DNA from: Sphagnum magellanicum
Lineage: Eukaryota; Streptophyta; Sphagnopsida; Sphagnales; Sphagnaceae
Reading direction: 5' to 3'
Assembly: GCA_021904315.1 (NCBI GenBank)
Contig: CM038918.1
Span: 15,081,349 to 15,145,348 of the forward strand
Length of the DNA: 64,000 nucleotides
Below are positions 1 to 64,000 of the stretch, piece after piece (the stretch's first letter is position 1; every line of letters starts with the position of its first letter). The notes below the pieces were generated by a model. The model made no database searches. It was not told the DNA's origin and worked only from the letters and a program-made list of their open reading frames with translations. The position numbers and the translations under genes are program-made.

Positions 1-555
1 TGCATTAATAAAAAAATGGATGCGAAGTGAGATGCTTTGGGCACCTAGGTTTATGGGTTCTAAATATATAATGAAAACAAGAGGGAGTAAGGAACACATG
101 TCTAAGATAATTGAATTAGAAGAATTCTGGTTTACATTCATGATTCTAGATTTGTATGAAAATTAAAATTGGGAGTAATAGTAGAAATGGTTGTAAGAAA
201 GGAACATAAATAGTACAATCAAGCATATCAATGTTAATTCATCATTATAACTAAAGAAATAAAATGATGAATTTAATTGAGAAGAAGGATCATTGGAACA
301 AGAAGAGGAACAACTTTATTATGCAGTACTAAAACTATGGCCTATAGGAGAAGTAGCACCTAAAGAATTATTTTTTAAAAAAGAAATTAACTATGGTATG
401 TTACAACTTGAAAAGGTTGATTACCTTGTGTATTTTTATGAACATCAATTAGGGGAGGCTTTAATATTAAATGAAGTTTTTGATATTATTGCCAAGGATA
501 AGAAGATTGATGGTTAGATAGTGACAATTGGAGGATAATTGATCAAACTAAAATT
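1..555 (+). pseudogene. Retrotransposon gag-like relic, copy 1
   Basis: This stretch is a close duplicate of 47681-48236, starting at the first base of the window, so the element is cut by the window edge. It holds a decayed reading frame. Upstream codons read KKWM...LWAPRFMGSKYIM and then hit stops. The longest open part is 287-517 (LEQEEEQLYYAVLKLWPIGE onwards, about 75 codons, ending DKKIDG), rich in acidic and aromatic residues. I do not recognise the domain. A retrotransposon gag origin is inferred from the second copy, which lies about 100 bases downstream of a sequence resembling a plant primer-binding site. The copies differ by scattered substitutions and small indels, including one near 358 that removes codons. 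Confidence 0.4.
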
Positions 556-1090
556 GGGTTCTTTGATGTTGAACCTGATTCCCCTAACATACCTATTACT
601 ATACCCACCAAGGTGCGGTCTAAATGCATGAGGAGGCACAAGGGAAAGGAGCAAATGGAGGAGGGTGGTTCACTTGCAAAAATCACCCAAAAGTGAACAC
701 ATGTTAAAGTGAATGAAATTTTAAAATGCTACAATGGATCTGATGGGATCTAAAGAATGATAGTGGGCAAAGTGAGCCAATTTTTTTGGCTTGTTTACTA
801 TTTACTAGGTAATTCCACGAATAGACCTATTGGAAGAATTTTTGCACACCTGGGAGTTCATTAAAAATGGACGCATTAGAGCGGTTGTTTATGGTGAGAA
901 TATCACCATCAACCAAGCATTGATCACTTAGCAATTTGGCATAAGTGTTGAAGGAGTTGTTGATGCAATGAACACATTAGTCAAAGAAGCCCAAGTCGTT
1001 CTCAAAAACATAGTTAAACTAGATGCATTCGTCAACAAATACAACAACACAATCTGGGTTTTACGACTAGCTTTTACAACTACATATTAA
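556..1090 (+). pseudogene. Unrecognised coding relic after copy 1
   Basis: Two decayed reading frames lie here. Around 520-690 one frame reads WRIIDQTKIGFFDVEPDSPN and continues basic, with KVRSKCMRRHKGKE. From about 826 to 1090 another frame reads LEEFLHTWEFIKNGRIRAVV and, after one in-frame TAG near 931, continues with NTLVKEAQVVLKNIVKLDAF. Composition and sparse stops suggest former protein coding, probably of the same transposable element, but no domain is recognisable. This part is not shared with the copy at 47.7 kb. Confidence 0.3.
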
Positions 1091-1549
1091 TCAAAAAGGA
1101 CATATGCGACTAGTGACTAGTGAATTGTTAAACCCATGTCGTTTCACCCATTTAGTTGCAAGAGACATTCATTACTACAAATCATGGTTTTTTAAGAGGT
1201 TCAAATTGATTAACTTATCCTTTTTTACTAATGGACATGTGCATTTGATTAAAGGTCAAGGGTTTGAATGACACATGTATTTGTTTATTGATCAACTTGA
1301 CTATAACAATTTATTTTATTATATACACATAGCTTAGTTGTACAACCTTAGTCAAAATGGCCAACGGTCTTTAGTCAAGTTGAACATTTAGTTAAGATAG
1401 CCAATGATCTTTAATCAAATACAACATGGTCTACTACCTTATATATTTATTTTTTATTTCCTCATCCACCTATTTATTTAATTAGTTACCTACCTACCTA
1501 TCTACTTATACCTACATACCTACCTACATATTATCTACTTTACTATCCA

Positions 1550-2790
1550 ACCACTTATCTATTTAATTTTAGCCATTATCTGTAACCATTAGTTTTAGTC
1601 ACAATAATTTAACCATTATATTTACCCAAATTTTTAACCAATTTTAACCATTATGTTTAATTAAAATTTAATCATTAGGTTTAACCATTATGTTTAACCA
1701 TTAAATTTGGCATTAAGTTTAACCTAAATTGAACCACTACATTTGGCCATGAGATATAGCCTAAGTTTAGCCACAAAATATAACATGGGTTTAACCATAA
1801 TGTTTAACCATGAAATTTAACCATTAGGTTTAACTCTATGTTTAACCAAGTTAGATTTAATCATTAGATTTAACCAAAGTTTAGCCATTGTGTTTAACCA
1901 TTACTTTAAATCATTAAGTTTAACAACTAAGTTTAGCCATTATGTTTAACCATTACTTTAAGTCACTAAGTTTAACCATTATGTTTAGCCATTACTTTAA
2001 ATCACTAAATTTAATAATTATGTTTAGCCATTATTTTAAAATATTAAGTTTAACCACTAGGTTTAGCCATTATTTTTAAGCATTACGTTAAATCATTGGG
2101 TTTAACCATTATGTTTAACCATTACTTAAAATCATTAAGTTTAACCATTAAATTTAGCCATTATTTTAAATCATTAGGTTTAGACATTATGTTTAGCCAT
2201 TAATTTTAAATCTCTAAATTTAACCAAAGTCGTTAGGTTTAACTATTATGTTTAACCATTATTTTAAGTCATTAAGTTTAATCATTATATTTAGCCATTA
2301 CTTTAAGCCACTAGGTTTAACCATTATTTTAAGTCATTATGTTTAGCCATTACTTTAAATCATTAGGTTAAACCATTAACTTTAAGTCATTAAATTTAGC
2401 CAAAGTCATTAAATTTAACCATTATTTTAAGTCACCAAGTTTAGACACTAGGTTTAGCCCTTACTTTAAGTCATTAGGTTTAGCCATTATGTTTAACCAT
2501 TATTTTAAATCATTAGGTTTAACCATTATGTTTAGCTGTTAATTTTAAGTCACTAAATTTAACCATTACTTTAAGTCACTAAGTTTAGCCACTAGGTTTA
2601 ACCATTATGTTTAACTATTATTTTAAATCATTAAGTTTAACTATTAGATTTAGCCATTAATTTAAATCACTAAATTTCGCTAGTAGGTTTAGTCATTACT
2701 TTAAGTCATTAAATTTAGCCATTATTTTAAGTCATTAAGTTTAGATGTCAGGTTTAGTCATTAGTTGTCACCTAAGTTTTGTCATTATGT
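1550..2790. repeat. 13-bp tandem array, 39-bp higher-order period
   Basis: About 1.2 kb of near-continuous copies of a 13-base monomer of the form NGTTTAACCATTA, with variants such as NGTTTAGCCATTA and CTTTAAGTCATTA. In the best-preserved part (1900-2200) the variants follow each other in a fixed order of three, giving a 39-base higher-order unit. Copies drift and gain single-base indels toward both edges. It is not a telomeric heptamer array, despite the TTTAACC core. Confidence 0.8.
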
Positions 2791-2845
2791 TTAATGATGT
2801 GAAACAAACATATGAAATAAAAAAGTTGATAAAAGTTGAACACCT

Positions 2846-2916
2846 TTGATGGTGTAGTCCATTTGTAAAGACTCAATTTCTCATTGTGAAAGTTTGGGGT
2901 TCAATTCCTTATACTT
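2846..2916 (+). repeat. tRNA-like stretch (possible SINE head)
   Basis: A B-box-like GGTTCAATTCC (2898-2908) follows an A-box-like TGGTGTAGTCC at about 2850, with the spacing expected of a pol III internal promoter and CTCAA...TTGTGAAAG between them. It could be the decayed tRNA-derived head of a SINE. No intact tRNA cloverleaf can be drawn. It lies inside the candidate TIR element. Confidence 0.3.
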
Positions 2917-3353
2917 ACAACCTATGTGAAGTTTAGAGGGCTTGGGTAAATAAGTTAGATTGAAGTAGATTAGTGAAGTTAATTAGGTTAAGTTAAGTTG
3001 GTTAGGTTAAGTTAAATTAAGCTAACACCTACCTATTTAATGTTTTTTTTTTACCTACCTAAACCTATTTACTACCTACCTACCTATTAATTTTTTAAAT
3101 GATAATTTAAAAAATGATTTTAATTTAGGTATAAAATTGACCTAGTCAAATGGTTCACTATTTATTAGTCAAATAGTCAATCACTATGTTAGTCAAAATG
3201 ACAAGGTATAGTTAATAAAAAAGGCCACTGGTCAAAATAGATGTTGTCAAAATCGATTTGTCTAAAATGGCACTTTGGTCAAGTTGACCAATGTCACTTT
3301 TGAATCTTTTTTTACCAATTTCCCTAGTAAAAAAAACCATGATTTGTAGTAAT

Positions 3354-4440
3354 GATTTAGTTGTAAAGCCCAATCATTTTAACAACTAAGATTAAATTTT
3401 TTATTATAATAATGAAATTCCATGTCATCATTAACCTTGGTATGATGTGTAAAATGCATGTCATGTCAAGTTAAATCATTTTATTCAACTAAATGTTACA
3501 AAAGATGCCTTGATGGATGGATGACATGTGTCAAAAATCTATAAACACATTATGAGTCATTGCACATGACCAAAAGTCAACCTAATTTAACCCATGTAGC
3601 TAACGTAGGCAAAAGTCAACTTAGCATAACCTAGTTTAGCTTGCCTAGACAAAAGTCAACCTAACTTAACTTAACTAAGCTAGCTATTTATGTTAGACAA
3701 TTTAGGCTAGGTGGCTTAAATTAAAAACAAATGTCGAACTCTTAGCCTAAGAAGCCTATATTAGGCTACCTAACTTAAGCCAAGTGGCCTAGGTATCATA
3801 GCTTGCAAAAGTGAAGATTTGAACCCCTCACCTTTGCTTTGGGGTTCAAATCCTCATCCATTGCATTACCACTATTTTATATTAACTATATTTAACACAA
3901 ATTATAAAGCTCAAAAATTTTCACCTTCAATTAACCTTGGCCACCTTAGGTTGACTTAAGTCAACCTACCTACTACCTCCCAACCTAGCCTAGACCTATA
4001 CCTCCCTAGGTTAACTTAAAATGAACTAATTTGTCAACCTATATTAACTTTTAACCTAGCCTACGTTAGCCTATGCATTCTTAAGTTAAATTAAAAACCT
4101 AAGATAATCATGTCACATCATAGTCGCATATAATCGCATTTAGTTACACAAACTTGAAGTGATTACAAACAATAAATATATTGTAACAGGGCTACCTAGG
4201 TTGAATTAGCGAAAAACCTAAAGCTACAAACCTAAACAAGCCTATTTAGGTTAACATATTAGTAGGGTAATGTATTCTATGTATATTTAAACATACTAGA
4301 TGCAATAAATTTCTTATGTTTAGTTAAGTAATTTACAAGGTAGCCTATATTACAAAGTAGGTTTTTACTAAATAACCTACATACATAGGTTAACTCAATA
4401 GGTATGCTAACCTAAGCTAGTATGTTAAGTAGTTAAAAAA
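3354..4440. other. AT-rich intergenic DNA, CTTAACCTA-rich
   Basis: No gene is visible. The stretch is dominated by short degenerate words of the type CTAACTTAACCTA on both strands, with no fixed period that I could establish. It includes a tRNA-like stretch, listed separately. Confidence 0.5.
3805..3890 (-). repeat. tRNA-like stretch (possible SINE head)
   Basis: On the minus strand an A-box-like TGGTAATGCAATGG (complement of 3859-3872) is followed by a B-box-like GGTTCAAATCT (complement of 3816-3826). This is the order and spacing of a tRNA-derived pol III promoter. It resembles the stretches near 2850 and 26822. No functional tRNA can be folded. Confidence 0.3.
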
Positions 4441-4539
4441 TCAAGGAGTTATGTGTCATTTTTTTCAAAATGACTATTAATATTGTAGTCATAATTACAA
4501 GTTAAGAATAGATTGTTTAGTACACATACACATGCATGT

Positions 4540-4925
4540 AAATTCATGATTTCAAAAACCTTATGGTACACAAAAAATAATGGCATGCCATGACAAATAT
4601 TGATGCCATAAATTCGTGACACATAAAAATTTATGGCGTCACAAAAATCATGGATTGCCATGAAAATTTGTGACACCTTGTTGCCAAATGGCATGGCATG
4701 TCATCATCACATGGAAGATCGAATCATTATTAATTATAAAGGACAAAAATATTTTCAACTAGCTAATAAATTGAAATTAATTCATCAAATCAATGACATG
4801 AATCATAATGTGAAATTAATGTTTCAAATCATGAAATCTTGCGACTACTAGTCAACCTCATTGCCATGTGGCATGCCACATCAACATCACATGACCATAC
4901 ATTGTTATTATTCACCAAAAGTTGC
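4540..4925. repeat. Short hairpins and a ~65-bp duplication
   Basis: A near-perfect hairpin is formed by GATGCCATAAATT (about 4600) and AATTTATGGCGTC (about 4630). Further GGCATGCCATG palindromes lie nearby. The segment 4675-4740 (TTGCCAAATGGCATG... then ATCATCACATG) is repeated with divergence at 4857-4922. The duplicated, palindrome-rich structure suggests a small decayed inverted-repeat element. Confidence 0.45.
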
Positions 4926-5614
4926 AAGAATCAATGGAATTTTGTTATTACCTAATTTTTGATGATTAAAAAATACATTAAAAATACATTTAAATTTTTT
5001 AAATATTTGTGTAAAAACTATCAAGTTGTGATATCGACTATAACCACACGTGGCCCCACAATGTCCTTTACAACTACTTAGTCAATTGACATGAACTTGT
5101 ATTTATAATTGTAGTAAAAAAAGACAATAGTTATTTTATTAACCGATTGTAAAACCCAAGATGTGTTACTGTGAAAGAACAATCCATATGAAGGAAGAAT
5201 ACCATGCCAAGTTTGCAACAATTCTACAAATTATTTACCAATGGGAAAGGTTAGCCTACTTTAGTGGTTGCATTGCCATTACATTCAATTTGGCAAACAA
5301 AGGGAAAAAGGTCAATTGATGTTCTATTATGTTGACACGATGTCAATAGAATTGACCCAATGGACGAAGAAACATATTATTGCACACGGTTAATAGCTTG
5401 ACAGGAAAGTAACAACCTGTTATTTTTGACTAATTTAAAAAGTTTGTTTACGACATTGGTTCCCACTATCAAAAGAAGATACACCTATTGATTTTCCAAA
5501 ACCACAACCAACCAAAAGTTTGAACTTGTTAAAACAACACCTCAAAAACACAAAGAACACAACCAAAGTTTCAAAAACATGAACATAAGACCAAAATTTC
5601 ACCTGTAGCAATGG

Positions 5615-5805
5615 AGCTTTGAGCTCCCTAATGATGCATTATTCCTAGTGATGAAACTCCTTAGTGACATGATGCACTTTTTTTAGTGATGAAATTCTTT
5701 AGTGACATGACACATTTTTCATGGTGATGAAACTCCCTAATGACACGACATGCTCTTCCTGGTGACAAAGTTCCTTAATGACATGTTCTTTTTGGTGATG
5801 AACGC
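5615..5805. repeat. ~39-bp minisatellite
   Basis: About five tandem copies of a 33-39-base unit built on AGTGATGAAACTCCTTAGTG followed by ACATGACGCA and a T-rich tail. Copy boundaries fall near 5646, 5685, 5724, 5762 and 5795. Confidence 0.75.
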
Positions 5806-6260
5806 CCAAAAATTCCCATGCCCATTGTTGCACCCACAGATTTATGAGGGGTTTGATGAACTTGAACATGCAAAGGAGGGGATTGTTGGCATACCTACAA
5901 AAGTACTTAGTAATTGGCTCAATGAAACTAATGTAGATACAAGTGTAATACATGTAGATGTATTGTAGAGATTGCATGATGAAGGTCAAGAGCTCTCAAG
6001 TGTTGTTGAAATTGTTCATGATGTGGCAAATGCCCATGACCATGATTAGGTTTTTGGTACAATTCTGGTCTTGCTCAAAACTATACCAAAAAAAACTATC
6101 ACAACTAGATATTCCCAAGAAGAAACTTGGAGTAATTAAAATAGGTGTGGGTACAAGGTTCACATCCAAACTCTAGTTATGAGCGTCAAGTTATTGGACT
6201 TTGAACAATTTTGCACAAGTGCGACATTTTGGACTACCAATTGCAATGTATGGACTAGAA
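5796..6260 (+). pseudogene. Unrecognised coding relic
   Basis: One frame from about 5801 to 5968 (EGFDELEHAKEGIVGIPTKV ... NETNVDTSVIHVDVL) runs past a TAG into RLHDEGQELSSVVEIVHDVA and, after more stops or shifts, SVKLLDFEQFCTSATFWTT near 6185-6240. The length and composition suggest an old protein-coding sequence, most likely transposon-derived. I recognise no domain. Confidence 0.25.
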
Positions 6261-6663
6261 GATTTTGAAGTGAATAGTTGATGTGGTAGTATTTTCGACT
6301 AATCTAATTTTGCAATTAGAGTATTGATGGTCTAATATGATACATTGGTTTAATAAGGTACTTGGTTGATGGTTTGAATGGAATGCTTGGATAATTGATT
6401 ATCTAGAAATTAGGAAATGAAGTTGTATCAATTCTTGTTTTTGGACTAACTTGCAGGTCAGGGATGCAACTAAAATTTAGGTTGGTCACTTAATCATAAA
6501 TTGAGCAATTGCAGTTCAGATTTGCAAAAATGTTCAATGTTGAAATTTTATAATGTAAGTTGTCTACTCATATTAAATTTGGCAAGTTCATTTGATATTA
6601 TTGATGAACATTCATTTATTATAGCACATTTTGGAGCATTTTGGCAATTTTGAAGATATGTAA

Positions 6664-7065
6664 TTGCATAGAAAAAATTGTATGTGGTACATTTGTACAT
6701 TTCACAGTCCCTTTTTCTTTATCAAACTTTTGTTTGCATGAGGGGCATATTTTCTTCGGGTTTTCCTTCGTAGATGCTTGCATTACCAATTAGTTTCTTT
6801 TTCCTTCTTGCACAAAAAATACCTACCTAGTTTAACAAGTTGACATTTCCACTATGTACTTGCATGAAAAATTATTTGTACGTATGTACATTTCAGAATC
6901 CTTTTCACACTAAAAAAACTTTTGTTTTCATGAAGGGCTTCGCTTTGGGTTTTCTTTCTAGGTGCTTGCACTACCAAGTTTCCTTTTCTTTCCTACACAA
7001 ACAATAGGCCTAGATTAACATGTTGAAATTTCCACTATATATTTGCATTAAAAACTATATATGTA
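6664..7065. repeat. ~190-bp tandem duplication
   Basis: Two diverged copies, about 6664-6859 and 6860-7043, each contain GTACATTTCA, CTTTTGTTT, CATGA(G/A)GGGC and TGCTTGCA(T/C)TACCA in the same order. A third partial copy begins near 7044. Confidence 0.65.
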
Positions 7066-7189
7066 AACTATTCATTTTAAACAAATGTTGTTCCAAATAA
7101 ATAACTATAATACTATTCAAGGAACAAGTCATTAACATGATATAATAGTTTAGTATGCTTATATAGGCTTATATAGTTCCTTAAAGGCA

Positions 7190-7490
7190 TATGCTCTTTG
7201 AAAACATGTGTTCCTTATGCAAACAATATTCAAAATCATATGTTCCTTATGCAAATTTGAAAACTAAAAACATCTATTCTTTATGTAAACAACAATTAAA
7301 AGCATATGTTCCTTAAAAAATATTTTCCTTATGTAAACAAAAGTTATTTAATCATAAGTTCCTTATGCAAATTTGAGAACTAAAAGCTTATTATGCATAC
7401 AACAATTAAAAACATATGTTCCTTATGCAAATAATGGTTTAAAACATATGTTCCTTATGTAGACAAGAGTTAAAATCATATGCACCTTCA
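7190..7490. repeat. ~38-bp degenerate minisatellite
   Basis: Seven to eight tandem copies of a unit around AAAACATATGTTCCTTATGC followed by AAACAA and a variable AT-rich spacer. The conserved core is TGTTCCTTATG. Confidence 0.7.
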
Positions 7491-7499
7491 ATATTCAAA

Positions 7500-8480
7500 C
7501 ATTTTTCCATCATTGATGTTCATTGATTTGTGGGATTCATCTTTTGCAATAAAAGATGACACCCTAATAGTAGAGCACACCATTGTAGGAAGGCCATTGT
7601 TTGGCTATACCTTCATAGCCAACATTGTCGAGCTTGTGCCCACTTTCTTTGTGGTTGTTGTTTCCCTCGGCTTTGCACTATCATTGTCACACATGAATGT
7701 TTAGTTTGTAGTTGATTACTTTCGAACAATGTTATTAACAAGACATTCTTCTAATTGGTTGCAAAATTTGGATTACAATGGGTGAAAGCACATTACAGTG
7801 GTCCCCTTTGGGACACTTTTCCATCCGCTATTAAAGGTATATTTTGTATGAATTCCACAAAATGTAGTCCATTTAATTTTGAGTTTAAATTTTGGTGTTT
7901 TGGTTTTTAATTTTTGATTTTCATAAAACTAATATTATCTAATATTATTTGGAATAAATAAATAAATCTAATAATGTCAAGGAAAGGAACCATGAGTATA
8001 TTTCTACGCACACACTATAACAAAACTTATTTTGTCATTTCAAACTACATTAGTATTTAATTTCATCAATAATAAAAATATAGATTTTAAAATCTAAAAA
8101 TAGGCCCACCTTAAAAATATTGTCATATTCCATTTGTAAGTGATTGTTTGTGAAAATGTCAATTAAATACCACATATTTATGATCAAAACCGCAAAAGAA
8201 AACCCATTTATGACATGAAAATTATCAAACTTCTCAAATGGTTGAAAATTTTGGCTTAAATTATGTGAAATGACATGTGAAATAACTACAATAAATTTCA
8301 TGAAAGTTAAAAATCATTCTTTGGGTATATTTGCATTTTTGAGTACATCGTTACATGTATTGTTTTCATGCAAATATACTCCAAGCCACCATAATATAAA
8401 GAGAAAATGATTTTTTAAAATTCTATTTTTTGGGTTACGCTTTACCATAATATGCAAAAACATTGTGAAAATCTTTTGTA
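7500..8480. other. AT-rich intergenic DNA, nothing recognised
   Basis: Only short open frames occur; the longest (7480-7704, plus) has a hydrophobic tail but no recognisable domain. No repeat structure was seen. Confidence 0.4.
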
Positions 8481-8483
8481 GTT

Positions 8484-10490
8484 TTGACATGGTTTAAGTT
8501 CAAAAATGACCACCTAGAAATATCGTACAATGTGACACCCCAAAGGGAGTCCCTGTCCTACCAACAACCTTTAATGGAAACATTGTTTTTGGAAGTACCT
8601 CCCTTGTTGAAAAGTAGTCACAATTCATCACAAATGCAAAGTAAGGATAAAAAGTATGATGGCCACATTTGGTGCAAGGTGATCACAACTAGTATCAATA
8701 ACCGTTTTGGTTTCAGTTTTAGGAAGGTTTGCTATTTGGGTCAAGTACATTGTGTGTAGGACGATTGCAAGATTTTTGTGCTCTTGGGTTTTTGCAACAA
8801 AAATGTTTAGAATGTCAAATCGGCCCATATTTTGGTCAAAGGGCATATGGCATTAAGTTCTCTTGCTTCTTCCTTTGGATGAAAAGTTTGTAATCCTCCC
8901 CCCCCCCCTACGTGTCAACATTTGCAAAGGTCAAATTTATTATGTTATACATAGATTTAAATCCATTTCAAAAGCATCAATTCACCTTGGTGTGCATTTC
9001 CACTTAATTGTGGATGGTAAGTTAAAGAAAATAAAATGGCTTTGGAAGTGACTAAAATGTTGATTGAGGAGGACATCAATTGCACATTCAACACGAAAAT
9101 GTCCACAATTTCCTTATGTGTGAGCAAGTCCTTCTTGGGTAAACATTTGTTCAATGACAACGTGAATGGCATTAAGGAGTTTCTGAAGGGCGAACAATGA
9201 AAATATACCTAAGACAACTTCATTGAATTGAGGTTAACATTCCTAACCTTGTTGTTTGGTTTAAGCATCATCTAGGGGGAGGCTACATTGACAACATCCC
9301 TAAATTGAATTTGAAGAATTGTTCTGATTACATCTAAGGATGTTGCTTTCAAAGGAATTTTTTTGGGCAAAAGGATTTCATATTCAAGATGTTGGTGATG
9401 GGGTAGGAATGGAGTGGGCCTAGTCACACGAATGTAGCTTGGAAGAGATTTGCAAAAAACTTAGATAATGTTTGACCATGTCAAATGCATTGTTAGCTTT
9501 ACAACAATGACTTGCCATGTATATGATACAACATATTACAAAATCATGGCCATTACAATTTGTGACATGAAGTTTGAAAACATAAAATTGCAACAAATCA
9601 TGTGGATGGAGTTAAATGACATTATGGTCAAACATGGGTTTTTGAAATTGAACTTCAAGGGGTTCATGGTGGATCACACACAAACCAATCATAATGCAAT
9701 TAGGATCATTTATAGTTGTGGGGATGCAAATGTCAAAATGGTTGATAGAAAATGAACATGCTTGTTTCATTAGACTCAATTGTTTGATGAACATACCAAA
9801 CAACTGATAAAACTTGATTTGCATATTAGTATAAGGCCTTCTATTATGAGTACAAAAATGCAATGTCCATAAAAGAGGTGGACATTCAATATGCAATGAT
9901 TGATTTTTGGTGGGTCTCGTTTAGCATTGCATGTGACATTGGAGTTTAAGAACTTGGCAATTGGCTTAAATCATAACATTTTTGCATTAGACAATGGGGA
10001 AGGTTCATGGCACATGTAAGAATTTCTTCCATAGATATGTACAACTTATCATCTTCTGGCCTATATCACACATGGTCTAAAATTTTTAAATTCACATTTG
10101 TATAAGTTCAATGCATTGAATGGGCAAACATACCCACTTGCAATCTAACAAAAAATATGCACAATATTGTTGCAACAATTGGAAAAATGTGGCACCTTTT
10201 TGTACACAACAACATTCGATGATTATGTATGGGCTTTCAAACAACATTCCACATTATACCGATGTTATTTGCCAAGTGGTCCATTTGGCCATGGTCCTCA
10301 CAAGAATGAATTACTTTTAACAAAAGCCCACATGTTAGGCGATCTTGCCAAACTTGTGGCAACCATTGCCAATTACACCTTAAGGTCCTCATTCACAACA
10401 CAAATTTTGCATGTGTCGATGATAGGCATGTCCATCAATTGCCATTCGTGTTTTTTTTTTTTCAAATTTTTTATGTTGCCACATTTGTAA
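8484..10490 (+). pseudogene. Decayed transposase-like gene (DDE/MULE-type?)
   Basis: A string of plus-strand open pieces in shifting frames reads as one decayed protein. It begins near 8484 (GHIWCKVITTSINNRFGFSF around 8660). The best part is 9468-9755, with VYDTTYYKIMAITICDMKFE, then NFKGFMVDHTQTNHNAIRII, then a VKMVDRK...TCLFHxTQLF stretch that runs over a stop. This order (Asp in a Y(D)xTYYK strand, a second Asp in FMxD, then a C-x2-H-like FHW region) resembles the DDE core of Mutator-like transposases. Later pieces at 10120-10420 include HGPHKNELLLTKAHMLGDLA. Stops and frameshifts are numerous, so it is dead. The superfamily assignment is an inference from motif order. Confidence 0.45.
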
Positions 10491-13400
10491 TCATGCACAA
10501 ATAGATTTAGTGCATAGTTGGCTATAAACTAGCTATCAAAGTAAAGTTCACGTAATATGATACCCATAGTTTCTTGAGGTGGGTTAGAGTTGATGGAAAT
10601 TATGTGTGGGGATGACCAATAATCGGTGCCCACCTAGTTTTGCAATGTAAAAAAATGCAGGTGTCAAATGTGCAACAAAAATCATTACACATAAAACGAC
10701 AAGTGGGATTTCGCTCCATGTTATTTAGGTTTTGAGTTCAAAAAATGGAGCCCTAGAACATCACAAACATTAGTTCTATTCTGATGACTTAAGTCCTTGC
10801 GTGGATGGGTGTGTGTGAAAGTTCGTTGTTGTTAGGTTACAATTCCCCAATGTGTGGCCGATTCAACATGGTGTTAATGTCCCTTAGAAGAAATTATCAT
10901 CTTTTGAAGAAGATGGGTTTCCTTTCGACTCCCAACACAACCTAAATAATGTTCGAAGTCTATTTAGAGCCCAACCTTTTACTAAAAACAAAATGTTGGT
11001 TATCTCCACCAAAATCATGCTAGGTTGGCAGATGCAAGCAATTGACCTACAATCATGGTGGCAAAAAGGTGAAACAACCTTCAATGTTCAAATTAACACA
11101 ACAATGCATGAACAATTGGAGGCCAATAAATTACTTCTCCTAATGATTGTTTTCCCCCTTATTAATGTCTAACCATTAGGGTATGGAATAATCTACAACA
11201 TATTTTCTAACAATAAATGTTACAATGTGATAGTTGAAAATTACCTAGGTTGTTCATGCATATACAATGTCACCATTTTTTTTGGGTATGTGTAGCATGG
11301 GTGCAATGTAAACATTTGTCTCATATCCTATAAAAAATAACGTACTATGGGTAGGCAAAAAAGTTCGTTCATTGTGTTGCATAGAGTAAAGACAGGGTTC
11401 AACATCTATTGATGTGTGGTCAAATGTGTGAGAGCCAATGACATGATAATAGGGCTACGTTTGCATCAATTTACTTGTGATTTTTTCATTTACACAATTG
11501 AGATGATTATGTGTATAAAAATACAAATGATTATGCCAAAATTAGTAGAAAAGTTCTAAGGATTATGTACAAAGAAATAGCTTTTAATTATGTGGTCAAG
11601 AGATTGAATTATAAAGTATGTGATAGTTCCATCATTCTAGGAGAAGCTACATTCTTTTAGCTATGATGAATGAATTAAAGGTGGTGCATTTGGGCTCTAT
11701 AACAAGATTTGGTGATAATGTGAACATTTATTAATAAATTTGTTGTCAAATTCATTTGTTTTGAATCTTTAACCTAAATAGTCATGTAGGTTTCCATCTT
11801 CAAAACCCTCCCAAGTTAATGTTATAAATGGTAAACACCATTTGAACAAATAAATACAATGACTTAATGAGCAATAGTTGTTTTCATTCCACACATGTTT
11901 TTTTTTGGGAACATAATATTTGCATGTTGCAAAATATTATGCTTCGTAGAAGATATTTAATCCACATGGCACTGGAATACACCAATAATATACCTCAATA
12001 TGGCATGGAATATTTGTTGAAGGTTCTTTCTTGTTCATCATTGTTTGGGTTAAATATACAATGCTAAAAATTTACTATTTTTTCAACTTGAATATATATT
12101 TCCAATAATTGTTTCCAATATATATTTCATTTTGTGACAAACTCACTTTGAAAAATCATAAATCATGGGTATAAATAATATTTGGATATTATATACTTTC
12201 TAGATTGACATTACATAACCTTGGATTAATCCAAATTTTTTCCCTTAGCATGGGGTTTAGTAGCACAATGCATAGTAACTTCAACCATTATTTATATATA
12301 TGTCAAAAAATTTGAAATTTTCACAAATTTTTTTCAAATTTTTTGAAGTAAAATATTGAGTGTTCAAGAATATTTTTATTTTAATAAAATAAAATTTCAA
12401 AATTAAATTGACAAACATGTGTTGAAGTTGCCTTGAGGTACTATGATATATTGAAGGAACATATAAATATCACATGTGAGCCATTCATTGTGACCAACCA
12501 AATTTTAGGAGTCAATGGCTAGGTAATCAATGTAATTGACCAAAAACACCCATATTATTTTCTAGGGTCTTTTGACACCCATGATATCATGAAAAAATTT
12601 ACAAAAATTGAGTTCATTTTTACACCCTTATGATGTTGACATCATGCAATATTTGTAAACTATAACCACTATAGTGTTTTTAGAACATCTCCAATCACAT
12701 CAATAAAACGACCAACGCATTGTATTTTGAATGAAATATTGCAATCAATAATGTGAAACCTAGTTTGACTTAAATAAGCCCAAGATATAATGCCTTCCAA
12801 GAAGGCTCCTATAATGAAAAGAAATGATTATTTTTACTAGCCAACCATAATGATTGGCTCATGTGATGACATTTAAAATATGGTTTCTCATTCTATACTT
12901 TCCATTTTTTTCATGTATATGAGTGGGGGTGGGGGAATAATTAACACTATATTTTGGACATCATAAACACTACCTAATAGAGGCCCAAATAGGAGGTGTA
13001 GAATGAAAATAGCCACTAAAAATTTATTAGAAAAAGCCCAAAGTGTAAAAAAATAAAATAAAATAAAATAGCAACCTTGGTTACATAGTCTTTATCTACA
13101 AACTTGAAGGCCATACCCAAGCAATATAACAACATGGATATCAAAAAGCAAGCATGCACAAAATCTACCACACTTACCACACCTCACCACCCTCTCTACC
13201 TCCTTCTCTAGCTCTTGGAATGCTTTGGCTATGGTATGAAGTGGTTGTTCCATATTTGTTTTCCACACTTGGGTTTTTTCTTGTTCTTTCTTTCTTTCCT
13301 TTCCAAAATTATTTCCCTATTTGCTTCCTTCTTTTCCCATCTCAAAGAAAAAACCCTTAAAAAAATGTACAATTTGTGTTTACAAATCTTCTTCAAAACA

Positions 13401-13846
13401 TCAATTTGCACACCACAACCTTTGCATCCTTTTGATAAGATCATTCACAACAAGTGGGACATGATTTGCAGTAAAATTCCTTGCAAGTGAAGTCAAATGA
13501 GGTTTTTGCCAAGATGAACACCTAACAGATGTAAAGCAAACAAGGTAACTAAATTTTTTAAAATGACAAGAAAGTGGGTAGTTGATGCACATCTTTAATG
13601 GAGGTTTTATTTTTTGGTGATTGTGTGTGGGATTGGTTGTTTGTTGCAAGTTAATGGCAATGGCAAATATGTGGTGTTGTGTTTGGCATACGAGCTAGGT
13701 TCTTGTTTTGGAATTCTTAATGACCTTTGGTGATGGCAGAGTAAGTAGGTGCTTAGATGGAGGATTTTGAAGAATGGGCACATCATGGAGAAGATAAACA
13801 ACTGACTATGCAAAGAGCTAACTAGTTGGTTCCTTCTGGGACCTGG
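10491..13846. other. AT-rich intergenic DNA
   Basis: No gene is visible. Small open frames (for example 11867-12067 plus, 13154-13360 plus) are hydrophobic or low complexity and lack start or splice context. A short AAAAT-type microsatellite lies at about 13046-13068. Toward 13800 the base composition becomes richer in G and C. Confidence 0.4.
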
Positions 13847-13962
13847 AGTGGAGGTAGGCCTAACACCGTCTTTTATTGACTACGTCCGTCTCTCTGTGAA
13901 CTAGAATAGTACTGCTCCTGCAGCACTAACCTAAACGTTGTCTACTACTTAGCCTACTACAT

Positions 13963-13987
13963 GGGGGGGGGGGGGGGGGGGGGGGGG
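13963..13987 (+). repeat. 25-base poly-G run
   Basis: An uninterrupted run of 25 G between CTACTACAT and TAACAAGCC. The exact length may be uncertain because of sequencing slippage. Confidence 0.9.
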
Positions 13988-14630
13988 TAACAAGCCAGCA
14001 GCAGCTGCAAAATCATTGGCATACATAAGTCTTCTCTAGCACCTGGACACCTTCTGCAGCTGATGTCCACAGACATGTCTCTGATGGATTCAATGATACA
14101 AATGAGATTGGAGGGGATTTTCACAAGAGCCCTATGAATTATATGGTCCATCAAGCTTGGACTTCTTGTGCAACTCTAGCTCACCTTTGTTTTTTTCCAA
14201 AATAAATATTGCTGCTAGTGAGAACCGGCAAGGAGGTTGCAATTCCAAGACAAGTGAGGTGCATTTATATGTATGAGATTGCAGAGGAAACTCCACTGGT
14301 GGATGTGTGCTGTGTCTCTCCGTGCGGAGTAAGCAAACAGGGTCAGTGCTGAAGTTCAGAAACTTTTTTTAAATGTACCATAAACTGCTCAGTGGACAGT
14401 ATATATAATTTTGAATCACCCAGTGTGACTTGATTTAAGACACATCAGATGAGTATCCTAGGATGATGAGCCATGTCTGACCATGAAGTTCCACTTTCTT
14501 GCAATGCTAGGGTTCATCATATAGATTTACATGCTTTTCAAGGTTTTCAATCGGTAAAAGTGAAAGTAACAAAGCTCACCAGATTTCTATATTTGGTTTC
14601 CAGTGTGTAGCCCAGATTTGATGATGCAGT

Positions 14631-14765
14631 AAGCATCTTCTAGGGTTTAGGACCCTGTACATGGCTAAGCCATTCCTAGCTCCCGAGATCACCATCTTCT
14701 AGGATGATCAATCTAAGACCCTGTGCATGGCTAAGTCATTCATAGCTCCTGGGATCAGCATTTGA
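14631..14765. repeat. ~62-bp tandem duplication
   Basis: Two copies of a segment beginning CATCTTCTAGG and containing CCCTGT(A/G)CATGGCTAAG and TCATAGCTCC(C/T)GGGATCA lie head to tail. They sit within the inverted-repeat-bounded segment. Confidence 0.7.
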
Positions 14766-15369
14766 GAATTTTCTTGTATCTATTTCTCAAATTGATCAGC
14801 CTGGCTACTGCCATTAGCAACAACAATGGAGTTCTGCTTCAGAAACAAACTCCTGTCTTTTGCAGAAAGGTATCAAAACCCTATGTCCCTGTTCCTTGGA
14901 AAATATATTTCAACACTGTAAAGCTCTCATGGTGAACATCAAGCTCACTTTCTAATGTGACCAGAAACTGAGGAAGGAGGAGCAAGATGGTTTCTTTTTA
15001 TTTTAAAACTATGCCACTGCCGTTGCCATAACATGGCAATGATTGCGATAACATGGCAACGATTGCGATCGACCTTGCATATAATTATGGACTGTGAAAA
15101 AAAATCTTTACTTTGAAGGTGTTAAAATTGATGCCACGTGGCGCCCTGAAAATTTAGATTGCATTTTGAGGCCTCAGGCCTACCTCCACTAAATATCTTT
15201 TCTTTGGAGCTAAATACTTATGGTATGTTGACGTAATAGAGTTTAGACTATTTGATTGTTGTTGTGATTGTTTAGGAATAATGCCCATAGTTAGAGTTTA
15301 GGTGTTTCCAACTTCTTTTCCTTTCTACTACGTATTAAAGTTTGGAGGTTAGATAGGTATAGAATAAGA

Positions 15370-15505
15370 ACATGAATAAAATAATAGATCTACTGGAGAT
15401 GATGAAGATCAGTAGGGGTCTAATGGGCTTGTTTGAATAATGTTAAATAGTAGATCTAGTGGAGATGATGAAAAGCATTAGGGTCTAATGGGCTTGCTTG
15501 AATAA
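15370..15505. repeat. ~65-bp tandem duplication
   Basis: AATAGATCTACTGGAGATGA ... GGGTCTAATGGGCTTG is followed directly by AATAGTAGATCTAGTGGAGA ... GGGTCTAATGGGCTTG. Confidence 0.7.
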
Positions 15506-16079
15506 AATATTAGTATTGCAACTTGTGGGATGTTGGGAATGTGGGGCGGAAATATGCATTTGGGAAGTGAGACTTTATGTTGAAAATTCTGGGAGGGTTG
15601 TGTCACACCATTTTGTGATTAATGGAAAAGGGGAAATCCATAAGAGGTTAAAATGGTAGAATCTTTCATGTCAAAATTTCCCAAGTGCATCTGTTGGGTC
15701 ATGTTGGATCATGCGAAAAAATGTCATTAATTGATGCCAAGCGAGACAATGATAGCCTAAAGAAAGTGGTTTAGAGAAAGTTAAACCACAAAATCTACAA
15801 TCATACCATGTCTCCTTGACAATTTATACATTTAAATCAAAATTAGGAAATAGCTTTAATGTCGTTGTTGTTGGGAAATGGAGGGGTATTGCATAAGGAC
15901 TTGTGTTGATGATGTTGGTATGTGAGTAAAAAGGACTGAAAGGGTTTTTTGTCATTCAAATGTGGTTTTTTGCAACTTAGATCTGAGATTTAAGAAGCTT
16001 AATTGAGGTATGCACAACCTCCTTTTTGCTGCTACAAGTCTTCCTGTTTGAACTTTTTCATACTTATTAGTTTGGTCCA

Positions 16080-16825
16080 ACACAAGGCGATTCTCAAAGA
16101 CTCATAGAGTTGGTCTTGACCCTTTGACTAAAAGCCTTCAAAAAAATTCATAGAACCAATTTTATCCAATGCAGGGCAGTTTTCACTTTTGGGAATTTAG
16201 AATCAACATGTAAGGATAAAATACATGTATGCCATTGACCCATGGTTCTTTAAACCGAGGAAATCAATCTTGACCCCTTGATTGGAGGTTTTTAAAAAAT
16301 TCACAAAATTGGTTTTGTTTGGTTTTTTATGGTTCTCACTTATTGGAACATAGGACCAGTGGGTAAGGGTAGGGTATATGTATGCCTTTGACTGATGGTT
16401 CTCAAAAACTTGCAAAATTGATTTTGACCTTTTTGATTATAGGTTCCAAAAAACTTAAAGAATCGGTTTTGTCTAGTGTTGGGTAGTTCTCATTTTTTGG
16501 AACCTTGAACCAATGGGTAAGAAATTGGAATAAAGTATAAGTATGCCCTTGACCAATGGTTCTCAAAATCAGAAAACTAGTTTTGACCCTTTGATTACAA
16601 GTTGTAAGAAATTCACAAAACTAGTTTTGTCCACTATTGGGTGGTTATTAGTTTTTGGAACTTAGAATCAACCAGTAAAAGTTATATATATGTATACCTT
16701 TGATTGATGGTTCTTCAAAACTCACAAAATTGGATTTGACTATTTGAATAGAGGTTTCAAAAAAATCATAAAATTGGTTTTGACACTTAATCAGGGTTCC
16801 TAAAAATCAAAGAATTAGTGTGACA
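16080..16825. repeat. 154-bp tandem array, ~5 copies
   Basis: The word (T/A)(C/T)TTGAC(C) plus GATTxxAGGTT recurs at 16114, 16268, 16422, 16581 and 16734, giving a period of 153-159 bases. Each unit also carries AATTGGTTTTG, a TTTTTGGAAC block, ATGTATGCC and TGATGGTTCTCAAAA in the same order. Unit length is in the range common for plant satellites, but only about five copies are present. Confidence 0.85.
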
Positions 16826-19800
16826 AAAAGGAGGCAACATAAAAACCTCATAGCTTCCATACATGTGATTGTTATTTCTACACAACATATCAATAACTCA
16901 TTAACCTTAGGTCTATTACTTTTCATATGTCAAGTATTTATCCTACTTAAATCTTCCCTGAAACATGCATTCTATAAAGTACATTTGTACTAGTTCAAAA
17001 GTTGAATTGATCCGACTAAAAGAACCGACTTCTAATAAAAATTGCTTGCAAAGAGATTGGATCATATTTTTATGGACCCTGTCAATAAGTCACCTTGGTT
17101 TTACACAAAATCAACTTTCATAACCACAACCCATAGCAATTTTCTTCAACAATCCACTCAAGCTTGTACATGAATGAAACAAAATCCTAGCCCAAAAAAA
17201 CTTCCCTTTTATCACTTCAAACCATGTATCCCCAGAGTTCCCAAATAAGGGTCTCAATTTTTTGAATGCCAACCTCATAGATTCCCCACAAGAGATTTTC
17301 ATTCAAACCAGCCACATTTGTCTCGTAGGGCACTTCATCATTTCCACCTCTTTGCATCTTTATTCATACGCACTAGCTTTCTACTTCTAAATCCCAACTT
17401 GTACGCAACAAAAGATTATTCAGAGTCGGAATGCACAAACTTCTAGGTTGTTTGTCAAATTAGATGTTGATGGGAGGAATGCTTTTTAGTCATCGGCATT
17501 CTCCACCTCCCCCTAAGTTCATTTTCTAATGCCTTAGCCAAGGTTGCCATTTCCACAAACCATGAAGAACATCAAACAACATTCATCAAACCTGTCATTC
17601 TTAGACTTCCTCAAAGCAAACACACACCACAAAGCTTCAAGCCTAATTAACCTATAACAAAAACACAAAGAAGACTCCCATATCCACAAAACCAAAAACA
17701 ATTCTATTAACTAACTCATCCCCTATTGTTTCTACATTTGGCAGCTTGATCTGCCCATAATTAGGTCTTCATCCAAATGGGGTTTATCACATCTCCTTTC
17801 ATCCCACACCAGGTCAAAGAATGTAACCTAAACCATTTGTTTGTTATCGGTTCTTTCATGAGAATTACCAAAACAAATTTAAATTTCCAAAACCTAGAAT
17901 TGGAGGTTGTTTTGATTTAAATTTTTTTACAGAATAAAAAACCAAAAGTTTTGAGATTTTGAAACTTTTCAAAAACTTGGAACTAAAGATTCTTTTATTT
18001 TAAATTAAAAAATCCTAGAACCAAAAGTTCTTAATATAATCTATGAATTGCCCCACATTGGTTTGGTCCTAGTATTTAGTTTCAAATTTTTGGCTAGTAC
18101 AAGGTCATATCCAACCTTGTATATAATTGGTACAAGGCCAATATTATCTCCTATCCCTACAAGGTTAGTACCATTATTGCACAATTATTGTGTTAATTAC
18201 TTATTGCAAAAGATTAGTTTTTTGTAGGATTTGTTTGTTGTTAGCATCTAGTTGAATCAATGTTTTTTATTGTATTAAATTTTTTCCATCTTACAAAAAA
18301 AAAAGCATGACTACATCAACAAAGTTTTTCTTTAAAAATCTAAATTTCTCAGATTTCAAATTTTTTAAAAAAAATCATCAGATTTCTACCTTAGGTTCTA
18401 GAATAGAATCACCTATCATTGAATATGTACTTATTAGTGAATATTTTCCTCATTCCATATCCAAATTGAGCGACTTTTGTGTCATTAGATGTGCAAACGA
18501 GAGGGCTACAAATGTTCTTTCAATAACAACAGAAGGAAAGGAGAAACACAGAAAACACAGAAAGAGGATGAGTGATAGTTTTGTTTCAAAAATTTTGAAA
18601 AATAGCTCTAGACCCCTCTTTAGTTCCAAGCCCATATCTTCCTCATTTTTGGTCCGTTTTGAGTGATTAAAAACCTAGTGGGTGTGCAACTAGGGCTTTA
18701 CAAAACTTCTTTGTATTCTAAAGACAAAAGATGTAACGATCAAATATTATAAGCTCAAAATCTTAATCTATTTTAATTCACCCATCATTCAACACCTTAC
18801 ACCAAAGACCCCATATCTCCCCCATTCCTTTCGGGAATTGAGCAACTTTGCAGCGTTGAAAGGAGGCCTACAAATGTTCTTTGGACTTCAGAAGTAGATG
18901 AACAATGTGTAAGGATTTGACATGCTTGGGGTTCTTAAGTGTTCTCTCATTGACATATCTACTATAGTAGGTAGCCATAGTACAGAAGGATTTTGAAAAA
19001 AATTCTACCTTGAGATTTGCTCTGTAATCAACTGTGGCTAAATAACTTATCCCTGTTTCTAGGACTCGCTGTGTGTGGCCTTGGATGATCCAGGACCCAC
19101 ATTGGTACCATGGTACAAATCCAGAATTTTTTAAGTTGCTTCCAACCCTGGTAAGTATCTCATCCTAAGATTTAACATTTCCTGGCTTGAGCCCCCTTTA
19201 CACTACCGCGAGGGACAATGTACCATAGAAATGCTTAGAGTCTCCAAAAGTCATCCCATATAAATTCAAAAATCATTTATGTGTGGGCCTTGGTTGTGAA
19301 GTGCAATGTAAAGTGATAAAAGACTTTGGTAAGGCATCTTTAAATATTATAATGAAAGATCACTGTATTCTAAATTCAAACCAATCATGGTTTTTTGGGG
19401 CTCATGGTTTAAAGGACTTTGCTGAAAACTCATGTCAAATAGGTGAATCTAGGTGAGTTGAGCATGATGTCTATTAGACCATAAACAGTATTCAAAATGC
19501 ATCTAATGTTGATCTTTCTGGACTCATATTTTCTTGCTCCTTTAGGCCTCCAACTCTTGTGTAAAGTCAACTTGTACCTTGACATCCCTTTTCCTTTTGA
19601 ATAGAGATTTTCAATTTCAATGGTCAGTGGCTTTCAAGCTCTAGCATAAAGGGCGCCTCAAAATAGGATCAGTACCAGCCCGAAGATGCTAAATTACATG
19701 AAGTCAATACAGAATGTACTGCTACAAACATGACCAGGTATCACTCAATTTGTTTTTTACAAATATGAATGTGACAAATGGCAGACTGGGGCAAAGAATC

Positions 19801-20620
19801 GCAGCAACACTTTTCTATTAACTTCATTCACTTTCTTGGCCAATTTAACATTTCCCTAAATGGCCTAACTCAAGAAGGTGAACGTACCAGTGTGGGTGCT
19901 GGTTCATCCTGGATCACTCAATAGCATCACACCAATAATCAATACCATAGTACAAGGGAACTGTAGTTAACACATGTCTATTGAATGATTAAATAAATTT
20001 GAAGATTTCATGTTGGAAATAAAATATTCCAATAAATTCTCTATTTCCCTTCATACAAATTTTAAGTATAATTTAAGTAAGTGTTGGAGATGCCATGGTA
20101 CTACAAAATAACACCAAGCATTCACCAGCGCACCATCCACTGGAAATCAATTATGACTCAGTTTGGATGAACCACGACCGAGTTACCAAGGTTCCATCCT
20201 CCACCATTCATTCACATTAAAAGCATGAATTTAAGAGCACAAAATGTGGAGTGAGCATATGGCTGCCTATCTCACCTAAGAAAATGCTGGCACCCAAACC
20301 AGGTTTCTTCATAGCCAGCTATGGAACAGGAATACAATTGGAAAAAGTTGTTTCTTCTCCACATACCATCTGTGGGGATTTAAGAGACCTTCGTCATGGA
20401 ATCCAGGAAGAGATATTCTTATTCCTCTGTTCCTAGGCCCATATAGAAATAGGAGTCCAAATGAATCAAGGGCGTGAGGATATATGTTTTCTATTCCTGT
20501 GTTTCTAGAACCATAAATGAATAGGAATCCAGATTAATCATGGGTGTCTAGTAACATAGAAGAGTTCCATCACGCAACTATAGCAGCAGAGCCGTCCAAC
20601 AAGTGATAAAATTGCCATTG
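16826..20620. other. Intergenic DNA upstream of terpene synthase 1
   Basis: No convincing gene is seen. The stretch has decayed repeat fragments. Words around CTACAAATGTTCTTT and GAGC(G/A)ACTTTG occur twice (18465-18515 and 18835-18885). An imperfect inverted repeat around CCAGGACCCACATTGGTACC (19090-19115) and GTACCAGTGTGGGT...CCTGGATCA (19886-19917) encloses about 0.8 kb. A ~70-bp tandem duplication lies at about 20408-20550. The open frame at 18307-18666 is Lys/Ser-rich with no known domain. Confidence 0.4.
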
Positions 20621-20675
20621 GGTGCCTTATAACATACCAGACTCTTTGACATCTTCCAAGACCAGAGTACCCATC

Positions 20676-20897
20676 ATGGCTGCACCACTAACTTCCACTG
20701 CCAGTCTACATGGTCCAATTTGCATTAGCTGCATGAACGCACCACCACGTCAGGTTCTGAAGTTGAAGAGTTCGTCATCTCAACAAGCCTTCCAGTCCAG
20801 AACACACACTGGCCGCCTTGGGTCCTTGAAAGCTTACAGTCCAAACTCATCTTCTTCAGCAAGTTTGGGAAAGACAAGTATTCATGCTCATTTGGAG
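20676..20897 (+). CDS. Transit-peptide first exon (1a) of terpene synthase 1
   Basis: ATG at 20676 opens 74 codons beginning MAAPLTSTASLHGP. They are rich in Ser, Thr, Lys and Arg, with no acidic residue until the last codon, the classic make-up of a plastid transit peptide. The exon ends HAHLE just before GTACACAT, a good donor. A second, diverged copy of the same exon lies about 308 bases downstream. Plastid import is an inference from composition. Confidence 0.6.
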
Positions 20898-23675
20898 GTA
20901 CACATAATTATTATCAACACTCATCATCACGAATTATTAAACTTCCTACAAATACGTTTGAATTCAGGACAATGTCGATAATGTTAGCACAACTTCATGA
21001 GACTTGTATGATTAGGACCACAAATGGCAAAGTTTGCATCAAAAAAAAGAAGCTACCAGTACAAGGTGTGAAATTGCAATGTTCCTTGTTACAAACATCT
21101 ATGTTGAAAGCTTGTAACAATTTTCGCTACATGAATGCTTCCCATTCAAATACCATTTCTTCTATGTTGTTGGCAAGGAGAAATTGTCATGCTCACTTAC
21201 AACAGGTACACATGATTCTTTAAAACCTAGGCTGATCCAAATAGTCAAACATTATTTTGTCATTCCTTCTTCCCAATCCTTTTTTTCTTAGTCCTTACAT
21301 AAAATAGCATGATGATTAGGTCATGAAAATCATTTCAACTTTCTCAATTAAATCATTGCATATCACTAACCCAAGTTCCAACGCATATGTTTGATAGGGA
21401 ATTCATGGCAATCACAAAGGTCGCAACACTTCATATAGGTAAAATATGGGATTCAAATTCAATCAAAAAATTTAGCAATTCCAAGCCAAGAATTATAAAT
21501 TAAATGTTTGGTTGAAAGTGGAGGATTTCCAAAATGGTTGTTAAATTTTAAATTTTGATTTCCTTTATACTTGAATTCAAACATTTGAAAAATCAATATT
21601 TTTTTTTTTCATATATTGTGAAGATGTCAAGTTATCCTTCAATGTTCATGCATGCAAGTGCACATAATCATTAATATGTGAAATTTCTATTATCTTATAG
21701 GAAAGTGGGAGTTGGAAATATGCAAACAACCCACAACATGGAAATGCAACAACGTCAACAAGATGCTTTGGACTATGTTGTTCCCAAATACACACCCCCT
21801 TTCATTTGCAAGATGAATCCAAATGTAGAAGAAGCTAACAAATTAGCTCTTGTATGGTTTGCCCACCATTTTCAATCTAGCATGAGTCCTAAAAATTTCC
21901 AAGATATATGTTTAGTAAATTGCCATTATCTAGCAGGAGCAAGTTATCCAGAAGCTTCAATTTCTCGTCTTGAGTTTGTGATAGAATTTATGATTTGGCT
22001 TTTTACTATGGATGATGAAAGCCTTCCACAAAGAAGCACCTTGGAGGAATTAGTTCAATTCCAACAAGAAACCCAAGCTGTAATCATGTCAACTTTCCCT
22101 GAAGATAAGAGTCTCCAAGATAATCTACAAAAATATCTCAATGATGAACGTGCTTTTGAATACAACAAGGATTTCTTGGAGAAAGTACTTGCACAAGCTA
22201 CAATGAAACCATTACTTGAAACAGGTATGTAGACCACATACATAATTATATCAATTTGCAAATGCACCATAAACAAAGAATGCATTTTTGTATAAAATTT
22301 GATTTGAAACAAATTTTATGAAAGCATTGGGGTGCACTTTTTAAAAGGGGAAAAAATTGGTATTAATAAAATCTCTAGAAAATTAATATTGAAAGAAATT
22401 TTTTATCAATTGTAAAGAAGTGAAACATAGAAAAATTTGAAATATCATCCAATCAAAGGATAGAGTTACATCATTGGTTTGAATTCAAAGATGTGTTGGA
22501 ATTGTTATCAGATGTTAATGATCATCAACATTTATCTCCAATTGCTTCATCATTTCAAGATTTGTGGATAAAAGCGATTTCAGTGATGTCAAAAGAATGG
22601 AGCCTTCGATTTGCAAAAGTAACACAACGAGATGTGTTTGCCAACTTTTTGGAATCACAAAATCTACGACATGATGTTCATCATTCAATTTCTTCTTACA
22701 TCTCGGAGAGAAGAAAAAGTGGATTCATAGAAACATATATCGTATGTATCAAATATCTAAGCTTCAATATGTCTTTGTAATCTATAACCACAATTGATGA
22801 TTCACATTAGAGTTTGATTGGGATGGAATTCACATATTTCTTGAGTGAATAAAATCATGGGGTTGGTCTAACAATTGTTAGTGCCCATTGGAAAGGAAAT
22901 AAACCAAATGTTAGATTAAGAATTAAATGACTAGTATTCCAATTGATTGTTTTAACTTTTTAATTTCTTATTGAACTAAATTGATGAAAGGTTTTCATGA
23001 CAGGTTCTTCTAGAGTTTATCGAAGATATCTCTTTACCAGACACAATATATTACAGTGTACCCATGCAACGTTTATGTGAGGCTACAGCAGATGCTGTTT
23101 GTTGGATCAATGATGTTTGGTCATTTCCAAAGGTGATATTTCATTGCACTAAAATTTTTAGCACTTAATACCCCACCAATTTGTCATGTATAAGTTATAT
23201 ATCTTAAGGTTTGAGAAATAACTTGTTTATTTAAGATTCATGTCAATATTTTTTAAAGATAATCGTGCCTATATATTATTTCATGATTAGGTTATAATTA
23301 TAACATAACCTAGACTTTTTTTTGAACATGTTTGTAATATTAATAATGTGGAGATTAATAATCTTTTTTTTTTCATGACAACAGGAGTTGGCGGCTGGAG
23401 AAGTGGCCAATTTGGTTTTCTTGATTGGTAAAGAAAAAGGGTGTTCTTATAACAAAGCTGCACAAATTGTGGCTCAAATGCTCATGGATAAGTTCAAAGA
23501 AATACAAATTGCATCTATGGAATTAAAGGAATATTGCAAAAACCATCAAGCAACAACATTGCAAATGGTTGCCATTGATCATTACATCTCATGTTGCAAT
23601 AATTTCGTTAGTGCAGCACATTTGTGTTATTCACAAAGTGCTCGTTACCAAAGAGTGCAAAATATCTCCAAATAG
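20676..23675 (+). CDS. Microbial-type class I terpene synthase (MTPSL), copy 1
   Basis: Predicted class I terpene cyclase that ionises a prenyl diphosphate with Mg2+ to make a mono- or sesquiterpene; the product cannot be predicted. Exons: 20676-20897 (transit peptide), 21701-22224, 22464-22741 (22431 is an alternative acceptor), 23004-23132 and 23385-23675 (stop TAG). All introns are GT-AG. Visible marks: aspartate pair in FTMDDES (22011), R-x-x-S-G pyrophosphate sensor and effector (22709-22723), NDVWSFPKE split by the last intron (23109-23132 and 23385), and the C-terminal RY pair (23643-23648). Exon 1 enters exon 2 in phase 0, but the enzyme frame is shifted by one base; an extra C in the CCC at 21730-21732 is the likely cause. 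Alternatively translation starts at ATG 21720, giving about 400 residues without a transit peptide, within the family's usual length. Phases from exon 2 onward are consistent. The family assignment is firm; whether the gene is functional is open. Confidence 0.85.
20972..21205 (+). CDS. Diverged duplicate first exon (1b)
   Basis: An open stretch from ATG 20972 (or 20981) to 21205 ends CHAHLQQ before GTACACAT, the same end and donor as exon 1a (HAHLE, GTACACAT). Partial similarity runs back through LH..., CAxGTxxTGAAxTTG and CAACAAG/TACAAAC words. It is basic and low in acidic residues, like a transit peptide, but less Ser-rich. It also ends in phase 0. It may be an alternative first exon or a decaying duplicate. 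It begins about 75 bases after exon 1a's donor. Confidence 0.4.
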
Positions 23676-23681
23676 AATAAA
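23676..23681 (+). terminator. Poly(A) signal-like AATAAA after the stop
   Basis: AATAAA follows the TAG stop of terpene synthase 1 directly. It could be the near-upstream polyadenylation element, which would give a very short 3' UTR. The motif is common in AT-rich DNA, so this is weak. Confidence 0.3.
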
Positions 23682-25829
23682 ATTTGAATCCAACATACCA
23701 AAAATCAATATGTATGCTTGAAATATTGGGTATTGCATTGGACCATTAATGTCACCTTACTGCAACATGACATATTATATAATCCTTTGCATTTTATGTT
23801 ATGTCAATTGTAATTACTTTTTCATTTTCCCCTTAAACATATGGAAATGGATAATACTTAAGTGATAGGCAATAGGTTTGGGTTTGACATTTGAGATGGT
23901 TTGGTCAAGAACATAAAGTCACAATAAAGTTTCCTTTTCAAAAATGGTTATGGGAAGTCATCTCAAATGATAAGTTATGGTGAGGTGAAACGATGATTCA
24001 CCTTAAGCTCAAAAATCCATTTGAAACATGTGGTTATCCCCTTGTTTACATTTTTGTCAAGCATGTGGTAAAGGAAGCTTTCATGATTTTTTTTGCATTC
24101 TCAATTTCAAGCTAGAAGGTGATATGGGCATTGTTAGATGCTTAACAATGTTGGGTAATGACTTAAGAAAAATTGATTGCATAGACATGATGCATTTGAC
24201 TCACTTTTAGTCTCAAAGCCTAGCCTCTTACCTTAATTGGACGTTCAATTACTTGCAAAAGGTCAATGCCATCATCTCTAGGGGACAAATAAGTGGGGTT
24301 GCCAAAAGCCATTCAAATATTTTTTTATAGTTTCTTAAACGTTTAAAACCTCTCCAACAATTGAAGATTTTTTATTTTATCATATTTCCTAATAGTATCA
24401 TCTCATTGGTTTAATCAACATGAAACATGGATCAAATTGCTCTTAAAGAGATTTTTCTTCAACAAACTTAAATTTCCTACAATGACATCCTAGATTTTGG
24501 ACAATCAAACTACTATCCACATTCAAGGAGATGATTGGTTTTGCATCACATGTAACCTCCTTGGAGTAAATACCAGTTGAATATTTACAATTTTCTAGCT
24601 TCTTCAAGTGTATTTTGGGCATCTCCTTGATGGGTAAGAAAACAAAATTCAATATGTAACATGGACAAGCATACCAACATTATAGTGAATCTTGAGGAAA
24701 AATATATATGCATAAATTAACATATACATGAAGCACAAATCAAAAAATCGTCTTGCTTCTTGTCATTAAAATTATGGGCATAATAAAGCCTTAGGGCTAC
24801 TATCATTGGGGAAGGGTGTCATGGCTATTATGGGAGGGACAACAATTGTTGTGGTTACTATGGCAAATACATTAATGAATGATCATTAAAACTATGTTTC
24901 CCAAACCCCCATAAAACCCATGAACCCTTTGCCAAAAAAAACGTATAAAAGCCATTGGCATTAACAACAATGGTTACTCCCCTTCTTCCTCCTTCCCAAT
25001 CCGTAAATAGAAGGCACCTTTTGGCTCACCCCCCCCCCCCCCCCCCCTAAATGCCCCGTTTTTCCTTTTGTCAAGTTATCCCATGTTTGTTTTTTTGTTT
25101 CTGTTTCGACTTGATGGCTCTTTGAAACTCAAAAAGAGCCATTCCAAAATTCAAAGTGCCCAATAGATTAATATTTAAACATATAGACAACAAATTGAAA
25201 AGTTTTTTTGAGTTCAAATCTCATGTTCTCTTTGTGTTTGTTTTTATGAATGATTTGGAATTGAAGATATCTTAATGGACTCATAGTCCATCCATATAAT
25301 CTCATGGTATCTATGACAAATTTTTTTGATGTTCCTACGCAAGAGTCCCAAAATTCGGACAGTTATCAATTGGTATCATTAATACAAATGTGGGCATAAA
25401 CATGAGCCTAAATCACTATGGGGCCTTCACAATGAAATAACTATACTTAGCCTTAAATCCCAATCCACCACATGTGAAATGAATCAGTAGTATGTAGTGG
25501 ACCCACTTCACTATATAATTCATTGAATTTATTGTAGTAAAATTGGGTCATTACATAGTGCATCCAATTCAGTATGTAGTGCATATAATTCATTCATAAT
25601 TAAACTAGGAACCTATGTCTTGGCCTTTATTTATTATTAGTAAACCTAATTGAATCAAGACATTTCATAATTATTAAACAACTAGGCTATGCAATTGAGA
25701 AAACTAGATGTGCTTGCTTTTGTTTCAATGCCATGTTGGTTTATGTGACATAAATGTTAACCCAATAGATTTTTGGTCACAATGTTGGCCAATCCATTAA
25801 TAAAAATGTAGATAATAAAAACTAGCTTA
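23682..25829. other. Intergenic DNA downstream of terpene synthase 1
   Basis: No gene is recognised. A run of 19 C lies at 25029-25047. Short open frames (24028-24210 plus, 24443-24652 minus) have no recognisable domain. Confidence 0.4.
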
Positions 25830-26510
25830 TTTATAACAACCTAAAATAACTAAAAATAACCCATGTTGAAATAACTTAAAATAACAAAATATCAACATAG
25901 TTAAAATAGCCTAGAATATCATAAATAACCAAAAGTGGTTTAGAATTGCCAAAAAAACCTAAGAAGGAATGCTTAAATTAGTCAAAACAACCCTAGGATG
26001 GAATAACTTAAAATAGTAAAAAGTGGCCTTAAATAGCCTAAAATTGTCAAAAATAACTCAAAGTGGAATAGCTTAGAATAACCAAAAGTAGATTTATTTA
26101 ATAAAAAAAACCGAGAATAAATAAAAATAGCCTAGGGTGAAATAACCTAAAAGAGCCTAAAAGAGCCTAGAATAGCATATAATTGCCTATAATTGCCATA
26201 AATAACATAAGGTAAAATATCTTAATAACCCCAAAAAATATTTTAAATTATTAAAAATAGCCTACAATAACCAAAAAATCTAGGATGAAATAACTTAGAA
26301 TAGCCAAAAATAGCCTAATGTGAAATGACATAAAGTAACCAAAACTAGTTTAAAATAGCCAAAATTAGTTTAGGGTAAAATATCATAAAACAACCAAAAA
26401 TGATATAAAAAAGCCTAGAACTATGAAAGTAGCCTAACATAAAATAATTTACAATTGCCAAAAGTAACCAAAAATATCATAGTATAACTAAAAGTAGCTT
26501 AATTTAGGTA
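25830..26510. repeat. Degenerate AAATAGCCTA-type tandem array
   Basis: About 0.7 kb of loosely repeated 10-12-base words of the form AAATAGCCTA / AAATAACCAA. A longer period of roughly 65-75 bases is marked by GxxGAAATAACTTA-like words (near 25864, 25996, 26060, 26137, 26211, 26284, 26374). It is strongly decayed. Confidence 0.6.
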
Positions 26511-26819
26511 GTATCATTATATTAACAAAAAACTTGTCCATTTATTAGAAAATTTTATTTTAAAAGAAACTGTTCATTGAAATGTTATTGAATGGTGATA
26601 TTCAATTTATTTTTTGTTTAAATGAGTTTACATTTTCAAAATGAAATAAATGTAATCATGTACATTATTGAAAAAAAATTATAAGTAAACATTCATTATT
26701 TCATTTGGAAAAAATGTCAATAAGATATGAAATTTGAAAATTTATGTTTGTGTAATGTTTAAAATGAAAAATTCAATACACAAATGTATTGTAACATATA
26801 TTCACAACAAATGAAATAG

Positions 26820-26880
26820 TTTGGTGGTAAAGGTGTTTGTTTTCATATTTGAGGTTCAAGGCTTAGACCTCATTAACGAT
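26820..26880 (+). repeat. tRNA-like stretch (possible SINE head)
   Basis: TGGTGGTAAAGGTG (26822) and GGTTCAAGGCT (26853-26863) match the A and B boxes of a tRNA-type pol III promoter in order and spacing. It resembles the stretches near 2850 and 3870. Confidence 0.35.
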
Positions 26881-27560
26881 GTGGTCAATCATGGTATGTT
26901 GACCAAATACCTCATACAATGAAAATTAAGAAATTATCAAGAACGTAAATTATTTTATTTTATTATTTATATAAATATATAAGTTATTAATTCAACATTT
27001 TTCTTAAGTGAAATGACTTGATGAATTTGTTTCATTGGTTACCAATGAACCAATTCAACTATTTGTAATAACTAGTCTCCATTCATTAGGGGGTTCATCA
27101 TTTTCACCATGGTAAATATGTCCAAATTCATTCAAAATCTAATGAAACATAAAATGAATTTGGATAGATATTGGTGTAGTGTATGAATTTTTAAATGTCA
27201 CTTGAATCTTTTAAAACAATTATCTTTTAAACATGTGACCTCATTTTTTCCCCTTGTTAAAATATTTCAAACAACATAAAGATTAATTGATTTTTAGGTG
27301 ATTTGACTTTAAAATTATCACATAAAAATTTGATGCTCGTAAGGAATCTCATTTCCCAAATTAAGGAATTCACTTTGGGAGTTCTAAGGATGATTTCATT
27401 TTATTCCCAAAGACTTCCCATTTTTTGTGGGAATATTTTTCATTCAATTTAATTCATTTCATGTTTTCACTTGCTCTATAACTCATTTCATGTAATATCT
27501 TCAAGCTTGTGAACCATTAGGAAAGAAATAACACTAAAAGGAATATCTAACATTTAACTA
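26881..27560. other. AT-rich DNA between array and gypsy relic
   Basis: No gene is seen. It could contain the decayed 3' LTR of the minus-strand element at 27.57-31.0 kb, but no LTR ends could be placed. Confidence 0.3.
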
Positions 27561-27588
27561 CCAAAACCTCAACCTTAAGTCATTTGTT

Positions 27589-27729
27589 GCACCTAAGACA
27601 GAACCAATTCCCAACCGATATATCCTCCAATGGTAGTGTGAGACATCCTATATGCCATCCTTTGGAACACTAATCACAAAGCAACATAATGGTAGCCCTT
27701 ACAAACTGCCCATACATACAACAAAATCC
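27589..27729 (-). pseudogene. PHD finger at the end of the gypsy integrase
   Basis: On the minus strand one frame reads GFCCMYG, then TIMLLCD-stop-CSKGWHIGCLT, then VGNWFCLRCNK-stop. This is the PHD zinc-finger pattern C-x2-C, C-x2-C, W-H-x2-C, W-x-C-x2-C. One ligand Cys is changed to Tyr and one in-frame stop sits between the C-x2-C pair; both are explained by C-to-T decay. PHD fingers read histone H3 tails. Here it probably served target-site choice by the integrase, in the role that chromodomains play in chromoviruses. Confidence 0.75.
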
Positions 27730-28388
27730 AACAAGAATAATTATTAATGATGGGTCAATTTGGTTATCCACATTGGGAAGATGACATGACACACAATTAC
27801 ACACATGATCCTTCCATGTCTAACCATTTCGGCCTTCCAACAACAACACATCCAAAAGGTAAAACCTTTTGCACACACAAAATAACACAACATGTAGTCA
27901 CATCCAACATAATTGGTGCGGTTTACTATAGGTAAGCATAATCCCTTGGTTCAAACCTACAAACCCAAAGTGAATAACCACCTCCCAATGTTGAACAATT
28001 GTTAGATTTATTGGCATCACATGCTTGAACAAAGTTGCTCACATGCTTGAAGCCACACCTTTGAAACATCCAAATTAATAATGGCCATCACATTTCATCA
28101 AATTGAGCTTGGAAGCTCAAGCTCATGGCCAAACAATTAAAACTATGGTGAAAAGGATGCAAGGGAAGCTTGTCAACTAAATCTATATCCCATGGTTAAC
28201 CACAATAGCTATAGATCCCAATTTCAAGTATGGCCTTTTTGGAGGCCATATTTTCATAAACCCTTTTTCACTATATGCACCATTTGTTCAACTAATCCAT
28301 CTGCTTTAAGATGGTCTCATGAAGTGGTATGATGATCAATTAGTATTTTCTCCCATAACTCTTGGAATTCCCCATGGAATTTCATGCC

Positions 28389-28691
28389 TTAATCAATGAG
28401 AACTTTAAATGGAGCCCCAAACCTATTAAGCACCCTATCCAAAAATGCATATGCAACACCTTCACTAATGTGATCTAGCAACGACACCAACTGCAACCAC
28501 TTGGAAAAATGTTCAATGGGCAAATGCACTAATGAGTGGCACATTTTTGGACTAAAAAATATTCCACACAAAGTCCATGTTATAGTATTAAATTGAATTT
28601 TTAATTTGGTAACATTGGTTAAATCGTAATAAAATCCATGTATCAAAAACAATAAAGTCCACATTAATGGAAACCCACTTACATACTTCAA
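28389..28691 (-). pseudogene. Integrase core fragment of the PHD-type element
   Basis: An open frame of 100 codons ends with PIEHFSKWLQLVSLLDHISE then FLDRVLNRFGAPFKVLID. This is the gypsy integrase stretch between the first and second catalytic Asp (FSKW...GxPxxxxxDxG). The continuation toward 27.9 kb shows HGEFQEL, DHLKADGLVEQMV (GLxERxN/V-type helix) and GYRFSxQASLASFSPY in the same direction. Confidence 0.75.
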
Positions 28692-29891
28692 AAACCTTGG
28701 CCTTGGTGAAAATAAAATTCATATCAAAGAAAACATATAACAATTAAAGATTTATAATGAAAATAAAGGCCAATTATGATAACACAAAAGTCTAATACTA
28801 TGAAATGGTTAAAGTTTTCAAGATAAGGTTTTCAAGTATGAGTTCTTAAAATAATAAAATTTGACTTACTTAATCACTCCAAATCATTTGGATTGGAATT
28901 CTATGTCAACATTATAATTTTATAAACTTCCAATCAGCATACCAATCCCTATTTTTTATTTCAAAAGTCCATAGGTAAAAGTGAATGATTTTTTTTCAAG
29001 AAATGATTGTACATATGTTTTCATAATCAAGTTGATAATCTATTACCAAGTCCCAATTGGAAAATTTGACACTATATGGTTTGTCAAAAGACAATAAAAC
29101 AAGATGGGTATTGCAAAAACTAAAAAATGTCAGAAAAATGAACCACTCATTTATGCATCTACCTTGATCATAACCAAAACATATCAATTATGTTGAAGTG
29201 TCAAGTTGAAAGGGTCTATAAAATCCAAACTCCGCCAATACCAAGCCCCATGATGGGCAACAATTATGAATGAGGTGTAGGTGCACTAAATGATGCATGA
29301 ACTCTATCACACACAATATATTGAAAAACAAGTTGTTGAACTTGTAGTTGCATCCCTTACCATCAATATTATGTTTGGAGCAAATTATAAGTTTTATAAA
29401 CCTTAAAATGGCCCAATTCTTCGTGAACATGTTACATAAGACTTCCATGTTTTTTAAGGTGAAGCACCATTCACATTTGTCCATACTTGGAAAAGGGTAT
29501 CACCTTCCCACCTAAGTTGTTTGACCTTATGCACAACCCAATCATGTTCCTTGGGTGTTAATCCACTCAAAATTTCACTTGCTTGCAAATATGCAATAAC
29601 AGGTGCATCATCATGAACATTAACGAGACCATCACCTTACGGTTCAATGTCCACATCATGGGAATGCCCCATATTCATGTCCATCTGTAATGTCCCAAAA
29701 CATCCCAACAAGGCACATAAATATGCAGAGGCATGCCATCTTAAAACTACTTCCAAATCCACCTCCCCATTCCATTGGGCACCTATGGTATTTTCCTCAT
29801 TAGAACTTAGGGTTTGATTCAACCCATCAACATCTTGATTAACCCTACCAACTTGATGAACTATATCAAAATCACATTCATGTAAGATTAA

Positions 29892-30146
29892 TCATGCCCA
29901 TTTGGCAAATTTTCTTATGAATTGGTCTAATTCTATGAAAAATTTCAAGGGTTGGTGATCAATAACCAAAGTGAATGGGCTTACCATAAAGATAGCACCA
30001 AAATGAAAAAAATTTGCCCAAACGATAGCAAGGCACTCCCCTTCATATGAGTTGTATTTGACCTCCATCTTATTGTTGGACCAACTAACATATTCCACCA
30101 TGAATTCTTGTCCATCATCATCTAGTTGGGTGAACATAACACCCAA
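29892..30146 (-). pseudogene. RNase H fragment of the PHD-type element
   Basis: An 84-codon open frame, starting MGVMFTQLDDDGQEFMVEYV and followed by YNSYEGECLAIVWA and FTLVIDHQPLKFF, matches the gypsy RNase H pattern (GAVLxQ, YSxxExExLAIVxA, FxLxTDHxxLxxL). The second catalytic position Asp in VIDHQPL is kept. Confidence 0.75.
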
Positions 30147-30498
30147 CCCTAACGTGCTCTAATCAATATGTGATTGGAAAGGACGTCATTTGATGGGTTG
30201 CCTCAAAATAAGGGTTGATGAAAGCCTATATAACCTTCAATTTGTGAAAGGCTTACTCTTGTTCCTCACCTCAAACAAACTTTTGGTCAATCTATGTCAA
30301 CATAATCAAAGGTTTAGCAATCTTGTTAAAGCCCTTGACAAACCTTCAATAATAGTTACACAAGCTTAGAAAGGCTCACAATTGGCTAACTTTTGTTAGT
30401 TAAGGGACCTATGAAATGTCCTTAATCTTGGCCTTCTAAACCCCTAATCCGCCCGAATAAATCATGCAACCCAAGTATTCCACCTAAGTTTGGAAAAA

Positions 30499-30950
30499 TC
30501 AACACTTGCATGGATGAAGCTTAAGGTTATGTTCCTTAAGTCTTCCAAGCGCTTCTTGCAAATGATGTGTATGACCCTTCAGTGTTAGGTTGAAAACAAT
30601 GATGTCATCAAGATAACATTTGGCAAAACCAAACTCTTCCAACACCCAATCCATAACTCTTTGGAATTCTACATGAGCATTCTTCAAACCAAGTGGCAAA
30701 AACTTCCATTGGTATAAACAATCTTTTTAATGAAGATTAATACCCCAAAATGTCGTCTTCACTTTGTCACCATCCCTCAATGGCAATTGATGGTAATTAA
30801 AACATAGGTCCAAGATATTGAAAACCTTGGCCTATCCAAAGGCATCAAAGATTTCCCAAGTTTCAAAAGATATAATATGGAGCCCAAATTATTTCAAGGA
30901 TACCCAAAGTGGGGTATTGCACGTTCATTGAATATTTTGTTTTATGAACT
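30499..30950 (-). pseudogene. Reverse transcriptase fragment of the PHD-type element
   Basis: MPLGLKNAHVEFQRVMDWVL then FAKCYLDDIIVF and LKEHNLKLHPCKC form the canonical gypsy RT palm (PFGLxNAPxxFQ, YLDDIxVxS, HxxHLxxVxxxL). The YLDD catalytic box is intact. Decayed upstream codons continue to about 30.95 kb. Confidence 0.8.
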
Positions 30951-31000
30951 TGAGTACAACATGCATTGAATGTGTCTAATTGAATTGGAGCTTTGTATTG

Positions 31001-33150
31001 ATTTGATTATCCACTTTGTTTGTAACATTCTTATCATGGAAAACACCTTCAAAACAAAACTTGTAATACCCTTATATAGCAGGTGTCCAATACTTTAATC
31101 ATGCCCTTATTTATTTGTTTGACTACATAAGACCGAGTTCCATGCAATACCTTCATTTTATTTTTTCCTTTTATCGTTGTTAACCGTGGGGGGTCTATTG
31201 GAATGACAACTGGGTAGGTAGCTATAGCCATGTAGGTGGGTAGATAAATAGATGGGGGGTAGGAAAAGTCTCAAAAGCTATAAAAAATATATATAATATA
31301 ATATAATATAAATAATAAATTTGGGTGGGGGGCGTGGAGAAAATAAAGTCAAACAAACAAAAATTGAAATCAGGGAAAAAAAACTGGAAGGGGGTGGGGA
31401 GAAAATAAAGTTGCAAAAAAAACTGAGATCAAGGTTAAGAAAGGGCAAACAAAAAAGGTCAACTTAATGTGACCAGACAAGAAAGCAATCGGATAATGTT
31501 CTCATGTGAACATAACAAGTTTTTAAGGTTTTGGTTTTTGTTTTTAGTGGCCATCAACTTTCTGCATGTTAACGATGGAAATTATTTCGTCATTGTTTGT
31601 TAGCTACAACAATTACTATTTCAAGGAAACTTGTGAACATGGGTAGGAAGTTTTATTTGTTTATGTATTATGTGGAACTGATCGACAACAAATTATGGAT
31701 GGCTGAAGAAGCTACAACATTGAATGGAGGTATGTAGAATAAGACAGTGGAAGGCATGATAAGAAGGGCAATTTGGAAGCAATGTAGGCAAGGTTTTCTT
31801 CTTTCATCATTAGTTTTTAGAGGATGGTAGGTTTGGCTTGTTGAGATTTGTAGTTGTTGTATTTGATTTCTGCTACACCAGTGACTACACTATGGTAAGC
31901 AATGTGTCCTTGTTAAGAATAGATTCTATAAGGGGTTGATGTTGAGGATTGATGAGGAAAAGAAGGAAATCAGAGTTGTAAAAAAAGGGGCATTTAGAAG
32001 GATAAGTATGCATTTTGAATGGGGACCTTGGTTGAATCTCTATTTAATCCATGTAATAGGGTAGGTATTTGAATGAATACCGGAAGCTTCAATGGGGTGT
32101 CCTTGGGTTGGGCAGAGTGAGAGAAATGAAAACAGAAGTGGGAAGTTAATTAAGATCTATCTGTACCAATATTTGCATAAAAAAATTATTTTTCCTTAGT
32201 GGTCTTAAATAAACTTTGTATACGTCATTCATACTTTGGTCCGGACATGAAGATCAAAATGTTTATGAGATTAAGGTTTATCAAATGAAAAACTTAATGT
32301 TCCTCTACATTGTTGCATTTGTAAGAGAAGGGTTAACAGCTCACATGGATTGACTGAACACTAAAGGTTCTAACTTTAAGATATACCTCAATAGATCTTA
32401 TAAGATGTGATTTTGTACATAGTAGCAAATAGTTTGTTGCCACTATAACAAGTTAGTGAGAGATCACCATGTATGTGCTAGTTGGCAATTCACACATAGA
32501 ACATTGAATCTTGTTCCAACAGATCAGTAGCACCAACGGAAATTCTGGTAGCATCGGGTTTGCATTCTTGACAATGTAAATTGTTGGAATTGATGGGATT
32601 TTAGAATTCCTAGGGTTTTGTGTTTCTACCATGAGTTTCATTTGCACAAGATATTTTTTTATTGACCCTTCTTTTATGGTTACACTGGGATGGCACAAGG
32701 ATAGAAAAGATAATCCTATCAATGCACCATCCATCCACATTGGTGCATTGGTGGGTGTTGGTGCACTCTGCTGAGTGGATGGCATTCCTCCACATATAGA
32801 AAGAAGCACATCTTTTCATTTTCACCCTCATTTCATGGGAAAGCGTGCATTACACTCTAGTGAAATGCCCCATCTCACATATTTGTTATGGGGATGTAAT
32901 ATTCTTTATAGTGTGCAGATATTAACAAAGGGAAATCAGGAGCATCAGAAAGATGAGGTAGCCACTAAACCCATTCCATCAACTTTTACAGAAGAATAAT
33001 TGATGGACACATAGAATGATCGATCTAAGCCTCGTGTTATAATTAGTGCTATACTTCTTGAATTAAGAATTTTGTAATCACGAACTGAAACAATTCTGAA
33101 TGCCAAGGGTATTTTTGGTAAATATTTAAGTGTCATTAATCCTTAGAATT
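31001..33150. other. Intergenic DNA, possible retroelement leader
   Basis: No intact gene. An AT microsatellite lies at about 31286-31312, with purine-rich tracts at 31250-31440. From 32.4 to 33.0 kb there are open pieces on the plus strand (VDGIPPHIERSTSFHFHPHF and on to 32999) that may be the N-terminal part of the gag relic described next. Confidence 0.35.
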
Positions 33151-33860
33151 ACAAGAACCTTGTTAGAGCTTTGGTGGCAGTACAAAATGTAACATTTACT
33201 ATAACATTAGAACAAATTCTTGTAAGTAGAGGTCAGATTGCAGAAAGATATGTATCTGAACCAAAAGAAGTCAGATTACCTCCAATTTGGAGGTAATATT
33301 GTCTTTGATTTCAATAGTTGTCGATATTGTGACAAGACCAAACACATGTTCAAAGATTGTCCTTAGGTTGATGATTGGGTTGAAAAAAATCATGTTCAAA
33401 GAACATTTTCTTGATCTTTAGGAGGAAATACCATTGTTATCTAAACCAAAAAATGTTAGATTTAACCTATGACCTATCTAGAACCGACCAGAGTTACTGG
33501 ATCATGTACAATAATGACCAATAGAATATAGACAACGAGCATAGCTTGAGCTTTGAAAAGATAAAATATTGACACTGGTTACTAACTATCTACTTGTGTC
33601 ACACCGCCACCTGTATCAGAATCCTTACCGATGCCAACCATCGTATTGACACCACCTATGCCCATTTCAACCCAAATTTTTTGGAATCTAAGAAACAATA
33701 TTGTGTTATCATCAATTCTACCAAGCAAGGAGATACTTGGTATCGAGTCGCCTATAGTACCACACCATTGATCAGGAGGCATACAACAATTGTATCTTCT
33801 TCTTTCATTCATTTCTCTCTATGGCCAAAAATTTCAAATCCTAACAGTATATATATATTT
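33150..33860 (+). pseudogene. Gag relic with zinc knuckle
   Basis: The plus strand reads LVRALVAVQNVTFTITLEQI, then GQIAERYV, then a zinc knuckle CRYCDKTKHMFKDC (33318-33359, C-x2-C-x4-H-x4-C). After one stop come a proline-rich tail (TPPPVSESLPMPTIVLTPPM) and IFWNLRNNIVLSSILPSKEI at about 33600-33750. The CCHC knuckle identifies a retrotransposon nucleocapsid. It lies on the opposite strand to the chromovirus inserted beside it, so it is a different element. Stops and shifts make it dead. Confidence 0.6.
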
Positions 33861-33931
33861 CATAAAGTAATGACAAAATTCTCGTCACCCATACTAATGT
33901 TCAAGATACAAAATTCCCTTTGGTTTCAAAT

Positions 33932-34683
33932 TGTCATGGGCATGAAAACAAACACGACAACGAAATCTTCCCAAAGACAAAACAAGAGCAAGCCAGCAAG
34001 CCTATTTTTAAATCCAAACTATGGAACAAATAAGAGAAAAACAAGAACAACATTTGCATAAGAAAAATTTTAATGAAGCTTTATTGCAAAAAACATGAAA
34101 AGAACAAGACAAGGTTGCGGCTAAAATAAGTTCAAAATTGGTGTTGAATAGACTAAAGGAAATGAAAGTCCTATGTCCTATTTATACCTCTTCGAGGAGC
34201 TAGCTCAACCGAACCTTGACCTAGCTCAACTGCTAATGGACTAGAAGTCAATTAAGAGTGAACTAAGAGTTAATTAATATTGAACTAGAATTTAACTAAA
34301 AGTTAGCTAATACTAAATTAATAGTTTATTGAGGTTAACTAAGAATTAATTGAGGTTAACTGACAATGAACTAGGAGTTAATTACTGATGAACTGAAAGT
34401 CCATTAATAGTAAATTAAGAGTTAATTAACAATGAAGTAAAAGTTAACCAAAAGTTAATTGATAATGAACTAGGATTGGATTAGGAGTATGAATGAACTT
34501 AGAGTTAACTACAAGTGAACTAAGATTTAATTAGATATGCACCACTAGTGAACTAAATGATGATGTTGGTGATGATGTTAAATAAGATGTTCAACATTTG
34601 ATGCTTGACAAGATGTTCAACAAGATGTTTGACAAGGTGTTGGACAAGGTGTTAGAAAAGGTGTTGGAAATGTTTTCATGACA
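33932..34683 (-). repeat. 3' LTR of the chromovirus
   Basis: 752 bases starting TGTCATG and ending CATGACA. It is homologous to 39337-40014 throughout, including the shared blocks GAAGCTTTATTGC / GAACTTTATTGC, AAAAACATGAAAAGAACAAG and the TTAACTAA-rich degenerate tract. A purine-rich tract (AAAAGGGGACC on the minus strand, about 34687-34697) just inside is the likely polypurine tract. Confidence 0.85.
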
Positions 34684-34734
34684 TTAGGTCCCCTTTTAAA
34701 GATGAATTTCACAAGGAGTGGCCTTTGGTTTGTC

Positions 34735-34896
34735 TAAATATCTACTATGAATTTTTTACACCTTTTCCATGGCATTCGATAGATGTTTAGTTGGTTCCCA
34801 AATTCATTCGTTGACATCAAATCTTTGCTAGTGGACTAGGTATTGCACTTGTTGATTCGATATTCTTGAGTTGAAAATTTTGTCCACTTCATATTC
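34735..34896 (-). pseudogene. Chromodomain of the chromovirus integrase
   Basis: The minus strand reads EYEVDKIFNSRISNQQVQYL, then VH-stop-QRFDVNE-stop-IWEP, then TKHLSNAMEKV. This matches the chromodomain pattern YxVExILxxR...YLVKWxGY...TWEP, with the Trp and Arg codons turned to stops by C-to-T or G-to-A changes. Chromodomains bind methylated histone H3 and steer these elements to heterochromatin. Confidence 0.8.
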
Positions 34897-35101
34897 TTGA
34901 TCGCCATCAACTTGAATTGGCAGAGGCGTCTCATGGACTCTCCCTAGAATGTTTGATGCATGGTAAGGCTCCAACAAAAAACATGAAACACAGGATGAAT
35001 TTTCATGGAATAAGGAAGTTTGACTTGGAAGGCCACGACATTGATTTTCTTTACAATTGTGAATGGACCAAGCTTTTCGTAATCTAGTTTTTCCAATGAC
35101 C

Positions 35102-36250
35102 TCATTGTCTTAATGTTTTGTTGTCAAAGCCAAACTTGGTCTTCAACTTGGGAGCTGGATTGTTCCTTTCAATGTTCATCAACATTCTCCTTGTATTGCC
35201 TTTGCACTTCCTCAAGGTTTGATACAACATGGGTTCGAAATTGGCCAACCACATGATTTGATCCTTAGTTGTTGGATTCATGACTTTGTTTACACCTTGA
35301 ATGTCAAACTTTGGGTGTAAACCATGATTTGCAAATAATGGTGTTTGTTGTGTTGATGAATGTATTATATTTTTGTATGCAAACTTCGCCAATGATAAGA
35401 GCTTCGACCAATTATCTTGATGGTAATTAGTTGTGCATCGTAAATATTGTTCTAAAATTTGATTGATCCATTCTATTTGGGGAAGGAAGGTTATGACAAC
35501 TTCATTTTCACACCTCAAAGCTCGAAAAGCCTCTTCTAGAACTTGGACACAAATTAGGGTTCACAATAAAAAATGATATCATCAGGAAAACCATGATATC
35601 AAAAAACATGGTCCAAGAATAACTTGGTTGTTCCTTCATCGGTTATTGTTTTGGTACAAGGAATGAAATGAACCATTTATTTTAATCGATCCACCACCAC
35701 CAAGATTGAATCATAAAAACTAGAAAGTGGGAGGTCCATGATGAAATCCATGGATATTGAAGACCATGAAGATGTTGGAATTAGCAATGGTTGGAAAAGT
35801 CCATGAGGCTGATAATGAATATTCTTCACTCAAACACATATGTCACAAGATCTGACAAATTCGTTCATATATTTCCAAAGTTGTGGCCACCAGTAGTTAC
35901 AAGACATTAATTCCATGGTCTTCGTTGAATCCAAAATGGCTTACAACTAATGCAACGTGCTTGTCTTGGAGAACTTGAAATCAAGTAGGGTCATCAAGGA
36001 CATATAATAACCCATCATGGTATAATAACTCATCTTGAAACTTGAACTTGTCAAACTTTCCCCAAAAAATTTCTGAACAATTTCAAATGGTAATGGTAAA
36101 TGAATTGTTGACTAGATTTTCATGAATGCACTTGATAAGGATTTGGTCCTCAAGAGTTACTGATAATGTTTGGAGTCAAAGGTGTTTAAGCTTCAAGATG
36201 ACATCACATTGTTGTTCATAGGTCGCATCCCCCTCCTTAGGCATGAAGCA
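35102..36250 (-). pseudogene. Integrase of the chromovirus
   Basis: The core appears on the minus strand at about 35.77-35.55 kb as [25 protein letters not shown], then MVHFIPCTKTITDEGTTKLF and GFPDDI. The C-terminal half is an open frame 35518-35102 (QIEWINQILEQYLRCTTNYH, then WSKLLSLAKFAYKNIIHSST). The strings match the gypsy integrase signatures DFIxxLPxS...[16 protein letters not shown] and QTExxNxxLExYLR...LxxAEFAYN. Confidence 0.8.
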
Positions 36251-36372
36251 CGAACGATGAAATAATGTGTCAAGTTTCCCTTGTTGGTGCTTAAAATGGT
36301 TTGTCATGACAAATCGGAATTGGGACAATGACAATGCCCATCAAGCTTGGCATTGATTCAAAACATGAACTG

Positions 36373-36678
36373 TCATGAAATACTACAATTTTTTTGGTCC
36401 GAATACATAATGATTTCATGTTGAGCTCTTTCAAACAAATGACAGCAATCTTCAAAAGCATCCATGATGGCAAGAAGTTCCTTATCATGAATTTTGAAAT
36501 TAATCTCGACAAGAGAAAACTTAGAAGAATAGAAGTGAATAGGATGAAGAAGATTGTCTTCTCCATGTTGTGAGAGTACGACACCAAGTGCAAAGTTAGA
36601 AACATCCATCTCTAAGACAAAAGGTTTGGAAGGCTCCACATGAATCAAGAGTGGGGTTGCTGTGAATGAAGTCTTCAA
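36373..36678 (-). pseudogene. RNase H of the chromovirus
   Basis: An open frame of 101 codons contains FVLEMDVSNFALGVVLSQHG, LHPIHFYSSKFSLVEINFKI, then HDKELLAIMDAFE. This is the canonical RNase H of gypsy pol (DASxxAxGxVLSQ, YxxxDKELLAIVxAF). The first catalytic Asp and the Glu of DKELLAI are kept. Confidence 0.85.
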
Positions 36679-36789
36679 GGATTGGAAGGTGTTTTCAGCT
36701 TCAATTCCCTAGGAAAAAGGTTGATCCTTCTGAATCAAACAAATAAAAGGGGCCATTATTGTAGAATAATTGGTAATGAAACATTGATA

Positions 36790-37560
36790 GAAGTTCACAA
36801 AACAAAGAAAACTTTGAACATCACGAACCAAAACTGGGGTAACCCAATCAATAGTGGTTTGAACCTTATGGGAATCCATGTAAATTTTGTCTCCAAAGAT
36901 GATATACCAAGGAATTCCACTTTAATTTGATGAAATTCACATTTGTCTAATTTGGTGTAAAGTCTAATTTCCACGAGCTTTTCCAAAACGAATGATTAGT
37001 GTCGTTTGTGTTCTTTCAAATCCTTAGAAAAAATGAGGATGTCGTCGATGTAACAAACCACAAAATCATCTAAGAATTCATGGAAAACATCATACATCAA
37101 GTATTGGAATACTACAAGTGCATTGGTAAGGCCATTTGGGCATCACCACATACTCAAAATGCCCATACCATGTTTGGAACATTGTCTTCCATTCATCACC
37201 TTCTCAAATACACATAAGATTATATTCACCCCACAAATCAATCTTGGTAAACACCTTGGCATGACTTAGTTGGTCCAACAATCCTGAGATTAAAAGCAAT
37301 GGATATCAGTTCTTGATCATGAATCGATTCAATCTTCGATAGTTGACACACATTCGAAGAGAACTATCCTTCTTCTTGACGAACAAGATGGGGGCTCCTA
37401 TTGGGGACTTGGAATGTTGAACGAAACCCTTTTCAAGGTTTTCATCAATGTACTCACAAAGTGTTGTAAGTTCATATTGCGACAAGTTATAAATGGGCCC
37501 AAATGGAGATTATGCACCTTCTTCTAGGTCAATTGCATAGTCATATGACCAATGTTTCGA
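36790..37560 (-). pseudogene. Reverse transcriptase of the chromovirus
   Basis: The minus strand shows [46 protein letters not shown] and GDEWKTMFQTWYGHFEYVVMP, then CYIDDILIFSKD with the YIDD box at 37052-37041. Frame changes and stops separate the pieces. Confidence 0.85.
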
Positions 37561-37949
37561 TGAGGTGTTGACATTTTTCTTTTCAAACACATCCTTGAAT
37601 TCTTGGTATTGAGGAGTGTTCTCATGTTGACATGGTTCAACATTTGACATGGGAAAAGTGTAGATCAAGAATGCATCTCCTTTCTTAGCAACTTACATGA
37701 AAACTTTGGTTCCAACAACTAAAGGATTGGAATATCTAGGCCTTTTTACATCATTGAAATCCTTTTTTTGCCTCAACTTTTGCTTGCAACCATTATCATG
37801 ATCAATTTCGGTTGCATGACATATGCCATCATGATTGTTGCCATGCATGTTTAAAAAACCTTCATAGTCGAAGGCCTCGTGTTTTAATGTTTCAAAGTGA
37901 AGACTCCTTGTAATCTAATCCAATTGTGGATTATGGAAAACAAGCCAAG

Positions 37950-38200
37950 ACAACCCAATAATGATTGGGTTTCTTGGTGATGAGATGACATTAAAAATGA
38001 CCTTATTAGTGTGGGAACCAATGGTAACCTCCAAGGCCTTGGTTTCATGTGTGATTAGCCTTGATGAAAACCCTCAACCATCAATGACCTCCATTGGCAT
38101 TGGAATAATTTTCTTTACTAGGGCCAATTTGTATTGTTGCACCAATTTCTTGTTAATGAAACATGTTAATGCACCAGAATCAAGAAGTGTTTGGGCCTCC
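37950..38200 (-). pseudogene. Aspartic protease of the chromovirus
   Basis: The minus strand reads AQTLLDSGALTCFINKKLVQ (active-site D-S-G at 38181-38173), then EVIDG-stop, then HTNKVIFNVISSPRNPIIIG and LSWLVFHNP. This is the usual gypsy protease pattern DSGAxxxFI...ILGxxWLxxxNP. Confidence 0.8.
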
Positions 38201-38401
38201 ATTGTCATGTGCTTGCCACATTTGATAGTGATTGATATTTAAAAACATGGTGTTGGAGCTGAAGATAGTTGGGGACCATTTTCATTACAAGATGCATGAA
38301 CATCCAGCCTCACGGTCCTTATTGAGACTAGACATGTGTGTTTCTTGACTTTTCTAATTGTGGGCTGGTGGTAAAGATGGCACATGTTGCATGTTTTTTG
38401 G

Positions 38402-39030
38402 ACAATTTCAAACCACATGGCTTGGATTTCCACAATACAAACAAAAATTGATGTTGTTTTTCCTATTATGTGAAGGGCTTAAATCAATCTTATCGATTTG
38501 CATTGGTTAAAAAAACATGGGTGGTGCAACTTAACGTTGTGTTGGTGGTGATTCCCAATGTTTTTTTTGTTGATGCTCGAAAAGTCAATTATCACACCAA
38601 ATAGCTTGTGTAATGGCTTGATTCAATGTTGTAGGGTCTGGACTTGTGAGAAGTAAGACCTTCACATCACTATGTAGTAGTCCAAATCGGAATTGGCTTA
38701 TCAATGCCATTTCATCCCATGAGATGTCACAAGCCAAATGCATACATTGAAGCCAACCGTAATCCTTGACAAAAGGATTGTAATTTATTTGTTGAAATGC
38801 ATTCCTTGTCCAAGTCTCTGAAAGTGGCATTGATCTCCTTAAAGATTGCATCAAAATCATTGAGTAGGGGTAATTGGTGCTCCAACAAAGGTGTGAACCA
38901 AGCAAGGGTGATGTTTGACAACAAGGTGCAAACCAAACAAGGGTCGTGCTTGATAACAAGGTGTTGATGAATCCAACTTGGGTTGGGCCAGTTGGATACC
39001 AATGTGGATGAAGTTGGATGATTAAGCATA
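38402..39030 (-). pseudogene. Gag with zinc knuckle of the chromovirus
   Basis: A gag core is visible on the minus strand as LLNDFDAIFKEINATFRDLD, then LQSFCQGLRLASMYAFGL, then (shifted frame) SQFRFGLLHSDVKVLLL and PTTLNQAITQAIWCDN. This is the Retrotrans_gag pattern. The zinc knuckle CLYCGNPSHVV-stop-NC lies at 38443-38402, with its Arg codon CGA turned to TGA. Confidence 0.75.
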
Positions 39031-39336
39031 ATTGGTTGATAAAGCCTTAGAACTTTGATGACGTACTATCAAGTTTATCTAGTAAATTGATTTGTGGCTC
39101 CTTTGGTTGGGATTGGTTTGTGGACATGCATCCCAAATAGGTCAAACTTTGATTGGTTTATAGGTGAACAATGGATTCATGGAGCATTTGATTTACCTAT
39201 TCTAAATTCCTAAGGACAACAAGAACTTCTTCCATGGACACAAAAACTTCCTCCTTCGATGAAAACATGATTTTTAGACAAAAAAACTTTGAGAACAAAA
39301 ACAATGAAAATAGGCTTGATGGGAGTCTGTTCAAAC

Positions 39337-40014
39337 TATCATAGGCATGAAAACAAACACCACAACAAGATCTTCCCAAGGACAAAACAAGAGGAGGCCT
39401 TTTTAAATCCAGATTATGAAACAAACAAGACAACAATAATAATAACACATGTGAAAGAAAAATTCATAGAACTTTATTGCAAAAAACATGAAAAGAACAA
39501 GACAAAGGTGTGATTAGAAGATGTATTCAAAATTAGTGTTCAACAAACTAAAGGAGAGGAAAGTCTTATATCCTATTTATACTTCTTGGGGGAGTTAACT
39601 CAACCGACATTTGACCTAATTCAACTCCTAATGGACTGAAAATCAATTAAGAATGAACTAGGAGTTAATTAATATTAAACTAGCAGTTAACTAAAAATTA
39701 GCTAATACTAAATTAAAAATAAACTAAAAATTAATTAAGGTTTAACTGATAGTGAATTGAAAATTAATTAATAGTGAATTAAAAGTTAATTGATAGTGAA
39801 TTGAAAGTTAACCGAAAAATAATTGATAATGAATTAGGATTAAATTACGAGTTAATTATGAGTGAATTTAGAATTAATTAAAAATGAACTAAGACTTAAC
39901 TAGATGTGCATCACTAATGAATTAGATGATGATGTTGGTGATGATGCTAGATAACATGCTGGATAAAATGCTCGACAAGGTGTTGGACAAGGTCTTCAAA
40001 ATGTTGTTTGAACA
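39337..40014 (-). repeat. 5' LTR of the chromovirus
   Basis: 678 bases homologous to 33932-34683, the outer end reading TTTGAACA and the inner end TATCATAGG. It is shorter than its partner by several indels in the TTAACTAA-rich tract. A standard primer-binding site (TGG...) is not evident next to it. Confidence 0.8.
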
Positions 40015-40304
40015 ATAAACTTATAAAATTGGAGTATATAACTTATTGTTTATATCTTGGGGTTATACTAGTTTGAAGGTTTTTGTCCGTAGACTTTGGA
40101 TCCCATCACAAAGGTGACTTGAGAGCCATGTTTGTTAGATGATGAATCCCATTCACAATCTTTTTTATTATGTAGCATTGGTTTACAATGATTAGTGCAT
40201 GAGGATTAAGTTGCCATTTGATGAATGCTTTCAAGCTTTTTCAACTACTTTGTCAATACATTGTAAATTACCAACCCATAAGCATTTATGTATTTAACTT
40301 GCAG

Positions 40305-42919
40305 GCTGAAAGTTCAATAGACTCAAATGACACAAAATTCCAACCACAACATCAAGTCTAGGACTTTGTTATTCCAAGATTCGTACATCCATTTTGTCAC
40401 ACACGCAATCCCTTGGAAGAAGAAGCTAATCAAGCAACCCAACAATGGTACCACCACTCTTTTGTTAATACTATGATTCTTGAAAAATTTCACAAAACCG
40501 AAAGTATGGACTTGCAAACTATACCCGCATGCGTCCACCCAACTGCTAAATTGTCTCGTCTCGAATGGGCATTTGAATTTTACATGTTCATGTTCATTAT
40601 AGATGATCTGGTTGAACACAAAACTCATGCTTCCTCCCTTGAGGACTTGGAAGAATTCTTCTTGGAACTAATGGTTGTGATAATCTCATCTTTCCCTGAA
40701 GACCATATTTTAAAAGAAAACCTCACAAAGTATTTCAACGATGAAATCGACCACAAATCAACCAAGGATTTTGCTAAAAAGTACTTGCGCGAGTTATGCA
40801 ACATTCTAAAACAGGTATGTTACACAAATGATATTCTCAAGGATCATCTAGTTTGTATTAAAGAGTTGGACCATAGGGCTCATAACACGTACAACCTAGT
40901 ATTATAAGTTTGATAACATTTGGAAATTTTTTTATAGGTTTTGATGAACGCAAGGTTTCTCCAATTTGTGCCGGTTTTTCAAACTTGTGGTCAAGAGCAA
41001 CGTCAGAGATGCCTAAATATTGGAACATTAGATTTGCACGAATTATACAACAATCTATGCTTTCGCAATTTTTGGAAGCACGAAGACTTTTCCTACACAT
41101 ATATCCATCGATTTCTACTTATATGTCACAAAGGCATGAAATCGGATATATGACTACATCTCTGGTATATAATGATTACTTGGGAATGATGTTGAAAATC
41201 AAGTAATGTAAATTAAATTATGCATTAAGGGTGAAAACATGGTAGTGTAGACAATTTTTTATCATTGTCATCAAAGAAAACAAGTAGCTATAAACAAGTT
41301 TTAATGTATTGAAAGTAAAAATGTTTTTTAAAAATTTATTGATTAACATAAGGATAATCTTTAATTTTATCACAATGATGTTGATTAATCACATATCTAA
41401 TATGCATTTAAGTATATTTTTAAAAAATAACTATTATTTTTTCTACTTTTTTAAGCTATTCAAACTTGTACAAATAGGTGAAAGTAAATGAATTATTGAA
41501 TATTCTCCATTTTCAACACAATGTAACCCTAAAATGCACTTGTAAGTTATCAACATTTAAATATTATAATAAAATACATCAAACTTCTAATGGAAAAGTA
41601 GGTTTGAAACTCAATTTGACTAGTCATTTTCAAACATACTTGTTATCTATTTTTATTGTGCCAAAGTTTTTCAAATTTTGTAATCACTTCATTATAAACT
41701 CAAAGAAAGGCACTATGCTTTTATTATGTTATTTTCAATTATTTTCAATCTACTTTCTTTTACTTTTGTCAAAAAATAGACCATTTTTTAATTGCTTTGG
41801 AGATAACTATTTTTTTTGTCTACTTTACCATACATTCACCCTTGAATAATACACTCAAGTAATTCACTATCAAATTTCTTATCATATATATAAGATTGAA
41901 TCTTACAAATGAATTCAATGTTAATTTCATATTGTTTGATGCTTCAAGTGCAAAGGCAATGGAGGATACTAAAGTGGTTCAAGCCATTGAATCAATCCAA
42001 TAATTGTCCATCTATGATTTCATCTTTAATCCCCATTTAAAAAATTGTATATGGGTGATACCCACAACACTAAATTTGATGGATTTGTCAATAGGTAATT
42101 ATAGATTATGTGGATGATGTATTTCTGCCGAACATTCTATATTATAGTTCACCAATGCAACACCTATTCCAAGCTGCGGGTGATGTCATTTGTCGGCATA
42201 ATGATATTTATTCATTTCAAAAGGTTGAAATTCTTATCAACTTTACAATCTGTATATAATTTGAAAAGCTTTTTCATTATAAATTAATTGAATAAATATT
42301 CATTAATAGTTATTTTTTAGCACTACTCAAGATATAAAATTGTTGTCGCATAGAATTGTGCATTCATCCATCTCACAATTTTGCCAAAGGTAATGTTTGT
42401 TCGGAAAATGATATTTAATTATTTTAATTTATCACATATTAGAGTGAAAAAAAATTTGGATTTGGATTTGGAATTGTGAAGAAGTTGAAGAATATTGCTC
42501 AAAATAAATTAGTGTTTATCAAATATATGTACATGATAGAACATTAAAAGATATTGACAAACATGTTTCAACATATTATTGCACATCAATTTTTGGATGA
42601 CTTAATTGTATTAATGTGGAGAATATAATTTATGGCATGACAGGAGTTGGTGAATGGAGAGATGTTTAATTTGGTAATGATTATGGGTAAAAAAGAGGGC
42701 ATTTCTTATAACAAAGCAGCAGAGCTTGTCAATCAAATGGTGTTAGACAAGCTTGAAGAAGTTCATCAAGCAATTACAAATCTACGAGCATTAACACAAA
42801 GCAACAATGAAATCACAACTCTGCAAGCAACCGCCATTGAATGGTATATCATAGGTTGCACTAGTTTTATTGGTTCAAGTCATGAATATCATATCCGAAG
42901 TTCTCGTTTTCATGTGTAA
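40305..42919 (+). pseudogene. Microbial-type terpene synthase copy 2, pseudogene
   Basis: A second class I terpene synthase with the same gene structure as copy 1. Exons: 40305-40814, 40938-41164, 42095-42223 and 42644-42919 (stop TAA). Marks: canonical IDDLVE (DDxxE, 40602-40616), RHEIG sensor and effector (41132-41146), HNDIYSFQKE split by the last intron (42200-42223 and 42644), and C-terminal RF (42905-42910) in place of RY. Lesions: an in-frame TAG at 40359-40361, where copy 1 has TTG, and a one-base deletion in the A run at 40776-40780, which shifts the end of exon 2. No transit-peptide exon is seen upstream, where the chromovirus lies from 40014 leftward. The second exon is also shorter at its start than in copy 1. 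It is therefore very probably a pseudogene, though most of the reading frame and all splice sites survive. Confidence 0.85.
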
Positions 42920-43037
42920 TGAACTTTTAGCTCCAAATTAATTGCCACAATGAAGGAATTTAATTAATGTAGCTTATAGTACTTGCCACAATTAATGACA
43001 TGGTGAATTTATTGGCACTCACGATGAACTAATAATC

Positions 43038-43043
43038 AATAAA
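43038..43043 (+). terminator. Poly(A) signal-like AATAAA for copy 2
   Basis: AATAAA about 120 bases after the TAA stop is a plausible former polyadenylation element. Given the AT-rich context the support is weak. Confidence 0.25.
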
Positions 43044-46000
43044 ACAACAATTTAACAATGTAATTTTCATAATTTGGTCCTATAGTTTGAAAAATGTTCA
43101 TCAAATGTTATTTTGAAGGGAGATCATGCAACATTATTTTTTATTTTAATTGTGATGTTGGTTTGAATTAATAATGTTGGGTAGTTATTAGTCTATAACT
43201 TTGGTATCATGTTGATTGATGCCGATTCTAATATCAAATAATGAAACTAATCAATTGGAGTGACACGACTTGATGGAATACCAATTTGATACCAATTATA
43301 CTTAGTTGGTAGCGACCTGAGGTAATACTAACTTCATATTAGGGTTGCCAAGTTTCAATCAACCATTTTTTTGCTACATATATGTAGCAAAAATATTATT
43401 TTAATATTTAAAATTGCAAAAATCATGTACTTTCTTGAAATTTTCATGGCCAAAATTTCACCAAAATTTAAGAAACTTTTTTAGAATGTTGTATGCATCA
43501 AGTAGGTAGCCAAAAACATATAAAGATGTTTTTAAAAGTTTATTTTCATATTTAGCTTCTATCCAAATTTGGCGAAATATTCTTGTGATCATTGCCACAA
43601 GTTGGAGATAACACCAATTTACAAAAATAAACATTATGAATATTAATATTATGTATATACCTCCCTCACATTACTTGATAAAAAATCAACCATAAGCACT
43701 AATAATAGGAGTAGGCAAGTATTTAAATAAAATATCAATACCCTAGGTTGGTGGGTAAAAACACATTAAAAGTGGGCCACTTTAAGTAACAAAGTTAAAA
43801 TGGAATGTCATATGCACCATTGAATTCCTAGAGAGGAGGTCCATTGTGCACAAAATTTTAATAGGCTTTTTCATTAGCGCAAGAATGTGGTATGCATAAG
43901 GTAAAATTTTGATATATTTTCAACATTAATTGCTTGTTTTGGGAAATGTAACTAGATGTAACCCACATGTGGTGGTGTGCTGTGCCATCAATGAACAAGG
44001 ACATGATGAACATGCAATCAACTTTTCTTTCTTTGTAATATTTTGTTGTGATAAGTCAAACAAAGTTGGCCTACAAGGTGGAGGGAACTAATGCACGTTA
44101 ACTTCCCATTTGTTGTGAAAATCCCTTCACTAATGTTGTCACGTAATTTGTTATTTCTTGTCATTATGTCAGTTTGATTGTCATTTATTTTTAAGAGGTA
44201 AGGGGGGTTTGTCAAGTTGAGAGCCATTGGCCAACACCTTAAAAGAAACACACATTCATGGGTTGATTTCTTGAAAACTCATGCATACTACTAAGTGGAA
44301 AACCCAATGTGAAAGGCTACAAACCTTCCCACATATGTTGATTATCCAATAAGTTTTGGTTTGTAATTGGTGTGGTTAATGGTTGGGTATTGGACAAGGC
44401 TACCTACCAATTTTGACCATTGAGTAGGTCCCATTTGATTGTTGACTTGCAACCTAAACATATTGATTAGGTTTTAACACGGTTTAAGTTGTAAACCTAG
44501 ATTGGCAATATTGTAAACTTTTTTTGGATTTGATTGTCAAGACTACTCCATTGATTGTTGGATGCCAATTAGACTAGGGTGATGATTAATATATTGTTTT
44601 TGTTATGATCAAAATGAACCACCAAATGTGTTTGGCCTTGTAGATTTTGGTTGGTGGATGTAGGTGTTTTTTAGGTTTAGTTTTGGTTGTAATTCTACAT
44701 TAGGTTCAACAAAATTGATAACTCGAATTAGGGATAGGGTTAGGGCTTAAGGGGACATTACATGTGGGTTCAAAAATGATATTACATGGGTGAAAATGCA
44801 CTACACTTTCCATTAAATGTTGTTACAAGGTTGTTTTTGCAAGATTTTAAAATTTGTAATTGGCTATGTGATTAAATAAAAATGATTAAACTAATAAAGG
44901 GGGTCTAAGCATGATCAGGGTACCCCCTTTGAAACATAAGGACTCACTCTTAGGACTCCCAAATTCACATTTTTCTTCACTTTTCCCATGACCAGTCTTA
45001 CATTTCACCTTTTTTTCTCATGTCAAATGAAATAATTTTGTTCCAAATTTTATGTAGGCTTTTAAAGTATCTATTTTTTTCACTTATGAAAGTGAAAATA
45101 ATAAAAATTATCCAATGTGGGCCATGTTCTATCAATGGTCCAAAATTCTCAGAAATTTGATTTTTCAAAGCTTTTAACATTGCAATAGGGCATTGGTTCT
45201 TGTCATATTCATACATTTTACACACATTAAGATATAAGGTGTTTGTGACAAAAATCTTGGGCCAAAAAAAATTGTTTAAACAGTCCTTATGAATCCTTGA
45301 ACTTTTTTTTTTTTCATGCAACAAAGTCTTGAATGTTTTTCAAGGATTTGGTACGAAATTTTAAATTTGTTCAAATTTGACATTCTATGCATATAATAGT
45401 ACCTTTGTAAATGCATCTATCTATGAATAAAATCAAATTTTCAATATGAATGTGTCATCAAATTTTAACATGTTTAAGTGTAGGCGTCCAATGAATATAA
45501 AATGAGACAATCCTTTTGGGTATCCCAACCATGCTTTGACCCAAGGATTCAATCTACTACAATGTTATATATACTATAATCATATTGTATGAATTTTTTG
45601 AATAGTTTTAAAATTGTCATAATAGAACAAACTTTTTAAAAAATACCAAAAAACTTACAACAATCCATAATCAATGAATATGGACTTCATGCACCTTCCT
45701 ATAATGTTTTTTATTAAATAAAAGACTCAATGATAATATGGTGTGGTAACATTGATATTAAGGAAAAACATTTGAGAGCATTTTGATGACCAAATTTTTT
45801 AATGTACCGTGAATTGTGGTTTTGTTCCCATTAAGTCCTTTCTTTAGTGAAAATAATAATTTAGAAGCTCATATTTCAAATTTAAATAGAACTCCATAAG
45901 GTAAAATAGGGTTGGAATTTTTTTGAGAATGAATTTTTAATGATAATTTGTGAAATGACTTATGCGATTCAAAATGTCTTGTTTTCATATTGCTTTTGTA

Positions 46001-46282
46001 ATGTTATTTTAAGTAATTATGGACCTCCATATGTGCCTAAAACTATTACACCTTAGTGTGCTTTCATTCACATGTCACCATCCATGGAAATATGTGTTGA
46101 AGATTGAAGAAAACAACTTGGACTAGGAAATCACAATTTATTTTTTTATAGGTTTAACATTTTTTGGGAGTTCATTTCTAGATATGGTGGGCCTCAGGTC
46201 TATTAAGGTGTGCACCATTTTTCTCAAGAAATGGAAGTTGCACACAAGATTTGGATGTGGGCCAAGAGCCAAAGAAACCCAA
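43044..46282. other. AT-rich intergenic DNA
   Basis: No gene is recognised. Minus-strand frames at 44018-44251 and 44998-45324 are open by chance or old relics; neither has a known domain. Confidence 0.4.
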
Positions 46283-46877
46283 TGTTAGGAAAATAAAATG
46301 GACCAATAAATATGTGTAGACAAATCAATATGATAGGAAAGTATGTGTAGATAAGTCGATATGATAATAAAATATGTGTAAACAAATTGATATGATAGGG
46401 AAAACAAATTGGCATGACATAGTAGGCGAGTTGATATGGCAGCATGTCGACATGACAACATAATGTAGTCAACTTGCCAAATAGCTAAACAATTATAATT
46501 GTTTTGCAGGAAATATAAAAAACCTTTTGATTGACTTAAGGGGGTTCTTGTGATTATTGATGGCATGTTTCAACTAATCTTTTAAAGAGAATAGGAAGCT
46601 TAGGAGAGATGAGAGGAAGAAAGGAGGAAAAACGTTGTAAAGTTTCATGGTTCTATGGAATGTAATTAATGTTTTTTTCTCCATTTTTGTTGTGATCACA
46701 ATTGTATGTGGATACTATTGAACAATCTTCTAGAGATAGTATACACTGAATGATGTCCATAAGTTCATGTGTCTACGTGGTATTCATTATAATGGAGTAG
46801 GACAAGAACCTAGTAATGATACATGTAATTAAATTGTTACTTATTTCAATAGGATTAACAACCTGCAAAATGAATCA
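46283..46877 (+). repeat. Possible 5' LTR of the gag-like element
   Basis: The segment starts TGTTAGG and ends TGAATCA, just before a sequence resembling a plant primer-binding site. It contains AATAAA-like and T-rich tracts as LTRs do. No matching second LTR was found in the window, so this is an inference from position and ends. Confidence 0.3.
46305..46450. repeat. ~31-bp minisatellite
   Basis: Three clear copies of AAATATGTGTAGACAAATC + AATATGATAGGA (near 46306, 46336, 46367) are followed by two or three shorter, decayed copies (AATTGGCATGAC, GTTGATATGGCAG). Confidence 0.7.
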
Positions 46878-46884
46878 TTAATAT

Positions 46885-46903
46885 TTGGCAACCATGTTGG
46901 GGA
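46885..46903 (+). other. Primer-binding-site-like sequence
   Basis: TTGGCAACCATGTTGGGGA resembles the TTGGCGCCGTTGCCGGGGA that follows the 5' LTR in many plant retrotransposons. Several differences are transitions typical of methylated-C decay. It lies about 90 bases before the gag-like frame. Confidence 0.35.
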
Positions 46904-46994
46904 TATAATTCAATTTGTTGTTGGAGAAATTTGAAGATACATGATGTAATTTCTTCAAAATCCACATGAGATTTTTCCACATTACTTTTAATTA

Positions 46995-48236
46995 ATGGAA
47001 ATTGAAGAAGGGAAAGTTGAAATAGAAGAAATAGATTTTGGATTTTGCTTAATTCATGTATTTTATATGGTATTATTTTATGGATACATAGACCTAATGG
47101 GTGCTTATAAAATTAAAAGAAAAACAGTGGAGTTAATAATACGACTATTTTGGGGGCCAAACAAATATTTACCAAATTTATTCACTTATTATGAACAAGA
47201 CTTGCCAAAATTAGTGTTACTTTTGAATTATTATAATAATGTGTATTAAGGACATTATGAAAAATGGTAGATTATGACTATTGTTGAAAGAAAAGATGAA
47301 TAGATGAAAGATATTATAACTATAGAAGAATCTAAACAAAGATTAAGAATAAACTGTAATTATGGTTGAAAATTTCAAAATTCTTAATATACACCAAAGA
47401 ATGCACCAGAATTAGATGAATGGGGTAATTTTATAGAGAAATTAAAAAAATACTTGAAAACATACAAGAATTAATTATTAAATATTATATGATGGTATGG
47501 AGGAGTGGCGTATACAACATAGATCATTAGTTATTAATGTTACAAAACTAACAAAATATATAAGATGGCTACCAATAATGGTATGCATAATCACATTAAT
47601 TCTTATAAAGAAAATTTTTGCGACACATCATTCTATTTAGTTTTTTGATAGAAGAGAATTTACTAGGTCTTTAATATTAATGCATTAATAAAAAAGTGGA
47701 TGCCAAGTGATATGCTTTGGGCACCTAGGTTTATGGGTTCTAAATATATAATGAAAAGAAGAGGGAGTAAGGAATACATGTCTAAAATAATTCAATTAGA
47801 AGAATTTTGGTCTACAATCATGATTCTAGATTTGTATGAAAATTAAAATTGGGAGTAATAGTATAAATGGTTGTAGGAAAGGAACATAAATAGTACAATC
47901 AAACATATCAATGTTAATTCATCATTATAACTAAAGAAATAAAATGATGAATTTGATTGGGAAGAAGGATCATTAGAACAAGAAGAGGAACAACTTTATT
48001 ATGTAGTATTAAAACTATGGCCTATAGGAGAAGTAACAAAAGAATTATTTTTAAAAAAGGAAATAAACTATGGTATGTTACAACTTGAAAAGGTTGATTA
48101 CCTTGTGTATTTTTATGAACATCAATTAGGGGAGGTTTTAATATTGGATGAAGTTTTTGATATTATTGCCAAGGATAAGAGGATTGTTGGTTAAATAATG
48201 ACCATTGAAGGACAATTGATAAAACTAAGTTTGGGG
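46995..48236 (+). pseudogene. Retrotransposon gag-like relic, copy 2
   Basis: An open frame 46995-47249 (MEIEEGKVEIEEIDFGFCLI, then RLFWGPNKYLPNLFTYYEQD) is followed by decayed codons in shifting frames. From 47681 on the sequence duplicates the first 555 bases of the window (KKWMPSDMLWAPRFMGSKYI; later EQEEEQLYYVVLKLWPIGEV, ending about 48195). The position after a primer-binding-site-like sequence suggests gag, but no zinc knuckle is seen and the protein is unrecognised. Confidence 0.4.
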
Positions 48237-48469
48237 AATGAAGAACTTAAAAAGGTATTAATTAATGCCATACTACCAAGTATATTTCATGAAAGGTTCA
48301 AAAGCCATGGGAATGTACATCTCATGGTGACATGGTTTCTCATTCACATTACCCTTATTACTACTTCCCCCCATTGCATAACTAATCATCTCGAAGCACC
48401 CCATGTTGTGATTTCAAAATCTTGGGCTAAAATTTGTTGTAAGTTGTGAAATAATATTAACCTTCAAAG

Positions 48470-49470
48470 GAGTTGGAGCATATGTGTTGCAACCCTAGCC
48501 TTGGGCTTGCGACCAAAGTAAGGGCTTGTAAGGTTGCGGGCCAAGAGGGAAGTTCAGGGGGTCACATCTCATGCTCTCGGGAGTGCAAAAGAGTATGAGG
48601 GAATGAGCCTTCACATTCCTAAGTGAATTCCCATTTTGGGAGTTGGAGTCCCAATGGATTTTTGAATTTTCAGAGGGAGAATGCAAGGGTCAAAACCCAT
48701 TGGATTGAAAATTTATTTATATCATTGGAAAGATATTGAAACGTAGATGTCTAAAATGGGCTCGCATGACCCATTTGGACATCTAAAACACAAATTATGG
48801 CCAAAAGAAAGGACGGGAGTCAAATTGGCAGTTTGACTCCCGACCATTAAAAGTTGGGAATCGACCCAATTTCCTTGCATGCAGGTGGCGTGCGACATAT
48901 GGTTGAAAAGATATTAATGAGGGCTATAACTTGGCTTTAGACCTTATCTCAATCGGAGGTTTGCACACAAAGTTATGGGGCCCCAAAATCGCGGGAGTCT
49001 CCATTTTGGGAATTTTGGGATTCCCATTTGGGAGTCCCGAGACAAAATGCCATTTAGATGTGGGCCTCATGGAGAGGCACATAGTATATTATAAGGGGGA
49101 AGGTGATGGCTTCCCCTAAATCTGGGCCGTGGTGAATTTTGTGAGTCCAAGTTTGCCCGTGGTTCGTCCTAGCACCAAAAGTGCTTCAATTATGCACTAA
49201 CCAACTTGTTGTTTGGTTTTGTGCAGGTTTGTGTGAGTGATTAGTTGCTTATCATTCTTCTTAGTCCCACCCCGGAGCTCTAGCACGCCTTTTTACCCCT
49301 AAAGTGTGACGAACCAGGGAGCGTGCCCCAACTCCTTACTTTTTCGTTATTTTCATTTTAGACTCACATTTGAGTCTATCAAGGAGTTTGGGGGCGAGTC
49401 AATATGGGGGCAATTTGGTTGAACAAATAATTTTGAATCGTTTCATACAAGGGTCAACCATGGAAGTGGA
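48470..49470. mobile_element. GC-richer, CpG-retaining segment, probable young repeat
   Basis: Composition changes sharply here. CpG words such as GCGGGCC, CTCGGGAG, CGCGGGAG and GTGACGAACC survive, unlike the flanks. Words around GGGAGTC(C) recur (48637, 48807, 48991, 49031). There is no open frame of note. LTR or leader sequence of a younger retroelement is a reasonable guess; a possible TGTTGCAACCC start lies at 48484, but ends and duplications could not be fixed. Confidence 0.35.
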
Positions 49471-49789
49471 GGCGTATTTTAATTAATTATTGTAAATCCT
49501 TAGGTAATTTATTCACATTGAAAACATTTATACAAACAAGCTCCCTTTGCGAGTTGAACCACTTGCCATCTTGATGTGTTTTGAAGTTGAATTGCTTTTA
49601 TACCTTATCTCAATATCCTTTTGCCACTTGGCAAAAGAAATATTGACATCCATCATTTGGGTATGGGTATAAAACATGATAGGTTATAGTCACCATAATA
49701 GTCTTTTTCAAAATTGACAAAGGTCACCGCAAAATGTTATGCATGTACATTGTAGACGATGTTGCAATATCCATACAAGTTGCACCTTC
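49471..49789. other. AT-rich spacer, nothing recognised
   Basis: No gene, repeat or known site is seen. Confidence 0.4.
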
Positions 49790-51110
49790 ATTTTTTAAAA
49801 AATTGAATGCATTTTAAGCATGGTATTCCCATTGTAGTGACATGAAATGTTCTAAGTTGAACATTGCATATAATCCCATATGGAATGACATTCAACACAA
49901 CACAATGCCTACATTGCACCATGAAAGGAATGATGCATTGAGGATGGTAGATGTCGGGACATGTGCCCAAAACCCACCCCCCTCTAAAGCCCATATGGGT
50001 TGAAGCAAATTGGGCAGGTGGTGCCATCATATGTGAAGGCTTGAAGTGTTGACCAAAGAAACCCATTTCACCCATGTGTGGGTTGGGTTGACTTGTACTC
50101 CCACTTTAAGTATAGGTGTTGGGCCAATATATGATATTATTCCTATTGCATGCTTAGGTAGGTTTTTAGGAAATAATTCAATAATCCTTGGCCATGATGT
50201 TAGTCCTTGTGCTAAAAAAACCCCATCTTTTTGAAAATCCACATCAATTCGTACAAGTTCAGATTCAAACTGCACCTTCCTAGGTGTAGCCAAAATGCAA
50301 GTGGCTCTCCAATCGTGATATTGGATCTCCATGTTTTTTGCATTGCATATTGCCATTTTGATTTTTGCTTGGTGTTTAGTAGCTCTTGTTGGAGTCGTTC
50401 AATATTCAACAAAGGGGATGACAATGTTTCTTGTTGACCTACAAGTTCATTTCTACGCTCAAAGGTTTTAACTTTCACATTCAATTGCTCCAATTGTTCT
50501 CGCAATTCAATAGCTTCGCATTTACCTTTCTTCGCCCATGATTCTGTGTTTTACAATTGTCCTTGCAACTCTAATTGATACACTAATGGGAATGGGTAGC
50601 ACTAAAGATTGTTTGGATCTAGAAGCTTTAGATGGATCACTAAGGGGGTTGGGTCAAGTTTCAATCAACCACAAAATTCTATGATGCAAGTTCGGTTGTT
50701 GTTGTGCTTGGGAGCTTGTTAAGATGGTTGACCAATCCATATCAACACATAAAGCCACTTCCACATAAGCCATTTGGGCCATGTACAATGGCACCATGTT
50801 GTATTTAAATTCTTGAGTCCCCCAAATAGCCAAATTGACATCCACTAATTGTGATTTCATACGATGGTCCCTATAACTACTAAAATGGGTTGCATTGTTT
50901 TTGACATGAGTGCCATGCTTTTGCATTGGTCAAAATTTGTCGATGTGCCATCAATCAACATATTGACTTGCCACATAATGTGCCTACAGTTGGGTATACT
51001 CTGCCATCCATTGCGTGCCAATTGATTAACATCTTCCAAAATGTCCCTATTTGGGTTGTTCCTATTGCCTTTCGCTTGCTTCTTTGGAGGAAGCCCTAGC
51101 CCAACCATTG
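49790..51110 (-). pseudogene. Unrecognised relic with coiled coil and Cys/His-rich end
   Basis: Minus-strand open pieces in shifting frames run head to tail like one protein of about 430 codons. From 51108 it reads MVGLGLPPKKQAKGNRNNPN, a helical part (NLAIWGTQEFKYNMVPLYMA) and a coiled coil at 50505-50330 (REQLEQLNVKVKTFERRNEL, then LLNIERLQQELLNTKQ). Next come GLTSWPRIIELFPKNLPKHA and GPTPILKVGVQVNPTHTWVK. A Cys/His-rich end (VLGTCPDIYHPQCI, then VQCRHC; about 49995-49890) resembles a RING or PHD-like finger. Few stops are present for its length. I do not recognise the family; a repeated transposon-borne gene is likely. Confidence 0.4.
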
Positions 51111-51649
51111 ATAATATTGGGTCAATGCATTCATCCCACTTGTGAATCTACCATCTTGTCCCAAGAAGTCTAGTTGCTTTAATTGTTATATTTATTAAAT
51201 TACTATAATGTTTACTATTAGTTTTAAAGGCCTAAAGGGAAAGGGTTTTGACATGTGGTTGATTTAAAATATTTAGAATGTAAATTAAAGTTCTTATTAA
51301 AAGTGGTATGGTGAATATCGAAGAGATTGATGAAATCTGATCACAAATTATCAAACAATTGAAGAATTTAAATATCACGAGCCCCCAAGATTCCACCACT
51401 TTCTTCCAAGTGTAAGGTAGTGATTATTCACACAACAATAGTCTTCACATGTTAAGGAAGAAAGTGAGTTCACTGGGTGGGAATGACACTTTTATAAAGG
51501 TTTCACATTCTCTTCTTTCATGTTTTCTCCTTGAAGACAATTGGCACATGTGTTGAATTCCAATTACCCTCTTTGTTAGAAATCATGCACTCTAGTGATT
51601 TGCAATTAGGTTTAGGGTCTTCCGATTAAATACAACAAAAAATGGATAG
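51111..51649. other. AT-rich spacer, nothing recognised
   Basis: No gene, repeat or known site is seen. Confidence 0.4.
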
Positions 51650-52340
51650 ATTATGACCAAACCTATTCACTTTGGGTTGTAAGCTAAACAATGTCATCAT
51701 GTATTCTACAACCAAAAGTAAATAGGTTAATTCGAAGCTAGACGGCGGTGGCTTGTCTAGTTTGTAACCAAACTTTTTCATTTTCAATCACAAGTTGGAT
51801 AGGAGGTGAACTATTGATGTTGTGACCAAACTTTTCCATTTTTGATTATAAATTGGATAGGGGACTGATGCAGCAATTGATTAAACATGGAGATGTTTGG
51901 TCATAAGTTAGACATGGGACTTGTTTAGCTAACTTGTGATCAAAGTTCTCCATATTCAATCACAAGCTGGACCGATTGGTGACATGTCTAGCTTGTGACC
52001 GACAATCTCCACGTTTGGTCACAAGTTGGATAGGGACCAATCCGACTACAACCAAAGTTTTCCATATTCAGTTGCAAATTAGATAGGGGACTAGTCTAGT
52101 TTGCAATCGATGTTTTCCATGTTCGATCACAAGCTGGACATAGGGGTGACATGTTTAACTTGTAATCAAAGTTTTCCATTTGTAATCGCAAACTAAACAA
52201 GGGGGTGACCTATTTAGTTTGTGACCAAAATTTTCCATTTTTGATCATTAGTTAGACAAGGGGTGACCTTTTTATATTGTGACCAAAGTTTTCCATTTTT
52301 AGTCATTAGCTAGACAGGGGGTGACCTACCGAGATTGTAA
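51650..52340. repeat. 58-bp tandem array, ~11 copies
   Basis: The unit is TTGTGACCAAAGTTTTCCAT followed by TTTTGATCACAAGCTGGACA and AGGGGGTGACCTGTCTAGC-like sequence. The GTGACCAAA word recurs at, for example, 52162, 52221 and 52279, a period of 58-59. Early copies are more diverged. Confidence 0.8.
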
Positions 52341-52499
52341 CATGGCACTGGAAAACTTGGCGATTACACAAAATTGAAGTATTTTACAGTATGATTTAAG
52401 GTTCAAGGGTTTGAACTAAGAGATTATGTTTATTTACAAGAAATAACACCTACCACATTGAATGTGACAATTGGTTGTGTCATTCTAGATGTGTGATTT

Positions 52500-52795
52500 T
52501 TTTTTAGCTTATGGGGTTTTTTATTAGTAGGTTAGGATGGTCAAATATGGAAAGACCATGTGTGAAATTATGTACCATGTCACCTTCCACATGTGTGAAT
52601 GGCAAAGTGGATCCATCATTGGCCATAATCCCACTAGATTTGCAAAGCATGTTATGTGGAAAATCATGAGGTGTAACAACCATGTTGTTTGTGACCATTC
52701 TTTAAGATGATGGCATATGGGCTATTTTACACCACCACTTGTGGAGGCTCCGATAGTAGATTGGGTGTGTTGATGATGCACCAAATGTATTTGTT
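52500..52795 (+). pseudogene. Second integrase-PHD relic (plus strand)
   Basis: The plus strand reads DGQIWKDHV, then YVPCHLPHV (52533-52592), the end of a gypsy integrase. A decayed PHD finger follows: CKAC (52641-52652), then VVCDHS, then WHMGYFTPPLVEAPIVDWVC (to about 52771). Ligand positions are recognisable, but Cys-to-Tyr, Cys-to-Ser and frame changes have occurred. The DNA is homologous to 27.75-27.85 kb in the opposite orientation (shared words such as ACACATG(A/G)TC(C/T)TTCCAT), so both belong to one retrotransposon family. Confidence 0.65.
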
Positions 52796-55200
52796 TTGTT
52801 GTTTTGTGTTAGGCCTCAATACTAGGACATAGACATGTTTTTGATTGGGACAATGGATGATTCAAGAAAGGTTGTAATTTGGTTGAACATAAAGGATTAC
52901 ATCTAGGTGACTAATGATGAGGTTCACATTGCACTTGGCCTATTAATTTCATAATGTTTGGAACCAAATTCCTTTCATGGATTACATTACCACTTTATGT
53001 CCCATTTGATCATAGATTTAACAATTTGGTGTCAATCTTGTAGCACATGATAGTTGTTAGGTATTTGTTGCAAGACATTAGTTTCTTGTAGTTTGTTATT
53101 TGTGGTTGGAACCTAGTTCAATGGAAACGAGGTTTTGGTTTTGGGGGGGATTTGTGTGCATGTTTTCATGTGTATGACTTTGTTAATTTCAATAGTGTTG
53201 GGCATCAATCTTGTAAATGCACAATAAATTTCAAAAAAATTTGTTTTAATTTCAAAAAGGTCAAAATTATTCATAGAAATATAATATTTGCAATTGATGT
53301 CAACAATTGCCAAGGAACATTGGTTGGCACAACAAAAGAATAAAGGCATTGATGATTTTTCATCATACTTTTGCACAACCCTCATGGTTATGCAACATAA
53401 GATATTACCCACTTCAAGCCCTTTAAATAAATATGGGATCAAGTGTAAAACCCAACATGTTTTGAGTGTTTTTGTGCTCATAAGAATGCATGAAACTTAG
53501 GAAAGGGGTGAGAACATTTGTAACCTCATGTTTCATGTTGATTTTGAAATCAACCAACTCATTCTCCAAGTTGTATCATGGAATGTTATCAAACCTATTG
53601 AGAGTATTTTTCTAAACCTAATGCAAAATTCTTGGTTGAATCAATGGCACAAATGAGTAGCCAATGACCTTGTGATTGATTGAACACATAAGTTATAATA
53701 GGGGTTCAAGAACATTTGAATCTTCTTGATCCATCGCCCAAGTTCTTGGTGAAGGAATTTGAACCTAAAGTGCCAAGGGTTGCCTTGCATAGCAAAGATC
53801 AATAGTAGTTTGAATTTGAGGGCCGTTTGAAAAAGAACACTTTACTTGCAAACCTATCCAAATAATCCCTTGATGAATATTTAAACAATTTAAACTACTA
53901 TTGAAATTATAAAATGAAAGAAAGTTAACAACCATGATTTATTTTTTCACTTTGCTTTCAAGTAATTGACATCATATGCATGATTTATAAAATAAACATA
54001 TGCACCAAACCAAATTGAGCTCTAACAATATATATATAAGGGATACATACATGATTGGTTCATCATGAGCAACAATCCTCATGATTTAGATTGCCATCCC
54101 ATTGGCATACATGTAAAATCGTAAAACACTAAGCCAAAAACCATGTAAAACCATGTTCAAAACTATATTAAAAAAAAATATGCGTATGTGATGTCACTTT
54201 AATGGCATGTTAATCATAGCAAGTTGTGCTTTACGACTAATATGGATGTTGAGAAATCTAACTTGAGCCATTGGATATTTCAATTTTGAATTTTGATTTG
54301 AACAAAAGACCTTTAATGTTGAACAAGTGCTCTATCAAACATTATTAGTTTCACAAGAGGACCCTTGATTTTCATAATACAAACTCTTTAATGTTTATTT
54401 TTTTGGTAATAATAAGGACTATTAAAACATTCAAAATATAAGGAATCTATAATTTAATGTTTAAAAAAAAAACGGATCTATTTGATGTTTACAAATCTTT
54501 TATGACATGTAGATGTGATGCAATGTAGATGATGTATAAAACAAAGTTCTAATTTATAATACAAAAGACTAAATCTTAAAGTAGTTAACATGTTTTGGCA
54601 TGATTTGAAAATTATGATATTTTTCAAAACAAAACATAAAAACCTAGTGTAAAATCTTACATTTGAAAAAAATCATTGACAAAGAACATGTGTATATATC
54701 AAGAAGATTATAATAAGTAAAAATATTAATTTAAAAATATTAAAAAACCCTTTCTATAAAAAAGTGTTTTCAAACAAAAGGACTATTAGTCCTTTGAAAA
54801 TTAAAAAACATATTGGTTTATCGATTCATGATTTCACCCACACATCCATTGTTATTTGTACATCTTTGTGTACATAAATGTGCATAGCTACCAAATTTGT
54901 GCAAATAAGTATATCACACATGTACCTTATATTAAGAACATTTAAATAATGAATATTCCATGACATACATTACCATTAAAGAACAAGCCAACATGGCAAT
55001 ATGTCCAACCTTACTGTACAATACATGTAGCAGGGATCAAAAACTTGGACCCCAAATTGCTCTCTCATACATGCCTACAATCCCTTCCACTCTTACAGCC
55101 TTGAGCTCTCCATATGTTTAGGCTTATGACAAGGTCTCAGGTCTCATCCCAGAGAGTGGGTGCTCTACAAAGGACACAAATTTCACATGAACCAGATATT
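52796..55200. other. AT-rich intergenic DNA
   Basis: No gene is recognised. Open frames at 53113-53500 on both strands overlap each other and lack known domains. From about 55.0 kb the composition becomes less AT-rich as the WD40 gene's 3' region begins. Confidence 0.4.
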
Positions 55201-55376
55201 AACTGTGTTCTCAAACTGCAATTTGTAAGAAAGAAAGTAGATCAACAAGCATTTTAGCATCCAAAGTTATTTATGGCCATTCTATATTAGTCACAACCTC
55301 CTAACATTCTACTTATTATACATTCACCATAAGGTCAAGCCTCTATGAGTCAAGGATCATGATTGTCTCACACTAT

Positions 55377-55382
55377 TTTATT
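55377..55382 (-). terminator. Possible poly(A) signal of the WD40 gene
   Basis: AATAAA on the minus strand lies about 825 bases after the stop codon. It would imply a long 3' UTR. Other near-matches exist, so this is tentative. Confidence 0.2.
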
Positions 55383-55480
55383 CTAGATAAGAGTGTCAAA
55401 TCAGTATGCATTGAATTGAGCTGCAAGAAAAATGAAACAGAATGTTACTGGCAAACTGAATTACGAGTGTTACATGAATT

Positions 55481-55577
55481 AGGTTCTTTCAACACAAACA
55501 ACCAAAGAGAAACCTCTCAGGCGTTCCTTAGGTTCTTTCAACACCAACAACCAAACACAAACCTCTCAGGCGTTCCA
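55481..55577. repeat. 49-bp tandem duplication
   Basis: AGGTTCTTTCAACAC...ACCTCTCAGGCGTTCC occurs twice, starting at 55481 and 55530, with few differences. It is probably within the 3' flank or 3' UTR of the WD40 gene. Confidence 0.85.
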
Positions 55578-56206
55578 ACTCCAAACCACATACTCTGCAC
55601 AAACCTCTTTCTACCACATCTAACCTTTGGTAGCAATCTACCTACAGTGTCACCCCATTGGCTGGCCTGATCACAAGATGCTGCATGGATTGACACTGAC
55701 TCTACAGAGGAGAATTCAGTCTGGACAGTAGATACCTCCTGGTTGTAGTTGGGGGCGGGGGAGAGTTTTGCACAAAGATTCCTATCTTTCTGAACTATTC
55801 ACAAGACATAGGTACAAGTTGAGTAGCAACTAGGGTACTCATCATGGTCTGCAAATCCTTTGTGACCTTGTCATCAACACGTCCTCAGCCACGTGTCACT
55901 ATACCCTAAACGTGCTGAGGACACTGATCAGGCAGACCTGCATGTCACAACCAGCCTCACCCAAAGCCCTTCTTTCTCTTTGGTAGAGTTTCACTGACAC
56001 AAATGACCCTATGGTTCATTGCAAACAATCAAAACCCTTAACTGTTCACCCAGAGATTTCAAAGCTCACCAGGGATATGGACTTGGATCTGCCTAGTGGG
56101 ATTCACAAGTTCATGATGGTACTTGGCTCCTTGGATACATCCCACAGAACCAGGGATGCATAAAATTGATGCAGGTGTCTAAAGAAAAACACAAGGTGCC
56201 TGGAAT

Positions 56207-59200
56207 TTAAAGAAGACAGTTGAGGTAGGAGTTAGAATGACTCCGGTTAAACTCAAGAAGGCTGCCATAGGTGCGGTCTGCAACTCCCACATACAGAGCT
56301 TCAGAATCAGGGCTGAAAGAAATGCCTGCCACTTCACCAAAGAGATCAATTTCTTGACACTTTGCAAAGTCCTGCTTGGTGTCAAACACATGCACAAAGT
56401 CAGCAGGCTCAGCCATAGCCATGAAACGTCCATCAGAAGTGAAGCGGAGGGAGCGAATAGCACCAATGCGCCCCTTTAGAACTGCTAGTGAGGACCCCAG
56501 ATTTCGAATATCCCATAGGCGGCAGGTTGTATCTTGGTTCCCTGTCACAAAATATCGACCATCTGGATGCCATGCTGATGCAAATGAATAGTCTAAGTGG
56601 CCCTTCAAAGTTGCAATCACCTACAATTTCAACAGAATCCCTGTCAATTAGCTGGTACAAATTTTGGTTAGGACCATAACTTTTCAGTTCCCCATGTACA
56701 TCAGTTACCAATCCTCCTTTTGTGGACCACAAGACAGCTGGCTTTCCCTGTGTATTTGTGATGTAGCTGGGAGTGGTGACTAACACATGTTCTAACAGAA
56801 TGCTGGTCAGATGTTTGCCTCTGTTAGATTGCTGAGCATGGGCATCTGTGGCAAACAAGAACCCTCACAGAATGCTGGAGAAGAGTATATTTACCTTGCC
56901 AGTTTGGCTGTCAGACAGCAGTCCATCTGGATTATCCCCCACCACAATCACTGTTCTGCTATCTGGACTAACAGATGTGTGCTGCAACATCACAACACTG
57001 TATTTGTGATGCTGTCCTGTGAAAGATGACATGGAAATATCTATATAATAGTTTTTGCTGCTATTGCTATTCTGCTATCACCATGTATACTCCCTTTGAT
57101 GGCTAGTTTTCAGAGGAGCTGTGGGCTTTAGAGGGTCAACTCAAAACAAACAAAATGACAAAAGAAAAAAAAAATCAATGTCAGCTTCATATTTCAGATG
57201 GTTATGTTACATATCCAACAGCCTGAAACCTTGAAACACTCTTCTGCTAGCACAAAGGGTGGAACTAAATGGTCTTGAGGTCATAAAATAGAAGTATGAG
57301 CTCTGATCCATAACCATAGCTCATTCAGAAATAAAGAGCCAGATAACAACTACAAGAGAAGGTAAAATTACACCATACATTTACAGCCCATGGGTAGTAG
57401 AAGCTTTTGAGAACAGAAAAATCATTGCAGTCGAAAACTCTGACCACTGAGTCATTATTGGAGCTCATGAGTTGCACAGCTCCACTGCAATACAACCACA
57501 TACCATACAAGGCCAGTAGTGTGTCAAAGCAGACCAACTGCATGAGCAGTGCAAGAGACTAAGGAATAATAGCCACCTATGAACAGAACAAAACATCTCA
57601 GTTGGTACATGAAGCACACTGAGAGAAATGACCATGGTTTCTTACATTCATGAGGCCACATTTTTAGATATCCCAGATTTCTTACCGAGGGTACTGTAAC
57701 AGTTCTTTAATATCCTGATTGGCTGGAGATTGATAAGAAACAAACTTGGATTTTGCCACTGGACAACTTCTATTAATCAGAATGCTTCAGAATACCACAA
57801 GTGATTCACACACCAAAGCAAAGTTTTGCAACCCTCCTCAGTAAACCATCCAGAACAAATAGCTAGGAGCAAGAACTTCTGGTGAAGGCCAAAATGTGAG
57901 AGCAAACCTTGAGTTATCATAGATGTCAATTGCATTAGTGATGGCATTTTCGTCATGGGTGATTTTTGCACAATAGGATACACCAGGTTGGTCCAGATTC
58001 TGTGTTCAACATCACAAAGCACAAAATGTATGAAGTTTCATACATCAGGCTCTTGATCATTCATCATATGCAATATACACTAGAGTGTACAATTTATTTG
58101 ATGAAACAAATAATCTCTAAATGTTTTGGATCTTTTGAGTTTGTTAACATATTGGAACAATACCCCAAGTGATAGATTGTTACAAGCTCAGCCTAAAAGG
58201 ATTAGGCGAGGTCATTTGAGAAAGACAAGAAATCATTATGCACAATATCTATATGTATCCCATTTTCTCATCAAAAACTGCTAGTTGACATGATGAAAGT
58301 TAGACCTCTACAGCATATGCACTGTGAATAATCTAAATGTTGCAAGGAGCCATCTACTGCAGACATGATGCTTATCCAGATGTCAAAAGGACATTCTCAT
58401 CATGACTGTCATGATACTCACCTTGCAAACCATCTCACCCTGAAATCCACCGGCAACAAGAAGGTTCCGCTTCACACACATAGTGCTCATCTGGACACGG
58501 CCCAGCTCTTGCTGATATGCTGATGGATGCCTTCTCATCTGCACATTTTGGACAGCATTTTAGTCCCATGATAAAAAGTTTATTTGTGCTCTGGATGAAA
58601 GCACGATCTAACCACTTATGTCCCTCTCTAACACAAGGACTCCTTAATTTAAACCATTTTGTAACCCCTACTTTGCTGTAATGCCCTCAGATCAGCCATT
58701 CACCCTCCAATCAAGTGTGTGTTGCTATTTATGCCACATCTAAGCTAGCTCATTGCACATTTGCAATGCAGGTACATACAAATCCATTCCTCAATCCCCA
58801 GTTGAAAGCTTCACTAGTTGCCATGTTGCACTTTCCAAACCCATTTTTGCAGAGTGCTTAAAAGCAATTATGACCCCTGGAAAAAGCAGCTGCATTAGAC
58901 AAAAATTCTACTGATGGTTTGATTCAGTTGAAGGTCAAGTAACTGAGGAGATGACAAACATAGGTACATAGTAAAAACATAGGGAGGATTACTGCAGCAA
59001 AATCGAGAGGCCAGCATCCTCTAGCATAATAATCTTCCTGAATGTCAATTGTCTTTTGCAATTTTTATGTGATGCATTGAAGTAAAACAATTCTTCACTG
59101 CATTGCATCAGATGTCTTTGATGAACAATGCTAACATGAAGCCACATGTTCTTGTCATCCCACAGCAAAACGTAACTAACCTCTTGTCTTTGTTTCCATA

Positions 59201-61552
59201 CCATCACAGTTTAAATTGACTTTCAAATCCCCTCAGCTATCAATACAGAAGTGCAACAGATAACACTTGGCTACACAGGCTAAGCTGTTACAGCTAAAGT
59301 CCACTTTGACAAAACTACTTGTTGACATCGTTACAAACATTTACTACAAGCTCACAACCTTGTCAATTTGTGTTAAATCACTTCCAAACTTCCTATGGTG
59401 TGTATTTTAAAGCTTTAGTGTCTTACTTGAGCACAACTGAGGAAATGGGATGACAAGGTTTCATAGATCAGCAAACAGACTTTGACATTTGTGCTGCATA
59501 GACACATGACTGATGCAAAGTGTCTCAGTTTTAGTACTTTATAAGTTACATCATTGATTTTTTCCCCCTACTAACATGACAGTTTCAGTCATCTGTAGAT
59601 GAATTCAAGAACCTGAATGTAAGAATCAAGGGCAAAAAGACATGAGAACACAGGGACAGAAACAGAGAACTGAGACGTAGATGTACCTCAACGGCAGGAA
59701 CAATAGGTCCAGCAAGATTGAGCACCTCGGTACTTTTACAGGTCAGAGGTGACCAGTGCATGACTGAAAAGTTATGCATTAGATACACATCATGCTTTGA
59801 TGTTGCCCACACTAAGTTCCTCAGCTGTCACTTGCCATCAAGGAAAAGGAAATCAACTGAATTCAGTATCCCAGGGATCATTGAGAATACAACAGTTTGG
59901 GTGCCAGAAATATGGACATTTTTGAGCTGAGAAAAGGTGAAAGGACTGTGTGACATGGCCTATGATAATTTCCTACTGTCCTCTCAAGCCAACTATTGAA
60001 ACAACAGAAATCAATATAAACATTTGACACATTTCACCAACTTATCAGTTGTCTGACCTGGAAATGAACAATTGTGGACTTCACGGATCTTGTGTTGTGT
60101 CGAAAGTGGTAGAAGTTCCCTCCTTTTTCAACAGATTTGCAGTTCTGTCAAGACATACAGCAGATAACTCCATAAGATACAGAGAACCAGTACACAAAGT
60201 AGATTGAAGTGTTACAAATACCAATTCAAAACTCTGCAGCAGAAATGTTTGAATCCCTAGTGTTATGTCTACCTCCACTTGGATGGTGTCTACATAATAA
60301 ATTGACTAAGTGATTACAAAACAGTTGTACACTACACTCTTAAAGATTTTTGTACTGCACACAGGTCTTATTTCAGTGTTTCCAAGAGAGCCTTATACAC
60401 TTCATGCATAGGGAAAACAAGTCAAGTATACTGTGCAGATACCAAGTCCTCAGAAAGGCAGTCACCAAAAAACTAGCTGCATTGAACACAGTTTTAGTAA
60501 AATGGTTACAAACAGCCTCTACAAAGCCCAGTAGTGTGTATTATGCATGTATACCTTCTCAAGCTCATCATGTGACTGGCGTAAGTTTTCATAGTTCTTA
60601 TACTCCCGCAACCGAGTTTCTCGGTACTTCTCCCTGGTGAATTGCATCTCGTCCCATGGAATACCTTGAATATCCTTCCCACGCCTAGCTTGCACAGCTG
60701 TCGTATCAGAAACCTTGCTTACCTATTTGCAACATAAGATAGCAACAAACAGGATAGACCTTTCAATTATGGACTGAGGACACCTGAAATTATATCTTGC
60801 TCTATTTTTCAAGCACTTATGCTCACATCACTCCCAACTGACTCCATCATAGCAACACAAAAAATCTAACCCATCCAACAGAACATGGTCATAGGTCGTT
60901 GGCATGAAATGGTTGCATATCTTTCTAGTTCTAAAAAGGAGCTGTGCTCTGGCCTTGCTAAAACTCCTTAAACTTTGACCTTGAAGAATGCATATAATGG
61001 GGGAGGGAATCCAAATCACACACTAAACCAAATACTTGGCCATGTTGCCAGTGAGTGTGTGCAGTGAGATCACATTCACATTTCTTGACTTCAACAAACA
61101 TGCAGATGTCAGTTTTTGTAATTTGACTGTAATGGGACATTCCAATAAATAAATGAGTGATGAACACTGTCCTACACAGATCTAGGTAGTAGCTACCATG
61201 ATGCCCTTCCTAAAGCACACAAAGTAAAGCACCAGAGTTTGGTCATGTAGAAACCCTACCTTCTGGCAAAAGCCCCACACACAAGCAGCAATCAATGAGG
61301 CAGAAGGAAGGATGAAAGAAGATGGTAGACAACCAGCCAGCAGCCAAGCGGATGACCTGACGCAGGCTTTTGAAAAGACCAGGTAGGGTTTAGCCTCACC
61401 CTCACCACATCATTCTCATTGTCGGAGTCAGTGTCATATGAAATCCTCTCGTAAATCGCTTGCAGTAAAGCCTCAGCATCATCTTCTAAATCCTCCCCCA
61501 TGTACTCATTGGCCATATATTGCACATCATCATCCTGTTGTACTTGAGCCAT
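56207..61552 (-). CDS. WD40-repeat protein, C2A9.03-like plant family
   Basis: Complete gene of nine coding exons, 451 residues. Exons in order (plus coordinates): 61406-61552, 60555-60722, 60058-60144, 59687-59824, 58422-58538, 57908-57999, 57379-57484, 56895-56981 and 56207-56620. All junctions are GT-AG and phases agree. The start ATG at 61552 (MAQVQQDDDVQYM) follows a 5' UTR acceptor near 61595. Residues 1-49 are acidic (GEDLEDDAEALL, DTDSDNEND). Residues 50-105 hold QARRGKDIQGIPWDEMQFTR and a basic helix. Exon 4 has LRNLVWATSKHDVYLM. The rest forms WD repeats: NDSVVRVFDC, HTSVSPDSRTVIVVGDN, GHLDYSFASAWHPDGRYFVT with CRLWDIRN, SLRFTSDGRFMAMAE, and SFSPDSEALYVGVADR at the end. It matches the plant family annotated as 'uncharacterized WD repeat-containing protein C2A9.03-like' in layout and length. 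WD40 propellers are protein scaffolds; the specific role is not known to me. There is no lesion, and CpG content is higher than in the surroundings. Confidence 0.93.
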
Positions 61553-62420
61553 TAGTGTGTGCACGCCTGCCTGGCCCCTGGTCAGTTAGTTCACCTAGAA
61601 ACAAAATCAAAGACCACAAAAGTCAGAACATAGAGGATGGATCTGACATGACCAGACATCAGAGAGCACCAAACAAGGCAGATTTTCTTCTTAAGTCGAA
61701 TGTTTGTTTCCTGGAACAAATCTCATCGACATTATTGACACATCTGCTGCCCAAGGACGAAACAACAACAACCAGCAAGACTTGTTTTGTTATTACAACA
61801 CTGCAAGAAATATTACTTACACATCTGTGACTGACTGTAAAGTCTGTCACATCAGAACAGCACCTTGGAAGAAGAATACTTTCTGCAACATGATCATCTT
61901 CCCGTTATACGAAGAAGAAAATTCTTCAAGAGGAAGTAAGTAAGTAAGTGCTGGCATACCTATTAATATCCCGGCAAGCTCGCTCTTCAGGCGCTCTTCT
62001 TCTTGTTCCAGAGCTCAAAAAAATTGCATCCTCGCTTCTTCTTCTTCTTCTCTTCGCCCTCGTCCGTTCGTCAGGGTTTCCTTGTTTTTTCTGAAATTGG
62101 ACAGATATCGCCACACAATTATTGCAAGAGAAACAAAGAAACGAAAGAAAGGAAAGAAAAGACGCTCTCAGTCGTCTACAAACTTCTTGAGGAACAAAAA
62201 AAAGAAAGCAATTCTCCTGTGAGAAAACAAACACAAGAACATTTTCTTTCTGCAAAATAGGTGTTGTTCATCGATCGTTTTCCCCTCTCTTCCACTCCAG
62301 TAAGTTGTCTACTCTTTCCTCCTCCTTCTCTCTCTCTCTCTCTCTCTCTCTCACGCACACACGAGCCACAATTTGCACAAAGTCGAGAGAATAGATAGTC
62401 TAGACACAAATGGAGAGAAA
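61553..62420 (-). promoter_or_regulatory. 5' UTR (with intron) of the WD40 gene
   Basis: A short non-coding exon (about 61553-61595) precedes the ATG, behind a TTTTGTTTCTAG acceptor. A plausible donor AATAG|GTATGC near 61960 gives a 5' UTR intron of about 365 bases. The upstream exon region (61960 to about 62400) has purine-rich and, on the plus strand, (CT)n sequence (62328-62352), typical of plant leaders and core promoters. The transcription start cannot be placed. Confidence 0.5.
62328..62352. repeat. (CT)n microsatellite
   Basis: About twelve uninterrupted CT (GA on the minus strand) units. A second, shorter CT run lies at about 62595-62615. Both are upstream of the WD40 gene, where GA/CT runs often mark plant leaders and promoters. 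Confidence 0.9.
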
Positions 62421-62785
62421 GAAAATTAGGAAAAAAAAACCAAAAAAAATTGAATTTATTACAACACAGTGACGAAAATCAGACAGAGTATTGTAAGACA
62501 GAAACGACAAAAAAAAAAAAAAACTAAAAAAAACCAAAAAAAGCCAAACAAACAGAGAACCTTCAGAAACAACACTTCTCGCACACTTCCCACTTCTCTC
62601 TCTCTCTCGCTCTCGTGCACATCGCAAAGGGACACATTGGGAACGGTCTTGAGAGCGTACGAGAACAGGCTCCTGCACTGGGTTCCCCGTACTCAGGACA
62701 CGTTGGAGAACGAATTGGTAGGTAGGTAGATAGACCAATCGTGCGAACGCCGAGATTCGCCGACTGCCACGTGTGTTGCTATTGG

Positions 62786-62915
62786 AGATCCCAATTCGGG
62801 GTCCTACTTTCAGGTGCTCAAAAGCAGATTCCAATTGGCAGTGGCTCCCCAATTTGGAGTCCCCAAAAGGTAATCGAGGGGTTTTCACTGGGTCCCAATT
62901 TGAGGTCCCCAGATT
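62786..62915 (-). promoter_or_regulatory. Repeated palindrome-like CCCAATTTGGGG motifs
   Basis: Three copies of an imperfect palindrome lie at 62789-62806 (ATCCCAATTCGGGGTCC), 62843-62862 (CTCCCCAATTTGGAGTCCCC) and 62892-62911 (GTCCCAATTTGAGGTCCCC), plus a partial ATTCCAATTGGCA near 62829. Spacing is about 50 bases. Their position, about 1.2 kb upstream of the WD40 start codon and in CpG-retaining DNA, makes protein-binding sites possible, but a decayed small repeat would look the same. Confidence 0.35.
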
Positions 62916-62929
62916 CTATGAACATATAT

Positions 62930-64000
62930 ATATACTCGTATATTCTTCTTTTTTTTTTTCCCCTTTAATTTAGTTATTTATTTAGTTGGGTCTAATTTTA
63001 TTTTCCTAACAACAAATAGGGGGATACAAAGAGAACAGGTAGTAGGGTTTTTTTTTTATAAAGAAAATTTAATTCAATTCTATGATACCAAAAAATTGGT
63101 AATGTTTTCCCGGAAATTAGCAAAATTAGTTGAATTTATACTAGAGAGAGATATACTTTTCCAAGATTTTCCCAACTCTTTGTGAAAAAGATGACAAAAT
63201 TTGTCCAAAAAAAATCACATAAAGAGAGATAGCTTTTCTTTCAATTTTATTTTTTAAAATTAAAATACTAATATTCCTATTGAAGGAGAGAAAATTCCTT
63301 TTAATCAAACCTAGAATTTATATAGAATTCTCAAAAGATGGACTTTGTCAAGACCATTTTTACAAGGCATAAGTTGTCCAAATGTTTGAGCAATTTTGGG
63401 GGAAAAAATATTCTCAAGTATGGTTGACAAATTCAAAAAGAAGATTGCATGTGTGATGAAGGCTTTCAACCCCACATGCCATTTAAATGAGAATAGTGCT
63501 TGTGGGAGAAAAGAAGCTCATACAATCTAGGTCCTTTACAAATTAGGGTTTAGCATAATGGATGATTTGAATTTAATGAGTTTCCATCCGGTAAGAATAA
63601 TGTTTACCATTTTCAATACACATTTTCAGATTGATGTATTGGAAATGTGCATTGATATATCATACTTGTCACTCACAATCGACATTTATGTCAAAAAAAT
63701 TTAATTTTTTCAACAAAAAAAAGACTAATAGTTCCATTTTTAATATTCCAAAATTTCAACATTTAAGCATAACATGTATAGGATCATTAAAATTGTAGGT
63801 AGTGCATAGATTGGTTGTCACAAGCTCCCCAAAATAGGAGGAAGTTTGGCCAATTCTTTTTGAGAGAAAGGGGAATTTTTGCCCGAAATTTGAGGCAATG
63901 TTATCATTTTTGCCCGAAATTTGAGGCAATGAGGTGATTTTTTGTCCCAAAAAAAAAGAGAAAAAAAGGATTGGTAGGAACAATATTTGTTTGTGTTGTT
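62930..64000. other. AT-rich intergenic DNA at the window end
   Basis: No gene is recognised. A TATATATATA tract lies at about 62922-62933. A 25-base direct repeat (TTTTTGCCCGAAATTTGAGG plus CAATG) occurs at 63876-63900 and 63907-63931. Confidence 0.5.

Follow-up and report, generated by a model that had tools for sequence, protein, structure and literature searches.

The window, a 64,000-nucleotide stretch of Sphagnum magellanicum DNA (C12:15081349-15145348) from a genome of which 438,994,042 bases in 31 contigs were searched, contains two loci, termed copy 1 and copy 2, that match the Pfam terpene synthase model PF19086 (Terpene_syn_C_2). Copy 1 matches this model with an E value of 9e-35 and a score of 120.7 bits (cut-off, 23.7), as expected from the Pfam check proposed for it in the original prediction, and copy 2 matches it with an E value of 9.8e-28 when its pieces are read jointly. 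No plant-type N-terminal TPS domain is listed for either copy in the Pfam search, and no TPS domain of copy 1 besides PF19086 scores above its own cut-off, the plant-type model PF03936 reaching 22.4 bits against a cut-off of 26.3. Because both copies also contain an NSE motif and a C-terminal RY/RF pair, their assignment to the class I microbial-type terpene synthases holds. A four-row profile matches germacradienol/geosmin synthase (PDB 5dz2) with an E value of 3.4e-28, with the RRK-G stretch, the NSE motif (ND..S..KE) and the RY/RF pair at the C terminus all aligned. The PDB matches of copy 1 (the best 60 of 72; for the profile, 53) carry names that we take to be known from bacteria and fungi, several rows being named merely 'terpene synthase', and its NCBIfam matches carry what are presumably bacterial and fungal cyclase names, NCBIfam being, as we understand it, a prokaryote library. 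A scan of genome contigs confirms two of 36 stretches, which are bacterial with 21-22% identity. Copy 1 is intact and is predicted to encode a single-domain class I terpene synthase of the microbial (MTPSL) type. The MTPSLs are a bacterial-like family, reported from non-seed plants, that is responsible for volatile terpenes and, in two mosses, for isoprene. The distinction of a live from a dead copy is also borne out, because the frame of copy 1 is open throughout, whereas copy 2 is broken by a stop, a frame slip and a split.

Copy 1 is encoded by six exons on the plus strand (20972-23675), which are open throughout and specify 482 amino acid residues. Exon 1 (20972-21205) has its own start and 78 codons, is transit-peptide-like, and has an equal length and a GT donor in the relatives of copy 1, which are L040 and L041 on C11 and L042 on C18. 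L042 lacks the first ATG of this exon, the next in-frame ATG being located three codons later. Exon 1 is followed by a mini-exon of 41 nt (21398-21438), exon 3 (21701-22224), which holds the Asp-rich motif DDESL, exon 4 (22512-22741), which holds ERRKSG, presumably the pyrophosphate-sensor region, exon 5 (23004-23132), which holds the NSE core NDVWSFPK, and exon 6 (23385-23675), which holds the Glu residue of the NSE motif, the RY pair and the stop codon. The mini-exon restores the reading frame and is necessary, because exon 1 is out of frame when it is joined directly to 21701. The exon lengths and GT/AG sites of L040 and L041 agree in all six exons, and five of the six are projected in full in L042. 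All but one (L053) of the 19 loci L040-L058 yield a similar exon of 41 nt between AG and GT; among these 18 loci, its score exceeds the highest one obtained from 20 shuffles of the locus in 16 cases and ties with it in two. Among the four clade-D loci L035-L038 it was detected in L036 alone, and the four loci of clade E that were tried (L059-L062) yielded none.

The homology of copy 1 to L040-L042 begins at 20914, and these relatives have no match upstream of this position. The original prediction started copy 1 at 20676, but the region 20676-20897 belongs to copy 2 as its first exon, and the gene model given by a plain reading of the sequence is corrected in this respect. Splicing of 20676-20897 directly to exon 3 of copy 1 was rejected, because the phases clash unless the mini-exon intervenes, and an acceptor at 22431 for exon 4 was dropped in favor of 22512, which suits copy 2 and L040-L042. 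Judged by the dN/dS ratio of copy 1 versus L042, which is 0.41 over 386 codons, the copy 1 lineage is under purifying selection. Selection on copy 1 itself cannot be shown, because the changes between copy 1 and L040 (4 synonymous and 9 nonsynonymous) are too few.

The catalytic motifs were compared in 34 rows, consisting of 32 fetched loci and the two window copies. The NSE motif is NDVWSFPKE in copy 1 and NDIYSFQKE in copy 2. Its N, D and S residues are present in all 34 rows and its Glu residue in all 30 rows that have exon 6, while 28 of these 30 rows have RY or RF (L043 and L055 do not). Every row has the DD pair except that of L070, which reads NDVVE. In contrast, DDxx(D/E) is present only in L061, L068, L069 and copy 2 (DDLVE), and 29 of the 34 rows, that of copy 1 (DDESL) among them, have no acid at the third place of this motif; most rows outside clade E have DD followed by E or Q, without a third-place acid. 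The claim that copy 1 keeps all catalytic residues is thus correct for the NSE motif, the RY pair and the DD pair, but not for the canonical Asp motif, of which the third acid is missing. The alignment has a two-residue gap at DDESL, so that the E of this motif may occupy the position of the third acid of copy 2. DDESL corresponds solely to the loosest form of the Asp motif, DDx3, and is compatible with activity, because DDx3 is among the variants on record for the Asp motif of MTPSLs, as named in the available part of PMC6779861.

The gene of copy 2, also on the plus strand, is divided into two halves. The 5' end of the gene (20459-20913) comprises the upstream region and exon 1, ends 16 bp into intron 1, and is 95.5% identical to positions 1-468 of L059. 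Exon 1 (20676-20897) has 74 codons, ends in phase 0, is transit-peptide-like, and is aligned with both tandem relatives described below. The remainder of the gene (40011-43331), consisting of the rest of intron 1 and the body, is 93.7% identical to positions 493-4101 of L059 in two pieces. It contains the second exon (40305-40814), with DDLVE, an in-frame TAG and a shift of the frame by one nucleotide, the third exon (40938-41164), the fourth exon (42095-42223), with NDIYSFQK, and the last exon (42644-42919), with the Glu residue of the NSE motif, the RF pair and the stop codon. As predicted, the two copies have downstream introns in common: three are located at the same protein positions, and their phases agree except for the first, which is disturbed by the frame slip of copy 2.

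Copy 2 is the third member (T3) of a tandem array on C12, of which T1 is located at approximately 15043-15054 kb and T2 at approximately 15066-15082 kb. T2 (L059, C12:15072900-15077000) has a second exon acceptor without AG and a tandem duplication of approximately 300 bp at the end of the third exon, and T1 is likewise broken by stops and length changes. L060, an E-type relative located elsewhere, has an open frame in exon 1 and in those exon matches that were read. In both tandem relatives, the sequences corresponding to the two halves of copy 2 are only 24 bp apart (C12:15045949/15045974 and C12:15073367/15073392), and these 24 bp are the same in T1 and T2. In T3, they are replaced by 19,097 bp (20914-40010), which split copy 2 in intron 1. 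The pairwise counts give approximately 40.5 nonsynonymous and 10 synonymous changes on the T3 branch, whereas T1 and T2 together have 27 and 21; the Fisher test of this difference, made on rounded counts, has a p value of 0.016. The ratio calculated for the T3 branch is near 1.0, and copy 2 is therefore evolving almost freely.

The tree of the 34 rows, from which further loci found in the genome were left out, was built from 375 of 397 columns and rooted at the midpoint; L035-L038 were included without exon 6, and stops in L047, L055 and L062 were treated as X. Copy 1 belongs to clade A and copy 2 to clade E, each with a support of 100/100, and copy 1 is the sister of L040 with a support of 96/84. 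With this midpoint root, the deepest split of the tree separates the two copies, which are not each other's closest relatives. The three exon pieces listed for the pair have identities of 36, 37 and 41%.

Several other arrangements of related loci were observed in the genome. L049/L050 and L056/L057 (C13:22.12-22.23 Mb) are MTPSL pairs with identical rows in opposite orientation, which suggests inverted duplications. Members of two MTPSL clades occur as oppositely oriented neighbors 4-14 kb apart in five cases (L043/L035, L044/L038, L046/L037, L047/L036, and L048 with C1:21250788); one pair each is located on C15, C5 and C12 and two on C1, and three of these pairs are within approximately 100 kb of a contig end. 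PF19086 also matches three loci on C3 (L001, L002 and L003), of which L001 and L002 read DDYFD and LLNDIQG, motifs that we take to resemble those of plant-type diterpene synthases rather than those of MTPSLs.

The insert in copy 2 consists of two unrelated blocks. The first block (20914-31201, plus strand, 10,288 bp) carries copy 1 and is a duplicate derived from C11, because it is collinear with C11:277981-288285 and 97.4, 98.4 and 97.6% identical to it in three pieces. A second place on C11 (195229-201951) is 96% identical to window 20914-27651, and copy 1 differs from the two C11 copies by approximately 2.6 and 3.2%. The second block (31202-40010, 8,809 bp) consists of repeats, including an old Ty3-type element with direct repeats at 33925-34624 and 39330-39991, which are 77% alike, and an RNase H domain at 36376-36708 on the minus strand. 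Its best relative among the matches listed is C6:118013-122783, with 84% identity over window 35303-40010. A near-identical source of this block is not present among the best candidates listed in the genome search, and the insert may therefore have arisen in more than one step. This result counts for little, however, because the same search omitted the C11:277981 donor, though it is present. Two minor features of the insert are a repeat of approximately 1.2 kb at 31466-32690, with approximately 40 relatives of 72-85% identity among the matches listed, and an unbroken run of 19 C at 25029-25047.

Insertion of a fresh LTR element was rejected as the origin of the insert, because the similarity of its direct repeats (77%) is below that of the members of the array (approximately 94%). 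The second block probably came as old sequence, because its repeats are too diverged for an array of this similarity. The ends of a Helitron were also sought by eye; the left junction reads A|TC, but a CTRR end was not seen at the right. No target-site duplication was seen at the insert, and 24 bp are lost. Break repair that copied other templates is the most likely origin, because 24 bp are lost without a target-site duplication and two unrelated blocks are joined.

The two flanks of the insert differ in their relationship to the array. The left half of T3 is 98.6% identical to T2 over 719 bp, including exon 1, whereas the body is approximately 94% identical. The site patterns favor the grouping of T2 with T3 in the left half (29 versus 5 and 5), but that of T1 with T2 in the body (48 versus 26 and 37; 82 versus 42 and 44), and the divergence of T3 differs between the left half and the body with a p value of 3e-7. 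The divergence between T3 and T2 is 1.4% in the left 719 bp and 2.4% across the preceding 3 kb, and resembles that between copy 1 and C11. Because the left flank is nearer to T2 than the body is, a single plain insertion is insufficient, and gene conversion or repair copying is needed. A conversion or repair tract that came from T2 and reached the insertion point fits the contrast between the left half and the body. On this evidence, repair with the use of several templates is the preferred, though inferred, course of events. Further upstream, approximately 1.4 kb of T3 (13825-15188) is absent from T2; this is a recent mobile insertion, because its first 0.8 kb recurs at at least 17 other places with 94-97% identity.

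We therefore propose, with a probability of roughly 85%, that an intact MTPSL on an insert copied partly from C11 is nested in intron 1 of a decayed MTPSL of another clade. Copy 1 would have come within the insert of 19.1 kb, a stretch copied from C11 over at least 10.3 kb, and this insert would have landed in intron 1 of copy 2, the third tandem member and by then an older, already decaying gene. Copy 1 is consequently located directly behind the upstream region and first exon of copy 2. The original prediction regarded the pair as local duplicates, one of which had decayed. The two genes are indeed of the same family, on the same strand, 17 kb apart and alike in three downstream introns, but local tandem duplication is scarcely credible, because it is refuted by the tree, in which the copies belong to separate clades supported at 100/100 with sisters on C11 and in the tandem array respectively, and by the uninterrupted site in two of two tandem relatives. 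The exon identity of 36-41%, when compared with the 97.4-98.4% of the C11 donor block, and the different plans of the 5' exons, with a mini-exon in 18 of 19 loci L040-L058 that was not found in L059-L062, also argue against it. It is very unlikely, although slightly less so, that an unrelated piece of C11 was misjoined into the array during assembly. Near-identical tandem and C11 copies can confuse an assembly, but a random misjoin would not place both outer breakpoints within 24 bp of each other on the site of two of two relatives, and copy 1 differs from both C11 copies by the percentages given above.

The nested position bears on the expression of copy 1. In L040 and L041, TATAAA precedes the start of the homology to copy 1 by 22 bp, and in L042 by 33 bp. 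Copy 1 has thus lost its own promoter, because the break falls 22 bp downstream of the TATAAA of its closest relatives; the apparent location of the break near the transcription start, as judged from TATAAA, may be due to chance. The two candidate first exons (20676-20897 and 20972-21205) both have a phase 0 donor that reads G|GTACACAT, and both are open through the mini-exon. Each contains one acidic residue, in 74 or 78 residues respectively, and targeting peptides often have few acidic residues. Transcription may start within the upstream region captured from copy 2, whose exon 1 may be spliced in frame to the mini-exon of copy 1, which would exchange the targeting peptide. It is possible, though the chances are rather against it, that copy 1 is such a young fusion, in which the captured upstream region and transit-peptide-like exon drive the gene and give it new expression and a plastid address as the result of one repair event with at least two templates. 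The odds of this fusion are lowered slightly, because TATAAA is not present in the captured stretch at 20400-20680 or 20560-20913. Exon 1 of copy 2 could alternatively be spliced to the body of copy 2 across the insert. There is nearly an even chance that copy 1 is intact yet silent, a young gene with a lost promoter that the captured stretch does not replace and that will soon decay. The loss of the TATA region of the relatives, the lack of TATAAA just mentioned and the decay already under way in the host gene are consistent with silence, but the final 719 bp of captured sequence, including exon 1, are 98.6% identical to the second tandem member, the splice phases fit, and no lesion is seen in copy 1.

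If the nested gene is expressed, the DD pair and NSE motif of its product would bind Mg2+ and ionize an allylic prenyl diphosphate, and the N-terminal exon suggests that the enzyme is probably plastidial. PcISPS and LjISPS, two moss MTPSLs that have a transit-peptide-like N terminus as copy 1 does, each use DMADP and give no product with GDP, FDP or GGDP, as far as the available part of PMC13098426 describes, and isoprene production by Sphagnum is reported in the available part of PMC12141778. Copy 1 is nevertheless improbable as an isoprene synthase, because PcISPS and LjISPS contain DDxxxD, whereas copy 1 contains DDESLP, and because the genome also has many other MTPSL loci and plant-type synthases. 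The word Sphagnum is absent from the main text of PMC13098426.

Copy 1 resembles the MTPSLs of Selaginella, liverworts, hornworts, mosses and ferns in having a single alpha domain, a PF19086 match, the NSE motif, the RY pair and matches to bacterial-type cyclase profiles. It has the RRK-G stretch, the NSE motif and the RY pair in common with 5dz2, which we take to be a bacterial enzyme, but differs from it in the Asp motif, which is DDHFLE in 5dz2, and in having introns and a targeting-like exon. Nested genes and exon shuffling can result from segmental duplication, in which a gene is copied into an intron of another gene, so that a foreign upstream region and first exon come to precede it, as is the case here. 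Unlike nested genes in general, the host and guest here are distantly related within a single enzyme family, and their splice phases are compatible. The original prediction took such genes as markers of non-seed land plants, and this idea fits the report of MTPSLs from Sphagnum lescurii (PMC6779861, available part). According to the available parts of the sources, the introns of MTPSL genes range from 0 to 7 (PMC6779861) and most of these genes have no intron or one (PMC11579073), whereas copy 1 has five introns and a 41-nt mini-exon. Neither MTPSLs, including those of Sphagnum, nor variants of the Asp motif are new, but a nested MTPSL arrangement of this type was not found in the titles and abstract openings of the papers listed for MTPSLs in Sphagnum and for nested terpene synthase genes. 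The locus shows a possible route by which the family may spread or be renewed, with a copy from another chromosome placed in the intron of a decayed relative and an upstream region and targeting-like exon ready ahead of it, and provides a testable case of the capture of a promoter and transit peptide.

Two further features are located in the window outside the two genes. A repeat of approximately 0.9 kb at 48485-49402 is found at 39 or more places with 83-86% identity, and an open frame with WD40 repeats is present at 56210-56620 on the minus strand, for which the best Pfam models are THOC3 beta-propeller and WD40.
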